Positions 1-49,422 of a stretch of DNA of 49,422 nt are shown in pieces. Source of the DNA: an uncultured Clostridia bacterium. Its GTDB lineage: Bacteria; Bacillota; Clostridia; Oscillospirales; Acutalibacteraceae. How positions within the stretch are numbered: position 1 is the stretch's first letter; the number at the start of each line of letters is the position of its first letter. The stretch spans positions 1 to 49,422 of the forward strand of contig CANRAU010000014.1 in assembly GCA_947628665.1 (NCBI GenBank), read 5' to 3'. The position numbers and the translations under genes were made by a program. The notes under the pieces were generated by a model. The model was not told the DNA's origin. It saw only the letters and a list, made by a program, of their open reading frames with translations, and searched no databases.

Positions 1-76
1 CCCGCCGCCTTTTGAAAAAGGCGGGCGAAAACTTTTCGTTATTTTGCTATCGCAAAACAGTTTATCGACAGACTGA
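1..76. repeat. Terminal copy of dispersed repeat, inverted relative to window end
   Basis: Bases 1-76 match the reverse complement of 49315-49390 at 71 of 76 positions without gaps (differences at 37, 41, 46, 68 and 71). The outer part is a palindrome built on CCGCCTTTT and AAAAGGCGG; the inner part contains CGCAAAACAGTTTATCG. A related GCCCGCC/AAAAGGCGG module occurs at 22323-22347. There is no transposase nearby, so this looks like an intergenic repeat placed after a terminator rather than the end of an autonomous element. Confidence 0.8.
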
Positions 77-109
77 CCGCCCCGCATGGATCTCATGCGG
101 GGCGGTTTT
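77..109 (+). terminator. Rho-independent terminator-like hairpin
   Basis: A perfect 12-bp stem, CCGCCCCGCATG and CATGCGGGGCGG, closes a 5-nt loop and is followed by TTTT on the plus strand. It would stop transcription entering from the left. The minus-strand aldolase gene also ends 60 bp away, but that strand has no T run after the stem. Confidence 0.7.
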
Positions 110-168
110 CTGTGTATTGCCTATGCGTTTCGATACACGCAAAGTTGCGCGTTCCGGCACGCGGAGGA

Positions 169-1392
169 TTACTTCTTTGCCTGCTTGGAGTATTTCTTCA
201 GGTAAATGAAGCGCATCAAACGCGTCTCGATCGGATTGATGGCCTTACCCGTTCCAAACAGCTTGTTGCCGATCTCCGTTTTGCAGCCCTTTTCCATGAC
301 CATTTCCACGGCGGTCGCGTCATATTCGCTGCCCGCAACGCACAGCGCGCCGTTGTTCGCGACCAGTACGCCGTTTCTGCCCTTGAGGGCTTTGACGACC
401 TTTTTCGAGGTTTTCAGCGTGTTGTTCGGATTGAAAACCGCGTTGCGCACCGTAACGCCGACCAACTGGGCAAAGTCATCCAAAAGCGGCTTCATGACCT
501 TGTTGGTCTTGGACACCGCCATCGCTTCGGGACTTTGGTTGTGGACAATGTAGTTGACGTCCGCGCGCTTTTTGTAGATCGCACGGTGCAGCTCGGCGCA
601 GTCGGGGGCGCTCTCGCCCTCTACCAGATCGCCGCTCTGAATGTCGATGCGCACGATGCTGCCGTCGCCGTTCACAGCGGAAATATTGAACACACTGCCT
701 TCGCGCGCGCTGTTGCACGCCGTGAATTTCGGCGCGTCCGCGAACTTCGCGTTTGCAAATTTGTCTGCGATATAGCTGTACACCGTTTCCAGCCCCGTCG
801 CGACTGCGCCGGTCAGTTCACTGTACTTTTTGCAGATATAGTTCTCGCAAACGGTTTCCAGCCGGGAAGCGACCGCAAAAGCGTCCTCATAGCTTTCGCC
901 CATGCACAGCGCACCGTGATGCGCCATAATGACCGCTTTGGAATCGCTGCGCTTGATCGCCGCCACAACGCCTGCGCGCAGCTTGCCCGTGCCGGGTAGG
1001 CCGTAGGACGCCATAGGCACGTTACTGCCGATGATCGCGGCGCTTTCTTCGTCTACGGTGTTGATGTCGTAGCCGAGCGCGCTGATCACAGAGGCCTGCA
1101 TTTGATGCGTGTGGATGACAAAATTGACTTCGGGGCGCAGCTTGTACGCCTCGGCGTGAATGCCTTTTTCGGAGGAGGGCTTGACGTCGCCGTCGTAAGC
1201 GAGATCTTCCATGCTGACGAGCACGATCTCGTCGGGGGTCAGATCCTCATAAGCTCTGCCCGAGGGGGTAATGACAAAGCGCGTATCGTCGATACGGCAG
1301 GAAATGTTGCCCCACGTTCTTGCGATCAGCCCCGAAGCGACAACCTCTTTGCCCGCTTTGATAACGAGTTCTTTTGCTTCTTGTATTTCCAT
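169..1392 (-). CDS. Two-domain class II aldolase/adducin-family protein, second half degenerate
   Basis: Class II aldolases use a zinc ion to cleave ketose phosphates into glycolaldehyde or lactaldehyde phosphate-type products. The 407-residue protein is about twice the usual length and holds two aldolase folds. In the first (1-200) the family residues are present: SGR near 44-46, E75, the HTH pair H94/H96 and the HH pair at 158-159. In the second (215-400) the matching sites read H284-N-Q286 and N346-N347, so most zinc ligands are gone. ATG at 1392 was chosen because AGAGGTG lies 6 nt upstream; a GTG three codons earlier sits inside that ribosome site. It follows the aminotransferase on the same strand but a terminator lies between them. 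With the FGGY kinase across the divergent promoter it suggests a sugar kinase/aldolase route. The substrate is unknown. Confidence 0.85.
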   Translation of the reverse strand: MEIQEAKELVIKAGKEVVASGLIARTWGNISCRIDDTRFVITPSGRAYEDLTPDEIVLVSMEDLAYDGDVKPSSEKGIHAEAYKLRPEVNFVIHTHQMQASVISALGYDINTVDEESAAIIGSNVPMASYGLPGTGKLRAGVVAAIKRSDSKAVIMAHHGALCMGESYEDAFAVASRLETVCENYICKKYSELTGAVATGLETVYSYIADKFANAKFADAPKFTACNSAREGSVFNISAVNGDGSIVRIDIQSGDLVEGESAPDCAELHRAIYKKRADVNYIVHNQSPEAMAVSKTNKVMKPLLDDFAQLVGVTVRNAVFNPNNTLKTSKKVVKALKGRNGVLVANNGALCVAGSEYDATAVEMVMEKGCKTEIGNKLFGTGKAINPIETRLMRFIYLKKYSKQAKK

Positions 1393-1410
1393 GGTATGCA
1401 CCTCTCACTT

Positions 1411-1449
1411 GAAAAAACGGAGGCGAAACGATGACCGTTCGCCCCCGTT
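1411..1449 (-). terminator. Intergenic terminator/attenuator between aminotransferase and aldolase genes
   Basis: On the minus strand the stem AACGGGGGCGAA pairs with TTCGCCTCCGTT (one mismatch), loop of about 10 nt, then TTTTTT. It lies between two co-directional genes only 76 bp apart, so it should lower expression of the downstream aldolase relative to the aminotransferase. Confidence 0.75.
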
Positions 1450-1468
1450 AAGAGCGTTAAAGCTTAAT

Positions 1469-2953
1469 TTATTCCTGCGGGAGCAGCGCGACGTTCTCGA
1501 ACACCTTGTCGAAGCAGGTCAACGCCTGATCGATCATCTTGGGCGTGTATGCCGCGGACGTGTACAAACGGCTGCCCGCCAGCGTGACGAGACCTTCCGC
1601 CATGTAAGCGCAGCCCATATGTTCCATTTCCTTCTGACGTTCGCCGGTAGCGGCAAGGATGCCCGGGATCTGCCACGGCTTTTTCCAGTTGATGGTAAAG
1701 TGCATGGTGCCGACGGTCTCCAAGTGGCAAATCGAACCTTCGTTCCAAACCACGAACGGCAGATTGTGCTTCTTGACCAATTCCTTGAGACCCGCGGTCA
1801 AGCGGTCGCCCATGAGGCCGGCCTTGTGGCAGGCGTTCTGCTTGTCGATCTCTTCGAGCGTATAGTAACCGGCCACGCAGGACAGCGGGTTTGCGGACAT
1901 CGTGCCGCCGACGAGCGCCTTGTGGATCTTCTTGCCGCTGGAATCGAGACCTGCGCCGAGATATTTCATGTATTCCTTCTTGCCGCCGACGCCGCCCGCA
2001 CCCGGGTAGCCGCCCGCGATGACCTTGCCGAAGATGGTCAGGTCGGGAGAAACGCCGAAGTAGCCCTGCGCGCCCGCCATGCCGATGCGGAAGCCCGTGA
2101 CGACCTCGTCGAAGATCAGCAATGCGCCGTACTTGCGGCAAAGTCTTTCCACGCCTTTGTTGAAGTCCTTATCGAGCGGAGTGGTGCCGCTTTCAGGACC
2201 GACAGGCTCAATGTACACGGCCGCCGTGCCGCCGAAAAGCTGGTTGCGGCGAAGCAGTCTCTCAAGTGCGTCCAAATCGTTGGGCGGGAACTCCTGCGTA
2301 TAACGGAACGCGTTGAGCGTGACGCCGTGCGCCTGCGTGAACTTTGTACCCGAAACGCGGATGCCGTAGGCCATCGGATCGGACCAGCCGTGATAAGCGC
2401 CGCCCATTTTGATCAGGTACTTATTCTTGGTAGCCAGTCTCGCGATACGCGCAGCCGCCATGCAGGCTTCCGTGCCCGAACCGAGCATACGGAACATATC
2501 GACGGTCTCTACGCTGTCGGAGATCTTCTTGGCGAGTTTGTATTCAAATTCATGGAACAGGCCGGTGGAAGGGCCGCAGGTGTTCAGCAGGTCGATGACC
2601 TGATCGCGAACGACCTTGGGGTTCGAGCCGAGCACGGTGGGGCCGCCCGCCTGCAAAAAGTCAAAGTACTTGTTGCCGTCAATGTCATACAAATACGCGC
2701 CGTCCGCCTTGGTGAATACCAGCGGGAAAGGATAGTTGAACGCGAGGTTGTGCTGTACGCCGCCGGGGATGATCTCACGCGCGGTGGTGATCATCTCTTT
2801 GGACTTCGCACACTTCTTTTCGTAGTACTCTTCTTCATACTTCTTCAACACGTCGGGCTTAATGCTGTAGATCGGCTTTTTGATCAGCTCGTCAAGCTCA
2901 CGGTTGATTGCAGCGGAATCATGGTATTCCGTGATTGCAAATCTGGTGTCCAT
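1469..2953 (-). CDS. Class III PLP aminotransferase, glutamate-1-semialdehyde aminomutase-like
   Basis: A fold-type I PLP enzyme of the class III/GSA-aminomutase group, 494 residues. Visible motifs are GSGTEA (phosphate binding), GAYHGW, the FDEVVTGFR block with the cofactor aspartate, and IFGKVIAGGYPGA with the PLP lysine. Length exceeds HemL (about 430) because of an N-terminal extension of some 60 residues, so a catabolic or sugar/amine aminotransferase is more likely than tetrapyrrole synthesis; no other haem gene is nearby. ATG 2953 is chosen because GGAGG stands 7 nt upstream. A consensus promoter at 3017-3044 reads into it. It is divergent from the TetR gene, which is the obvious candidate regulator. 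The substrate cannot be read from sequence. Confidence 0.85.
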   Translation of the reverse strand: MDTRFAITEYHDSAAINRELDELIKKPIYSIKPDVLKKYEEEYYEKKCAKSKEMITTAREIIPGGVQHNLAFNYPFPLVFTKADGAYLYDIDGNKYFDFLQAGGPTVLGSNPKVVRDQVIDLLNTCGPSTGLFHEFEYKLAKKISDSVETVDMFRMLGSGTEACMAAARIARLATKNKYLIKMGGAYHGWSDPMAYGIRVSGTKFTQAHGVTLNAFRYTQEFPPNDLDALERLLRRNQLFGGTAAVYIEPVGPESGTTPLDKDFNKGVERLCRKYGALLIFDEVVTGFRIGMAGAQGYFGVSPDLTIFGKVIAGGYPGAGGVGGKKEYMKYLGAGLDSSGKKIHKALVGGTMSANPLSCVAGYYTLEEIDKQNACHKAGLMGDRLTAGLKELVKKHNLPFVVWNEGSICHLETVGTMHFTINWKKPWQIPGILAATGERQKEMEHMGCAYMAEGLVTLAGSRLYTSAAYTPKMIDQALTCFDKVFENVALLPQE

Positions 2954-3016
2954 TGGTTTTCCTCCAACTCTTTTGAATTTTGGGGAATACACGAAAGTGA
3001 ATTCCTATTCACTTGC

Positions 3017-3044
3017 ATTATACCACAAAAAGGAGCAATGTCAA
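3017..3044 (-). promoter_or_regulatory. Sigma-A-type promoter for the aminotransferase gene
   Basis: Read on the minus strand: TTGACA (3044-3039), 16-nt spacer, TATAAT (3022-3017), both boxes perfect. The start codon is about 64 nt downstream of the -10 box. Confidence 0.8.
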
Positions 3045-3092
3045 CGTCTTTTTTCGTGGATTTTGTAAATAGCCGCAGAATCTTACTTCTAA

Positions 3093-3151
3093 ATAGTTAA
3101 AAAATATCTACAGCAGGCATTTTGACCCCCTACATAGACAAAAATTAACTA
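3093..3151. repeat. Inverted AT-rich motif in divergent control region (possible TetR operator)
   Basis: TAGTTAAAAAATATCTA at 3093-3109 and TAGACAAAAATTAACTA at 3135-3151 face each other, sharing TAGTTAA and TCTA when one is inverted. The second copy closely resembles two motifs at 22200-22243. The site lies between the two divergent promoters. The rest of the 2954-3315 intergenic region holds only the two promoters. Confidence 0.35.
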
Positions 3152-3253
3152 TATCGATGAAATTTGCGTATAGCTCTCCCGCTTCCCCGATCCGGCCGGC
3201 ATTTGGGGCAGGAGAGAGGACGCCAAAAAAACGGAAAAAAAGTAAAATATGAC

Positions 3254-3283
3254 TTGAACTCTATATTATGGATATGCTATCAT
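3254..3283 (+). promoter_or_regulatory. Probable promoter of tetR-kinase unit
   Basis: TTGAAC (3254-3259), 18-nt spacer, TATCAT (3278-3283), about 33 nt before the TetR start codon. It matches sigma-A consensus at 5/6 and 5/6 positions. Confidence 0.5.
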
Positions 3284-3315
3284 AATTTTATATATACAGG
3301 CAAGGAATGGGATCA

Positions 3316-3969
3316 ATGGATCTGCAAAAGCACCATAAACCGACTTTTGACAACATCCCCGCCGAAAAGCGGAAGCGGATCTTGGAGGCCGCCACGGGGG
3401 AATTCGCCCTGCGCGGCTTTGAGAACGCCAATATGAATACCATTGCAAAGAAATCAGGCGTCAGCGTCGGTTCACTGTATAAGTATTTTGAGAATAAGCA
3501 GGATCTGTTTTTGACCGTTGTGCAGTACAGCATTCGGCGCATGGAGGAGCTGCTCAGCGTCCTGGCGGTAAGTCAGGAAGATATTCTCCTGAAGGTCGAA
3601 CGGATCATCCGCGAAATTCAAAGCTCGTCCAAAGAGAGCGCGACGCTCTTAAAGCTCTATAACGCCATGACAGCGGAAAACAACCCGCGCTTTGCCTCGC
3701 AGTTTGCCTATGAAATGGAGGCCATGACCGCATACATTTACCGCACGGCCATCGAGGAGGGCATACGAAACGGCGATATTCGCGAGGACATCGACCCTGC
3801 CTTTGCCGCCTACCTGTTGGACAATATTTTTATGACACTGCAATTTTCCTATTCCTGCGATTACTACATGGAGCGTTTCCGCATTTACGCAGGGTCGGAC
3901 ATCACCGAGCGCGATGATTTTGTGGTGGAGCAATGTCTGAAATTCGTGAAGTCTGCTTTGAAAAAGTAA
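3316..3969 (+). CDS. TetR/AcrR-family transcriptional regulator
   Basis: A dimeric one-component repressor type of 217 residues. The N-terminal DNA-binding domain spans about residues 17-65, with the helix-turn-helix ending in the typical VGSLYKYFENKQDLF signature; the C-terminal ligand domain is helical and of unknown specificity. Start ATG 3316 has AAGGA 9 nt upstream; ATG 3307 in the same frame lacks a well-placed site but cannot be excluded. It is divergent from the aminotransferase gene and 25 bp ahead of the FGGY kinase, so it likely controls both arms of the locus through the AT-rich inverted motif between them. Confidence 0.88.
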   Translation: MDLQKHHKPTFDNIPAEKRKRILEAATGEFALRGFENANMNTIAKKSGVSVGSLYKYFENKQDLFLTVVQYSIRRMEELLSVLAVSQEDILLKVERIIREIQSSSKESATLLKLYNAMTAENNPRFASQFAYEMEAMTAYIYRTAIEEGIRNGDIREDIDPAFAAYLLDNIFMTLQFSYSCDYYMERFRIYAGSDITERDDFVVEQCLKFVKSALKK

Positions 3970-3994
3970 CTTTATCTCTGTGGGAGGTTTACAT

Positions 3995-5614
3995 ATGGTC
4001 AATCCGATTTACACCATCGCGTATGACATCGGAACAACGGGCGTAAAAACCTGCTTGTTCTCCATTACGGACAAAATCGAGCTGCTGGCCGCAGCGAGCG
4101 AAGGGTATCCGCTCTATGTGCTGCCGGGCGGCGGCGCGGAGCAAGATCCCGACGAATGGTGGGACGCCATGGTCAAAAGCACCCGCACCGTGATGAGCAA
4201 GGTGAAGGTGGACAAAAAGGATATTATGGGCATTTCCTTCTGCTCGCAGATGCAGGGGCTTGTGCTGGTCGATGAAAACGGCAACGCGGTGCGCCGCGCC
4301 ATGAGCTATATGGATCAGCGCGCGCGTGAGGAGCTCAAAAAGGGCATTGCCTACGGGCCGCAGATCGCGGGCGCGAATGTGCCGAAGCTGCTCAAAGCCC
4401 TGCAAATTACGGGCGCGGTCGCCTGCTCGGTCAAAGACCCCGTTTGGAAATACAAATGGGTCGAAGCGCACGAGCCGGATGTATTCGCCAGGGTCTATAA
4501 ATGGCTGGACGTCAAAGAGTATCTCATTTGCCGCATGACGGGCGAATTCATCATGACGCCGGATTCCGCGTTCGGCGCGCTGTTGTATGACATTCGCAAG
4601 GGCAAAGAGGGCTGGAGTCCCGAAATCTGCAAGCTGTACGGTGTACAGGAAAAGCATTTGGCCAAAATCGTCCGCTGTACCGACCGCGTCGGCAAGCTGC
4701 GCAAACAGCAGGCCGAAGAATTGGGCTTAGAAGAAGGCACGGCCGTATTCGGCGGCGGCGGCGACGCTTCACTCATCGGCGTTGGCGCGGGCGCGGTGGA
4801 CGTCGGCGATACGCATATTTATTCCGGCACGTCCGGCTGGGTATCCACCGTGGTCGATAAGAGCATTGTGGATACGGGCGCGATGATCGCCGCGATCGTC
4901 GGTGCGCGTCCCAATCATTTCAATTACTTTGCGGAGCTGGAGACTGCCGCGAAATGCGTGGAATGGGTCAAGGATCATTTGGCGCTGGACGAGATCGACA
5001 TCTATCTCGACAAAAGCCACGACCTCAAGCATCACCATGCGGACAGAGAAGTGGTCTATACCAATCTGTATGACTATATGATGGCGGTCGTGGATACCGT
5101 TCCCGCAGGCAGCAACGGCGTGATCTTCACCCCATGGCTGCACGGCAACCGCTGTCCCTTTGAAGACCCGAACGCACGCGGTATGTTCTTCAACATCAGT
5201 TTGGAAACCGGCAAATCCGAGATGATCCGCGCCGTGGTGGAGGGCGTTTGCTTCCATATGCGCTGGCTTTTGGAGACGGAGGCGAAAAAGGTGCAGACCT
5301 CGCAGACGGTTCGTTTTGTCGGCGGCGGCGCGCTAAGCGACATCACCTGCCAGATCATGGCGGATATTCTCGGCAGAACCGTGGAGACGGTGGACAGCCC
5401 GCAGAACATCGGTTCTGTCGGCGCGGCGGCGACCATCGCGGTCGGCGTCGGCCTGATCAAGGATCTCGGCGAAGCGAAGAAGCTCATCCCCGCGGCAAAG
5501 ACCTTCTACCCGAACAAGGCGGACAAAACGGTATACGACCGCAATTTTGCCGCCTATAAGCGGCTGTACAAAGCCAATAAGGATATTTACGCCATCCTCA
5601 ACGGCGACGAATAA
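3995..5614 (+). CDS. FGGY-family carbohydrate kinase (xylulokinase-like)
   Basis: An ATP-dependent sugar kinase of the ASKHA fold, 539 residues, cytosolic. The N-terminal phosphate loop reads YDIGTTGVKT (residues 10-19); the C-terminal FGGY domain has FVGGGALSD and a GSVGAAATIAVGVG stretch. Best resemblance is to xylulokinase-type members, but FGGY specificity is poorly predicted by sequence. ATG 3995 is preceded by GGGAGG at 7 nt; upstream in-frame codons run through the ribosome site. It is probably co-transcribed with the TetR gene and is followed by a terminator. With the class II aldolase it could phosphorylate a ketose that the aldolase then splits. Confidence 0.85.
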   Translation: MVNPIYTIAYDIGTTGVKTCLFSITDKIELLAAASEGYPLYVLPGGGAEQDPDEWWDAMVKSTRTVMSKVKVDKKDIMGISFCSQMQGLVLVDENGNAVRRAMSYMDQRAREELKKGIAYGPQIAGANVPKLLKALQITGAVACSVKDPVWKYKWVEAHEPDVFARVYKWLDVKEYLICRMTGEFIMTPDSAFGALLYDIRKGKEGWSPEICKLYGVQEKHLAKIVRCTDRVGKLRKQQAEELGLEEGTAVFGGGGDASLIGVGAGAVDVGDTHIYSGTSGWVSTVVDKSIVDTGAMIAAIVGARPNHFNYFAELETAAKCVEWVKDHLALDEIDIYLDKSHDLKHHHADREVVYTNLYDYMMAVVDTVPAGSNGVIFTPWLHGNRCPFEDPNARGMFFNISLETGKSEMIRAVVEGVCFHMRWLLETEAKKVQTSQTVRFVGGGALSDITCQIMADILGRTVETVDSPQNIGSVGAAATIAVGVGLIKDLGEAKKLIPAAKTFYPNKADKTVYDRNFAAYKRLYKANKDIYAILNGDE

Positions 5615-5660
5615 GGCACACGTACCCTGACTACCCACAAAAACTCAAAGTAAAATTTTC

Positions 5661-5691
5661 GCCCGCCTGTTTTTAAGGCGGGCAATTTTTT
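5661..5691 (+). terminator. Terminator after the FGGY kinase
   Basis: Stem GCCCGCC (5661-5667) with GGCGGGC (5677-5683), followed by AATTTTTTT. Confidence 0.85.
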
Positions 5692-5794
5692 GTGCGCTTT
5701 AGAAGTTTTCCGAACATCCTGCGGGTCGGCGGGCGCACACATCGGTTTTTTAGAATATTTTATCCGTTTTAACAAATTATTTACAAATAAATGA

Positions 5795-5823
5795 TTGACA
5801 AAACGGCATCCTAAAGGTATAGT
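5795..5823 (+). promoter_or_regulatory. Heat-shock operon promoter
   Basis: TTGACA (5795-5800), 17-nt spacer, TATAGT (5818-5823). Transcription would begin near 5830, just before the CIRCE operator, which is the usual arrangement for HrcA-repressed sigma-A promoters. Confidence 0.85.
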
Positions 5824-5834
5824 ATATTTTGGAA

Positions 5835-5861
5835 TTAGCACTCGGGGTCAATGAGTGCTAA
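5835..5861. promoter_or_regulatory. CIRCE operator (HrcA binding site)
   Basis: Perfect TTAGCACTC-N9-GAGTGCTAA inverted repeat (arms 5835-5843 and 5853-5861). HrcA binds it and represses the operon until GroEL becomes titrated by unfolded protein. Confidence 0.97.
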
Positions 5862-5895
5862 TGATGCCAACAGAAGAAAAGGGTCGGCGGTGAAC

Positions 5896-6933
5896 ATGGA
5901 GCTTTCGGAGCGCAAAAAAAGACTGCTTGCGGCGATCGTGGAGCGGTATATAGCCACGGGCGAGCCGGTCGGCTCTAAAACGCTTGTCGACGCGCTCGGC
6001 CTTTCGGTTTCTTCGGCGACCATCCGCAACGAAATGGCGGAGCTTTCGGCGCTGGGGTATCTCGAGCAACCGCACACTTCCGCCGGACGCATCCCGTCCG
6101 ACGCGGGGTATCGGTATTACGTCGATTACCTGATGGGGCGTTATGAGCTGCCCCCGAACGAAAAGCGCCTGATCGACGCCAAATTAGAACCCGCGGCGGG
6201 CGACGCCCGCAAGGTGCTGGAGAACGCCGGGCATATTTTGGCGGAAATGACGCATTGCGCGGCGGTTTCCACCACACCCGCCGACGAAGCGGCGGTGGTG
6301 CGGCGCGTAGAGCTTGTTCCCATCGGCGTGCGCACGGCGATGATCGTGATGCTTACGTCCTCGGGGCTTCTGAAAAGCCGTATCTGCAAAACCCTGAGCG
6401 AGCTTACGGTCGATATGGCGGAGAGCTTTTATAATATCGTTAACGCGAATTTTATCGGCAAGCCTGCGGCGGCCATGACCGTTGCCAAAATTCAGACCCT
6501 TGCCGTTTCGCTCGGCGAAAAGTCGCTCTCCATGACGCCGCTTTTGGTCGCACTTGCCGACGTCGCCGCGATGACCGAACGCACCGAGTTGCTTTTGGAA
6601 GGGCAGAGCAATCTGCTGGGCTACAGGGAATACGAGCAAAACGCCTATGAATTGATCGAATTCCTGCGCCGTGCCGAAGCCATGGATCGGGTGTTCTCGG
6701 AGCATCCGTCTTCGGAAAACGGCAATTTGCATGTACTGATCGGTGAAGAGAACCTTTTTCGGGAATTGCAGAATTCCAGCATGATCTTTGGGAAATACGC
6801 GATCGCGGGGCATGAGAGTGGCACGCTGGGGCTGGTCGGCCCGACGCGTATCGATTACGCAAGGCTGATCCCGAGCCTGCGGTATATTACGGAAATCGTC
6901 GGAAAGATCCTTTCCGAAAACGTGGAGGAGTAA
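5896..6933 (+). CDS. hrcA: Heat-inducible transcription repressor HrcA
   Basis: The CIRCE repressor, 345 residues, normal length. The N-terminal winged helix shows IVERYIATGEPVGSKTL and SSATIRNEMAELSALGYL, followed by HTSAGRIPSDAGYRYYVD, all hallmark HrcA blocks; the C-terminal dimerisation domain ends with RIDYARLIPSLRYITEIVG. ATG 5896 is used because an earlier in-frame ATG at 5851 lies within CIRCE itself. The ribosome site is weak (GGCGG/GGTG just upstream), consistent with low repressor output. First gene of the operon, 2 bp before grpE; it represses itself and the chaperones. Confidence 0.96.
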   Translation: MELSERKKRLLAAIVERYIATGEPVGSKTLVDALGLSVSSATIRNEMAELSALGYLEQPHTSAGRIPSDAGYRYYVDYLMGRYELPPNEKRLIDAKLEPAAGDARKVLENAGHILAEMTHCAAVSTTPADEAAVVRRVELVPIGVRTAMIVMLTSSGLLKSRICKTLSELTVDMAESFYNIVNANFIGKPAAAMTVAKIQTLAVSLGEKSLSMTPLLVALADVAAMTERTELLLEGQSNLLGYREYEQNAYELIEFLRRAEAMDRVFSEHPSSENGNLHVLIGEENLFRELQNSSMIFGKYAIAGHESGTLGLVGPTRIDYARLIPSLRYITEIVGKILSENVEE

Positions 6934-6935
6934 GC

Positions 6936-7496
6936 ATGGCGAACAAAGAACCGAAGGCGAAGCCCGCCGAAGCCGCAAAGGAAGCCGAGACCAAAGCCCC
7001 TGCGGCGGAGGAAACGCCTGATACGCCGGAACAGTCGGCGGCGGATGAGACCGAACAGCAAATACAAGCGCTCGAACAGGAGCTTAAAGACATGAACGAT
7101 AAGTTCCTGCGCACCCTGGCGGAATACGACAACTACCGCAAACGCTCCGCGCGCGAAAAGGAACAGGCCTATGCGGACAGCAAGGCTTCGGTGCTTTGCG
7201 AGCTGTTGCCGGTGCTGGACAATTTTGAACGCGCGGCGGGCAACAAAAATGCGGCGGCGGAGGATTATCAAAAGGGCGTGGATATGATTTTTACGCAGTT
7301 CACGGACATCCTCAAAAAGCTCGGCGTGGAGAGCTTCGGCGCAAAGGGTGATCCCTTTGATCCGAACATCCACAGCGCGGTCATGCACGAGGAAAACGCG
7401 GACGAACCCGAAAACACGGTTTCCGACGTGTTCTCAAAAGGCTATCAATTAGGCGATAAGATTTTGCGGCCTGCGGTCGTCAAAGTCGTAAACTGA
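6936..7496 (+). CDS. grpE: Nucleotide exchange factor GrpE
   Basis: DnaK co-chaperone that speeds ADP release, 186 residues, homodimer. Residues 1-35 are Ala/Glu/Lys-rich and likely disordered; a long coiled coil runs about 35-85 (EQQIQALEQELKDMNDKFLR, then YDNYRKR); the C-terminal beta domain has the family block FDPNIHSAVMHEE and ends with GDKILRPAVVKV. The start lies 2 bp after the hrcA stop with GGAGGAG within the hrcA end, so translation is coupled. Second gene of the CIRCE operon. Confidence 0.96.
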   Translation: MANKEPKAKPAEAAKEAETKAPAAEETPDTPEQSAADETEQQIQALEQELKDMNDKFLRTLAEYDNYRKRSAREKEQAYADSKASVLCELLPVLDNFERAAGNKNAAAEDYQKGVDMIFTQFTDILKKLGVESFGAKGDPFDPNIHSAVMHEENADEPENTVSDVFSKGYQLGDKILRPAVVKVVN

Positions 7497-7514
7497 ATTG
7501 GACATATCCTGTAA

Positions 7515-9386
<1,872 letters not shown>

Positions 9387-9409
9387 GCCCCGGCAAGGGG
9401 AGCAAAACA

Positions 9410-9440
9410 GGCAGAGCTTTCGCTTCGCGAAGGCTCTGCC
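9410..9440 (+). other. Stable hairpin between dnaK and dnaJ
   Basis: GGCAGAGC (9410-9417) pairs with GCTCTGCC (9433-9440), with further pairing of TTCG and CGAA inside. No T run follows, so it is more likely an mRNA-stabilising or processing element that sets the dnaK/dnaJ ratio than a terminator. Confidence 0.6.
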
Positions 9441-9466
9441 AAAACCCGATATAAGGGAGTACTTAC

Positions 9467-10627
9467 ATGGCGGAAAAACGAGATTATTACGAGGTTCTCG
9501 GCGTGGACAGAAACGCCTCCGAGGATGAGATCAAAAAGGCGTACCGCAAATTAGCCAAGCAGTACCATCCGGACTTAAACCCCGATAACAAGGAGGCCGA
9601 GGCCAAGTTTAAAGAGGCCAATGAAGCCTATGAGGTTCTGTCCGACGCGGAAAAGAAGGCCAAATATGACCGATTCGGCCACGCGGGTGTCGATCCGAGC
9701 TATGCGGCGGGGCAGGGTGGCTACGGCGGCTTTAACGGGCAGGGCTTTGATTTCGACCTCGGGGACATTTTCAGCAATATTTTCGGCGGCGGTTTTGGCG
9801 GCGGCTTTGGCGGCGGCAGCAACCCGAATGCGCCCCAGCGCGGCGGCGACACGCAGGCGAGCGTGACCATTTCGTTTGAGGAAGCGGCCAAAGGCTGTGA
9901 ACGCGAGATCGATTCCGCCCGCATCGAGGTTTGCGACGAGTGCCACGGCAGCGGCGCAGCCCCCGGTTCTTCGCCGAAAACCTGTCCCGAGTGCCATGGG
10001 CGCGGGCAGGTCACTTCTCAGCAACGCACGGCGTTCGGGATGTTCCAAACGCAAAAGGCGTGTTCACGCTGCGGCGGCAAGGGGACGATCATCGAGAATC
10101 CCTGTAAGAAGTGCCGTGGTGCGGGGCGTGTGCGCAAGAACGTAAAAATCACGGTCAAAATCCCCGCAGGCATCGACGACCGTCAGGTCATCAATGTGCG
10201 CGGGCAGGGCAACAAGGGCGTCAACGGCGGCCCTGCGGGCGATCTGCGCGTGGCGGTCAATGTGCGTCCGCACCCGATTTTTGAGCGCGATGGCTACAAC
10301 GTCTGGGTGGAAATGCACGTCAGCTTTGCGGCGGCGGCATTGGGCTGCGAGCTGCAAGTGCCGACCTTAGACGGCAAGGTCAAATACAACATTCCCGCAG
10401 GTACGCAGTCGGGCGATGTGTTCAAGCTGAAGGACAGAGGCATTCAGAGTCTCAACAACCGTGGGCGCGGCGACCAGCTGGTGCGCGTGATCGTAGACGT
10501 GCCGCGCACGCTCAATGAGCGGCAAAAGGAATTGCTGCTGCAGCTGGACGAAGCCCTCGGCAACGAGACTGCGCATTTGGGACACGGCGAAGATAAGAAA
10601 GGCTTTTTCGGCAAAAAGAAGAAATGA
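9467..10627 (+). CDS. dnaJ: Chaperone protein DnaJ (Hsp40)
   Basis: Stimulates the DnaK ATPase and delivers substrates; 386 residues, type I architecture complete. J domain residues 1-70 with HPD at 34-36; Gly/Phe-rich linker about 80-125; four CxxCxGxG zinc repeats beginning [24 protein letters not shown] and CKKCRGAG; then the C-terminal substrate domains. GGGAG precedes the ATG. Last gene of the heat-shock operon, 80 bp after dnaK. Confidence 0.97.
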
Positions 10628-10666
10628 CCCCGTAAAGAAAAGCAAATGGGTTTGGGAGGCACAGAG

Positions 10667-11881
10667 ATGTACGGCTTGTTAGGCGAAAAACTGGGACACA
10701 GCTTTTCCCCCGAAATTCATGCGTGCTTCGGCGATTACGAATACGGTCTGTTTGAAGTGCAGCCGCAGGATCTGGGCACATTTCTGCAAAATCGCGCATT
10801 TGAGGGCTTAAATGTCACCATCCCTTATAAAAAAGCCGTGTTGCCGTATCTCTCGGAGCTTTCCGACAATGCGCGGCGCATCGGCTCGGTCAATACGATC
10901 ACGGTACTCGAAAATGGCGGTTTGCGCGGCGATAACACCGATTACGACGGCTTTTTGGATCTCGTGCGGCACAGCGGCATTGCCGTCGGGAACAAAAAGG
11001 TTTTGGTGCTGGGGTCGGGCGGCGCGTCCTTGCCCGTTATTCGGGTACTTGAGGATTTGGGCGCACGAGAGATCGTCAATATCTCCCGCAGCGGCAAAGA
11101 CAACTATCAAAATATCGACCGCCATTTTGATGCGGACGTGATCGTCAACACCACGCCCGTGGGTATGTTTCCGCATAATCTCGAAACCCCCGTTTCGCTC
11201 GACGGCTTTGAGCGCCTTTCGGGGGTACTCGATATCGTATACAATCCGCAGAAGACCAAGCTGATTTTGGATGCCGAAGCACGGGGCATTCCCGCGTTTT
11301 CGGGGCTTCGGATGCTTGTCGCGCAGGCGAAACGCGCGTCGGAGCTGTTTACGGGCCAAAGTCTTTCGGACGAGCTTATCGATACCGTTTCCCAAAAGCT
11401 GCAAAAGCAAATGCGCAGCATCGTGCTGATCGGCATGCCCGGCAGCGGCAAATCCTCGGTCGGCGAGGCGCTCGCAGCAGAACTCGGGCGGCCGTTTGCG
11501 GATGCGGACGCCGAGATCGTCCGCAGAACGGGAAAATCCATTCCCGAAATTTTCAACGAGAGCGGCGAAGCGGGCTTTCGGGCGTTGGAAACGCAGGTAT
11601 TGCGCGATCTTTGCAAGCAAAGCGGCTATGTGATCGCGACCGGCGGCGGCGCGGTGACCGTGCCGGAAAATTACGCGATTCTGCGCCAAAACAGCTTTGT
11701 GGTGTTCTTAAACCGCGACGTCGGCGTGCTGCCTACAGAGGGTCGTCCGCTCTCGCAGCGCGGCGCGCTCTCTGATATGTTCGCGCAGAGGCTGCCGCTC
11801 TATCGGCGTTTTTGCGACGCGGAGATCGACGGCAACGGGGACATCCCGACAGTCACGCGGCGGGTCATGGAGGTTTTGTAA
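10667..11881 (+). CDS. aroE/aroK: Shikimate dehydrogenase-shikimate kinase fusion
   Basis: One 404-residue polypeptide for two consecutive steps: 3-dehydroshikimate to shikimate (NADPH) and shikimate to shikimate-3-phosphate (ATP). The AroE half (1-245) has NVTIPYKK with the catalytic lysine near 55, the NTD motif at 90-92 and a GSGGAS nucleotide loop. The AroK half (250-404) has the P-loop GMPGSGKSS at 256-264, DADAEI and ATGGGAV. The AroK half lacks a long lid insert but key loops are present. ATG 10667 has GGGAGG 7 nt upstream; a frame extension of 7 codons is not needed. It abuts aroQ, giving three central shikimate-pathway activities in two genes. Confidence 0.93.
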   Translation: MYGLLGEKLGHSFSPEIHACFGDYEYGLFEVQPQDLGTFLQNRAFEGLNVTIPYKKAVLPYLSELSDNARRIGSVNTITVLENGGLRGDNTDYDGFLDLVRHSGIAVGNKKVLVLGSGGASLPVIRVLEDLGAREIVNISRSGKDNYQNIDRHFDADVIVNTTPVGMFPHNLETPVSLDGFERLSGVLDIVYNPQKTKLILDAEARGIPAFSGLRMLVAQAKRASELFTGQSLSDELIDTVSQKLQKQMRSIVLIGMPGSGKSSVGEALAAELGRPFADADAEIVRRTGKSIPEIFNESGEAGFRALETQVLRDLCKQSGYVIATGGGAVTVPENYAILRQNSFVVFLNRDVGVLPTEGRPLSQRGALSDMFAQRLPLYRRFCDAEIDGNGDIPTVTRRVMEVL

Positions 11882-12310
11882 ATGAAACAATTTTTGGTCA
11901 TCAACGGCCCGAACCTCAATATGCTGGGGATTCGTGAACCCGAAATTTACGGCGGGCAGAACTACGAGACGCTTATCGAGCAGATCAGGACGTGGGCGCA
12001 GGCGCTTGATTGTCAGGTGGAATGCTTTCAATCCAACCACGAGGGCGCGATCGTAGACAAAATCCAAAGCGCATACGGACGCTTTGACGGCATCGTCATC
12101 AACCCCGCGGCGTATACGCATACGAGCGTGGCGATTTTGGACGCGCTCAAGGCGGTGGGCATTCCCGCAGTGGAGGTACACATTTCGGATGTGCGCACAC
12201 GCGAGGAGTTTCGGCAAATTTCCTATGCGGGGCTTGCGTGCGAAGCACACTACATCGGCTTAGGGTTTGCGGGCTATCAAAAAGCCCTCGAATATCTCGC
12301 CGCGCTGTAG
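11882..12310 (+). CDS. aroQ: Type II 3-dehydroquinate dehydratase
   Basis: Dehydrates 3-dehydroquinate to 3-dehydroshikimate, supplying the upstream AroE domain; dodecameric in the family. At 142 residues it has standard length. Visible are INGPNLNMLGIREPEIYGG (N-terminal loop with the catalytic tyrosine), SNHEGAIVDKI, INPAAYTHTSVAI and EVHISDVRTREEFR. The ATG follows the aroE/aroK stop codon directly (TAA-ATG), indicating coupled translation. A strong terminator follows. Confidence 0.96.
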   Translation: MKQFLVINGPNLNMLGIREPEIYGGQNYETLIEQIRTWAQALDCQVECFQSNHEGAIVDKIQSAYGRFDGIVINPAAYTHTSVAILDALKAVGIPAVEVHISDVRTREEFRQISYAGLACEAHYIGLGFAGYQKALEYLAAL

Positions 12311-12365
12311 AGGGAAAAGCGTTTACGGCGGGCAACAGTTGGCTTTGTATGCAATCAAAAATTTT

Positions 12366-12399
12366 CGGGTGCTTTCCGCAAGGAATGCACCCGTTTTTT
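12366..12399 (+). terminator. Terminator of the aro unit
   Basis: CGGGTGC (12366-12372) pairs with GCACCCG (12387-12393), with inner TTCC/GGAA pairing, followed by TTTTTT. Confidence 0.9.
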
Positions 12400-12433
12400 A
12401 GGCGATTTTAGCGACAAAATCCGGTGCGTGCCG

Positions 12434-12955
12434 TCAATATCGATAGAAAGAACCTTCCAGACAAGCCTTATCCGACAATAGATCGCTTGTGCCTTCAGCG
12501 AGATTGACAATATTTTTATTTTGATTTTGTGCATATCGTATTGTAGTAAATGCACCGCCTTGGTTGCGTTCAATGTAGCAAAGTATCAAATCAGCCCGAT
12601 CAACCATTTCACGATTCCGAATTTGGATGGCGGATTTTGGGTGCGCCTTTTCCGCATTGTGTGAAACCTCAATCTCGTCATAATACTGTGTATAGCCATT
12701 TTTGTTGTTCATGCAGTCAGCGGTCATATACGGTAATACAAGTACGAGCGAGCTGTTGTCTTCCCGCAAGTTTTTCTTTGCCCGAAGCACAGCAGAGGCG
12801 GCATATTGATCAAATTCACCGTTTCGCCCCACTAAAAAGGTCACGTATTCTTTCTCTCGCAAAAGCATTTCGATATACGCCTGCAACCGCTCCTCAATCA
12901 ATGACTGATTTGAAATATATCTGTGTCCGAAAAATGCTACAGTAAATTCCGTCAA
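12434..12955 (-). CDS. SLOG-like nucleotide-binding-fold protein of unknown function
   Basis: A 173-residue soluble protein. The start has FFGHRY and the middle has DQYAASAVLRAKK and LVLVLPY; the C-terminal half has the IRNREMVDRADLILCYI and GGAFTTIRYAQ blocks that recall SLOG/DprA-type Rossmann proteins, in which such glycine and acidic residues bind a nucleotide or related ligand. The start codon appears to be TTG 12955, with AAGGA 9 nt upstream; no good ATG exists. The gene is visibly AT-richer than its neighbours and sits divergently to an XRE regulator, so the pair looks like a small acquired islet. Function is unknown; SLOG proteins occur in stress, plasmid and defence settings. Confidence 0.7.
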   Translation of the reverse strand: MTEFTVAFFGHRYISNQSLIEERLQAYIEMLLREKEYVTFLVGRNGEFDQYAASAVLRAKKNLREDNSSLVLVLPYMTADCMNNKNGYTQYYDEIEVSHNAEKAHPKSAIQIRNREMVDRADLILCYIERNQGGAFTTIRYAQNQNKNIVNLAEGTSDLLSDKACLEGSFYRY

Positions 12956-13146
12956 ATACGTTTATCCTTTCTATATTTTATGCTTTTTTGCTTTTATGAT
13001 GGAGGTTTCTTGACTTCTAAATGCATTATAACATATTTCGTTGGAAAAAACATAATTTATTTGAATATTTATAAAAAATAAACGTAAAATCTTGGAATAG
13101 TGAAACTTCTGAATGCCATACAATGAAAAAGTAGGAGGTTTCAACT

Positions 13147-13458
13147 ATGGATGCAGATTTTATCAGACGGAGGATCACCGCACTGCGACTTCAAAAAGGT
13201 GTTTCGGAGTATCAAATGAGCTATGACCTCGGACACAGTAGGAGTTATGTGTATAACATTTCTTCCGGCAAATCTTTGCCCCCAATGACGGAATTCCTCG
13301 AGATATGTCGGTATTTTGCAATAACGCCTGCGCAATTTTTTGATGATTCCGTTGAAAATCCCGCTCTGCTTCAAAGCGCGATTACGGAACTGCAAAAGCT
13401 CAACGAGGATGATTTAATGCTGATCATCAGCCATATTCGCCGTTTGGCAAAAGGATAA
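13147..13458 (+). CDS. XRE-family helix-turn-helix regulator
   Basis: A 103-residue protein with a Cro/CI-type helix-turn-helix at about residues 6-60 (IRRRITALRLQKGVSEYQMS, then GHSRSYVYNISSGK and EFLEICRYFAITPAQFFDD). The C-terminal tail of about 40 residues is helical (ITELQKLNEDDLMLIISHIR). TAGGAGG precedes the ATG. It is divergent from the SLOG-like gene across 191 bp of AT-rich DNA, which contains TATAAT on the minus strand (13030-13025) and may carry operators for this protein. Terminators at 13476 and 13527 follow. Confidence 0.85.
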   Translation: MDADFIRRRITALRLQKGVSEYQMSYDLGHSRSYVYNISSGKSLPPMTEFLEICRYFAITPAQFFDDSVENPALLQSAITELQKLNEDDLMLIISHIRRLAKG

Positions 13459-13475
13459 CGACGAAAGGAATATAA

Positions 13476-13512
13476 AAAGCGCTCCGACAGAATGATTTTG
13501 TCGAAGCGCTTT
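13476..13512. terminator. Bidirectional terminator after XRE gene
   Basis: AAAGCGCT with AGCGCTTT closes an imperfect stem including CGACA and TGTCG; A/T runs on both sides permit action in both directions. Confidence 0.75.
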
Positions 13513-13526
13513 ATAAATGCCCTATG

Positions 13527-13554
13527 ACGGACGGCGATCAGCCGTTCGTTTTTT
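13527..13554 (+). terminator. Second terminator downstream of XRE gene
   Basis: ACGGACGGC (13527-13535) pairs with GCCGTTCGT (13541-13549; one G-T pair), followed by TTTTT. Confidence 0.7.
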
Positions 13555-13666
13555 CAATTGTATAGATAGCCATCATACCATCATAAATGCCTTTTCCTGA
13601 CAATTTTCCATCGTCTTTAGCCTCTGCGGCGTATCGTAGCCATTTTTGCCGACGCTTGCTATTCTT
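13538..13666 (-). pseudogene. Possible remnant of a protein C-terminus
   Basis: The minus strand encodes an open stretch of about 42 codons ending at 13538 that looks protein-like (KWLRYAAEAKDDGKLSGKG, then YDGMMAIYTIEK), with charged and hydrophobic residues in natural proportion. No start codon with a ribosome site is seen, and it faces the islet genes. It may be the broken end of a gene damaged when the islet arrived. This is weak evidence; chance cannot be excluded. Confidence 0.25.
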
Positions 13667-13724
13667 GGGAAAATAAGGTATACTGAAACAAAGAATCATC
13701 CCACGGAAGGAAAGGAAGGGTAAG

Positions 13725-14840
13725 ATGAAGAAAACGGTCTCCATACTGCTTTTGGTTTGCCTGTGCCTGAGCTTTTTCTCGGGCTGTGGAGGGAAAAACA
13801 AAGTCGTACAGCCGGAAAACACAAAATCCGCGCGCAGCGAAACGCCGCGAACGGCGTTTATCCTTACGCAGACGAGCACAGTCGAAAAAGAAACCTATCT
13901 TGGGGCAAAGGCGTTCGATACGTTCCTTTCCCTGTCCGAGCGGGCGTACCTGATCCCGGGGCTTCGGGAGACGGCGATCCCGCAGGGGATGAGCTATTGC
14001 GAAAGCAACGGTATGCTGTACATTTCCGCGTACTTTAAGGAGGAAGCGCCTTCGGTTATTTTGGCGCTGGACGCGCAGAGCGGCGCGTTTGCCGCCGAGT
14101 ATCGGCTGTTTTTGCCCGACGGGAGCGCGTTTACCGGCCATGTAGGCGGTCTGGCGGCTGTCGGGGATAAGCTGTATGTCTCCGCCGAACCCGACGCCGA
14201 CGGGAACGATACCATTGCCGCGATCCCGCTTTCGGCATTGCCCCAAAAGGGGAGCTATGATATTGTCCTGGACGAGACCCTGCCCGTGGGGATCACGCCG
14301 TCGTTTCTGAGTTACGCCCAAAATATGCTTTGGGTGGGCAATTTCTATTATCCGAAGGACGACTACAATCTGCCGACGGGGATCGACCGCACCACGCCGA
14401 CGGCGGACGGCGAGAGCGGCTGTTACATTCTCGGCTACGATATGCGCCGCCCCGACGCCCTGCACGGAGACAATGGGCAGCTTCCCGTACCCGATTATGT
14501 GCTGATCGCGCCCGACCGCATTCAGGGCATGGCCTGCCCGAACGCCGAAACGGTGATCCTGAGCCAGTCCTACGGCCGCAAGAACAATTCCACGCTGCTT
14601 CGCTGCACGCTTGACCTGAACAGCCCGCAAACCACCGCTGCGATAGGCGGAAAACAGATTCCCGCGTTTATTTTGGACAGCGGCTCTCTGCGCGATACGG
14701 TCACTGCGATGCCGATGACCGAGGCGCTTACCCTCGGATCGGATGGACGCGTCCTTGTGCTGTTTGAATCCGGCGCGGCGTTTTATAGCAACGGCAAATA
14801 CCGCACGGACTATGTGTGGAAAATGGATTTCGCATCCTGA
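13725..14840 (+). CDS. Predicted lipoprotein with beta-propeller-like body
   Basis: A 371-residue surface lipoprotein. The type II signal peptide (1-21) ends in the lipobox FFSGC with C21 as the lipidated cysteine, followed by a polar linker. The body has repeated blade-like segments (AIPQGMSY, MLYISAYF, HVGGLAAVGDKLYVS, SYAQNMLWVGNFYYP, IQGMACPNAETVILSQSYG), as in WD/NHL/SMP-30-type propellers. No catalytic motif is evident. AAGGAAGGG precedes the ATG. It is a single-gene unit bounded by terminators. The role is unknown; ligand or cell-wall binding is a guess. Confidence 0.8.
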   Translation: MKKTVSILLLVCLCLSFFSGCGGKNKVVQPENTKSARSETPRTAFILTQTSTVEKETYLGAKAFDTFLSLSERAYLIPGLRETAIPQGMSYCESNGMLYISAYFKEEAPSVILALDAQSGAFAAEYRLFLPDGSAFTGHVGGLAAVGDKLYVSAEPDADGNDTIAAIPLSALPQKGSYDIVLDETLPVGITPSFLSYAQNMLWVGNFYYPKDDYNLPTGIDRTTPTADGESGCYILGYDMRRPDALHGDNGQLPVPDYVLIAPDRIQGMACPNAETVILSQSYGRKNNSTLLRCTLDLNSPQTTAAIGGKQIPAFILDSGSLRDTVTAMPMTEALTLGSDGRVLVLFESGAAFYSNGKYRTDYVWKMDFAS

Positions 14841-14866
14841 AAACCTATAACCTTGCATTTTATGAA

Positions 14867-14894
14867 AAAGACCGGCCTCGAAAGGTCGGCCTTT
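14867..14894. terminator. Bidirectional terminator between convergent genes
   Basis: AAAGACCGGCCT and AGGTCGGCCTTT form a stem with one A-C mismatch and one wobble pair around a 4-nt loop, between the lipoprotein gene and rlmH. Confidence 0.65.
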
Positions 14895-14905
14895 ATTGCT
14901 TCGAT

Positions 14906-15388
14906 TCACTTGTGATACTTTCCGCCGCCGATGATCTGAAACGCGCGGTAAAGCTGTTCGAGCAGCATAATGCGCGCCATTTGGTGGGGAAAGGTCATTT
15001 GCGACATGGAAAAGCGTTCGTTGGCCATGCGTTTGACCTCGTCCGAAAGCCCGAAAGAACTTCCCAAAAGGAAAACGAGGTGGCTTACACCCGACGCTGC
15101 CAGAGTAGATATTTTTTGACTAAACGATTCGCTCGAAGTTTCTTTCCCCTCTATGCACATGGCGAAAACATAGGCGTTCGACGGGAGCTTTTCCAAGATG
15201 CGCCCGGTCTCCGAAGCCAGCGCACGGTCGATCTCCGACGGAGAGGGCGCGTCGGGTAGAGGTGCGGGGCGCAATTCCACGATCTGCAATTTGCAAAACG
15301 CGGACAGACGCTTTTCGTATTCCGCCGCGAAATCGCGCATATACGGCTCTTTGAGCTTGCCGAGCGCAAGCACGGTTATGGAAATCAA
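14906..15388 (-). CDS. rlmH: 23S rRNA (pseudouridine1915-N3)-methyltransferase RlmH
   Basis: SPOUT-class methyltransferase acting on assembled 70S ribosomes, 160 residues as usual. Seen are the N-terminal ISITVLALGKLKEPY, the SAM knot LVFLLGSSFGLSDEV and the C-terminal FPHQMARIMLLEQLYRAFQI with GGGKYHK, the RlmH tail that reaches the target base. Its ATG overlaps the end of the upstream hydrolase gene by 4 bp (ATGA), the common yycJ-rlmH type arrangement in Firmicutes. A terminator follows. Confidence 0.97.
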   Translation of the reverse strand: MISITVLALGKLKEPYMRDFAAEYEKRLSAFCKLQIVELRPAPLPDAPSPSEIDRALASETGRILEKLPSNAYVFAMCIEGKETSSESFSQKISTLAASGVSHLVFLLGSSFGLSDEVKRMANERFSMSQMTFPHQMARIMLLEQLYRAFQIIGGGKYHK

Positions 15389-16179
15389 AGCTGCACCGCC
15401 CTTTCATCCCAAACGGGCTTGGCCACTTGCAGGGTGAAATCGGTATCCTCGACAGCGCCGCAGGCGGTAAGCTCCGTTGCGGTGACGCTGCGCGCAAGCG
15501 CGGGGAGGTTGTTCTGCTCGCTCAAATGCCCCAAAAACAGACGCTTTGTGCCGCTCTTTACAAGCGCACAGGCCGTTTGGGCGCAGACCTCGTTGGAAAG
15601 ATGCCCCGCATCCCCCAAAATGCGCCGCTTTAACGGGTAGGGGTACTGCGGATTGTTTTCCAGCATCCGCACGTCGTGGTTGGATTCCAGCAGTACCGTT
15701 TCGCAGCCCGTGATCGCGTCTAAAACGGCATCGGTCACGCAGCCGAGGTCGGTGGCAACGGCAATGCGCGTGCCGTCCTCGGCACAAACCACATACCCGC
15801 AGCTTTCGCGGCAGTCGTGGGAGGTGGGAAAGGGCTTCAGATACAGCGAACCGCAGTCCGTCCCCTCGGGATTCAGGGCAAACGCGTCGAATTTGTCGGA
15901 AAGGATCTGCATATCGTCGAGGGCTTCCAATGTGCCGTTGGTGGCGTATACGCGGGTGCGGTATTTGGATGCAAAGACCCGCAGGGCGTTGATGTGATCG
16001 CTGTGTTCGTGGGTCACAAAGACCGCCCGAATGCTGTCGGGCGCAACGCCGATGTTATGTAGGGCGACCTCGATTTGGCGGCAACTGCGACCCGCGTCGA
16101 TCAGAATACCGCCGTCGGGCGCGCCGATATAAATGGCGTTGCCTTTGCTGGAGGAAAACAGGGGACAGAACGTAGTCAT
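15385..16179 (-). CDS. yycJ: YycJ/WalJ-like MBL-fold metallohydrolase
   Basis: A metallo-beta-lactamase-fold hydrolase of 264 residues; family members are linked to DNA repair/exonuclease activity and to cell-wall control loci. It begins FCPLFSSSKGNA, has the metal motif THEHSDH at 56-62, FPTSHD, a TDLG segment, SNHD and the late GHLSEQNN block typical of the YycJ group. Cytosolic, with no signal peptide. The start is 15 nt into the divergent-looking spacer after the GDPD gene, and the gene overlaps rlmH by 4 bp, so the two are one transcript. No walRK genes are in this window. Confidence 0.88.
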   Translation of the reverse strand: MTTFCPLFSSSKGNAIYIGAPDGGILIDAGRSCRQIEVALHNIGVAPDSIRAVFVTHEHSDHINALRVFASKYRTRVYATNGTLEALDDMQILSDKFDAFALNPEGTDCGSLYLKPFPTSHDCRESCGYVVCAEDGTRIAVATDLGCVTDAVLDAITGCETVLLESNHDVRMLENNPQYPYPLKRRILGDAGHLSNEVCAQTACALVKSGTKRLFLGHLSEQNNLPALARSVTATELTACGAVEDTDFTLQVAKPVWDERAVQL

Positions 16180-16230
16180 AAATTGTCTATTCCTTAGGTT
16201 TTGGAAAATGCGCTTGTGCGGCGAAGCCGA

Positions 16231-17088
16231 TCATTCGGGCAAAATGGAATTCGTCGTGACGTATTTGACGCCCAGCGCCATCATTTTGTCGAGCATATCC
16301 TGGGTATCGACCGTCCAGCAGGCGGCGGTCAGACCGTTGTCGTGAACCTTCTGAATGGCCTTGGGACGTCCTGCGTTATACTGCGCACAAAACGCGATGC
16401 CCGCATTGCCGCATTCCTTGGCTTCGCGCAGCTTTTGGTCGGTGATATATTCGACCAAATACCACATTTCCAAATTCGGATCGATTTTATACAGTTCCTT
16501 CAGCACCGAAATATGGAACGAAATGATGATGCAGCTTTCCAATATATCGTTCTTGACGAGCATATCGTAAAGCGAGGGCATTTTATCCAAACGCTTATCC
16601 TTGACCTCGATCATCGGACGGCAACCGTATTCCTTGCAGATGTCGATATATTCCTGCAGCGTGCAGATCTGCGCATTCGGGTACTTTTCGATGTTCGCGC
16701 CGTTGGTCATTTTCTTTTGAAGCATTTCCGCATAGGAATAGCTTTTCACATCGCCCGTGCCGTCGAACATGGTTTTGATCTGCCCATCGTGCAGAATGAC
16801 CCATGTGCCGTCGGTCGTGCAGTGCGTGTCGCATTCCAACGCGTAAAAGCCCGCCTGTCCGGCCGCCGTGAACGCTTCCTTGGTATTTTCGGGATAGACC
16901 GCCGAAAGCCCGCGATGCGCGGTGAGGTGCAGTTCTTTTTCATTGTTGGGAACAAGCTCGGGGAAGTGCTTGAGCGGCTTCGGTTTGATTTTTTGATAGC
17001 GCATATGACGATAAATGATGCCGCCGAGTGCGGTGGAGGCGACGGCCGCCATACCGGCCATAACGAGTTGATTAACGACTTTTCCCAT
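16231..17088 (-). CDS. Membrane-anchored glycerophosphodiester phosphodiesterase
   Basis: Hydrolyses glycerophosphodiesters to glycerol-3-phosphate and an alcohol; 285 residues with a TIM-barrel GDPD domain at about 53-285. Catalytic elements are AHRG (57-60), E85 and D87 in ALECDTHC and the HD pair at 100-101; IEVKD further on is also conserved. Residues 5-27 form one hydrophobic segment without a cleavage site, so the enzyme is probably anchored with the domain outside. It lies upstream of yycJ-rlmH on the same strand, 51 bp away, and downstream of the EF-G paralogue but separated from it by a terminator. Confidence 0.88.
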   Translation of the reverse strand: MGKVVNQLVMAGMAAVASTALGGIIYRHMRYQKIKPKPLKHFPELVPNNEKELHLTAHRGLSAVYPENTKEAFTAAGQAGFYALECDTHCTTDGTWVILHDGQIKTMFDGTGDVKSYSYAEMLQKKMTNGANIEKYPNAQICTLQEYIDICKEYGCRPMIEVKDKRLDKMPSLYDMLVKNDILESCIIISFHISVLKELYKIDPNLEMWYLVEYITDQKLREAKECGNAGIAFCAQYNAGRPKAIQKVHDNGLTAACWTVDTQDMLDKMMALGVKYVTTNSILPE

Positions 17089-17160
17089 GCTCTTAGCTCC
17101 TTTTGCTATTTTTTCGGATTCCTTGCTTATTTTACAATATTTTCATCAAAAAGTAAATAG

Positions 17161-17195
17161 AAAACAAAAGACCGCTCTCCCGTTTGGAAGAGCGG
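17161..17195 (-). terminator. Terminator of the EF-G-like gene
   Basis: On the minus strand CCGCTCT and AGAGCGG form the stem, followed by a T-rich tract (TCTTTTGTTTT). Confidence 0.85.
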
Positions 17196-17209
17196 CCGAA
17201 AGCGAACGG

Positions 17210-19279
17210 TTATTCTTCTTTTTGCGCGGCGCGCTCTGCAATGACTTTGTCGGCGACCTCACGCGGTGCTTGCTCATATCGTGCGAATGCAAAACGGTAA
17301 GAGCCTCTGCCTGCGGTCACCGAACGCAGTACGGTCGAGAAATCGCCCATTTCCGCCATAGGCACCTCCGCCACAAGCTCCTGCATTTTGGGTTCGTCCG
17401 CAGGCCCCATGCCCAGCACTCTGCCGCGGCGCTTGGTGACGTCGCCCATGATGTCGCCGAGGTTGTCGTCGGGCATCAAAGCCGTCAGCGTGCCGATGGG
17501 TTCCAAGATCGCCACGTCGGCCTTCGGCATGGCGTTTTTAAAGCAGATGGACGCCGCCGTTTTGAAAGCCATTTCCGACGAATCCACAGGGTGATAAGAG
17601 CCGTCGTACAGCGTCGCTTTCAAGCCCACCATGGGGTAATTCGCGGCAAAACCGCGCTCTACACATTCGCGAAGTCCCTTTTCCACGGCGGGGAAGTAGT
17701 TCTTCGGCACGCTACCGCCGACCACGGCGGTCTCAAAGACGAGATCGTCGCTGTCGCAGGGCTCAAACTTGATCCATACATCGCCGAACTGCCCATGGCC
17801 GCCCGACTGCTTTTTGTGCCGTCCCTGTGCCTCTACGGCCTTGCGGATCGTTTCGCGATAGGCGACCTTCGGGACTTCAAGCGTCACCGATACGCCGAAT
17901 TTGGTTTTGAGCTTGGAAACGATCACGTCCAAATGCTGTTCGCCTAAGCCTGAAAGCACCTGCTCGCGTGTTTCGGTGTTGTTGGTATAGCGAATGGTGG
18001 GGTCTTCCTCCATCAAACGCTGTAACCCTGCGGCGACCTTTTCCTCCTCGCCTTTCTTCGCGACCTTGACCGCCATGGAAAGGCACGGCTCGGGGAAATC
18101 CACATCCTTTAAGGTCAGGACATTCTTATTGTCGCAAAGCGTATCGCCCGTTTTCACGCCCGAGAGCTTCGTCAAAACGCCGATGTCGCCCGCAATGATC
18201 TGCTTGGTGTCCTCCTGCTTCGCGCCGCGAACGGTGACGATCTTGCCGATTTTTTCATTTTCACCCGTGCGTGGATTGTACGCGACGCTGTCGGGTGCGA
18301 GTTTTCCCGAAATGACCTTGAAGAAGGACATTTTACCGACGAAGGGGTCGGCGACCGTTTTGAAGCAGATCGCCGCAAGCGGTGCGCTCTCATTGCAGGG
18401 CAGATCGCCCGTTTCGCCGTTTTCATATTCGACCTTTTCCCCCGCATGGTTCTGCGCGTCGGGGGCAGACCCCGCAAGGCCGTCTAACAGCTGATCGATC
18501 GCCGCCGCCGTAAGCCCCGCGACCGCATAAACGGGATAGATCGAACCGTCCGCCACGCCGATGCGCATCCCTTTGAGAATTTCTTCTTTGGTAAAGGTCT
18601 CACCCTCAAAGAATTTTTCCATGAGCGCGTCGTCCGTGGAGGCGACCGTCTCCATAAATGCGTCGGTCATGTCGGCAATGGCGGGGTCGCTCGGCATATC
18701 GACCTTTTGCGCTTTGCCGTCCTTGTATGCATACGCCGTACCCGTGATGAGGTTGACATAGCATTTGACGAGATTCCCCTCCATATGGGGGATAACGGTC
18801 GGGCAGAGCTTGTTGCCGTAAACCTCTTTGAGCGCGTCAAAGGTCTTGTAAAAGCTTCTGTGGTCGGAGTCGGTTTTGGTAATGGCAAAAAACTTCGCCG
18901 CGCCACGTTTTTCCGCCGCCTTGAAAGCCTTTTGCGTGCCGACGTCCACGCCCGAGCCTGCGGAAGTGACGATCAGCACCGCGTCCGCCGCGCGCACTGC
19001 CTCCGCAGAACCCCCTTCAAAGTCAAAAAGACCGGGGGCGTCGAGCAGATTGATTTTCGTATCGTTCCATTCGATTGCCGCCATAGCGGAGGAAACCGAA
19101 GATTTGCGGCGTTTCTCTTCCGCGTCAAAGTCGAGAACCGTGTTGCCGTCCGCCACGCGCCCGAGCCTGTCGGAAGCGCCCGAAATATACAGCATTGCTT
19201 CGCAAAGCGTCGTTTTCCCCTTACCGCCGTGTCCGGCGACCGCAATATTGCGTATGTGATCTGCGCTGTAAGCTTTCAT
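17210..19279 (-). CDS. Elongation factor G-like GTPase (EF-G paralogue)
   Basis: A translational GTPase of 689 residues with the five-domain EF-G plan. The P-loop AGHGGKGKTTL (15-25) is intact. The G3 motif reads DAPGLFDF where canonical EF-G has DTPGHVDF, so the GTPase-activating histidine is a leucine; G4 reads TKTD rather than NKxD. These changes characterise the EF-G2-like branch rather than FusA proper. Domain IV retains KQSGGHGQFGDV and domain V RRGRVLGM. ATG 19279 has AGGAGG 9 nt upstream. A separate fusA in the str operon is expected elsewhere. The role may be a non-canonical ribosome function; the branch has no settled activity. Confidence 0.9.
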   Translation of the reverse strand: MKAYSADHIRNIAVAGHGGKGKTTLCEAMLYISGASDRLGRVADGNTVLDFDAEEKRRKSSVSSAMAAIEWNDTKINLLDAPGLFDFEGGSAEAVRAADAVLIVTSAGSGVDVGTQKAFKAAEKRGAAKFFAITKTDSDHRSFYKTFDALKEVYGNKLCPTVIPHMEGNLVKCYVNLITGTAYAYKDGKAQKVDMPSDPAIADMTDAFMETVASTDDALMEKFFEGETFTKEEILKGMRIGVADGSIYPVYAVAGLTAAAIDQLLDGLAGSAPDAQNHAGEKVEYENGETGDLPCNESAPLAAICFKTVADPFVGKMSFFKVISGKLAPDSVAYNPRTGENEKIGKIVTVRGAKQEDTKQIIAGDIGVLTKLSGVKTGDTLCDNKNVLTLKDVDFPEPCLSMAVKVAKKGEEEKVAAGLQRLMEEDPTIRYTNNTETREQVLSGLGEQHLDVIVSKLKTKFGVSVTLEVPKVAYRETIRKAVEAQGRHKKQSGGHGQFGDVWIKFEPCDSDDLVFETAVVGGSVPKNYFPAVEKGLRECVERGFAANYPMVGLKATLYDGSYHPVDSSEMAFKTAASICFKNAMPKADVAILEPIGTLTALMPDDNLGDIMGDVTKRRGRVLGMGPADEPKMQELVAEVPMAEMGDFSTVLRSVTAGRGSYRFAFARYEQAPREVADKVIAERAAQKEE

Positions 19280-19466
19280 AATATGTATCCTCCTAAAGTA
19301 AATTCCTGCTATATCGGGAAAATCCCGCATTTTTCAGTCAGTATATCATAAAGCATAGCATATCTGCCCAAAAATAGCAATATTATTTTTAAGATTTTAG
19401 GAATGTTTCCAATTTTTCAAAGGCCGTTTTGCACGCCAAAAATTTTGCCGTTTTTTTCCTGCCGCC

Positions 19467-19495
19467 TTGCTTTTTAGCGCCGTAAAACGTATAAT
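19467..19495 (+). promoter_or_regulatory. Promoter of murL-murD2
   Basis: TTGCTT (19467-19472), 17-nt spacer, TATAAT (19490-19495), 45 nt before the murL ATG. The rest of 19280-19540 contains the divergent leader of the EF-G-like gene and no other feature. Confidence 0.7.
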
Positions 19496-19540
19496 ACTAT
19501 ATACGGAATAGGATACCGCAGAAACCTTTGGAGGGAACGT

Positions 19541-20920
19541 ATGCCGCAAGCTGATTACGAACGTCTGCGAAAGACATACCCGCGCTTTTGCTATGAGCGC
19601 TATACCATAGAGAAGACCGAGAGCCATATCCGTCTGACTTTTTATTTTCATGTAGACGGCTTGGGGGCGTTTACACCGTCCACGGTCATCGACACCACGC
19701 ATTTTCACATCCTGAACGCGCCGGATTCCCCCATGGCGCAGGCAATCGCTTTTAACCTCGGCATGGTGGAGCTCATCAGCTATTGGAAAGCCGCCTGCCC
19801 GCCGAGGGTCGAGGTCGCGTGCGGATATTTGAGCGAAGCGGATATCCTTTGGTGGAAGCGGCTGTATTTTCGGGGGCTTTCCGAATTTTTCTACATCAAC
19901 GGCATTGCCGCGACCGAAACGGATTTTATGGAGATCGTTTGTACCGTACCGCCGTCTGCGCGCCCGACGGATCGCTTTATCGAGAGCGGGATGCATTTAA
20001 TTCCCGTCGGCGGCGGCAAGGACAGCTGCGTGACCGCGAGCCTTTTGCGCGGGGAGGGCGAAAAAAATTGCTTTTTCACGGTGAACGACCAGCCCGCGCG
20101 CACCGAAACCGTGCTTGCGGCGGGGTACAGCGAGCGCACGATTTTGCGCACCCATCGCACGATAGATAAAAATTTACTACGGTGCAATCAAGAGGGGTTC
20201 TTAAACGGACACACGCCGTTTTCGGCGGTCGTGGCGTTTTTGTCGTACTACTGCGCGTACCTCATCGGCGCGACGGATGTCGTGCTGTCCAACGAATCCA
20301 GCGCGAACGAATCCAACATCGCGGGGACTCAGATCAATCACCAATATTCCAAATCCTATGCGTTTGAATGCGATTTTGCCGCGTACACCGCGCGCAACCT
20401 CCTGCCCGAAATTCGGTATTTCAGCCTTTTGCGGCCGTTTTCGGAATTGCAGATCGCAAAGCAATTTGCCGCGCTGCCGCAGTTCCACACCGTTTTTCGC
20501 TCCTGCAATCGCGGCAGCAAGCAAAATATCTGGTGCGCCAAATGCGCCAAATGCCTGTTTGTGTTTTCCATTCTTTCGCCGTTCATGGCGTATGACCGCC
20601 TGTGCGCGATCTTCGGGGCGGATATGCTCGACGACAAGGAGCTGCTTGCCGATTTTGACGGGCTTTGCGGTTTTGCGAAAGTCAAGCCCTTTGAATGCGT
20701 CGGCACGGTCGAGGAGATCACCTTCGCTTTGCGCCAAACGGCGGCGCGTTTTTTGCAAGAGGGCAGAACGTTGCCCGTGCTTCTGCGGCATTTCTGTGAA
20801 TGCGACCGCGCGGACGGCATGGACGATCTTTTGCGCGCCTATAATCCGCAGCACAACGTACCCGAACAGTTTTTGCCTGCGGTAAAGGAGATGTACGCCT
20901 ATGTATCCGAAAATCGCTGA
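19541..20920 (+). CDS. murL: UDP-MurNAc-L-Ala-L-Glu epimerase MurL
   Basis: In Xanthomonas, MurL inverts the terminal L-Glu of UDP-MurNAc-L-Ala-L-Glu to D-Glu in an ATP-dependent reaction, replacing glutamate racemase supply. This 459-residue protein has the ATP-pyrophosphatase PP-loop VGGGKDS (156-162), DVVLSNESSANESN, and a cysteine-rich NIWCAKCAKCLF block seen in the family. ATG 19541 follows TTGGAGGG. Its end overlaps the MurD gene by 20 bp, the genetic linkage expected if that MurD is the L-Glu-adding MurD2. Without the partner one would call it only a PP-loop protein; with the partner the assignment is strong. Confidence 0.87.
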   Translation: MPQADYERLRKTYPRFCYERYTIEKTESHIRLTFYFHVDGLGAFTPSTVIDTTHFHILNAPDSPMAQAIAFNLGMVELISYWKAACPPRVEVACGYLSEADILWWKRLYFRGLSEFFYINGIAATETDFMEIVCTVPPSARPTDRFIESGMHLIPVGGGKDSCVTASLLRGEGEKNCFFTVNDQPARTETVLAAGYSERTILRTHRTIDKNLLRCNQEGFLNGHTPFSAVVAFLSYYCAYLIGATDVVLSNESSANESNIAGTQINHQYSKSYAFECDFAAYTARNLLPEIRYFSLLRPFSELQIAKQFAALPQFHTVFRSCNRGSKQNIWCAKCAKCLFVFSILSPFMAYDRLCAIFGADMLDDKELLADFDGLCGFAKVKPFECVGTVEEITFALRQTAARFLQEGRTLPVLLRHFCECDRADGMDDLLRAYNPQHNVPEQFLPAVKEMYAYVSENR

Positions 20921-22202
20921 ATATCTTCGCGAAAAGTCCGTCCTGCTCGTCAGCTTCGGGCGTGAGGGGCAGTCGTCCTACCGCTATATCCGTCGATATT
21001 TTCCCGAAAAGCCGTTGACCGTCGCGGACAAAAACCCCGTCTCTCTCGACGACCCGTTTGTCACTTTGATCGAGGGCGAATCGTATCTCGATACGGTCAA
21101 TGCGTTTGACGTGGTACTCAAAAGCCCCGGAATTTCTTTTAAAACCGTGGACATCGACCCGCATACCGAGGTCACCTGTCAAACCGATTTGTTTTTGCGC
21201 TTTGCAGACTGCCGAAAGATCGGCATTTCGGGTTCTAAGGGCAAAACGACCACTTCAACGCTTTGCTATCGGTTCTTAAAGGCGGCGGGCAAGGACTGCC
21301 GTCTCATCGGCAATGTGGGTGTACCCGTGTTTGAGGTGCTCGACGATCTGCGCCCCAACACGGTCTGTGTGATCGAAATGTCCTCGCACCAGCTGGAATT
21401 CACACGCTGTTCGCCGGAAGTCGCGGTGCTGACCAATTTGTATGAGGAACATTTGGAGCATTATCGGGGCGGATTCGCGGGCTATGCGGCGGCGAAATCG
21501 CATATCGCGCTGTACCAAAAGCCGACCGATCTGCTGATTTACAACGCCGATCAGGGCTTGGAGGTCTTCCCGCATCTTTCGGACACCCCGTCGCAGAAAT
21601 GTGGCGTTTCTGCGGACGACGCACTGCCGTTTCCCGTGGATAATGAACATTTGGCGGGCGTTCACAATCGGCAGGATATTTTATTTGCCCGCGCCGCGAC
21701 AAGGCGTTTCGGCGTTACGGACGCGGACTGCGCGCAGGTCGTGCGAAGCTTTGCGGGCATCGAGCATCGCATGGAAAAGGTCGGTACGTATCGGGAAATT
21801 ACCTTTTATAACGACTGTATCGCCACGATCCCGCACGCGGTGATGTGCGCGGTGGATGCGCTTAAAAAGGTGGATACGCTCATCATCGGCGGTATGGATC
21901 GCGGGCTGGATTACAGCGGCTTTGTTGCCGAACTGCAAAACAGCACGGTGCGCAATATCATCGGCCTGCCCGACACGGGGCATGCCATTGCAGCGGCTTT
22001 GCAGGAAAAAAATGACGATAAAAATATCTTTGCCGCCGCCGATTTGGAGGAAGCGGTGCGCCTTGCCTATGCGCATACCGAGGCGGGTAAAATCTGTCTG
22101 CTCTCGCCCGCCGCGCCGAGCTATAACGTCTACAAGAGCTTTGAGGAAAAGGGCAGACACTACAAATCCCTCGTGCGGCAGTACGGAGAAAGCACGGAGT
22201 AG
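20901..22202 (+). CDS. murD2: UDP-MurNAc-L-alanine--L-glutamate ligase MurD2
   Basis: An ATP-dependent Mur ligase, 433 residues, cytosolic. Motifs: KSPGI (74-78), ATP loop SGSKGKTTT (110-117), EMSSHQLE, the NLYEEHLEHY metal/lysine region, IEHRME and YNDCIATIP (instead of the NDSKATN of ordinary MurD), and GGMDRGLDY. The altered NDCIATIP block and the overlap with murL point to MurD2, which adds L-glutamate rather than D-glutamate before MurL epimerises it. Ordinary MurD would be found in the dcw cluster, which is absent here. AAAGGAG lies in the end of murL ahead of the ATG, giving translational coupling. Confidence 0.85.
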   Translation: MYPKIAEYLREKSVLLVSFGREGQSSYRYIRRYFPEKPLTVADKNPVSLDDPFVTLIEGESYLDTVNAFDVVLKSPGISFKTVDIDPHTEVTCQTDLFLRFADCRKIGISGSKGKTTTSTLCYRFLKAAGKDCRLIGNVGVPVFEVLDDLRPNTVCVIEMSSHQLEFTRCSPEVAVLTNLYEEHLEHYRGGFAGYAAAKSHIALYQKPTDLLIYNADQGLEVFPHLSDTPSQKCGVSADDALPFPVDNEHLAGVHNRQDILFARAATRRFGVTDADCAQVVRSFAGIEHRMEKVGTYREITFYNDCIATIPHAVMCAVDALKKVDTLIIGGMDRGLDYSGFVAELQNSTVRNIIGLPDTGHAIAAALQEKNDDKNIFAAADLEEAVRLAYAHTEAGKICLLSPAAPSYNVYKSFEEKGRHYKSLVRQYGESTE

Positions 22203-22243
22203 ACAAAAATTAGCTAAAAATGCAAATAGACAAAAAATAACTA
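22200..22243. repeat. Two direct copies of a TAGACAAAAA motif
   Basis: TAGACAAAAATTAGCTA (22200-22216) and TAGACAAAAAATAACTA (22227-22243) are near-identical direct repeats overlapping the murD2 stop codon. A third copy, TAGACAAAAATTAACTA, is at 3135-3151 in another intergenic region. Purpose unknown. Confidence 0.6.
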
Positions 22244-22322
22244 AACCGCAAAAGCACCGACCGAGGGGCATGAGAGAATGCGGGTTGCTACGCATTGCCA
22301 CAAGGCAACAGCAAGAGTTTTT

Positions 22323-22560
22323 CGCCCGCCTTTTTCTAAAAAGGCGGTGAGGTGTCGGAGCAAAGCTCTGACTCGCAGCCCGCAGGCTGCGAAATCCCAA
22401 AGCGTCAGCGGGATCAGGAAGGGCGACAAAACAGTCCGGTGGACTGTTTTGTCGCGGGAATTCTCGCCTGCCGGCTCGGTCGGCGCTTCTGCCTTCGGCA
22501 GAGGTGTCCACTGGACACCCGCGCCCCTGCAAGGGGTTTCCCGATGTGCCGCGTAGCGGC
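22323..22560. repeat. Array of short perfect hairpins (modular intergenic repeat)
   Basis: About 240 bp contains at least eight perfect or near-perfect palindromes: 22326-22347 (CCGCCTTTTT stem), 22354-22372, 22374-22391 (CGCAGCC/GGCTGCG), 22423-22455 (a 15-bp stem with a 3-nt loop), 22488-22502 (TCTGCC/GGCAGA), 22503-22519 (GGTGTCC/GGACACC), 22524-22536 and 22548-22560 (GCCGC/GCGGC). Most loops are 3-4 nt. The first module and the CTCGCAGCCCGCA segment recur at the window end, so this is a dispersed, composite repeat. No gene is seen in 22203-22717; the bases after 22560 are unremarkable. Confidence 0.85.
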
Positions 22561-22717
22561 GCATTTGGCAAGAATGGCCATTTTTGCATTACGATATATT
22601 TTTTCAAGCATTTCCCCATATGCATTCTGCCCCTTATCATAGGGAGGAAAAAGCGAAATGCCGTATAGTATATTACCCCGCCGACCGATTTGGCGGAGGG
22701 AGACGTCGGCAACAAAC

Positions 22718-23623
22718 CTATAATATCGTCGCCAAAACCAGCATTTCCTCGATTTGCGCGTACAGCGCGTCGAAGCTTTGTTGGGTTTGCATGGCTTCAA
22801 AAGCGTTTGGGGTGATCTCATAGACGGGCTTGTCAAATTCCCCCGCAAACCATTCGGCAAAACAGCCGTGGCGGGCGTCCGCAGGCGAATCGGCAAGTTT
22901 GTATCCGCCTGCGGCCGCCAAAATTTTCGCCGCCATCGGCGCGTCATGCTTTTCGGTGGGCGCGTCGGGCGCGGCCCAATGCACATAGCCGCCCGTACCC
23001 GAAAGCACAACGGCGTGCCGAAAGGTCTCCCGAACGCATAGCCGCACGAGCGCGGCCGTTTCCGCTTCACTTTCCGCCACAGGGCCTGCGTAGGCGCATG
23101 GCGACGGCTGCGGCAGGCTTCCCTGCGCCGCGTCTTTCGGCAAAATTGGCATATGGGCATACGCGAAATTGTGCGTGACATGCACACCCCGCGCGTTCGC
23201 GCACCAGTTGGCATAGCTTTTGCCTGCGGCGCGGCCGACCAACCCCGCGTAGCAGCCTGCACCGAGCGCGCCGAACTGCCGAATTTCATACGCGTCGGGA
23301 TTCAGGCAGGGAATGACGGTCACGCGCCGTTCGCGTAAGGTGTTGCGAATTTTGACCGCACGAAGCGTTTTGTCGCGCTGTTCGCTTCGGCAAAGCCGCT
23401 CCAAAAAGCGGTACAGGATCAGCGGCGCGGCGGCGTCCTGTGCGCTAAGCCCCCCGACCAGCAATACATTCTCAGCACCCGCGCCGACCGTATACGCAAA
23501 AATCCCTCGCTTTGCCCAGCTTCTGCCAAGCACATAAAGCCCCATGCCGGGGTATGTATTTTGCAGACGCTCTGTGATCTGCTTTGCCTGTGTATAGAAA
23601 AAAGGTGCGCACGAAACCGCCAT
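22718..23623 (-). CDS. M14 zinc-carboxypeptidase-like protein lacking metal ligands
   Basis: A 301-residue protein with an M14/MpaA-like fold: NVLLVGGLSAQDAAA, then NPDAYE, SYANWCANARGVHVTHNF, and a late YEITP. In active M14 enzymes the first block reads GxHxxE and supplies two zinc ligands; here the positions are S60 and D63. The third ligand, normally LHS, reads LSGTGG. All three metal ligands are therefore missing and the protein is probably a binding or scaffold pseudoenzyme. ATG 23623 is chosen because AGAGG lies 6 nt upstream. No signal peptide. It is divergent from the nudF unit. Confidence 0.75.
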   Translation of the reverse strand: MAVSCAPFFYTQAKQITERLQNTYPGMGLYVLGRSWAKRGIFAYTVGAGAENVLLVGGLSAQDAAAPLILYRFLERLCRSEQRDKTLRAVKIRNTLRERRVTVIPCLNPDAYEIRQFGALGAGCYAGLVGRAAGKSYANWCANARGVHVTHNFAYAHMPILPKDAAQGSLPQPSPCAYAGPVAESEAETAALVRLCVRETFRHAVVLSGTGGYVHWAAPDAPTEKHDAPMAAKILAAAGGYKLADSPADARHGCFAEWFAGEFDKPVYEITPNAFEAMQTQQSFDALYAQIEEMLVLATIL

Positions 23624-23706
23624 TTTCATCCTCTGCTTTCTTGTCAAAAATTCGGGACGACAGATTGTCCCATGTTCATATGTATGCAAAGGAGCGTTTC
23701 TTTAGT

Positions 23707-24255
23707 ATGGATCTGACCGAAAAACCCATCGCGCAGGAATATATCTACAAAGGCCGCATCGTCAACCTGCGGGTGGACGATGCGCGATTGCCGGACGGCG
23801 GTACGGCAAAACGCGAGGTAATCGAGCATCCGGGCGGCGTGTGCATCGCCGCGCTGACCGACAAAGAGGAGCTTTTGTTTGTCGAACAGTTCCGTTATCC
23901 GTACAGTGAAGTCGTGCTGGAGCTGCCTGCGGGCAAATTGGAGTACGGCGAAGACCCGTTTGCGGCGGGCAAGCGGGAGCTGCGCGAGGAAACGGGCGCG
24001 ACCGCGCGGCATTATACCGACCTCGGCAAGCTCTATCCCACCCCGGGCTATTGCGGCGAGGTCATCCATATGTATATGGCGACGGGGCTTTCCATGGGCG
24101 CGCAGGACTTGGACGACGACGAATTCTTAGAGGTGCGGCACATCCCGCTCGAGGAAGCCTACAGGATGGTCATGCGCAACGAAATTCGCGACAGCAAAAC
24201 GCAGGTCGGCATTTGCAAGGCGTATTATCACATCAAAGGCGGGGTGAACGCATGA
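23707..24255 (+). CDS. nudF: ADP-ribose pyrophosphatase-like Nudix hydrolase
   Basis: Hydrolyses ADP-ribose or related nucleoside diphosphates; 182 residues. The Nudix box is complete (G-x5-E-x7-REL-x-EE-x-G, starting at GKLEYGED), and the upstream FVEQFRYP and downstream PTPGYCGE match the ADP-ribose pyrophosphatase subgroup. ATG 23707 follows AAAGGAG at a long 12-nt spacing; upstream in-frame ATGs lie inside or before that site. The stop overlaps the maf start (ATGA), so nudF-maf-patatin form one translationally coupled unit of house-cleaning and lipid functions. Confidence 0.9.
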   Translation: MDLTEKPIAQEYIYKGRIVNLRVDDARLPDGGTAKREVIEHPGGVCIAALTDKEELLFVEQFRYPYSEVVLELPAGKLEYGEDPFAAGKRELREETGATARHYTDLGKLYPTPGYCGEVIHMYMATGLSMGAQDLDDDEFLEVRHIPLEEAYRMVMRNEIRDSKTQVGICKAYYHIKGGVNA

Positions 24256-24839
24256 AGCTGATCCTTGCTTCCAATTCGCCGCGCCGCGCGGAAATTTTGA
24301 CGCAGGGCGGCTTTTCCTTCCAAAAACGGGTCGCCGATACCGAAGAACGCCTGCCGCCGGGGCTGTCGCCCGCCGAAGCGGTCGAGCGTTTGGCTGTGCA
24401 AAAGGGCATGGCCGTTCCCCGAAACGCGGATGAAGTCATCCTTGCGGCGGATACCGTGGTGGCGTTGGATGGGCAGATTTTGGGGAAGCCGCGAGACAGC
24501 GCGCACGCCGCCGAAATGCTGCGTCTGCTTTCGGGGCGTCGGCACAGCGTATTTACGGGCGTATACATCACGAACGGCGAAAAAACCGTGTTGTTTCACG
24601 AAAAGACCGCCGTATGCTTTTTCCCGCTGACCGATGAAGAGATCGCGGCGTATGTGCAAACGGGCGAGCCGATGGATAAAGCGGGCGCTTACGGCATCCA
24701 GGGACGCGGCGCGCTGTTCGTGGAAAAGATCGACGGCGATTATTGCAACGTCGTCGGGCTGCCGCTGGCGCGAACGGCAAGATATTTGCGGGATATGCTC
24801 GGAGAAAACGGCAAATCACAAAGAGGTGTACAGATATGA
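24252..24839 (+). CDS. maf: Maf family nucleotide pyrophosphatase
   Basis: House-cleaning pyrophosphatase for dTTP/UTP and modified nucleotides, 195 residues, linked in Firmicutes to septum control. It shows the N-terminal ILASNSPRRAEIL, ADTVVALDGQILGKP, HSVFTG and the C-terminal KAGAYGIQGRGALFVEKIDGD split here as two conserved blocks. The ATG overlaps the nudF stop by 4 bp and the stop overlaps the next ATG by 4 bp. A much longer open frame upstream overlaps nudF and was rejected as the start. Confidence 0.95.
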   Translation: MKLILASNSPRRAEILTQGGFSFQKRVADTEERLPPGLSPAEAVERLAVQKGMAVPRNADEVILAADTVVALDGQILGKPRDSAHAAEMLRLLSGRRHSVFTGVYITNGEKTVLFHEKTAVCFFPLTDEEIAAYVQTGEPMDKAGAYGIQGRGALFVEKIDGDYCNVVGLPLARTARYLRDMLGENGKSQRGVQI

Positions 24840-25693
24840 AAACAGGTTTGGTATTGGAAGGCGGCGGTATGCGCGGGATATACACCGTGGGCGTGCTGGA
24901 CGTGCTCTTGGACGAGGCGATCGGATTTGATTATGTGATCGGCGTGTCGGCGGGCGCGGGCAACGCGGCTTCCTTTCTCTCGGGGCAGCGGGGACGCGGT
25001 TATCGCGTGAATACCGGTTATGTGCATGACAAACGCTACATCGGCTTAGACCCGATCCTGCACCAAAAATCCATGTTCGGGCTGGATTTTATTTACGATA
25101 CGATCCCGCAGGAGCTTGATCCCTTTGATTACGACGCGTTCCATGCGAATGCCAGTGAATTCATCACCGTGGTGACCGACGCCGAAAGCGGGGAAGCGGT
25201 ATATTTCGACAAAAGCAACATTGTCGGCAAGGATTTTACGATCCTCAAAGCCTCTGCGTCGATCCCGATGTTTTCTCCGCCCGTCCAGTACAAAGACAAG
25301 CTGTATTTCGACGGCGGTGTGGCGGATTCCATCCCCGTGGAGCGCGCTTTGGCGGACGGTTGTGACCGATTGGTGATCGTGCTGACGCGCAAACGTGGGT
25401 ATGTAAAACAGCCGGAGCGGCTGCGCCTCGCCTATACCCGCAATTTAAAGGCGTATCCGCATATAGCCGCCGCGCTTGACCGCCGCCACATCGGGTACAA
25501 TGCGTCGCTGGAACGCTGCTACGAACTCGAGAAAGAGGGAAAGGCGGTCGTGATCGCGCCCGAATATGCGCTGCCGGTGGACAAATTCGGCACGGACAGC
25601 GAAAAATTAGAGCGTTGTTATATGGAGGGCGTTCGGGATTGCAGACACGTCCTGCCCGAGATCGACGCGCTGCTGAGCGCCGATGAAAAATAG
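24836..25693 (+). CDS. Patatin-like phospholipase
   Basis: A Ser-Asp dyad acyl hydrolase, 285 residues. The oxyanion loop EGGGMRG (8-14), nucleophile elbow GVSAG with S38, and the dyad aspartate in YFDGGVADS are all visible, so it should be active on lipids or lysophospholipids. The C-terminal 90 residues match the extra helical domain of the YjjU-type bacterial group. Cytosolic, no signal peptide. AGAGGTG precedes the ATG, which overlaps the maf stop. A terminator follows. Confidence 0.9.
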   Translation: MKTGLVLEGGGMRGIYTVGVLDVLLDEAIGFDYVIGVSAGAGNAASFLSGQRGRGYRVNTGYVHDKRYIGLDPILHQKSMFGLDFIYDTIPQELDPFDYDAFHANASEFITVVTDAESGEAVYFDKSNIVGKDFTILKASASIPMFSPPVQYKDKLYFDGGVADSIPVERALADGCDRLVIVLTRKRGYVKQPERLRLAYTRNLKAYPHIAAALDRRHIGYNASLERCYELEKEGKAVVIAPEYALPVDKFGTDSEKLERCYMEGVRDCRHVLPEIDALLSADEK

Positions 25694-25703
25694 AATAATA
25701 CAC

Positions 25704-25746
25704 AAAATATGGGAACATATTTTAGGTATGCTCCCATATTTTTTGT
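25704..25746 (+). terminator. Terminator of nudF-maf-patatin unit
   Basis: AAAATATGGGA pairs with TCCCATATTTT, with additional CATA/TATG pairing, and ends in a T run. Confidence 0.9.
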
Positions 25747-25763
25747 AAATTCCTGTAAACGCC

Positions 25764-25791
25764 TTGCAAATCGGGTCGTTTGTGGTAAAAT
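25764..25791 (+). promoter_or_regulatory. Probable promoter of the DUF3048 lipoprotein gene
   Basis: TTGCAA (25764-25769), 16-nt spacer, TAAAAT (25786-25791). The roughly 100-nt leader includes a weak hairpin (GCCGTT and AACGGC arms, about 25808-25850). Confidence 0.5.
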
Positions 25792-25894
25792 AAATGCATA
25801 ACAAAATGCCGTTTCGTCCTCTCTACGGTCAAAAGGGACAAGAACGGCGCAGGACAGTATTTTGTGCAATGCACAAGGAAGTTAGGAGAAAGAT

Positions 25895-26974
25895 ATGAAT
25901 CGTCAGATTTTCAAACGGGCGGCAGCGGTGCTTTTGAGCCTTATGCTTACCGTAACGATTTTTTCCGCCTGCGGCAAGGAAAAAAAGGATTATGAACCCG
26001 AATCCCAAAGCACCCAACCCTCGACAACGGAAGCCGTGCCTGTGGCGAGTGCAACGGTCAATCCGCTGACGGGTCTGGAGCTGCGCGCCGACGCCGTGGG
26101 CAAGCGCCCCGTGGCGGTCATGGTCGAAAACTCACCCGATGCGCGCCCGCAGTGGGGGTTAAGCACGCCCGACATCGTCATCGAGGGCGAGGTCGAAGCG
26201 GGCATTACGCGTATGATGTGGCTGTACGCCGACGCACAGGATATCCCGAAGGTCGGCCCTACGCGCAGCGCGCGGCACGATTATGTGGAATTGGCCGAGG
26301 GCTTTGACGCGATCTATGTGCATTTCGGCGGGAGTACATACGCGTATGACGCCATCAAAAGGGACGGCGTGAACGACATCGACGGCATGAACGCCGGCTC
26401 GACCTTTGCACGCGATAAATCCCGCAAGGTAGCGAAGGAACACACGGCGTATACCACGGGCGAAAATCTGCAAAAGGCGATCGCGAGCAAGGGCTACCGC
26501 ACAACGGCGCGGGACGGCGGCGTTTCGACGTTTGTTTTTGCCGAGAACAAGCAGACCCTGTCGGGCGGGACGTGTTCGAGCGTCCGTGCGGTATTTTCCG
26601 GGAACTATAAGCATACGTTCCGTTATAACACGCAGGACGGCTTATATTACAACTATATGAATTCCTCCGAAATGAAGGACGCGAACGGCAAAACCATGGC
26701 GGTCACGAACGTGCTGATTTTGTATACGAACGTCAGCCCCGTGCAGGGCTCCAAGAGCGGCCACGTCGATTGGGATCTGTCGAGCGGCTCGGGCGTGTAT
26801 GTGTCCAACGGTACATATCAGAACATCAAATGGTCGAAGGGTACGTCCTCCACGCCTACTGCGCCGCTGAAGCTGACCGATGCAAACGGCGGCGAATTAA
26901 AACTCAACAAGGGCAAAATGTGGATCGGCTTCGTACCCGCATCCAACAGCGGTTCTACGCAGATCGAGGCTTAA
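25895..26974 (+). CDS. yerB: DUF3048 (YerB-family) lipoprotein
   Basis: A 359-residue cell-surface lipoprotein of unknown biochemical function. The type II signal peptide ends in the lipobox FSAC (C26); a Ser/Thr-rich linker runs to about 50. The first DUF3048 domain begins NPLTGLE and contains RPVAVMVENSPDARPQWGLS, IVIEGEVEAGITRMMW and GPTRSARHDYVELA; the second domain follows with HTFRYN and a late WSKG segment, then GKMWIGFVP. AGGAG precedes the ATG. Monocistronic. Confidence 0.92.
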   Translation: MNRQIFKRAAAVLLSLMLTVTIFSACGKEKKDYEPESQSTQPSTTEAVPVASATVNPLTGLELRADAVGKRPVAVMVENSPDARPQWGLSTPDIVIEGEVEAGITRMMWLYADAQDIPKVGPTRSARHDYVELAEGFDAIYVHFGGSTYAYDAIKRDGVNDIDGMNAGSTFARDKSRKVAKEHTAYTTGENLQKAIASKGYRTTARDGGVSTFVFAENKQTLSGGTCSSVRAVFSGNYKHTFRYNTQDGLYYNYMNSSEMKDANGKTMAVTNVLILYTNVSPVQGSKSGHVDWDLSSGSGVYVSNGTYQNIKWSKGTSSTPTAPLKLTDANGGELKLNKGKMWIGFVPASNSGSTQIEA

Positions 26975-27090
26975 AGGCTCTGCGGCGAATCAAAAGCATT
27001 CTTTGAGTTGTGCCGCGAAAAGGAAGGCCTTGGGTGGCGTCCATGCAACCCGCGTCCTTTTTAAGAACCGGTTTTTCGGGAAAGAGAAAC

Positions 27091-27124
27091 AATAACGGAC
27101 AAGACATATGCCTTGTCCGTTATT
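27091..27124 (+). terminator. Hairpin terminator downstream of yerB-like gene
   Basis: AATAACGGACAAG and CTTGTCCGTTATT form a perfect 13-bp stem with an 8-nt loop, followed by TTCG. The 375 bp from 26975 to 27349 contain no gene; besides this stem there are CCCGCC/GGCGGG (27144-27162) and ACGGCGT/ACGCCGT (27277-27299) palindromes. Confidence 0.7.
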
Positions 27125-27304
27125 TTCGTGAAAAGCCGGATTGTCCCGCCGTGCCATGGCGGGGAGGAGCGCAAAGCAAATCCGACTGTTTTCGATGGCA
27201 GAAACAGGGATATTTGTAGTGCGTCGGATGCCGAAACGCCCGAAAAATCGCAGGGCTTTTGGGGAGAGGGGAAGCGACGGCGTGCGTGAGAGACGCCGTT
27301 TATA

Positions 27305-27346
27305 CAAAAAAACGCCGTCGCGAACGATGCAATGTCCGCGACGACG
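27305..27346 (-). terminator. Terminator of tRNA-Ala
   Basis: On the minus strand CGTCGCG and CGCGACG form the stem and GCGTTTTTTT follows, starting only a few bases after the tRNA 3' end. Confidence 0.85.
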
Positions 27347-27349
27347 TGG

Positions 27350-27425
27350 TGGTGGACCCGAAGAGGATCGAACTCTCGACCTTACGGATGCGAACCGTAC
27401 GCTCTCCCAGCTGAGCTACGGGCCC
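27350..27425 (-). tRNA. tRNA-Ala (anticodon CGC)
   Basis: A full 76-nt cloverleaf with encoded CCA. The acceptor stem GGGCCCG pairs with CGGGTCC and contains the G3-U70 wobble that defines alanine tRNA. The D arm is GCTC/GAGC, the anticodon stem TACGG/CCGTA encloses TTCGCAT (anticodon CGC, codon GCG), and the T arm GAGAG/CTCTT encloses TTCGATC. Single gene with its own terminator. Confidence 0.96.
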
Positions 27426-27629
27426 AAACAGTAGTTAGATTATAAATCAGCATCCGCAAAATGTCAACCGAAATTTTGCTTTTTTTCAAATTCGGGCATT
27501 TTTTTCAAATTCGGGTTTTCATTCGGCGCAAACACCTGCCTGAATATGCGGAAATTGCGGCGACGCGCCGTGTTTTGGGCGGCGTTTGCGCCTGTTTTTG
27601 TATATATCGCTGAAATCTTTCAATTATAG

Positions 27630-27656
27630 TTGCTATTTTACGAATTTTAGTATAAT
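27630..27656 (+). promoter_or_regulatory. Possible glgP promoter
   Basis: A perfect TATAAT (27651-27656) with TTGCTA at a short 15-nt spacing, 58 nt before the glgP ATG. The preceding 27426-27629 spacer shows nothing else. Confidence 0.4.
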
Positions 27657-27713
27657 ATATACAAATAAACTGATCTAAACCAAAGTGGATTTCGATATTT
27701 TTTGGAGGAATAT

Positions 27714-30176
27714 ATGAATTACGCGTTGTCAAAGAAGAAAGCAAAAGACTTGCTTTGCGCAAAGCTGTCGCATTTTATGGGCGTAAGCCCCGAAGAGGCG
27801 ACCGACGAGCAGTACTACAAAGCGGTCGCGCTCATCGTGCGCGATATGATGGGCGCGGGCAGAGCGGAGTTTTCCCGAGAGTCCGCAAAAACAGGCGCAA
27901 AAAAGATTTATTATCTCTGTATGGAATTTTTGATGGGTCGTTCCCTCAAAAACAACCTCTACAACCTCAATTTGACCGAGGTGTTCGAGAGCGTTTTGGC
28001 CGATTACGGCGTCAAGCTTGAAAGCTTATATGACTGCGAGCCGGACGCGGGACTTGGCAACGGCGGCCTCGGGCGGCTTGCCGCCTGCTATTTGGACGGT
28101 CTTGCCACGCAGGGCTATCCCGCGCGCGGCTATTCCATCCTTTACGAAGCGGGGATTTTTAAGCAGAAACTGGTGGACGGCTGGCAAACCGAACTGCCCG
28201 ATTTTTGGTTGCCCGGCGGCGAGGTATGGCTCGTTCCGCATGAGGAGAGCGCCATCGAGGTGCGCTTCGAGGGCGAAGTACATGACTCCTGGGACGCACA
28301 GTTCCACCACGTGGAGCTTGTGAACTATAAACCCGTGCAGGCCGTGCCTTACGATATGTATGTTTCGGGCAAGGACGGCAAGGGCATTTCGGTGCTTCGT
28401 CTCTGGTCGGCGAAAGCCCCGGCTTTGGATATGTCGCTGTTCAATCAGGGCGATTACATGCGCGCCATGGAGCAAAACGCGATGGCGCAGGTGATCTCCA
28501 AGGTGCTGTATCCCGCCGACAATCACCCCGAAGGCAAATCTCTGCGGCTTCGGCAGCAGTATTTTCTGGTTTCTGCGTCCATTCAGGATATTGTACATCG
28601 GCATTTGCGCACTTTCGGCACGATGGACAATTTTGCCGAAAAGGTCGCCGTGCATCTCAATGATACCCACCCAACGCTTGCTGTGCCGGAGCTGATGCGT
28701 ATCCTTTTGGACGAATGCGGCTACGGCTGGGATGAAGCGTGGCGGATCGTCACGGGTGCGGTGGCATACACCAATCACACGGTTATGAAAGAGGCGCTGG
28801 AGTGCTGGCCGGAAGATCTGTATCGCCGCTTGATGCCGCGTATCTGGCAGATCACAAAAGAGATCGACAACCGTTTCCGCAATTTCGTTTGGCAGGCGAC
28901 GAACAATGCCGATCAGGTCGAGCGTATGGCGATCATATCCAATGGCGTTGTGCGCATGGCGAATCTGTGCGTGGCCGCTTCCCATTCCGTCAACGGCGTT
29001 TCTGCACTGCACAGCGAGATTTTAAAAGATTCCGTGTTTCATGATTTCTACACGCTCACGCCCAATAAATTCAAAAATGTCACCAACGGTATCGCGCATC
29101 GCCGCTGGCTGTGTCAGGCCAATCCCGAGCTTTCCGCGTTTTTGACGGAACTTATCGGCGACGGGTTCGTTCGCAATGCGGACGAACTGCAAAAGCTGCA
29201 GGCCTACCAAAATGACACGCGTGTGTTGGAGGAGCTTGCGCGCATCAAGACCCACAACAAGGAACGTTTTGCGCAGCGTGTTTACAAGAGCACGGGGATC
29301 GCGCTTGATCCCGCGTCCGTATTTGACGTGCAGGTCAAGCGTCTGCACGAGTACAAGCGCCAGCACCTCAACGCACTGAATATTTTGACCGAATACCTTG
29401 CGATCAAGGCAAATCCCAACGCGGAGTACGCGCCGCACACCTATATTTTCGGCGCAAAGGCGGCTTCGGGCTATTACATGGCGAAAAAGATCATTGCCTT
29501 TATCTGCGCGCTGGGCGACATGATCAACAACGACCCCGACGTGCGCGACCGCCTCAAGGTGGTATACTGCGAGGATTACAACGTCACCATGGCGGAGCGT
29601 CTGATGCCTGCGGCGGACATTTCCGAGCAGATTTCGCTCGCCGGTACGGAAGCGAGCGGCACGGGCAATATGAAGCTGATGATCAACGGCGCAGTTACGC
29701 TCGGCACGATGGACGGCGCGAACGTCGAAATTTTCGATGCGGTCGGCGAGGACAACATTTTCATTTTCGGTATGCGTACACCCGAGGTCGAGGAATTGCA
29801 GCGCCGTGGGTACAACCCCATGCAGTATTACAGCAACAACGGGGAACTGCGCAGTGCGATCGATTTTATCAACCAGAACGGCATTGCGGGCAAACCCTTC
29901 CCCGAGATCGGCGGCACGATTTTGCATCACGACCCGTACATGGTCTTGGCGGATTTCGCGGATTATCGCCGCGCACAGCAGCAGGCCGTACAGGTGTATG
30001 CGGACAGCGCCGCATGGAACAAAAAGTCGCTGATGAACATAGCGGGTGCGGGTCGCTTTGCCGCAGACCGCGCGATCAACGACTATGCGCGGGATATTTG
30101 GCACACCAAGTCCGCATTCCAAAAGGAGACGACAGCCACGGCGGCAAAACGCACGGCTGCCGGAAAAGCGAAATAA
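27714..30176 (+). CDS. glgP: Glycogen/alpha-glucan phosphorylase
   Basis: A GT35 PLP enzyme releasing glucose-1-phosphate from glycogen or maltodextrins; 820 residues, normal length. Seen are YYLCMEFLMGRSL, EPDAGLGNGGLGRLAACYLD, VHLNDTHPTLAVPELMRI, FDVQVKRLHEYKRQ and the PLP-lysine block GTGNMKLMINGAVTLGTMDG. Gly/Ala loops for phosphate are intact. ATG 27714 has GGAGG 5 nt upstream; the in-frame TTG four codons earlier overlaps that site. Only two ATA codons are used in 820. It is monocistronic, bracketed by its promoter region and a strong terminator; no other glg gene is in the window. Confidence 0.97.
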   Translation: MNYALSKKKAKDLLCAKLSHFMGVSPEEATDEQYYKAVALIVRDMMGAGRAEFSRESAKTGAKKIYYLCMEFLMGRSLKNNLYNLNLTEVFESVLADYGVKLESLYDCEPDAGLGNGGLGRLAACYLDGLATQGYPARGYSILYEAGIFKQKLVDGWQTELPDFWLPGGEVWLVPHEESAIEVRFEGEVHDSWDAQFHHVELVNYKPVQAVPYDMYVSGKDGKGISVLRLWSAKAPALDMSLFNQGDYMRAMEQNAMAQVISKVLYPADNHPEGKSLRLRQQYFLVSASIQDIVHRHLRTFGTMDNFAEKVAVHLNDTHPTLAVPELMRILLDECGYGWDEAWRIVTGAVAYTNHTVMKEALECWPEDLYRRLMPRIWQITKEIDNRFRNFVWQATNNADQVERMAIISNGVVRMANLCVAASHSVNGVSALHSEILKDSVFHDFYTLTPNKFKNVTNGIAHRRWLCQANPELSAFLTELIGDGFVRNADELQKLQAYQNDTRVLEELARIKTHNKERFAQRVYKSTGIALDPASVFDVQVKRLHEYKRQHLNALNILTEYLAIKANPNAEYAPHTYIFGAKAASGYYMAKKIIAFICALGDMINNDPDVRDRLKVVYCEDYNVTMAERLMPAADISEQISLAGTEASGTGNMKLMINGAVTLGTMDGANVEIFDAVGEDNIFIFGMRTPEVEELQRRGYNPMQYYSNNGELRSAIDFINQNGIAGKPFPEIGGTILHHDPYMVLADFADYRRAQQQAVQVYADSAAWNKKSLMNIAGAGRFAADRAINDYARDIWHTKSAFQKETTATAAKRTAAGKAK

Positions 30177-30197
30177 CAGGGTCTGTTCGACCATCCG

Positions 30198-30233
30198 CAG
30201 CGGAGCGCGTAAAGACGCGTTCCGCTGTTTTTT
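30198..30233 (+). terminator. glgP terminator
   Basis: CAGCGGAGCGCGT pairs with ACGCGTTCCGCTG (one wobble pair) around AAAG, followed by TTTTTT. Confidence 0.92.
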
Positions 30234-30340
30234 ATCGGAGAAAAAGGATGCAAATTCCGTCGGGGTATGCTACAATGGTTAGCAAGGAACGATGTTTGAA
30301 TCGCGTGTTTTAGGAAAGAAAAATTTCGGAAGTGGTGACT

Positions 30341-31075
30341 ATGCAAAAAACCGCAATCGTTTCGGGTGCATCGGGCGGCATCGGGCAGGAGATTGCCTCG
30401 GCTTTGGCCGAGGACGGCTTTGCGGTGGCCGTACTTTATCACCAAAATGCGGACGGCGCACAAAATGCCGTCCGGCGCATTACCGAAAGCGGCGGCAAGG
30501 CGATGGCGTTTTCCTGCGATGTTGCCGACAGCGCCGCCGTGGAAGCCACGGTCGGACGCGTGCGGGCGGCGTTCGGCGCAGTTTCGGTACTGGTCAACAA
30601 CGCGGGAATTTCCGAGCAAAAGCTGTTTACCGAAATTACCGACGCCGATTGGCACCATATGCTGGACGTGCATCTTTCGGGCGCGTTTTATCTGACGCGC
30701 GCGGTGCTTCCCGATATGCTGCATGAAAAGGCGGGGCGCATTGTCAATATCGCTTCCATGTGGGGTGAGACGGGCGGCTCGTGCGAGGTGCATTATTCCG
30801 CGGCGAAGGCGGGATTGATCGGCATGACCAAAGCGCTTGCCAAGGAGCTTGCGCCCTCGGGCATTACCGTCAACGCGGTGTCTCCGGGTGCGGTGGATAC
30901 GGCGATGATGCAAAAGCTGGGCGCGGAGACCTGCCGTATGGTGTCCGAAGAAGTGCCGCTCGGCAGGCTCGGCACACCGCGCGAGGTCGCCGACGCCGTA
31001 TGCTTTTTGGTGAGCGAGAAGGCCTCCTATATCACGGGGCAGGTGCTTTCCGTCAACGGCGGCGCGGTTATTTGA
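30341..31075 (+). CDS. Short-chain dehydrogenase/reductase, possibly EF-P aminopentanone reductase type
   Basis: An NAD(P)-dependent classical SDR of 244 residues. The cofactor loop GASGGIG is at 9-15, NNAG at 86-89, and the catalytic Ser139, Tyr152 and Lys156 are all present; the C-terminus ends ITGQVLSVNGGAVI. It could be annotated FabG-like, but the SMWGETGGSCEVHYS block around the active site resembles the YmfI group, which reduces 5-aminopentanone on elongation factor P in Firmicutes; efp is not in the window, so this is inference. ATG 30341 is preceded by GGAAGTGGTG. It stands alone between glgP and the PI-PLC operon. Confidence 0.85.
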   Translation: MQKTAIVSGASGGIGQEIASALAEDGFAVAVLYHQNADGAQNAVRRITESGGKAMAFSCDVADSAAVEATVGRVRAAFGAVSVLVNNAGISEQKLFTEITDADWHHMLDVHLSGAFYLTRAVLPDMLHEKAGRIVNIASMWGETGGSCEVHYSAAKAGLIGMTKALAKELAPSGITVNAVSPGAVDTAMMQKLGAETCRMVSEEVPLGRLGTPREVADAVCFLVSEKASYITGQVLSVNGGAVI

Positions 31076-31115
31076 ACGGTCTCCCGACACACAAACCTTT
31101 TGTTATGTTGAAACC

Positions 31116-31144
31116 TTGCTTTTTTCGACGCTTTCGGGTATGAT
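31116..31144 (+). promoter_or_regulatory. Promoter of the six-gene phosphoester operon
   Basis: TTGCTT (31116-31121), 17-nt spacer, TATGAT (31139-31144), about 20 nt before the first start codon. Confidence 0.55.
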
Positions 31145-31165
31145 GAGTATAAAGAGGTGGGAAAC

Positions 31166-32068
31166 GTGGATTCCGAAGGGATTTTATCCATACTTGCAGA
31201 CGACCTTTTCCTGTCCGAGATCAATCTTGCCGGCACGCATGACAGCGCAACGGCCTTTGTCGCGTTCGAGAAGCTCGCCCGTTGTCAGGAGCTGTCCTTT
31301 GCGCAACAGCTCGAGATTGGCGTTCGGCTTTTGGACATCCGTTTGTACCAAAAGGACGGGCGGTTTTACCTTGTCCATGGCAGGGCGGACTGCTTCACCG
31401 ACGCCGGCAAGCGTGAAAAGCTGACCTTTGAGAGCGTCCTTGCGGATTGCCGCGCCTTTTTGCAGGCGCATCCGCGCGAAACGCTGGTGATGAGCGTCAA
31501 GCAGGACAGGGGGGATGCTTCGGACGATTTCTTCCCGCCGTTCTATGACGCTTTTATCCGTCCGAATCCGAATTTGTGGTATACCGAGGCGTCTGTGCCG
31601 ACGCTTGCGGCGTGTCGGGGGAAGATCGTGCTGATGCGCCGCTGTCGGTGCGCGGAGGACTTTCGGATGGCACAGCCCTGCGGGCTGGATTTCTCCGTGT
31701 GGGAGGAGCAGAATTCCCGCCGCCAAACAGCGCCCTTTCACACAGCGCCCACCAAGGCCGCCAAAGCCACGGTGCAGGATTGTTACCGCTTAGCGCCGCA
31801 AACCAAATGGGAAGCTTGCGCAAAGCCGTTTTTGGAGACTTGCGCGCCGTCCGAAACGCAGATCTGCATCCATTTTCTGAGTACCTGCGGCGGCATGGGC
31901 GTGCCGCAGAAGAATGCGGACGTGGTCAACGCCCTGTTTTCGGCATACGATTTGACACCCGCGAGGCCGTATGGGTGGTTTTTCCTGGACTTCCCGACCC
32001 GCGCTCTGTGTGAAAAGATCATGCAGTCCAATCTGCCCGCGCCCGCAAACGGCGAGGGCGCATTGTAG
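31166..32068 (+). CDS. PI-PLC X-domain phosphodiesterase, no signal peptide
   Basis: A TIM-barrel phosphodiesterase of the phosphatidylinositol-specific phospholipase C X-domain type, 300 residues. The general acid/base histidines are H25 in LAGTHDSA and H71 in LVHGR, with LLDIRLY between and VMSVKQD later, as in Bacillus-type enzymes. Unlike secreted bacterial PI-PLCs it has no signal peptide and would act in the cytosol, perhaps on a soluble phosphodiester brought in by the operon's transporter. GTG 31166 is chosen because AGAGG stands 8 nt upstream; a GTG three codons earlier is part of that site. It opens a run of six genes with gaps of at most 14 bp. Confidence 0.8.
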   Translation: MDSEGILSILADDLFLSEINLAGTHDSATAFVAFEKLARCQELSFAQQLEIGVRLLDIRLYQKDGRFYLVHGRADCFTDAGKREKLTFESVLADCRAFLQAHPRETLVMSVKQDRGDASDDFFPPFYDAFIRPNPNLWYTEASVPTLAACRGKIVLMRRCRCAEDFRMAQPCGLDFSVWEEQNSRRQTAPFHTAPTKAAKATVQDCYRLAPQTKWEACAKPFLETCAPSETQICIHFLSTCGGMGVPQKNADVVNALFSAYDLTPARPYGWFFLDFPTRALCEKIMQSNLPAPANGEGAL

Positions 32069-32078
32069 GAGGTACGCC

Positions 32079-33041
32079 ATGCAAACCGCGCTTTGGATAT
32101 GCGGCGGGGTACTGCTTTTGCTGCTTGTTTTGCTGTTGGGAATTTGTGCGTTCATTTTTCAGCAGCTTGTCGGCAGAACTGCGCCGCCCGTTCCGAAATG
32201 GATTTTAAAGCAAATCGCGGGCAACGCGCCCGAGGATCCGTATACCGAAAAGGCAAAACGTGCGGCGGCGGATTTTCGCAAAATGCCGCTGGAGGCCGTT
32301 ACCCTGACCGCCCCCGACGGCGCGGCTTTGCGCGGGCATGTGCTTGTGCCGGAACACCCGAACGGACGGCTTGTTTTGGCATGCCACGGCGCGCACAGCT
32401 CGGGGATCGGGGAATTTTGCTTTATGGCGCCGTATTTTTACCGAAACGGCTATACCCTTGTGCTGCCCGATCATCGCGGATGCGGCGAGAGCGACGGCAA
32501 ATATATGGGCTACGGTACGCATGAATCGAGAGACACGCTTTTGTGGCTGCGCTATGCCGAAAAACGCTTTCCCGACAGGAACATATATCTGCTCGGCGTG
32601 TCCATGGGCGGGGCGACCGTGCTGATGATGAGCCGCCTTGTTGAGGACGAAACGGTCAAGGGCGTGATTGCCGACTGCGCCTATACTTCCGCGTGGGCGG
32701 AATTTTCCTATCAGCTGCACACCTCCTTTTCTCTGCCCGATTTCCCGATCTTACATATCTGCAACGCCTATTGCCGCCTTTTGGCAGGCTATTCCTTTCA
32801 CGATGCGTCACCCATTGACGCCGTGCGGCAGGCGAAACGACCCGTGCTGTTCATCCACGGCGGTAAGGATGATTTCGTGCCGACCTTTATGCAAAAGCTG
32901 CTGTATGACGCCTGCCCGACAGAAAAATCCATGCTGACGGTGGCAAACGCCGTCCATGCGCGCAGCTATTACACCGACCCCGCCGCATATGAGGCCGCGT
33001 TGGAGCGGTTTATGGCGGACTGCGAGGGAGCGACTGTATGA
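32079..33041 (+). CDS. Membrane-anchored alpha/beta hydrolase
   Basis: A serine hydrolase of 320 residues. Residues 5-27 form a hydrophobic anchor. The hydrolase domain shows LACHGAHSSG (oxyanion loop), DHRGCGESDGK, nucleophile elbow GVSMGG, the aspartate in HGGKDDFVP and the histidine in AVHARSYY. This pattern is common among uncharacterised Firmicutes esterases. GGAGG lies ahead of the ATG, 10 bp after the PI-PLC gene, and the stop overlaps the next start by 4 bp. The substrate is unknown; the operon suggests an ester or phosphoester-linked compound. Confidence 0.87.
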   Translation: MQTALWICGGVLLLLLVLLLGICAFIFQQLVGRTAPPVPKWILKQIAGNAPEDPYTEKAKRAAADFRKMPLEAVTLTAPDGAALRGHVLVPEHPNGRLVLACHGAHSSGIGEFCFMAPYFYRNGYTLVLPDHRGCGESDGKYMGYGTHESRDTLLWLRYAEKRFPDRNIYLLGVSMGGATVLMMSRLVEDETVKGVIADCAYTSAWAEFSYQLHTSFSLPDFPILHICNAYCRLLAGYSFHDASPIDAVRQAKRPVLFIHGGKDDFVPTFMQKLLYDACPTEKSMLTVANAVHARSYYTDPAAYEAALERFMADCEGATV

Positions 33042-33499
33042 CGACTGTATTGGAAACGGAGCTTCGGGTACTGCCCGAGCAGGAAAAAACAAATTTGATT
33101 TTGCCGTTCACGCTGCCCTTTGACGCGCAAAAACTGCAAATCACCTATACTTATGCGCCGAAGATCCTCGACGGCGCGCCCGCCTGCGAGAAAGCCGAGG
33201 CCTGCCTTTGCCGCGACGCGGGCGAATACCGAGACACTTACCCCGAAGCGGCGGACTATCTGCCCTTAAAAAATCTCATCACCCTGTCGCTCGACGCGCC
33301 TGACGGCTATCGCGGCTGCGCGCATCGGCAAGCGCCGCAGCAGATTCATATTCTGACGGAAAACACCGCCTCGCCCGGCTTTTTGCCCGGGAAAATGCAA
33401 AAAGGCGCATGGCGGCTCATGCTGCACGTTCACGCGCTGGTGACGGATTTTTGTGTGTGCCATGTAAAAATCGAAGCGCAGGAGGCGGAAAATGGCTGA
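33038..33499 (+). CDS. Stand-alone N-terminal domain of CehA/McbA-type hydrolase
   Basis: A 153-residue protein, beta-rich, no signal peptide. The blocks LILPFTLPFDAQKLQITYTY, LITLSLDAPDGYRG and the later GFLPGKMQKGAWRLML correspond to the beta-sandwich that precedes the PHP domain in many CehA/McbA-family proteins. Here that domain is its own gene: it overlaps the alpha/beta hydrolase by 4 bp and the PHP gene by 8 bp in another frame. It either forms a two-subunit enzyme with the next product or is the front part of a gene split by a frameshift. Confidence 0.65.
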   Translation: MTTVLETELRVLPEQEKTNLILPFTLPFDAQKLQITYTYAPKILDGAPACEKAEACLCRDAGEYRDTYPEAADYLPLKNLITLSLDAPDGYRGCAHRQAPQQIHILTENTASPGFLPGKMQKGAWRLMLHVHALVTDFCVCHVKIEAQEAENG

Positions 33500-34466
33500 T
33501 CTTCATTGGTTTCCCTGCGAACTGCATTGCCATACCCTGCACAGCGACGGTGATTTTTCGGTCGCAGAGCTGTTGCAGACGGCGCATGAGCGGCTTTTGG
33601 ACGGCATTTGCCTGACCGATCACAACACGACCGCAGGGCTTGCCGAAGCGTCGTGTTCGCGCGCGCCCGTGGTGCTTGGCGGTATGGAATGGACAACATA
33701 TTTCGGGCATATGCCTGTATTGGACTGTTCCGCATACGTCGATTGGCGGGACGCAAGTGTGGACGGCATCGACGAAAAACTGCGGCAGATCCACGCCTGC
33801 GGCGGGCTTGCGGGGGTGGCGCACCCCTTTCAGCTCGGCACGCCCATTTGCACGGGCGGATATTGGGAATACCGTGTGCGGGACTGGTCGCTTGTGGACT
33901 ATTTGGAGATTTGGTCGGAGGGTTCGCCGTATCTCAACACCTCGAACCGCCGTGCCATCGCGCTTTGGGGGTCGCTTTTGGACAGGGGCTATCGTATCGC
34001 GCCGACCTTTGGGCGGGATTGGCATCGCACAGCGGGCAACAAGCTGATTTCTGCGTGTACCTATCTCGGCTGTATGGGGGAGACGCTTACGCCCGCGGGC
34101 ATGAAAACCGCGCTTCAAAGCGGAAAGACCGTAGTGTCGGCAGGTCCGCTGTTTTACTTTAAGACCGAGCGGGGCGAAACGGTCGGGGATGTGATCCCCG
34201 CAGGCAGGAGCGACTGGCGCTTTGTGACCGATTGTTCGCGCGTCGCCAGGATGCAGACGGAAAATACCTTTGTTCCGAAAGAAATTCGCGTATACACAAA
34301 CGGCGGGCGGATGTGTCTTTGCCTGCCGGCAGAGGGTGAGCGGCAAACGGCGACGCTTGACCTCGAGCCCGCGCATTGGTATCGCGCAGAGCTTTGGGGC
34401 GAAACGGACGGGCAGGGCGGCTGTCAGCTTGCCGTGACCGCGCCGATCTATACACAACATCCGTAA
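33492..34466 (+). CDS. PHP-domain metallohydrolase, CehA/McbA family
   Basis: A trinuclear-metal PHP phosphoesterase-type hydrolase, 324 residues. ELHCHTLHSDGDF supplies H12, H14 and D19; LTDHNTTAG, GMEW, GVAHPFQ and FGRDWHRTAG supply further ligands. Family relatives hydrolyse carbaryl and methyl carbamates, but most are of unknown specificity. GGAGG lies 6 nt before the ATG, favouring a real start and thus a genuine separate gene rather than a frameshifted one. No signal peptide. Fourth gene of the operon, 14 bp before the symporter. Confidence 0.83.
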   Translation: MADLHWFPCELHCHTLHSDGDFSVAELLQTAHERLLDGICLTDHNTTAGLAEASCSRAPVVLGGMEWTTYFGHMPVLDCSAYVDWRDASVDGIDEKLRQIHACGGLAGVAHPFQLGTPICTGGYWEYRVRDWSLVDYLEIWSEGSPYLNTSNRRAIALWGSLLDRGYRIAPTFGRDWHRTAGNKLISACTYLGCMGETLTPAGMKTALQSGKTVVSAGPLFYFKTERGETVGDVIPAGRSDWRFVTDCSRVARMQTENTFVPKEIRVYTNGGRMCLCLPAEGERQTATLDLEPAHWYRAELWGETDGQGGCQLAVTAPIYTQHP

Positions 34467-34480
34467 AAGGGGGAGATGTT

Positions 34481-35944
34481 ATGCAAACGACCGCAGTTCG
34501 CGAAAGACGCTATGTCGGCGTGCGGGAAACCGTGCTGTACGGCGTTGCCAACGGCGGGCAGGTCATAGGCTACAACATGGTGCGTATGCAGTTGACCTTT
34601 TTCTTGGTGACGGTCTTCGGCGTGCCTGCGCAGGCGGTTGCGACCATGATCTTTTTCATGGGCTTGTGGGACGCCTTCAACGACCCGATCATGGGGGCAA
34701 TCGTCGACAAGACCCGCACGCGCTACGGAAAACTGCGCCCGTATCTGCTGTTTGTACCTATTCCGCTGGGCATTGCCACGGTGCTGTTCTTCGGCGGGGC
34801 GGAGTTCCTTTCCAATGTGTCCTCGACGGGCGTCAAAATCGTCTATATGTGTGTGACGTATTTTATTTGGGAATTCTTCTACACCATAGGCGACATCCCG
34901 TTTTGGGGGCTTTCCGCCGCGATCTCGCCGAATCCCGAGGATCGCTCCCGCGCGATCACCTCGGCGCGGTTTATTTCCAGCATCATCGGCGGTATTCCGG
35001 GCATCATCATCTCTGTGTCCATCGACCTTTGTCGCCGCGAGCTGATCCCGTTGGATCTGCGGCAGGTTTTCCTGTTGCTCGGCATCATCGCCGCCACGCT
35101 TGGCATGGGGCTGTTCTCTTTGGCGGGGCTTTTCACGCGCGAACGTGTGGTGCAGACCAATGACGAGCCGAAGCTGCTCGACTGCTTTCGGTATCTGTTT
35201 AAAAACAAGCCGTTGCTTTTGCTGGTGCTGTCCTCCGTGATCGGCACGGTCGGCGGGATCGCCGATACGTTCACGCAGTATTATTATTCGCTGTCCTTAG
35301 GGATCGCCAGCCTTTCGCTTGTGGCGGGCATTCCGGGTACGATCATGGGCTTTTTTGCCTATGCGATCCTGCCAAGACTTGAAAAGCGTTGGAATTCCAA
35401 GCAGATCGTGATCCGCGTCACGTTCTTAAAAGCCGTGGTCACCGCCTGTATTTTCTTCGCGGGCTGCCGATTCTATACAGACCCGCGCATCATTGTGCCG
35501 CTGCTTGCGCTGCAGGGTGTTTTCACCAGCGCGATTTCCAGCGTGCTGATGGTCGTACCGACGAAAATGGTCGGCGAAACGGTCGATTACATGGAATGGA
35601 AAACGGGAGAGCGCAACGAGGGTATTTCGTTCTCCATGACCACCTTTATCAGCAAGCTGACAGGCTCGCTCACCACGGCGATCGCCACAGCGATCATTCC
35701 GCTCATCGGCTTGCAGCAGGTCGGCGCGGATATGGTGCTTGCCGAGGGCGGCGCGGTCAATACGCGGCTGTGGCTGTGGGGCTTGGTGACCGTGATCCCG
35801 CCGGTGCTCAACCTGTTCTCGCTGATCCCGTATGCTTTCTATGACCTTGAGGGCGACAAACTGCGCCTCATTCATGAAGAAATGCGTCTGCACCGCGAGC
35901 AGGCGTCGCAAATGGCTGCGAAACAAAAGGAGGAAACAGAATGA
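34481..35944 (+). CDS. GPH-family cation symporter (MFS/MelB type)
   Basis: A twelve-helix glycoside-pentoside-hexuronide:cation symporter of 487 residues. The GPH hallmark region WDAFNDPIMGAIVDKTRTRYG with the paired acidic residues of helix II lies near the N-terminus, followed by GKLRPYLLF; later WKTGERNEGISFS is the conserved cytoplasmic loop of the group. GGGGGAG is ahead of the ATG. It most likely imports the substrate of the operon's hydrolases. Its stop overlaps the metallophosphoesterase start by 4 bp. Confidence 0.88.
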   Translation: MQTTAVRERRYVGVRETVLYGVANGGQVIGYNMVRMQLTFFLVTVFGVPAQAVATMIFFMGLWDAFNDPIMGAIVDKTRTRYGKLRPYLLFVPIPLGIATVLFFGGAEFLSNVSSTGVKIVYMCVTYFIWEFFYTIGDIPFWGLSAAISPNPEDRSRAITSARFISSIIGGIPGIIISVSIDLCRRELIPLDLRQVFLLLGIIAATLGMGLFSLAGLFTRERVVQTNDEPKLLDCFRYLFKNKPLLLLVLSSVIGTVGGIADTFTQYYYSLSLGIASLSLVAGIPGTIMGFFAYAILPRLEKRWNSKQIVIRVTFLKAVVTACIFFAGCRFYTDPRIIVPLLALQGVFTSAISSVLMVVPTKMVGETVDYMEWKTGERNEGISFSMTTFISKLTGSLTTAIATAIIPLIGLQQVGADMVLAEGGAVNTRLWLWGLVTVIPPVLNLFSLIPYAFYDLEGDKLRLIHEEMRLHREQASQMAAKQKEETE

Positions 35945-37191
35945 GAAAACACTTCGTCAAATGGTTTTCCCTGCTTTTGACGGTGGCGCTTCTGTGGAGC
36001 TTCGCCTTGAGTGCGGCGGCACAGAATACAGCGGGGGCGACGAAATTGCAGTTTCACGACGGAAAATTTAAAATTTTGATTTTGTCGGATGTTCAAGATA
36101 CCGACACGCCGCAAAAAGAGTCCATGGCGCTCCTGAACGCGGCGATAGACGCGGCAAAGCCTGATTTTATCGTGCTGCTGGGCGACAATATCGCGGGCTG
36201 GTGGAAAGGCGTTGACGCCGAAGCGACCAAACGCGCGGTGGATACGGTCGCAAAGCCCATAGATGATCGCGGTATTCCGTTTGCCCTGGTGTTCGGCAAC
36301 CATGACCACGAGGGACTTTGCTCCGAACCAAGCAACATGACGGAGGAAGCGGCGAAGGAGCAGATCCTTTCCTATTTCCAGGCATACAAGACCTGCCTTG
36401 CGATAGAGGGCGAAGAAATGACGGGTGTGGGCAACTACAACCTGCCCATTTTGAACAGCGCGGGCGATAAAGCCGTGTTCAATTTGTGGTTTATGGATTC
36501 CAACCCCTATGCGCCCGAAGAAGAGGGCGGCGGATACGGTTATGTGCATGAGGATCAAACCGCGTGGTATCAAAAGACCTCCAACGAGCTAAAGGCACAG
36601 AACGGCGGACAGCCGCTGCCGTCTTTGCTGTTCCAGCACATTATTGTGCCGGAGGCTTACGAAATGTTCACGAAGGTCTCGTCGGGGACAAAGGGCGCGG
36701 TGCGCGGACACGGCAGCTTCAGCGATAACCACTATGTCATCAATCCCGATTATATTTATCAGGGGTCGTTAAACGAAGGCCCTTGCCCGCCGGATGTCAA
36801 TCACGGCCAATTCGACAGTTGGCTTGCGCAGGGCGATATTATCGGCGCGTTTTTCGGACACGACCATGTCAACGACTTCGCAGGCGTGTATAAGGGCATT
36901 CATTTGGTCGCGTCGCCCGCCGTCACCTTCTACAGCTACGGCAATCATCGCGGCGTGCGCACCATTACGCTCGACGAATCCGATCTGACGACATTCCAAA
37001 GCGAGATCCTGACCTATGAAGCGTTGGGCGGCGAAAAGGTCACGAATCTTTACAAGGCGAATCACGGCTATTATGAATACAGACACGTGTTCTTGCCGAT
37101 TTTCTGCGGCGTTGTCGGGGCTGTGGCCGCCGTCGCGCTTGTCACGACGTTGGTCGTCAAAAAGGTTCGCAAACGCGGGAAAAACAAATAA
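35941..37191 (+). CDS. Extracellular membrane-anchored calcineurin-like phosphoesterase
   Basis: A 416-residue metallophosphoesterase. Signal peptide 1-27 (ends SAAAQ), metal motifs ILSDVQDTD, LLGDNIAG, VFGNHDHEG, FQHI and FFGHDHVND, and a C-terminal transmembrane helix (about 382-405) with a basic tail VKKVRKRGKNK; hence an enzyme tethered outside the cell. The first motif has Q where the common form has H, as in the Dcr2/purple-acid-like group. The ATG overlaps the symporter stop by 4 bp. It would release phosphate outside or trim the compound imported by the operon. A fragment of its 3' end is repeated at 38821-38857. Confidence 0.9.
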   Translation: MRKHFVKWFSLLLTVALLWSFALSAAAQNTAGATKLQFHDGKFKILILSDVQDTDTPQKESMALLNAAIDAAKPDFIVLLGDNIAGWWKGVDAEATKRAVDTVAKPIDDRGIPFALVFGNHDHEGLCSEPSNMTEEAAKEQILSYFQAYKTCLAIEGEEMTGVGNYNLPILNSAGDKAVFNLWFMDSNPYAPEEEGGGYGYVHEDQTAWYQKTSNELKAQNGGQPLPSLLFQHIIVPEAYEMFTKVSSGTKGAVRGHGSFSDNHYVINPDYIYQGSLNEGPCPPDVNHGQFDSWLAQGDIIGAFFGHDHVNDFAGVYKGIHLVASPAVTFYSYGNHRGVRTITLDESDLTTFQSEILTYEALGGEKVTNLYKANHGYYEYRHVFLPIFCGVVGAVAAVALVTTLVVKKVRKRGKNK

Positions 37192-37212
37192 GCCAACCCA
37201 AAACGGCGAATG

Positions 37213-37245
37213 AAACGGCGGACGAAAATTTTTCGTCCGCCGTTT
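37213..37245. terminator. Terminator of the phosphoester operon
   Basis: AAACGGCGGACGAAAA pairs perfectly with its complement ending CCGCCGTTT; A/T flanks on both strands allow it to serve both convergent genes. Confidence 0.85.
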
Positions 37246-37317
37246 AAAAGTATATTCTGTTCGGAAAAGGGTGTGTAAAACGGGAAAAACGAAAAAATTT
37301 TCCGAAAGTCCGACGGG

Positions 37318-38643
37318 TCAGCGCTTGAAGCAGGCATCGTATTTTTTGACCCAGCTTGTTACCTTGCGGTCGTCATAGGCTTTCGGCATGGCCGCCGTTA
37401 CGGCGGCAGCCTCGCTGATCCGAACGCCTGTTTGCAGCAGCTTGGAGCGTAACGCGCGGTTGCCCGCAAGCCCTTTCAGCTTTCGCTTTACCCCGTCGGG
37501 CTTTAGAATGCCGAGGATGCTGTCCATGTCGTGAAGACCCACGCTGATCGCCATATCGTCGGTATGGAGTATACCGCTTTCAAATATATAGTCCAACTCA
37601 CTGCCTGTGCATTTTGCAAGCATTTGCGTGACACAGGCAAGCGGCGCCGTTTTATTCCCGATTTCCTTATAAAACCCGCGCTGATAATTCCACAGTGTCT
37701 GTGCGCTGAAAGCCCCGGATTTATCCGCCGTGACAGCGCGGGCGAGGATCGCGGCGGCGCGCAGACTGTTTGCTATGCCGGAGCCGATCACCGGCATGGT
37801 CATGAACGCGCTGTCGCCTATGGCGGCATAGCCGTCCGCCACAAGCACGCCGAGCGGTTGGCGCACGGGAATACGGGCAAAACAGCCGCCTCTGAGCAGT
37901 TTTGTACCAAGACACTTTTCCGATTGGCGCAGAACTTGCAGGGTGGATTCGACTTCATCCATATCAAACGCATGGAATCTGCCGATCAGCACGTCGGTGT
38001 AGTCTTTCTCCGCCGCTACCCAGCACAGTCCCGGTATGTTTTGGTGTAGAAGCAGAAATTTAAATTTATCCTCCGTAATGTCGGCGGCTTTTTCATAAAA
38101 CCCCCGATAGACGTAGAGCTGTTCGGATTCGTCCACATGGTTTTGGATGCCCAGCGATGCGGGAAGGCGGCTTCGCAGCGGCGAGTCGATCCCCGCCGCG
38201 TCTATGACCAAATCGGCATATTCTATACCTTGTTCCGTTCGGATGCCGACCACTCTGTTACCGAAAATCACGGGTTCAAGCACCTGTGTACGGTAGACGA
38301 ATGTGACCCCCGCCTGCTGCGCATAGGAAATTAGACGGTTATAGATTTCTTTCCTTTCCATTTGGATATCACGCGTATCCGCTGTCGTGCGCTGGCGGAC
38401 GGGTACGGTCAAAGACGGACTGTAAAAGGTCATGTCCGGCTTCGGCCGAAACGTTCCCTTTTGCGGGTATTCCATGCCGACGGCGGCAAAAGCGCGGCCG
38501 TCAAAAATATCCGTCCAGTCATAACCCATAGCTTCGCGTGCGTGCTTTTCGTAAACGGTCACAGAATATCCGCGCCGAGCCAAAAGGGCGGCGGCTGCAA
38601 TTCCGCCGTGACCGCCGCCCGCAACCAGTATACGATTTGCCAT
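37318..38643 (-). CDS. FAD-dependent oxidoreductase (monooxygenase/geranylgeranyl-reductase-like)
   Basis: A flavoprotein of 441 residues. The N-terminal dinucleotide fold reads ILVAGGGHGGIAAAALLARR with EKH at the end of beta 2; the second FAD motif GDSAFMTMPVIGSGIANSL and the VIDAAGIDSPLRSRL stretch fit the PHBH/geranylgeranyl reductase superfamily. The substrate is unknown. ATG 38643 has AAGGGTG upstream; longer in-frame extension upstream carries no ribosome site. Convergent with the phosphoester operon, and single. Confidence 0.82.
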   Translation of the reverse strand: MANRILVAGGGHGGIAAAALLARRGYSVTVYEKHAREAMGYDWTDIFDGRAFAAVGMEYPQKGTFRPKPDMTFYSPSLTVPVRQRTTADTRDIQMERKEIYNRLISYAQQAGVTFVYRTQVLEPVIFGNRVVGIRTEQGIEYADLVIDAAGIDSPLRSRLPASLGIQNHVDESEQLYVYRGFYEKAADITEDKFKFLLLHQNIPGLCWVAAEKDYTDVLIGRFHAFDMDEVESTLQVLRQSEKCLGTKLLRGGCFARIPVRQPLGVLVADGYAAIGDSAFMTMPVIGSGIANSLRAAAILARAVTADKSGAFSAQTLWNYQRGFYKEIGNKTAPLACVTQMLAKCTGSELDYIFESGILHTDDMAISVGLHDMDSILGILKPDGVKRKLKGLAGNRALRSKLLQTGVRISEAAAVTAAMPKAYDDRKVTSWVKKYDACFKR

Positions 38644-38820
38644 ATATACACCCTTTCCCGAAAGCTCAACCAGCAGAATTTTACCACAATTTTTCGATCG
38701 GTTCAACGGATAGTTGACCCTTGACGGGGAAACTGTCCGAAGTCGGCTTTTTTCCTGCCGTTTTTGCACCCGCACGGCCTGTGAACGGCATATTTTTTGC
38801 CGACTGTGTGCGTCGTCTGC

Positions 38821-38857
38821 GTCAAAAGGGTTCGCAAACGCGGGAAAAACAAATAAG
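38821..38857. repeat. Duplicated 3' end of the metallophosphoesterase gene
   Basis: 37 bp match 37156-37192 with one difference; in frame they read VKRVRKRGKNK plus stop, against VKKVRKRGKNK in the intact gene. No upstream coding similarity remains, so it is a gene relic or a copied tail. The rest of 38644-39109 holds the hairpin at 38875 and the XRE control region. Confidence 0.8.
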
Positions 38858-38874
38858 GACATTGGATGCAAAGA

Positions 38875-38914
38875 GCAAAACGCACGGTACCATGTTCGGT
38901 ATCGTGCGTTTTGC
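38875..38914. terminator. Strong hairpin, likely bidirectional terminator
   Basis: GCAAAACGCACGGTACC pairs with GGTATCGTGCGTTTTGC (one wobble) around a 6-nt loop, with short T tracts. It lies 18 bp beyond the duplicated tail, where a terminator of the lost gene would be expected. Confidence 0.7.
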
Positions 38915-39022
38915 TGTTGTATAAAAAGGGAAGGCTGCGCAAAAGATATTTGGTACAGGCACGGTTGCTTTGCTTTGCAGCGTCGCCGCCCCAAAGGAAT
39001 CTTTTCCGACCATCCAACGCCA

Positions 39023-39043
39023 TTATAAACAAATCGTTTATAA
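39023..39043. promoter_or_regulatory. Palindromic operator candidate of the XRE regulator
   Basis: TTATAAAC-N5-GTTTATAA. A half-like site GTTTA recurs at 39080-39084 overlapping TATAAT (39085-39090), the probable -10 box of the regulator gene, which suggests autoregulation. Confidence 0.5.
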
Positions 39044-39109
39044 AAGTCAACGGTTTACGATTATTTTTTTATAATTTTGTTTATATAATAAAACAAAGAG
39101 GTGAAAAAT

Positions 39110-39436
39110 ATGGAAAATCCGTCTACGCCTGCCGAAGTCGGCAAACGTATCTATGCGCGCCGCAAAGCGCTCGGCATCACCCAGGAGGAACTGGCTGATT
39201 TTGCCGATACCACGCCGCAGGCCATTTCCAATTATGAACGCGGAGAACGCGAGCTAAAGGCGGGGATGCTTGTCAAAATTGCCGCCGCGCTGCACATTTC
39301 CGTGGATTTTTTGCTGACGGGCGTGCAGCAGAACGGATTTGCGCTTCCGCAAACGATTTCCGAGGAAAAGAAACGACAGCTTTACGATATTTTTGAAAAA
39401 TGCGCGGCGCTGCTGGATACACCGCCGCAGACATAA
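39110..39436 (+). CDS. XRE-family transcriptional regulator
   Basis: A 108-residue Cro/CI-type DNA-binding protein. The helix-turn-helix covers about 7-63 (VGKRIYARRKALGITQEELA, TTPQAISNYERGERELKAGM, LHISVDFLLTG), followed by a 40-residue helical tail. AGAGGTG lies ahead of ATG 39110. It has no adjacent partner gene on its strand; the TTATAAAC palindrome upstream is the likely target. Unrelated in sequence detail to the XRE protein at 13147. Confidence 0.88.
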   Translation: MENPSTPAEVGKRIYARRKALGITQEELADFADTTPQAISNYERGERELKAGMLVKIAAALHISVDFLLTGVQQNGFALPQTISEEKKRQLYDIFEKCAALLDTPPQT

Positions 39437-39559
39437 CGGCGAGCCGTGTGCTTCGGCATATTCCGTAAAGAAAGACGCCGATAGCAGGGGATTTGTCCGC
39501 AGTCTTTTCGGCTTTTCACGGCTTTTGTGCAAAATTTGTGTCGAAATCAAAAATCCCTC

Positions 39560-39588
39560 TTGCATTTCAAACGGTTCTCATATATAAT
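39560..39588 (+). promoter_or_regulatory. Promoter of tRNA-Thr
   Basis: TTGCAT (39560-39565), 17-nt spacer, TATAAT (39583-39588). Transcript would start near 39595, giving a leader of about 130 nt before the tRNA. Nothing else is seen in 39437-39723. Confidence 0.6.
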
Positions 39589-39723
39589 ATAGAGGCTGTC
39601 CGGTCGCGGTGCGCGGATCCCCCGTGCCGCCTGTACGGCAAACGGCTTTGGCTTGCTTTTGAATTTCGGTTGCCTTTGGACGCCGCAAAGATGGGCGCAC
39701 AGCCTTTGGAAACAACAGAATAT

Positions 39724-39799
39724 GCTACTGTGGCTCAGCTGGTAGAGCAGCTGATTCGTAATCAGCAGGTCGGCGGTTCGAGTCCGCCCAGTAGCTCCA
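39724..39799 (+). tRNA. tRNA-Thr (anticodon CGT)
   Basis: A 76-nt cloverleaf: acceptor GCTACTG/CAGTAGC, D arm GCTC/GAGC, anticodon stem GCTGA/TCAGC around TTCGTAA (anticodon CGT, codon ACG), T arm GGCGG/CCGCC around TTCGAGT, encoded TCCA end. It borders the sulfoquinovose block, a frequent landing site for acquired DNA; no duplicate of its 3' end was seen farther right in the window. Confidence 0.96.
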
Positions 39800-39805
39800 A
39801 AAACC

Positions 39806-39831
39806 TTCACACGGGATTTGTTCGGTGTGAA
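39806..39831 (+). other. Hairpin after tRNA-Thr
   Basis: TTCACAC (39806-39812) and GTGTGAA (39825-39831). No T run; possibly a processing structure. Confidence 0.45.
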
Positions 39832-39867
39832 TCAGGCATAGGAAGATGCAGAAGATGGCGCAGACCC

Positions 39868-39898
39868 GAAAACGGGGCTGTGCCGTTTTCCTGTTTTC
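39868..39898 (+). terminator. Probable terminator upstream of the sulfoquinovose cluster
   Basis: GAAAACGG and CCGTTTTC enclose a 7-nt loop, followed by CTGTTTTCC. Confidence 0.6.
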
Positions 39899-39981
39899 CG
39901 CAAAGTTCCTTGGTTTAACTGTCGGAAAGGGCGCATTATGGGGGCGCAGGCGGCGTGCATATCCCCGATTCGGAAAGTAAA

Positions 39982-40028
39982 ATTCCGCTTTGGGGTTACA
40001 CCTATTGACAACGACCCGAAAGCGGAAT
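39982..40028. promoter_or_regulatory. Long inverted repeat flanking the -35 box of the sulfoquinovose promoter
   Basis: Arms ATTCCGCTTT (39982-39991) and AAAGCGGAAT (40019-40028) are perfectly complementary and continue inward as GGG/CCC after one mismatch. The -35 box lies in the loop and the right arm touches the -10 box, so a dimeric regulator bound here would cover the promoter. Confidence 0.6.
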
Positions 40029-40033
40029 ATAAT
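40005..40033 (+). promoter_or_regulatory. Consensus promoter of the sulfoquinovose operon
   Basis: Perfect TTGACA (40005-40010), 17-nt spacer, perfect TATAAT (40028-40033). Such a strong promoter usually needs a repressor. Confidence 0.85.
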
Positions 40034-40041
40034 ATGGATAT

Positions 40042-40066
40042 AATTGATTAACAGAGTTTATCAATT
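40042..40066. promoter_or_regulatory. Operator-like palindrome just after the transcription start
   Basis: A 25-bp palindrome: AATTGAT at 40042-40048 and ATCAATT at 40060-40066, with 3 more pairs inside after one T-T mismatch. It covers about +2 to +26 of the predicted transcript, a classic repression position; the cluster's ROK regulator is the natural candidate. Confidence 0.65.
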
Positions 40067-40096
40067 GCCTGAAAGGGCTGTTTGGGAGGTCCTATT

Positions 40097-42091
40097 ATGG
40101 AGTTTGTGAAATCGCAATCCGGCGCTCGCCTTGTTCGCGGTGAAAAAACGCTTTACGAATTTGTAAGCGGCGCTCCTCTTTGCGTTGTCGGCACGGGCAA
40201 AAATGCCTATTCCATGAGCCACGGCAGCTTTAAAATAAAAGAAAAAATCGATTCGCGCACCGAATGTCGGGCAGAACGTGTCGATTTTGAAAGCAACGAT
40301 TTTATAAAGCTCAACTCCGCTCTCGGCAGCTTGGACATTCAAATCGAGGGCGAGCGTCTTTGCTTTGTTCCGCATTTCCCTGAAAAATACAACAGACTTT
40401 GGATCAAACTCCCCGCGCAAAGCGACGAAAAGGTCTACGGCTGCGGCGAAACATTCACCGAATTTGACCTTCGCGGCAAAAAGGTAAATATTTGGGTGGC
40501 GGAGCACATAAATGCTGCGCAGCTTGCAAAAAAAGTCGTCAAAACGACTTTCGGACAGCGGGATACCGAAAAAAAACAGAAATTTGCGAATTACGAGACC
40601 TATTATGCCGAACCCACATTTTTGAGCTCGCGAAAATATTATTTTCACGCCGCCTCCGGCGCGAGATGCATATTTGATTTCACCAACGATGGCTATCATC
40701 TTTTGCAGACGGACTCCATAGCGCCGTTTTATATCGGCTTCGGCGACACGTTTGCGGAAGTTGTGCGTGACCTGACGCTCCTTTTGGGGCGTCAACCGGA
40801 GCTGCCCGACTGGGTATATGACGGCGCCATTCTCGGCATACAGGGCGGCACGGATGTCATGATGAAAAAGGTAGACGCGGCTCTGGATGCCGGTACTGCC
40901 GTATGCGGCGTTTGGATACAGGACTGGGAGGGCAGGCGCGTTACAGCATTCGGCAAGCAGCTTCAATGGAACTGGGAATGGGATGAGGAGCGTTACCCCG
41001 CGCTTGACAAGGCGATCAAGAAACTCAACGAAAAGGGTATTCGCGTACTCGGCTATGTCAACACGTTCCTTGCTGTGGAGCTCCCGCTCTACAAAGAGGC
41101 GCACGCGAAGGGCTACTGCGTCAAAAACCAAAAAGGCGAAGATTATTACGTCACCATAACCACCTTCCCCGCAGCTATCGTTGACCTCACAAATCCGGAG
41201 GCATACGAATGGCTCAAAAACATAATCAAAAAAAATATGATAGATTTCGGGTTTTCGGGCTGGATGGCCGATTTCGGCGAATATCTGCCCACCGACAGCG
41301 TGCTTTTCAGCGGTGAAGATCCGGAGCTTATACACAACCGCTGGGCGGCGATATGGGCAAAGCTCAACCGCGAGGCTGTCGAAGAGAGCGGTAAATTGGG
41401 AGAGATCATGTTCTTTACCCGCGCCGGCCATACCGATACCAAAAAATACTCCACAATGATGTGGAACGGTGACAACCATGTCGATTACTCGATAGATTTC
41501 GGCCTGCCGAGCGTTATACCCGCTTCTCTTTCGCTGACCTGCTGCGGATTCGGTCTGAGCCATTCGGACGTGGGCGGCTACACGACTTTTATGAAGCTGT
41601 GCCGTTCTCCCGAACTCTTTATGCGCTGGGCAGAGATGAATGCCTTTACGCCGCTTATGCGCGGGCACGAGGGATCCAACCCCGATTTAAACGCGCAGTT
41701 TGACGCGAACGGCGAAGTGCTTGCCCTGCACGCAAAGATGAGCAGGGTGCATAAGGCGCTGAAACCGTATCTGAAAGCATGCGTTGCCGAAAACGCGCAA
41801 AGCGGTCTCGGCGTGATTCGTCCGCTGTTTTTCCATTACGACGAGGAGGAAGCCTACACCGAGAGCTATGAATATCTGCTCGGACGCGACATTTTGGTTG
41901 CTCCCGTTTTAAGACCGAACGCCGTCAGCCGCAAGGTATATCTGCCCAACGACGAATGGGTACACCTTTGGAGCGGCAAATGCTATTCCGGCGGCAGGTA
42001 CGACGTTCAATCGCCCGTCGGTGAACCGCCGGTCTTTGTCAGAAAAGGCTCTGAACATTTTCAGGAGCTGATTGCGGTAAAGGATGCATAA
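40097..42091 (+). CDS. yihQ: Sulfoquinovosidase (GH31, YihQ/SftG type)
   Basis: Hydrolyses alpha-sulfoquinovosides such as sulfoquinovosyl glycerol to sulfoquinovose; 664 residues, no signal peptide, so intracellular. It aligns with E. coli YihQ, as I recall that sequence, without gaps over the catalytic core at a constant offset of 13: nucleophile D392 in MADFGEYLP (D405), acid D459 in MMWNGD (D472). Of the sulfonate-pocket residues Q262, Q288, R301, W304 and Y508, four are kept (Q249, Q275, W291, Y495) but R301 is Q288 here. ATG 40097 follows GGGAGG. It uses at least 13 ATA codons, unlike the dnaK and glgP genes (0 and 2). First gene of the operon, behind the repressible promoter. Confidence 0.92.
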   Translation: MEFVKSQSGARLVRGEKTLYEFVSGAPLCVVGTGKNAYSMSHGSFKIKEKIDSRTECRAERVDFESNDFIKLNSALGSLDIQIEGERLCFVPHFPEKYNRLWIKLPAQSDEKVYGCGETFTEFDLRGKKVNIWVAEHINAAQLAKKVVKTTFGQRDTEKKQKFANYETYYAEPTFLSSRKYYFHAASGARCIFDFTNDGYHLLQTDSIAPFYIGFGDTFAEVVRDLTLLLGRQPELPDWVYDGAILGIQGGTDVMMKKVDAALDAGTAVCGVWIQDWEGRRVTAFGKQLQWNWEWDEERYPALDKAIKKLNEKGIRVLGYVNTFLAVELPLYKEAHAKGYCVKNQKGEDYYVTITTFPAAIVDLTNPEAYEWLKNIIKKNMIDFGFSGWMADFGEYLPTDSVLFSGEDPELIHNRWAAIWAKLNREAVEESGKLGEIMFFTRAGHTDTKKYSTMMWNGDNHVDYSIDFGLPSVIPASLSLTCCGFGLSHSDVGGYTTFMKLCRSPELFMRWAEMNAFTPLMRGHEGSNPDLNAQFDANGEVLALHAKMSRVHKALKPYLKACVAENAQSGLGVIRPLFFHYDEEEAYTESYEYLLGRDILVAPVLRPNAVSRKVYLPNDEWVHLWSGKCYSGGRYDVQSPVGEPPVFVRKGSEHFQELIAVKDA

Positions 42092-42123
42092 CAAAAGCAA
42101 ATATTCTTTTCGGAGGAATTTTT

Positions 42124-42804
42124 ATGAAATATTTTCTTGACAGCGCCAAAATAGACGAGATTAGAGAGGCGTATGACACCTTTGGAATAGACGGCGTCAC
42201 AACGAATCCGAACCACATTATGAATTCGGGCAAGCCGTTTTATACGGTCATTTCCCAGCTTGCCTCTTTCGTAAAGGAAAAAGGCATTGAGGGGTGGGAG
42301 AAATTTCCGATCTCGGTCGAGATAAATCCGCATCTTGACAACGCCGAAGAAATGACGGAAATGGGGAAAAAGATCTCCGCAATGTGTCCGAACTTTGTTA
42401 TCAAAATACCGTGTACCGAAGCGGGTATCGCCGCCGCAAGGCAGCTTGAAATGTGCAATGTCCGCACGAACCTTACGCTTGTGTTTTCGCCCTCTCAAGC
42501 GATTATCGCCGCAAAGAACGGTTCTCTTTTCGTTTCGCCGTTTATCGGGTGGAAAGAGAACAGCGGCGAGGACTGCGTCAAATACATTCACGATATCGCA
42601 AAGATTTACAAAAACTACGGCTATCGCACGGAAATCATCTGTGCCGCCGTCAGAACAGGCAAGCAGTTCGTGGACTGCGCTGTAGCCGGAGCGGACATCG
42701 TTACCGCAGGGCTTCAGGTTTTCAAAGACAGCTTTTATCATCCGTTCACCGATTACGGACTTGCGAAATTTCAGGCCGCATGGGACAACACAGTGACAGA
42801 ATAA
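42124..42804 (+). CDS. sftT: 6-deoxy-6-sulfofructose transaldolase (SftT)
   Basis: Cleaves sulfofructose by a Schiff-base mechanism, passing dihydroxyacetone to glyceraldehyde-3-phosphate to give fructose-6-phosphate and releasing 3-sulfolactaldehyde. At 226 residues it belongs to the short FSA/TalC-like transaldolases: D6 in KYFLDSAKI, TTNPNHI (26-32), Schiff-base lysine K94 in FVIKIPCTEA, and LTLVFSPSQA. By fold alone it could be a fructose-6-phosphate aldolase, but its place between a sulfoquinovosidase and a sulfolactaldehyde-type reductase makes SftT the best call. GGAGG precedes the ATG; 32 bp after yihQ. Confidence 0.87.
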   Translation: MKYFLDSAKIDEIREAYDTFGIDGVTTNPNHIMNSGKPFYTVISQLASFVKEKGIEGWEKFPISVEINPHLDNAEEMTEMGKKISAMCPNFVIKIPCTEAGIAAARQLEMCNVRTNLTLVFSPSQAIIAAKNGSLFVSPFIGWKENSGEDCVKYIHDIAKIYKNYGYRTEIICAAVRTGKQFVDCAVAGADIVTAGLQVFKDSFYHPFTDYGLAKFQAAWDNTVTE

Positions 42805-42834
42805 CATATTCTGCGTCAGAAAGGCATGACTCAA

Positions 42835-43701
42835 ATGAAAATAGGATTTATCGGTCTCGGCATTATGGGCGAATCCATGTGTGAAAACATCATTCAAAAG
42901 CATGATGACAAAGTTTATGTAAACGATATAAACCGCGCGCAGGTCGAAAAGCTCGCGGCAAAAGGGGCTGTTGCCTGCAAAGACAACACGGAGGTAGCCA
43001 AAAACGCCGACGTCATCCTCACCATGCTCCCAAAATCGGAGCACGTTCGGGCAGTCTACAACGAGATCCTCGACGAACTGCGCGAAGGGATGATATGCAT
43101 CGATATGAGTACGATCGACCCGCAGGTTTCCGTCGAGGTCGCAAACACCGTCAAGGCAAGGGGCGCACAGTTTGTGGATGCTCCCGTAGTCAAATCAAAG
43201 CCCGCTGCGGTAGACGGCACGCTCGGAATTCTTGCGGGCTGCGATGAGGAGCTTTTCCCTGTGATACTGCCGATTCTTCAATATATGGGCTGCAACGTCA
43301 TCCGCATGGGCGGCAACGGCAGAGGACTTGTTATGAAAATTTGCCACAACGCTCTCTGCGCCGAGATACAAAACGGCGTGAACGAAACGATGCTGCTCGC
43401 GAAAAGCTTGGGCGTCTCGGCGGAGGATTTTCACACTGCGGTGTCCTACGGAGGGGCGCAGTGCTTTTACCTTGACGCTCAATGGAAAAATATCGATTCG
43501 GAAAATTGGGCGACTGCGTTCTCGCTTGAAAATGAGAACAAAGATCTCGGCATTTGCAAACGCCTTGCGGACGAAACCGGCGTAAAAATGCCCGGCATGG
43601 AAAATGCGAGAAAGGTTTATGCCAAGGGTATGCGCGCAGGTATCGGCAAAGAGGACTGGCGCGCAACATATAAAATCGTCAGAGGCGATTACGATGCTTG
43701 A
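42835..43701 (+). CDS. yihU: 3-sulfolactaldehyde reductase (YihU/SftD-type beta-hydroxyacid dehydrogenase)
   Basis: NADH-dependent reduction of sulfolactaldehyde to 2,3-dihydroxypropanesulfonate regenerates NAD in fermenting cells. The 288-residue protein has GFIGLGIMG at the N-terminus, MSTIDPQ, DAPVVKSKPAAVDGTL (substrate loop, where relatives acting on other acids have a conserved G-G pattern) and the catalytic lysine in GLVMKICHN. The C-terminal RAGIGKEDW recalls the GRGRQDW of YihU. ATG 42835 is taken rather than 42826, whose ribosome site would be too close. Its end overlaps the next gene by 8 bp. The alternative is hydroxyisobutyrate or tartronate semialdehyde reductase; context argues against it. 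Confidence 0.85.
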   Translation: MKIGFIGLGIMGESMCENIIQKHDDKVYVNDINRAQVEKLAAKGAVACKDNTEVAKNADVILTMLPKSEHVRAVYNEILDELREGMICIDMSTIDPQVSVEVANTVKARGAQFVDAPVVKSKPAAVDGTLGILAGCDEELFPVILPILQYMGCNVIRMGGNGRGLVMKICHNALCAEIQNGVNETMLLAKSLGVSAEDFHTAVSYGGAQCFYLDAQWKNIDSENWATAFSLENENKDLGICKRLADETGVKMPGMENARKVYAKGMRAGIGKEDWRATYKIVRGDYDA

Positions 43702-44359
43702 ACGACTCAACAGCGTCAATGCCGTAAAAATTTATTCGGTTTCCGACGACGTGTTCAAAACGTACGGGCGCGTTTTTGAAGGATATGATTTTTCCGCCCT
43801 GATCCATTATATGGAAAAGCACACGGATATCCCGAAGGACGGCAACGTCTATCTCCCCTCCTGCCCGCACATGGAAAACACCCCCGAGCGTCGGATAATC
43901 GAACGGAATATTTTCGGCGGTATGCCCATTGAGATCGGCTACTGCAACGGACGCAATACAACATATAACGGCTTTGAATATCACAAGTGCAGTGAATTGA
44001 ATATCGCCGTGACGGATTTCATGCTTGTTTTGGGACACGTTTGGCAAATCGAAAACAACAGCTTTCTCGTCGGGAACGAAAAGGTTTTTTACGTCCCAAA
44101 GGGAACGGTGCTGGAGATGTATCAGACAACGCTGCATTTGAGTCCGTGCCGTGTGTGCGACGGCGGATTCAAAGACATTGTCATTCTCGCGCGCGGAACG
44201 AATACGCCCCTTTCGGGCGAAGCAACTCCCGTAACGGACGAGGACGCGCTTTTGCTGCAAACAAACAAGTGGGTGATCGCCCATAAAGAAAGGCTCCCGC
44301 TCGTCAGCCAGGGCGCGCACGTCGGGCTTATCGGCGAGAACAGGGAGCTTAAGTATTGA
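43694..44359 (+). CDS. sftI: DUF4867-type protein, probable sulfoquinovose isomerase (SftI)
   Basis: A 221-residue cupin-like protein: YGRVFEGYDFSALIHYMEKH, LPSCPHMENTPERRIIERN, FGGMPIEIGYCNG, TDFMLVLGHVWQIENN, and a YVPKGTVLEMYQTTLHLSPC stretch with histidine and glutamate residues typical of metal cupins. From memory, the Firmicutes transaldolase pathway uses an isomerase of this family (also named SqvD) to turn sulfoquinovose into sulfofructose; this memory is not certain. AGAGG lies 8 nt ahead of the ATG, which overlaps the reductase gene by 8 bp. A second, different isomerase candidate follows. Confidence 0.72.
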   Translation: MLERLNSVNAVKIYSVSDDVFKTYGRVFEGYDFSALIHYMEKHTDIPKDGNVYLPSCPHMENTPERRIIERNIFGGMPIEIGYCNGRNTTYNGFEYHKCSELNIAVTDFMLVLGHVWQIENNSFLVGNEKVFYVPKGTVLEMYQTTLHLSPCRVCDGGFKDIVILARGTNTPLSGEATPVTDEDALLLQTNKWVIAHKERLPLVSQGAHVGLIGENRELKY

Positions 44360-44368
44360 GGTAAGATT

Positions 44369-45703
44369 ATGAAATTTGAATGTGCATATATCCCCATCGG
44401 CGTGCCGACGTTTCACATCGAAAGCGCGCAAAAGGAATTCGAGAACTCCAAAGCGCTGCTTGAATCGCTCTGCGACGCCGTCCAATGTCCCGATGAAATG
44501 CTTTTGTCAGTCGAAAAGCTCAGCGAATTTTTGCAGACGGTAAACCCGCAGCTGGCAATCGTTCAAAATGTCACTTTTGCGAATGCCGCGTACATAAGCG
44601 AGGTTGTCAAGCGCTTGGACTGCCCCGTGCTTTTGTGGACTTTGCGCGAGCCTGTCATTGACGGCGGCAGGCTCAGACTGAATTCCCTGACCGGAGCGTT
44701 CTCCGCAGGGAACACATTGGCTGCTATGGGCAGGCGGTTTGAATATGTTTTCGGCTCTCCTGCCGAGGCGGCGGTCAGACGCAAGCTTACCGCCGCAATT
44801 GACGCGGCAAAGCTCAAAGCGTCGCTGCAAGAGCTTAACCTCGCCCAAATAGGGCATACGCCGCAGGGCTTCGGCTTCGGCAGAGCGGATGACTGCGATA
44901 TGCTGAGGACGTTCGGCGTCACGCTGCATTCAATTGAGGCGCGCGAACTGATCGAACGTGCAAAAGGGTATTCCGACGCACAGGCGGCAGAATATCTTGG
45001 AAAAGCGGAACGTGCGATAACCGGCCTTTCGGCCATACCCGAAGAGAACAGGCTTGGCTTTGCGCGGCTTTACAAGGCGTATTTTGAATATTGCGCCGAA
45101 AACAACGTCGGTGCGCTCTCCTCCCGCTGCTGGCCGGACTTCTTCACGTCGTTCGGCACGCCCGTTTGCGCGGTGCTCGCCATGCTCAACGATTTCGGGA
45201 TACCCGCCGCGTGCGAAGCGGATTCCTACGGCGCACTCTCCATGTACTGCGCCCAGGCTCTTACGGGTTCGCCTGCGTTTTTCGGCGATCCCGTCTCGAT
45301 GGACGAGGACAAAAACACAATAACATTTTGGCACTGCGGGACTGCCGCCTGTTCGCTTGCCCGCAGTGACACCGGTGCGGTAGCGGGCGTCCACTGCAAC
45401 AGAAAAATAGGCCCGACGCTTGATTTCGGCTGCAAGCCGTGCGAAAGAGCGACGATCCTTCGCATAGGCAAAAAGCCCGGCGGAGACTTCAGGCTCTTTC
45501 TCGCTTGCGGCGAGATACTTGACATGCCCAAGCAGTTCAACGGAACGTCGCTTGTCGTTAAGACCGATTCAAATGCCGCAAATATCATAAACAACGCCGT
45601 CAAAGACGGCTGGGAGCCGCATTTTGCGGTAAGCTACGGCGACATCTCCGCCCAAATGATCGTGCTCGGCAATATGCTCGGCATAGATGTCATTTCTTAC
45701 TGA
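44369..45703 (+). CDS. L-fucose/L-arabinose isomerase-like protein in the sulfoquinovose cluster
   Basis: A 444-residue protein of the FucI/AraA C-terminal-domain superfamily. It starts with a periplasmic-binding-like N-terminal lobe (CAYIPIGVPTFH, IVQNVTFAN) and has the isomerase elements GHTPQGFGFG, GALSSRCWPDFF, AACEADSYGALSMYCAQ (metal-ligand acid region) and FWHCGTAACSLA. It can be expected to isomerise an aldose to a ketose using a divalent metal. In this operon it is either the sulfoquinovose isomerase itself, with the DUF4867 protein in another role, or handles a side-sugar. Its stop overlaps the exporter start by 1 bp (TGATG). Confidence 0.8.
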   Translation: MKFECAYIPIGVPTFHIESAQKEFENSKALLESLCDAVQCPDEMLLSVEKLSEFLQTVNPQLAIVQNVTFANAAYISEVVKRLDCPVLLWTLREPVIDGGRLRLNSLTGAFSAGNTLAAMGRRFEYVFGSPAEAAVRRKLTAAIDAAKLKASLQELNLAQIGHTPQGFGFGRADDCDMLRTFGVTLHSIEARELIERAKGYSDAQAAEYLGKAERAITGLSAIPEENRLGFARLYKAYFEYCAENNVGALSSRCWPDFFTSFGTPVCAVLAMLNDFGIPAACEADSYGALSMYCAQALTGSPAFFGDPVSMDEDKNTITFWHCGTAACSLARSDTGAVAGVHCNRKIGPTLDFGCKPCERATILRIGKKPGGDFRLFLACGEILDMPKQFNGTSLVVKTDSNAANIINNAVKDGWEPHFAVSYGDISAQMIVLGNMLGIDVISY

Positions 45704-46434
45704 TGCGCAATAACATAATCTTTGAAATCATAGTTTTTTTGTCGAATATCGTTCAGTGCGTAACGGGATTTGCCGGCACGGTGCTTGCAATGCCGTTTTC
45801 GGTGATCACCGTGGGCTACGGCGTCGCAAAACCGATACTGAACGTGTTGGGCATTGCCGCCTCGGTCGGCGTCGTCGCCTCCGCTTACAGGAGCATAAAC
45901 AAAAAAGAGTTTTTAAAAATCGTTTGCGTCATGCTCGCGGGCATTATAGCGGGAATGTACCTTGTCACGTTTTTTGCGGGAAGCGAAGCGTTGTTATACA
46001 AGCTGCTCGGCGGCGTGGTCATAGCCTTTGCTCTCATCAACGGGTATCAATTTCTCCGCAAAAAAGAGAGCAAAGATATGAACGGCGTTTGGTCTTTTCT
46101 GTTGCTGGCGGTCGCGGGGGTCGTTCACGGAATGTTTGTCTGCGGCGGACCGTTGCTTGTGACATACGCCTCCGTCAAGCTCAAAGACACAAACGAATTT
46201 CGCGCAACGCTTTCCGCTGTATGGATCGTTCTCAATACGGTTATTCTTTTCGGCGACGTAAGAGCCGGATATTTCACCGGTAACGTCATCATTTTGCTTG
46301 CCGTGTCGCTCGCGGTACTCGCCGCGGCGGTTATCATAGGCAATATCATCAGCAAACGGCTCAGCAAAAACGTGTTTCTCTGTTTGACATACGTTTTGAT
46401 GCTGATAAGCGGCGTTTCGCTGTTTTTAAAGTAG
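45703..46434 (+). CDS. TauE/SafE-family exporter, predicted DHPS exporter
   Basis: A 243-residue inner-membrane protein of the DUF81/TauE group with about eight hydrophobic segments; TauE relatives carry sulfite, sulfoacetate and related anions. The first helix has QCVTGFAGTVLAMPF and the second half VVHGMFVCGGPLLVTYAS, the duplicated family signatures. Sulfoglycolytic bacteria need to expel the C3 sulfonate product, and this gene's place downstream of the reductase points to 2,3-dihydroxypropanesulfonate as cargo. The start is joined to the isomerase-like gene by TGATG. Confidence 0.85.
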   Translation: MRNNIIFEIIVFLSNIVQCVTGFAGTVLAMPFSVITVGYGVAKPILNVLGIAASVGVVASAYRSINKKEFLKIVCVMLAGIIAGMYLVTFFAGSEALLYKLLGGVVIAFALINGYQFLRKKESKDMNGVWSFLLLAVAGVVHGMFVCGGPLLVTYASVKLKDTNEFRATLSAVWIVLNTVILFGDVRAGYFTGNVIILLAVSLAVLAAAVIIGNIISKRLSKNVFLCLTYVLMLISGVSLFLK

Positions 46435-46443
46435 GTGAGGGCT

Positions 46444-47550
46444 TTGCGGGGATTAAACTTACGGGACATCAAATATTCCAACAAAACCGCAGTCCTGTAT
46501 CTTTTGAACAGCCGCCCGAAGCTCAGCCGCAAAGACATTGCGGAGGCTCTTGACCTGACTCCGGCGGCAGTAACCAAAATATGCCAGGGACTCATAAGCG
46601 AGGGGCTTATCAAAGAGATCGGCGAGGTCTGCGACGTCCATAAGGCGGGCGCCGGTCGAAAGAAAATATCGATCGACCTTTGCCTTGACAAATACTACAC
46701 GGTCGGCATAAACGCGGAGATAGACAAAATCACCGTCTCCGTCATTCGGCTTGACGGCAAGCCGGTTTTGTCCGACAGCCTCCCGCCCGATTCGTCTGTA
46801 GACGAGATCGTGTGGTCGAGTCGCGAGACGCTTTATGCCGGCGGGATAGACGCCGAAAAGTTTTTGTGTATCTCGCTGTGCGTTATCGGTTCTCCATGCG
46901 ATAACCGCTTCGGCCTTTGGAATATCGACGAGATAACCGACAAGGCGAGCGCTGTTTTAAAGCTCCCCGTAGTGGTTGAAAACAACATTCGCGCGTTTGC
47001 CACGGCGCAAATGATTTACGGCAAAACCCCGCCCGAAAGATCGCTGCTGTTTTTAAAGTGGGGACCCGGTATCGGTTCGGCAATATCCTCCAACGGCGAA
47101 ATCGTTACGGGCAGCGACGCCGGCGTTGCGGAGATCGGGCATTACATTGTCCGACGGGACGGTCAAAAATGCCGCTGCGGGCGGTACGGCTGCCTGGAGA
47201 CGGAGGTATCCTCCGCCGAAATCATGCGTGAAACCGGCCTCCATTCCGTGCAGGAAGTATTGGAGAGCCGCGATAGCGCCGTCATCCATATTCTCGACTC
47301 CAAAATAGACACGGTCGCGCTGGCGCTTACCAACACGGCAACCATACTCAACGCCGAGAAGATTATACTTTTTGGATCGATGTTCAAAAGCGACGACGTT
47401 GTGGAAAAGCTCGTGCGGCAGTGCCACAGGTACAACATAAACTTTAAAAAAAATATCATGGTTCTTTCCGAACTGAACGACAAAATATCCTACATCGGAG
47501 CGGCGGCTCTGGCGGCAAAGCAGTTCTTTTTTGAAAAAGACAAAAACTGA
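46444..47550 (+). CDS. ROK-family transcriptional regulator, candidate cluster repressor
   Basis: A 368-residue regulator. An N-terminal winged helix (about 1-60: NLRDIKYSNKTAVLYLLN, SRKDIAEALDLTPAAVTKIC) is followed by the ROK sugar-kinase-like domain with the zinc cluster CRCGRYGCLETE and a degenerate phosphate loop, as in NagC/Mlc/XylR repressors that sense sugars. TTG 46444 is chosen because AGGTG stands 6 nt upstream; GTG 46435, directly after the exporter stop, has no ribosome site. Part of the operon it probably controls, through the palindromes at 39982-40066. The inducer may be sulfoquinovose or sulfofructose. Confidence 0.85.
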   Translation: MRGLNLRDIKYSNKTAVLYLLNSRPKLSRKDIAEALDLTPAAVTKICQGLISEGLIKEIGEVCDVHKAGAGRKKISIDLCLDKYYTVGINAEIDKITVSVIRLDGKPVLSDSLPPDSSVDEIVWSSRETLYAGGIDAEKFLCISLCVIGSPCDNRFGLWNIDEITDKASAVLKLPVVVENNIRAFATAQMIYGKTPPERSLLFLKWGPGIGSAISSNGEIVTGSDAGVAEIGHYIVRRDGQKCRCGRYGCLETEVSSAEIMRETGLHSVQEVLESRDSAVIHILDSKIDTVALALTNTATILNAEKIILFGSMFKSDDVVEKLVRQCHRYNINFKKNIMVLSELNDKISYIGAAALAAKQFFFEKDKN

Positions 47551-47644
47551 AGATTCCATGAGAATCAGGCAAGAGGGGAATCGAAGAAAGAATTGCGAAA
47601 AAACAAAAAGAAACGGCTGAGCATTCGGCAAGTAGCCAATGCGC

Positions 47645-47674
47645 TTGCCCCGCATCCTACGGCTATTGTATCAT
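47645..47674 (+). promoter_or_regulatory. Weak promoter candidate before the importer
   Basis: TTGCCC (47645-47650), 18-nt spacer, TATCAT (47669-47674). The importer gene is 217 bp from the regulator, enough for its own control. Confidence 0.35.
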
Positions 47675-47715
47675 GGGCATCCCAAAGCCCGCTGATATTT
47701 TTGCAAGTGTACTAA

Positions 47716-47739
47716 GCAGACCCACTTAAAACCGTCTGC
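47716..47739. promoter_or_regulatory. Inverted repeat in importer leader
   Basis: GCAGAC (47716-47721) and GTCTGC (47734-47739) with a 12-nt spacer. A possible operator or leader hairpin. It is not similar in sequence to the palindromes before yihQ. Confidence 0.4.
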
Positions 47740-47767
47740 AAATCTTAGTTATACGAGGAGAATTTCC

Positions 47768-49180
47768 ATGGTGGAAGCAATGCAAACACACGGCATTAAA
47801 TTCAAGGATAAATTCGGGTATGCACTCGGCGATATGGGCGGTCTTTTCACCTTTTCGCTCATCGCGGCATTCCTCAATATGTTCTACACCGACGTTCTTG
47901 GCATCTCGGCGGGAAAGATAACCGTACTGATGATCGTCGCAAGGGTGTGGGACGCCATCAATGACCCGATGTGGGGTTCGTTTGTGGACTCCCGCAAACC
48001 GACGCGGTTCGGGCGGTTCAGACCGTATATTCTTTGGGCGTCCTTCCCGATGGCGGTCGCCGCGTTTTTGATGTTCTTTAAAGTTCCCGGGCTTTCTGAA
48101 AATCAATATCTTATTTACGCTTACATTACATATATCTTCTACGGTATGATGTATACCGGCGTAAATATTCCTTACGGCTCGCTCGCTTCCACCATCACGG
48201 ACGACGAGATCGAACGCTCCTCGCTCTCCATGTGGCGCTCAATCGGCGCCGGCTTCGGCGGGTTGCCTGCACAGATCCTTTTGCCGCTTGTGGTCTATTC
48301 GGAGATTGCAACGGCGGACGGCTCGACCGTAAAAGTTCTTGATCCGACGAAGCTCTCTATTGCGGTCGGCATTCTCGCCGCGCTTTCTGTATTCGTTTTC
48401 CTTTCTCACTTTAAGCTTACGAAAGAGCGTGTTCAACTACCGCCGACGCAAAAGCAGGGCGATTTCAACGTCCTCAAGACCGTCAAGGTATTGCTTAGAA
48501 ACAAGCCGTTCATCGTGCTTTGCATCATCTCCATGCTGCTCATCTGCTTCCAAATGTACACACAGACGATTTATAACTATCTTTTCAAGAGCTATTATGA
48601 AAAGCCGGGTCTTTACAGCGTAGTCACAATTTGCACATATCTGCCCATGGCCATGTTCCTGCCCGTTATGGGCAAGCTCGTCCGACGCTTCGGCAAAAAA
48701 GAGATATGCGGCGTGGGTCTTGCGTTCTCGGCAGTCGTCAACATACTTATGTACCTTGCCGGTTTTACTTCGATCGCTCAAAATCCGATGATCTTCCTTG
48801 TGCTTCTCTTCTTCTCCGGCGCGGGTCAGACGTTCCTTGTGCTTGAAGTGTGGGCGCTCGTGATGGACGTTATCGACTATCAGGAATTCCTTTCCGGCAG
48901 GCGTGAAGAGGGAACGTCTTACAGCTTTTATTCGTTCACCAGAAAGCTCGGTCAGACGATTGCGGGCGCAGGCGCGTCTGCGGCTTTGGGGCTGATCGGC
49001 TACAACGGCAAGCTTGCCGTTCAGCCGACGGAGGTTCTGCCAAAACTCTATACACTGGCAACGCTCGTTCCGGCTATCATTTTGATGATTATGTTTGTTC
49101 TGACCGCGTTCTGCTACAAGCTCTCCAAGGGAGAGATCGAGAAATTCCACGCAGAGATGGCCAAAAAGGACGAAGCATAA
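47768..49180 (+). CDS. GPH-family symporter, predicted sulfoquinovoside importer
   Basis: A twelve-helix MFS/MelB-type sugar:cation symporter, 470 residues. It has GYALGDMGGLFTFSLIAAF, the helix-II signature WDAINDPMWGSFVDSRKPT, RFGRFRPYILW and the loop FLSGRREEGTSYSFYSF. YihO-like members of this family accompany sulfoquinovosidases in Enterobacteria, so import of sulfoquinovose or sulfoquinovosyl glycerol fits. GAGGAG lies 7 nt ahead of the ATG. Last gene of the cluster; the frame just after its stop enters a phosphoesterase relic. Confidence 0.87.
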   Translation: MVEAMQTHGIKFKDKFGYALGDMGGLFTFSLIAAFLNMFYTDVLGISAGKITVLMIVARVWDAINDPMWGSFVDSRKPTRFGRFRPYILWASFPMAVAAFLMFFKVPGLSENQYLIYAYITYIFYGMMYTGVNIPYGSLASTITDDEIERSSLSMWRSIGAGFGGLPAQILLPLVVYSEIATADGSTVKVLDPTKLSIAVGILAALSVFVFLSHFKLTKERVQLPPTQKQGDFNVLKTVKVLLRNKPFIVLCIISMLLICFQMYTQTIYNYLFKSYYEKPGLYSVVTICTYLPMAMFLPVMGKLVRRFGKKEICGVGLAFSAVVNILMYLAGFTSIAQNPMIFLVLLFFSGAGQTFLVLEVWALVMDVIDYQEFLSGRREEGTSYSFYSFTRKLGQTIAGAGASAALGLIGYNGKLAVQPTEVLPKLYTLATLVPAIILMIMFVLTAFCYKLSKGEIEKFHAEMAKKDEA

Positions 49181-49294
49181 AATCCTGTTTCAAGCATTGC
49201 ACCAACCGTTGCGGGGAGCAGCGACGCCAAGCGCATGGTCTATGTGTTCGGCAACCACGACTTACATCATGAACCGATAAAGCACAAAAACTAG
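49181..49294 (+). pseudogene. Fragment of a metallophosphoesterase gene
   Basis: Starting directly behind the importer stop and in the same frame, 38 codons read to TAG and include AKRMVYVFGNHDLHHEP, the GNHD metal motif of calcineurin-like phosphoesterases, with no more of the domain on either side. This is a degraded or truncated gene piece. The same motif family is intact at 36290 (VFGNHDHEG) but the flanks differ. Confidence 0.5.
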
Positions 49295-49315
49295 GCGGTC
49301 CGATTTGGACCGCCT
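49293..49315. terminator. Hairpin at the right end
   Basis: AGGCGGTCC (49293-49301) and GGACCGCCT (49307-49315), a perfect 9-bp stem with 5-nt loop, at the inner edge of the terminal repeat. The T tract is poor on the plus strand. Confidence 0.6.
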
Positions 49316-49422
49316 CAGTTTGACGATAAACTGTTTTGCGATAGAAAAACAACCAAAAGTTTTCGCCCGCCTTTTTCAAAAGGCGGCGGGGTTGAGGGGC
49401 GGCGCCCTCATCGCAGCCCGCA
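49315..49422. repeat. Right terminal copy of the dispersed repeat, cut by window edge
   Basis: Bases 49315-49390 are the inverted partner of 1-76. Beyond them TGAGGG/CCCTCA forms another short hairpin and TCGCAGCCCGCA repeats 22373-22384, showing that a hairpin array like that at 22323-22560 begins here. Confidence 0.8.

Follow-up and report, generated by a model that had tools for sequence, protein, structure and literature searches.

A predicted sulfo-transaldolase operon for sulfoquinovose use in an uncultured Clostridia bacterium, with a candidate ROK operator and promoter

What are eight closely packed genes at the far end of a contig from an uncultured Clostridia bacterium for, and how might they be controlled? 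The window analysed here is the entire contig C14 (49,422 bp), and its segment 40097–49180 is best explained as a sulfo-transaldolase (sulfo-TAL/SFT) operon for the anaerobic use of sulfoquinovose (SQ), a reading to which we give a probability of about 0.9. As the preliminary description had stated, all eight genes are present and open on the plus strand, in the order sftG-sftT-sftR-sftX-sftI-tauE-rok-gph (Table 1), with tight spacing (successive gaps of 32, 21, −11, 9, −1, 0 and 217 bp). The third gap is counted from codon 43691; the ATG at 43694 in the ORF listing is the better start of sftX, so that the overlap between sftR and sftX becomes 8 bp. That description had also begun the operon at 39982, where the left arm of a promoter-region inverted repeat lies and no gene starts; the first ATG of the cassette is at 40097. 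The contig ends 242 bp past the cassette, hence any genes beyond gph are hidden from view. SftT has 351 relatives in one genome collection, and the loci surveyed were the best 80 of these. The identical eight-gene order is found in 27 of these 80 named loci, including three of the eight other loci from the same genus, and because it recurs in this way the cassette cannot be put down to chance. It is a further example of an already known pathway operon.

Table 1. Features of the cassette and its upstream flank (positions in the window).
Feature	Coordinates	Strand	Basis
tRNA-Thr(CGT), upstream neighbour, probably outside the system	39724..39799	+	ARAGORN; Rfam RF00005 71 bits
Imperfect inverted repeat, 15 bp, spanning the −35 element	39982..40028	.	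93% complementary, 17-nt loop
Sigma-70 promoter TTGACA-N17-TATAAT	40005..40033	+	12/12 consensus
Palindrome AATTGATTAACaGAGtTTATCAATT, predicted ROK repressor site	40042..40066	.	over expected transcription start
sftG, GH31 sulfoquinovosidase (YihQ type)	40097..42091	+	NF007746 798 bits vs cut-off 553
sftT, sulfofructose transaldolase (TAL_FSA)	42124..42804	+	8bc3 BmSF-TAL, E 6.5e-94
sftR, predicted NAD(P)-dependent 3-sulfolactaldehyde reductase, beta-hydroxyacid dehydrogenase family	42826..43701	+	PF03446/PF14833
sftX, DUF4867 metal-binding cupin	43694..44359	+	PF16161 244 bits vs 28.7
sftI, sulfoquinovose isomerase, arabinose/fucose isomerase fold	44369..45703	+	NF048012 412 bits
tauE-like, predicted DHPS exporter	45703..46434	+	PF01925 70 bits vs cut-off 32.6
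rok, ROK-family predicted DNA-binding repressor of the operon	46435..47550	+	PF00480 103 bits; N-terminal winged helix
gph, GPH/MFS symporter, predicted to import sulfoquinovose or a glycoside of it	47768..49180	+	TIGR00792 312 bits vs cut-off 231

The promoter ahead of sftG is the single site with a 12/12 match to consensus in 39700–49422, and the palindrome that follows it (consensus AATT[GA]ATTAAC-NNN-GTTAAT[TC]AATT) is tightly linked to the presence of ROK. It lies upstream of 30 of 33 ROK-bearing loci (L064, L089 and L092 having no good palindrome) and of one of the 15 scorable loci that lack ROK (Fisher p 1.9e-8, with the shared ancestry of the loci ignored). In the 30 operator-bearing loci it starts 3–16 bp past the best-scoring −10 element; a 12/12 promoter stands just ahead of it in 17 of them, the window included (mean in shuffles, 0.005), and in four the best promoter match is merely 8/12. 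The motif is single-copy in the 2.0-Mb genome, with up to three mismatches allowed. ROK itself combines a ROK domain with an N-terminal winged helix, and its C246, C248 and C253 are conserved at the 97% level over 40 rows; the regulator proposed earlier agrees with this, and its presence appears to follow that of the operator. The palindrome is very probably the ROK operator. It was not found ahead of gph in any of 34 ROK-bearing loci, so that gph may have a control of its own.

Although the association of ROK and palindrome is drawn from sequence alone, among loci that share ancestry, and the palindrome probably lies partly inside the transcribed leader, the two are missing together on several branches, the motif is dyadic at the DNA level, starts close past the −10 element in the 30 operator-bearing loci and is found once in the genome of the window, and Rfam at gathering thresholds returned nothing but tRNAs in the window. 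We regard it as unlikely, then, that the operon is regulated by something other than ROK and that the palindrome binds a different factor or belongs to an RNA element. No earlier description of a ROK-type switch for such operons was found in the literature searched; the candidate operator and promoter given here for one are concrete and testable.

The roles first given to the cassette genes each have support from protein family, residues, fold or synteny. SftG exceeds the YihQ-type cut-off by 245 bits, its nearest PDB relatives are 8r56 and E. coli YihQ 5aed (E ~1e-197), one of its closest solved YihQ-type GH31 relatives is deposited as a sulfoquinovosidase, and D392 and D459, presumably the nucleophile and acid/base pair, are invariant in 69/69 alignment rows. 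SftT shares 67% identity with the Bacillus BmSF-TAL of known structure (8bc3) and retains the Schiff-base lysine (Lys94, corresponding to Lys89 of BmSF-TAL) in 81/81 rows. For SftI the sole NCBIfam match, NF048012, is full length yet falls below its cut-off of 700 bits; an AlphaFold2 model (pLDDT 86) resembles L-arabinose isomerases (TM about 0.8) and L-fucose isomerases (TM about 0.75) in the PDB, and SftI would be the SftI/SqvD (fucose isomerase-like) SQ isomerase of the cluster. More than one isomerase candidate had been named; SftI has the fold and family for it, whereas the DUF4867 cupin SftX is at most a putative isomerase. The exporter and importer hold as family assignments with predicted substrates, and tauE directly follows sftI in most of the best 80 loci.

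SftR had been described as YihU-like. The reductase family is confirmed, K171 is invariant in 76/76 rows, and E. coli YihU (6sm7) is the third-best PDB match (E 8.3e-38), but the relationship to YihU is distant: on the YihU equivalog model NF012005 the protein scores 169 bits against a cut-off of 348, and at the positions of Arg123, Asn174 and Ser178 of E. coli YihU, which we take to be its sulfonate-binding residues, it has K, H and C (K in 76/76 rows, H in 69/76, V or C in 71/76). A canonical YihU identity was set aside on both counts. The sulfolactaldehyde step, for which a predicted reductase or dehydrogenase was sought, is represented by this reductase-family gene, and a family search found no aldehyde dehydrogenase gene within the cassette.

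Since SftI, SftR and SftT all score below the NCBIfam equivalog cut-offs, their equivalence rests on context and residues. With enzyme activities that are predicted and an SftR active-site neighbourhood unlike that of YihU, the cassette could apply the same chemistry mainly to another sulfosugar or phosphosugar-like compound (e.g., sulfofucose or sulfofructose glycosides), but the strength of the SftG and SftT matches, a candidate gene for every step of the SQ pathway and the lack of any other sugar enzyme in the operon make this very improbable. That SftT is a housekeeping transaldolase in a general sugar operon can be dismissed almost entirely: it is the sole TAL_FSA protein found in the genome, but at E≤0.001 it has no counterpart in 27 of the 35 other genomes from the genus, some of them incomplete, and is therefore not essential; elsewhere in the order, nine of 23 genomes give matches of only 28–41% identity, against 67% for BmSF-TAL.

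For the sulfo-TAL operon, the pathway biochemistry in the available text of PMC11968277, PMC12890257 and PMC8397734 suggests the following course. The GPH symporter would import SQ or SQ-glycerol, SftG would free SQ, and SftI would convert SQ to sulfofructose. SftT would transfer the C1–C3 unit of sulfofructose to glyceraldehyde-3-phosphate, giving sulfolactaldehyde and fructose-6-phosphate, the latter kept for glycolysis; SftR would then turn sulfolactaldehyde into DHPS by a reduction that re-oxidises NADH, and export of the DHPS would fall to the TauE-like protein. SftX would be an accessory metal-binding cupin, dispensable in some such operons. ROK would repress the operon from the palindrome over the transcription start of the consensus promoter, and a sulfosugar should release it.

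A search of the genome for PFL-like glycyl radical enzymes gave a single match, a formate C-acetyltransferase, an ordinary pyruvate formate-lyase (913 bits on the stretch given, just below the cut-off of 994, and 57 and 53 bits on the HpfG and HpsG models). From this it follows that DHPS should be the end product. No HpfG- or HpsG-type enzyme was found among the PFL-like matches, so an extension by the DHPS dehydratase HpfG was set aside and no route to 3-HPS or 3-SP was found. The absence of such an enzyme, and that of an aldehyde dehydrogenase from the cassette, are consistent with fermentation to DHPS.

SftX matches the solved homologue 9gyy (E 3.8e-66), and its metal ligands E96, H98, E102 and H149 (numbered from codon 43691) are invariant in 51/51 rows; a 2His-2Glu site with these ligands given is described for the B. 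megaterium DUF4867 protein in the available part of PMC11968277. Among the best 80 of the 351 loci, 52 have sftX, 23 lack it and five are cut. Because it is missing from 23 of 80 cassettes, with at least four changes of state on the tree, SftX is not obligatory. Whole-genome searches found no DUF4867 gene in the genomes of these 23 operons. A replacement for SftX in these operons was looked for and set aside: the gap between sftR and sftI is just 3–20 bp in 23/23, and inspection by eye of the 12 of the 23 loci with listed neighbours turned up no obvious gene for a mutarotase. Nothing convincing in the way of convergent changes was found in SftT, SftR or SftI of the SftX-less loci. L059, L080, L082, L100 and L101, cut ahead of sftX or with a partial cassette, also have no DUF4867 in their genomes (0/5), and were excluded from the 23 since an assembly gap explains this equally well.

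Absence of SftX often coincides with that of the regulator. In 66 scorable loci, 41 have both SftX and ROK, four (L027, L030, L040 and L072) SftX only, 21 neither, and none ROK only, and on several gut Clostridia branches SftX and ROK with its operator are jointly missing, leaving a six-gene sftG-T-R-I-tauE-gph operon with no regulator seen beside it. A strict coupling was nevertheless rejected. The pair test gives p 0.25, with four independent contrasts alone, and a wider sample of five loci includes L174, where ROK sits at the edge of the contig and the genome has no DUF4867, and L172, which has ROK but its sole DUF4867 about 134 kb away. As these loci and the sulfo-TK-like loci with SftX and no ROK break the pairing, the link is loose at best. 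It is a tentative and rather doubtful suggestion that SftX is an accessory of ROK-controlled cassettes and not a required catalytic step; it may condition the sugar form sensed by the repressor, or matter just where the operon is tightly induced.

The cassette begins about 300 bp past a tRNA-Thr. This adjacency, noted earlier, is real, but a role for the tRNA has no support beyond coincidence: none of the seven other same-genus loci with a visible upstream side has a tRNA beside the cassette (in L018 a tRNA-Pro lies about 6 kb away, and the eighth locus, L019, breaks off within sftG). The tRNA-Thr tail has no second copy in the contig. Eight loci of the genus that carry a tRNA-Thr much like this one were compared with the window; among the first eight matches listed for each, the cassette is unmatched except for one short match, and the shared stretch is the tRNA with its near upstream flank. 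L111 matches at 30353–31075, away from the cassette. An island inserted at tRNA-Thr is not supported: no tail duplication was seen and no tRNA stands beside the seven other cassettes, though a right junction may lie beyond the contig end. The cassette tree conflicts with the RecA tree, a conflict in sequence trees pointing to horizontal acquisition. Monophyly of the genus on RecA was rejected, a result that says little because the unlabelled rows L058 and L092 probably belong to the genus.

Among known systems, the sulfo-SFT cluster of Agathobacter (Eubacterium) rectalis (EUBREC_2585-2596) also has SftG, SftT, SftR, SftX, SftI and a DHPS exporter, and reduces sulfolactaldehyde to DHPS; as described in the available text of PMC11968277 and PMC8397734, it includes a glycerol kinase that the operon in the window lacks, and no ROK is named there. 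The sulfo-TAL cluster of Bacillus megaterium/aryabhattai (SqvA, SqvB, SqvD) has in common the sulfofructose transaldolase, the DUF4867 protein and the SftI/SqvD isomerase family, but its SlaB oxidises sulfolactaldehyde to sulfolactate (parts of PMC12890257 and PMC11489063), whereas the window has a reductase and its cassette no aldehyde dehydrogenase. The extended sulfo-TAL system of Enterococcus gilvus (HpfG/HpfD/HpfXYZ) shares the core sulfo-TAL genes, a YihU-type reductase and TauE (part of PMC11489063); unlike it, the genome of the window has no HpfG-type enzyme among its PFL-like matches. Within the genus, the sulfo-TK-like cassettes L133 and L134 also carry SftG-like, SftX-like, TauE-like and GPH genes in one row, but have an iron alcohol dehydrogenase and an RpiB-like isomerase instead of SftT and SftR, and a distant SftI-like isomerase (26–28% identity); no ROK was found in their stretch.

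Sulfoquinovose is a major sulfosugar of green plants, and its product DHPS is food for producers of hydrogen sulfide in the gut (available text of PMC8397734). The cassette adds another uncultured gut species of Clostridia type to those with the known pathway. Its more useful by-products are a ROK operator and promoter that can be tested and a set of operons naturally without sftX: nature already supplies the sftX deletion, and these 23 operons speak for a pathway that can sometimes do without SftX.

The cassette is an ordinary, apparently complete sulfo-transaldolase (sulfo-TAL) operon, carried in a 2.0-Mb source genome that is 99% complete; the window spans one entire contig of it, C14. The preliminary description of eight plus-strand genes close to a tRNA-Thr was borne out by the gene positions and by the Pfam and NCBIfam families (see table). 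With 798 bits against the YihQ-type model, SftG clears the cut-off of 553, and among solved structures 8r56 and E. coli YihQ are the closest to it. In one sulfo-TAL locus without sftG (L077), a Gfo/Idh/MocA-like gene was seen by eye upstream of sftT, and is perhaps a GH188-type NAD-dependent sulfoquinovosidase. SftT, the sole TAL_FSA match in the source genome, shares 67% identity with the solved Bacillus sulfofructose transaldolase BmSF-TAL (E 6.5e-94), and its Lys94, invariant in 81/81 rows, aligns with Lys89, the Schiff-base lysine of that enzyme (PMC12890257). A structure model of SftI, built from 11 sequences (pLDDT 86, pTM 0.89), matched two groups of PDB folds, the L-arabinose isomerases at a TM of about 0.8 and the L-fucose isomerases at about 0.75. 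Its residues E283, D307 and H418, which by analogy with fucose isomerase would form the metal site, do not vary among 18 aligned sequences whose identity to that of the window is 24–76%. The reductase had been described as YihU-like, and kinship with E. coli YihU holds (6sm7 is the third-best PDB match, E 8e-38, and the lysine at position 171 is kept), but SftR differs at all three positions presumed to bind the sulfonate in YihU, the first being Lys in 76/76 rows, and for this reason the name SftR is used rather than YihU. Towards the left end of the contig, genes resembling those for a class II aldolase, a TetR regulator and a sugar kinase of the FGGY type were noticed by eye and may form a second sugar-use locus.

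Features of the window and of loci in other genomes
Feature	Location	Strand	Remarks
Class II aldolase-like, TetR-like, FGGY-type kinase genes	window 169-5614		by eye
tRNA-Thr(CGT)	end at 39799		297 bp upstream of first cassette ATG
Imperfect 15-bp inverted repeat	window 39982-40028		across -35 box; apart from predicted operator
Promoter TTGACA-N17-TATAAT	40005-40033		sole 12/12 consensus site in region
Palindrome, predicted operator	40042-40066		3' of promoter
Eight cassette genes	40097 to 49180	+	5' to 3': GH31 sulfoquinovosidase, TAL_FSA transaldolase, beta-hydroxyacid dehydrogenase, DUF4867, SftI-type isomerase, TauE, ROK, GPH symporter; gaps short or overlapping, except 217 bp ahead of gph
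Gfo/Idh/MocA-like gene	L077:6809-7897		~2 kb upstream of sftT
Sulfo-TK-like cassettes	L133:6308-14161; L134:6518-14397		same genus
Extra gene, ~230 residues	L043:9291-9983; L067:5302-6003		between sftG and sftT
Lone DUF4867 genes	L131:1151-1795; L135:10078-10719		38-41% to SftX; L131 a short contig
SftX and adjoining ROK gene	L175:3982-5916; L176:4199-6134		divergent from mixed transketolase/transaldolase cassette

No aldehyde dehydrogenase occurs among the Pfam families of the cassette genes, and the search of the source genome for PFL-like genes gave one, a formate C-acetyltransferase (913 bits against a cut-off of 994, on the stretch given), which scores 57 against the HpfG model and 53 against the HpsG model. 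The expected end product would be DHPS, exported by the TauE-like protein. Two sulfo-TK-like cassettes of the same genus carry genes for an SftG-like protein, a distant SftI-like isomerase, SftX, an iron alcohol dehydrogenase, and TauE-like, GPH and RpiB-like proteins, with no transketolase gene seen inside them. Cleavage there may fall to a housekeeping transketolase, since each genome has three Transket_pyr matches, as does that of the window.

SftT was found in eight of 35 other genomes of the genus, and a ninth, G005, shows the part of such a cassette from sftR through gph, on a contig that is cut; two gene orders occur among the same-genus cassettes. In the 23 further genomes searched within the order, no SftT-like protein exceeds 41% identity, and an even draw of the class gave one at E<=1e-60 in 5/390 other genomes. 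A scan of 84,980 species genomes yielded 351 SftT relatives, and among the best 80 of these, which form the locus set, no gene order is as frequent as the precise one of the window's eight genes (27/80). The cassette tree places the window with L040, L022 and L046 at a support of 100/99, and the seven cassettes of the genus that this tree includes do not form one clade (p-AU 7e-7). For RecA, a clade uniting the window with L040 and L022 is rejected (p-AU 2e-4); no RecA match was found in the genome of L046. This conflict between trees points to horizontal acquisition of the cassette, judged from one marker gene and a group picked after the cassette tree had been seen.

The 21-bp core of the palindrome is expected by chance 0.04 times in the window at up to three mismatches, and the source genome holds a single operator copy at that threshold. 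When the stretches upstream of 60 loci were scanned, the core TTAACNNNGTTAA was found with at most one mismatch at 30/33 loci with a ROK gene versus 5/27 without (shuffle means 1.0 and 0.6). Twelve of the latter 27, including four of the five bearing the palindrome, were left out because their contigs end before ROK could appear; among the 15 remaining, only L070 has the palindrome, far upstream. In the 30 operator-bearing loci it starts 3–16 bp past the best-scoring -10 element; 17 have a 12/12 promoter (shuffle mean 0.005), and in four the best match is just 8/12. It was seen ahead of gph in 0/34 loci. The simplest reading of these sequence patterns is that the ROK repressor would block the transcription start of its own operon, with the palindrome as its predicted site. 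No published account of a ROK repressor or operator for sulfoquinovose use was found in the literature searched; for Faecalicatena a repressor candidate is mentioned, its family unnamed in the passage seen (PMC11659671).

SftX, a DUF4867 cupin with a solved homologue (9gyy), keeps in 51/51 rows the four metal ligands given for a DUF4867 protein in PMC11968277. Across the best 80 of the 351 relatives, sftX is present in 52 loci and cut in five, while in 23 sftI comes straight after sftR, with 3–20 bp between them. None of the genomes of these 23 loci, of unstated completeness, gave a DUF4867 match, and the same search was positive in 6/6 control MAGs with SftX and in 9/9 SftT-bearing genomes of the genus. 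On a tree of SftT, SftR and SftI from 73 loci, there are four or more changes of SftX state, each on a branch with good support, a count that does not separate loss from gain. SftX appears to be dispensable, and the SftX-less loci extend this to sulfo-TAL itself. ROK is likewise absent from 21/21 scorable SftX-less loci, but the number of independent events behind this is small (p 0.25 in the pair test); L174 and L172, outside the 80-locus set, are exceptions to the joint absence. Several other arrangements were noted. Two SftX-less operons share a related extra gene, peptidase E-like by eye; two lone DUF4867 genes lie where no sugar genes were seen alongside by eye; and in two further loci SftX adjoins a ROK gene. 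The operon itself is of an already known pathway type, and what is new from this cassette is the predicted switch and the evidence on SftX.
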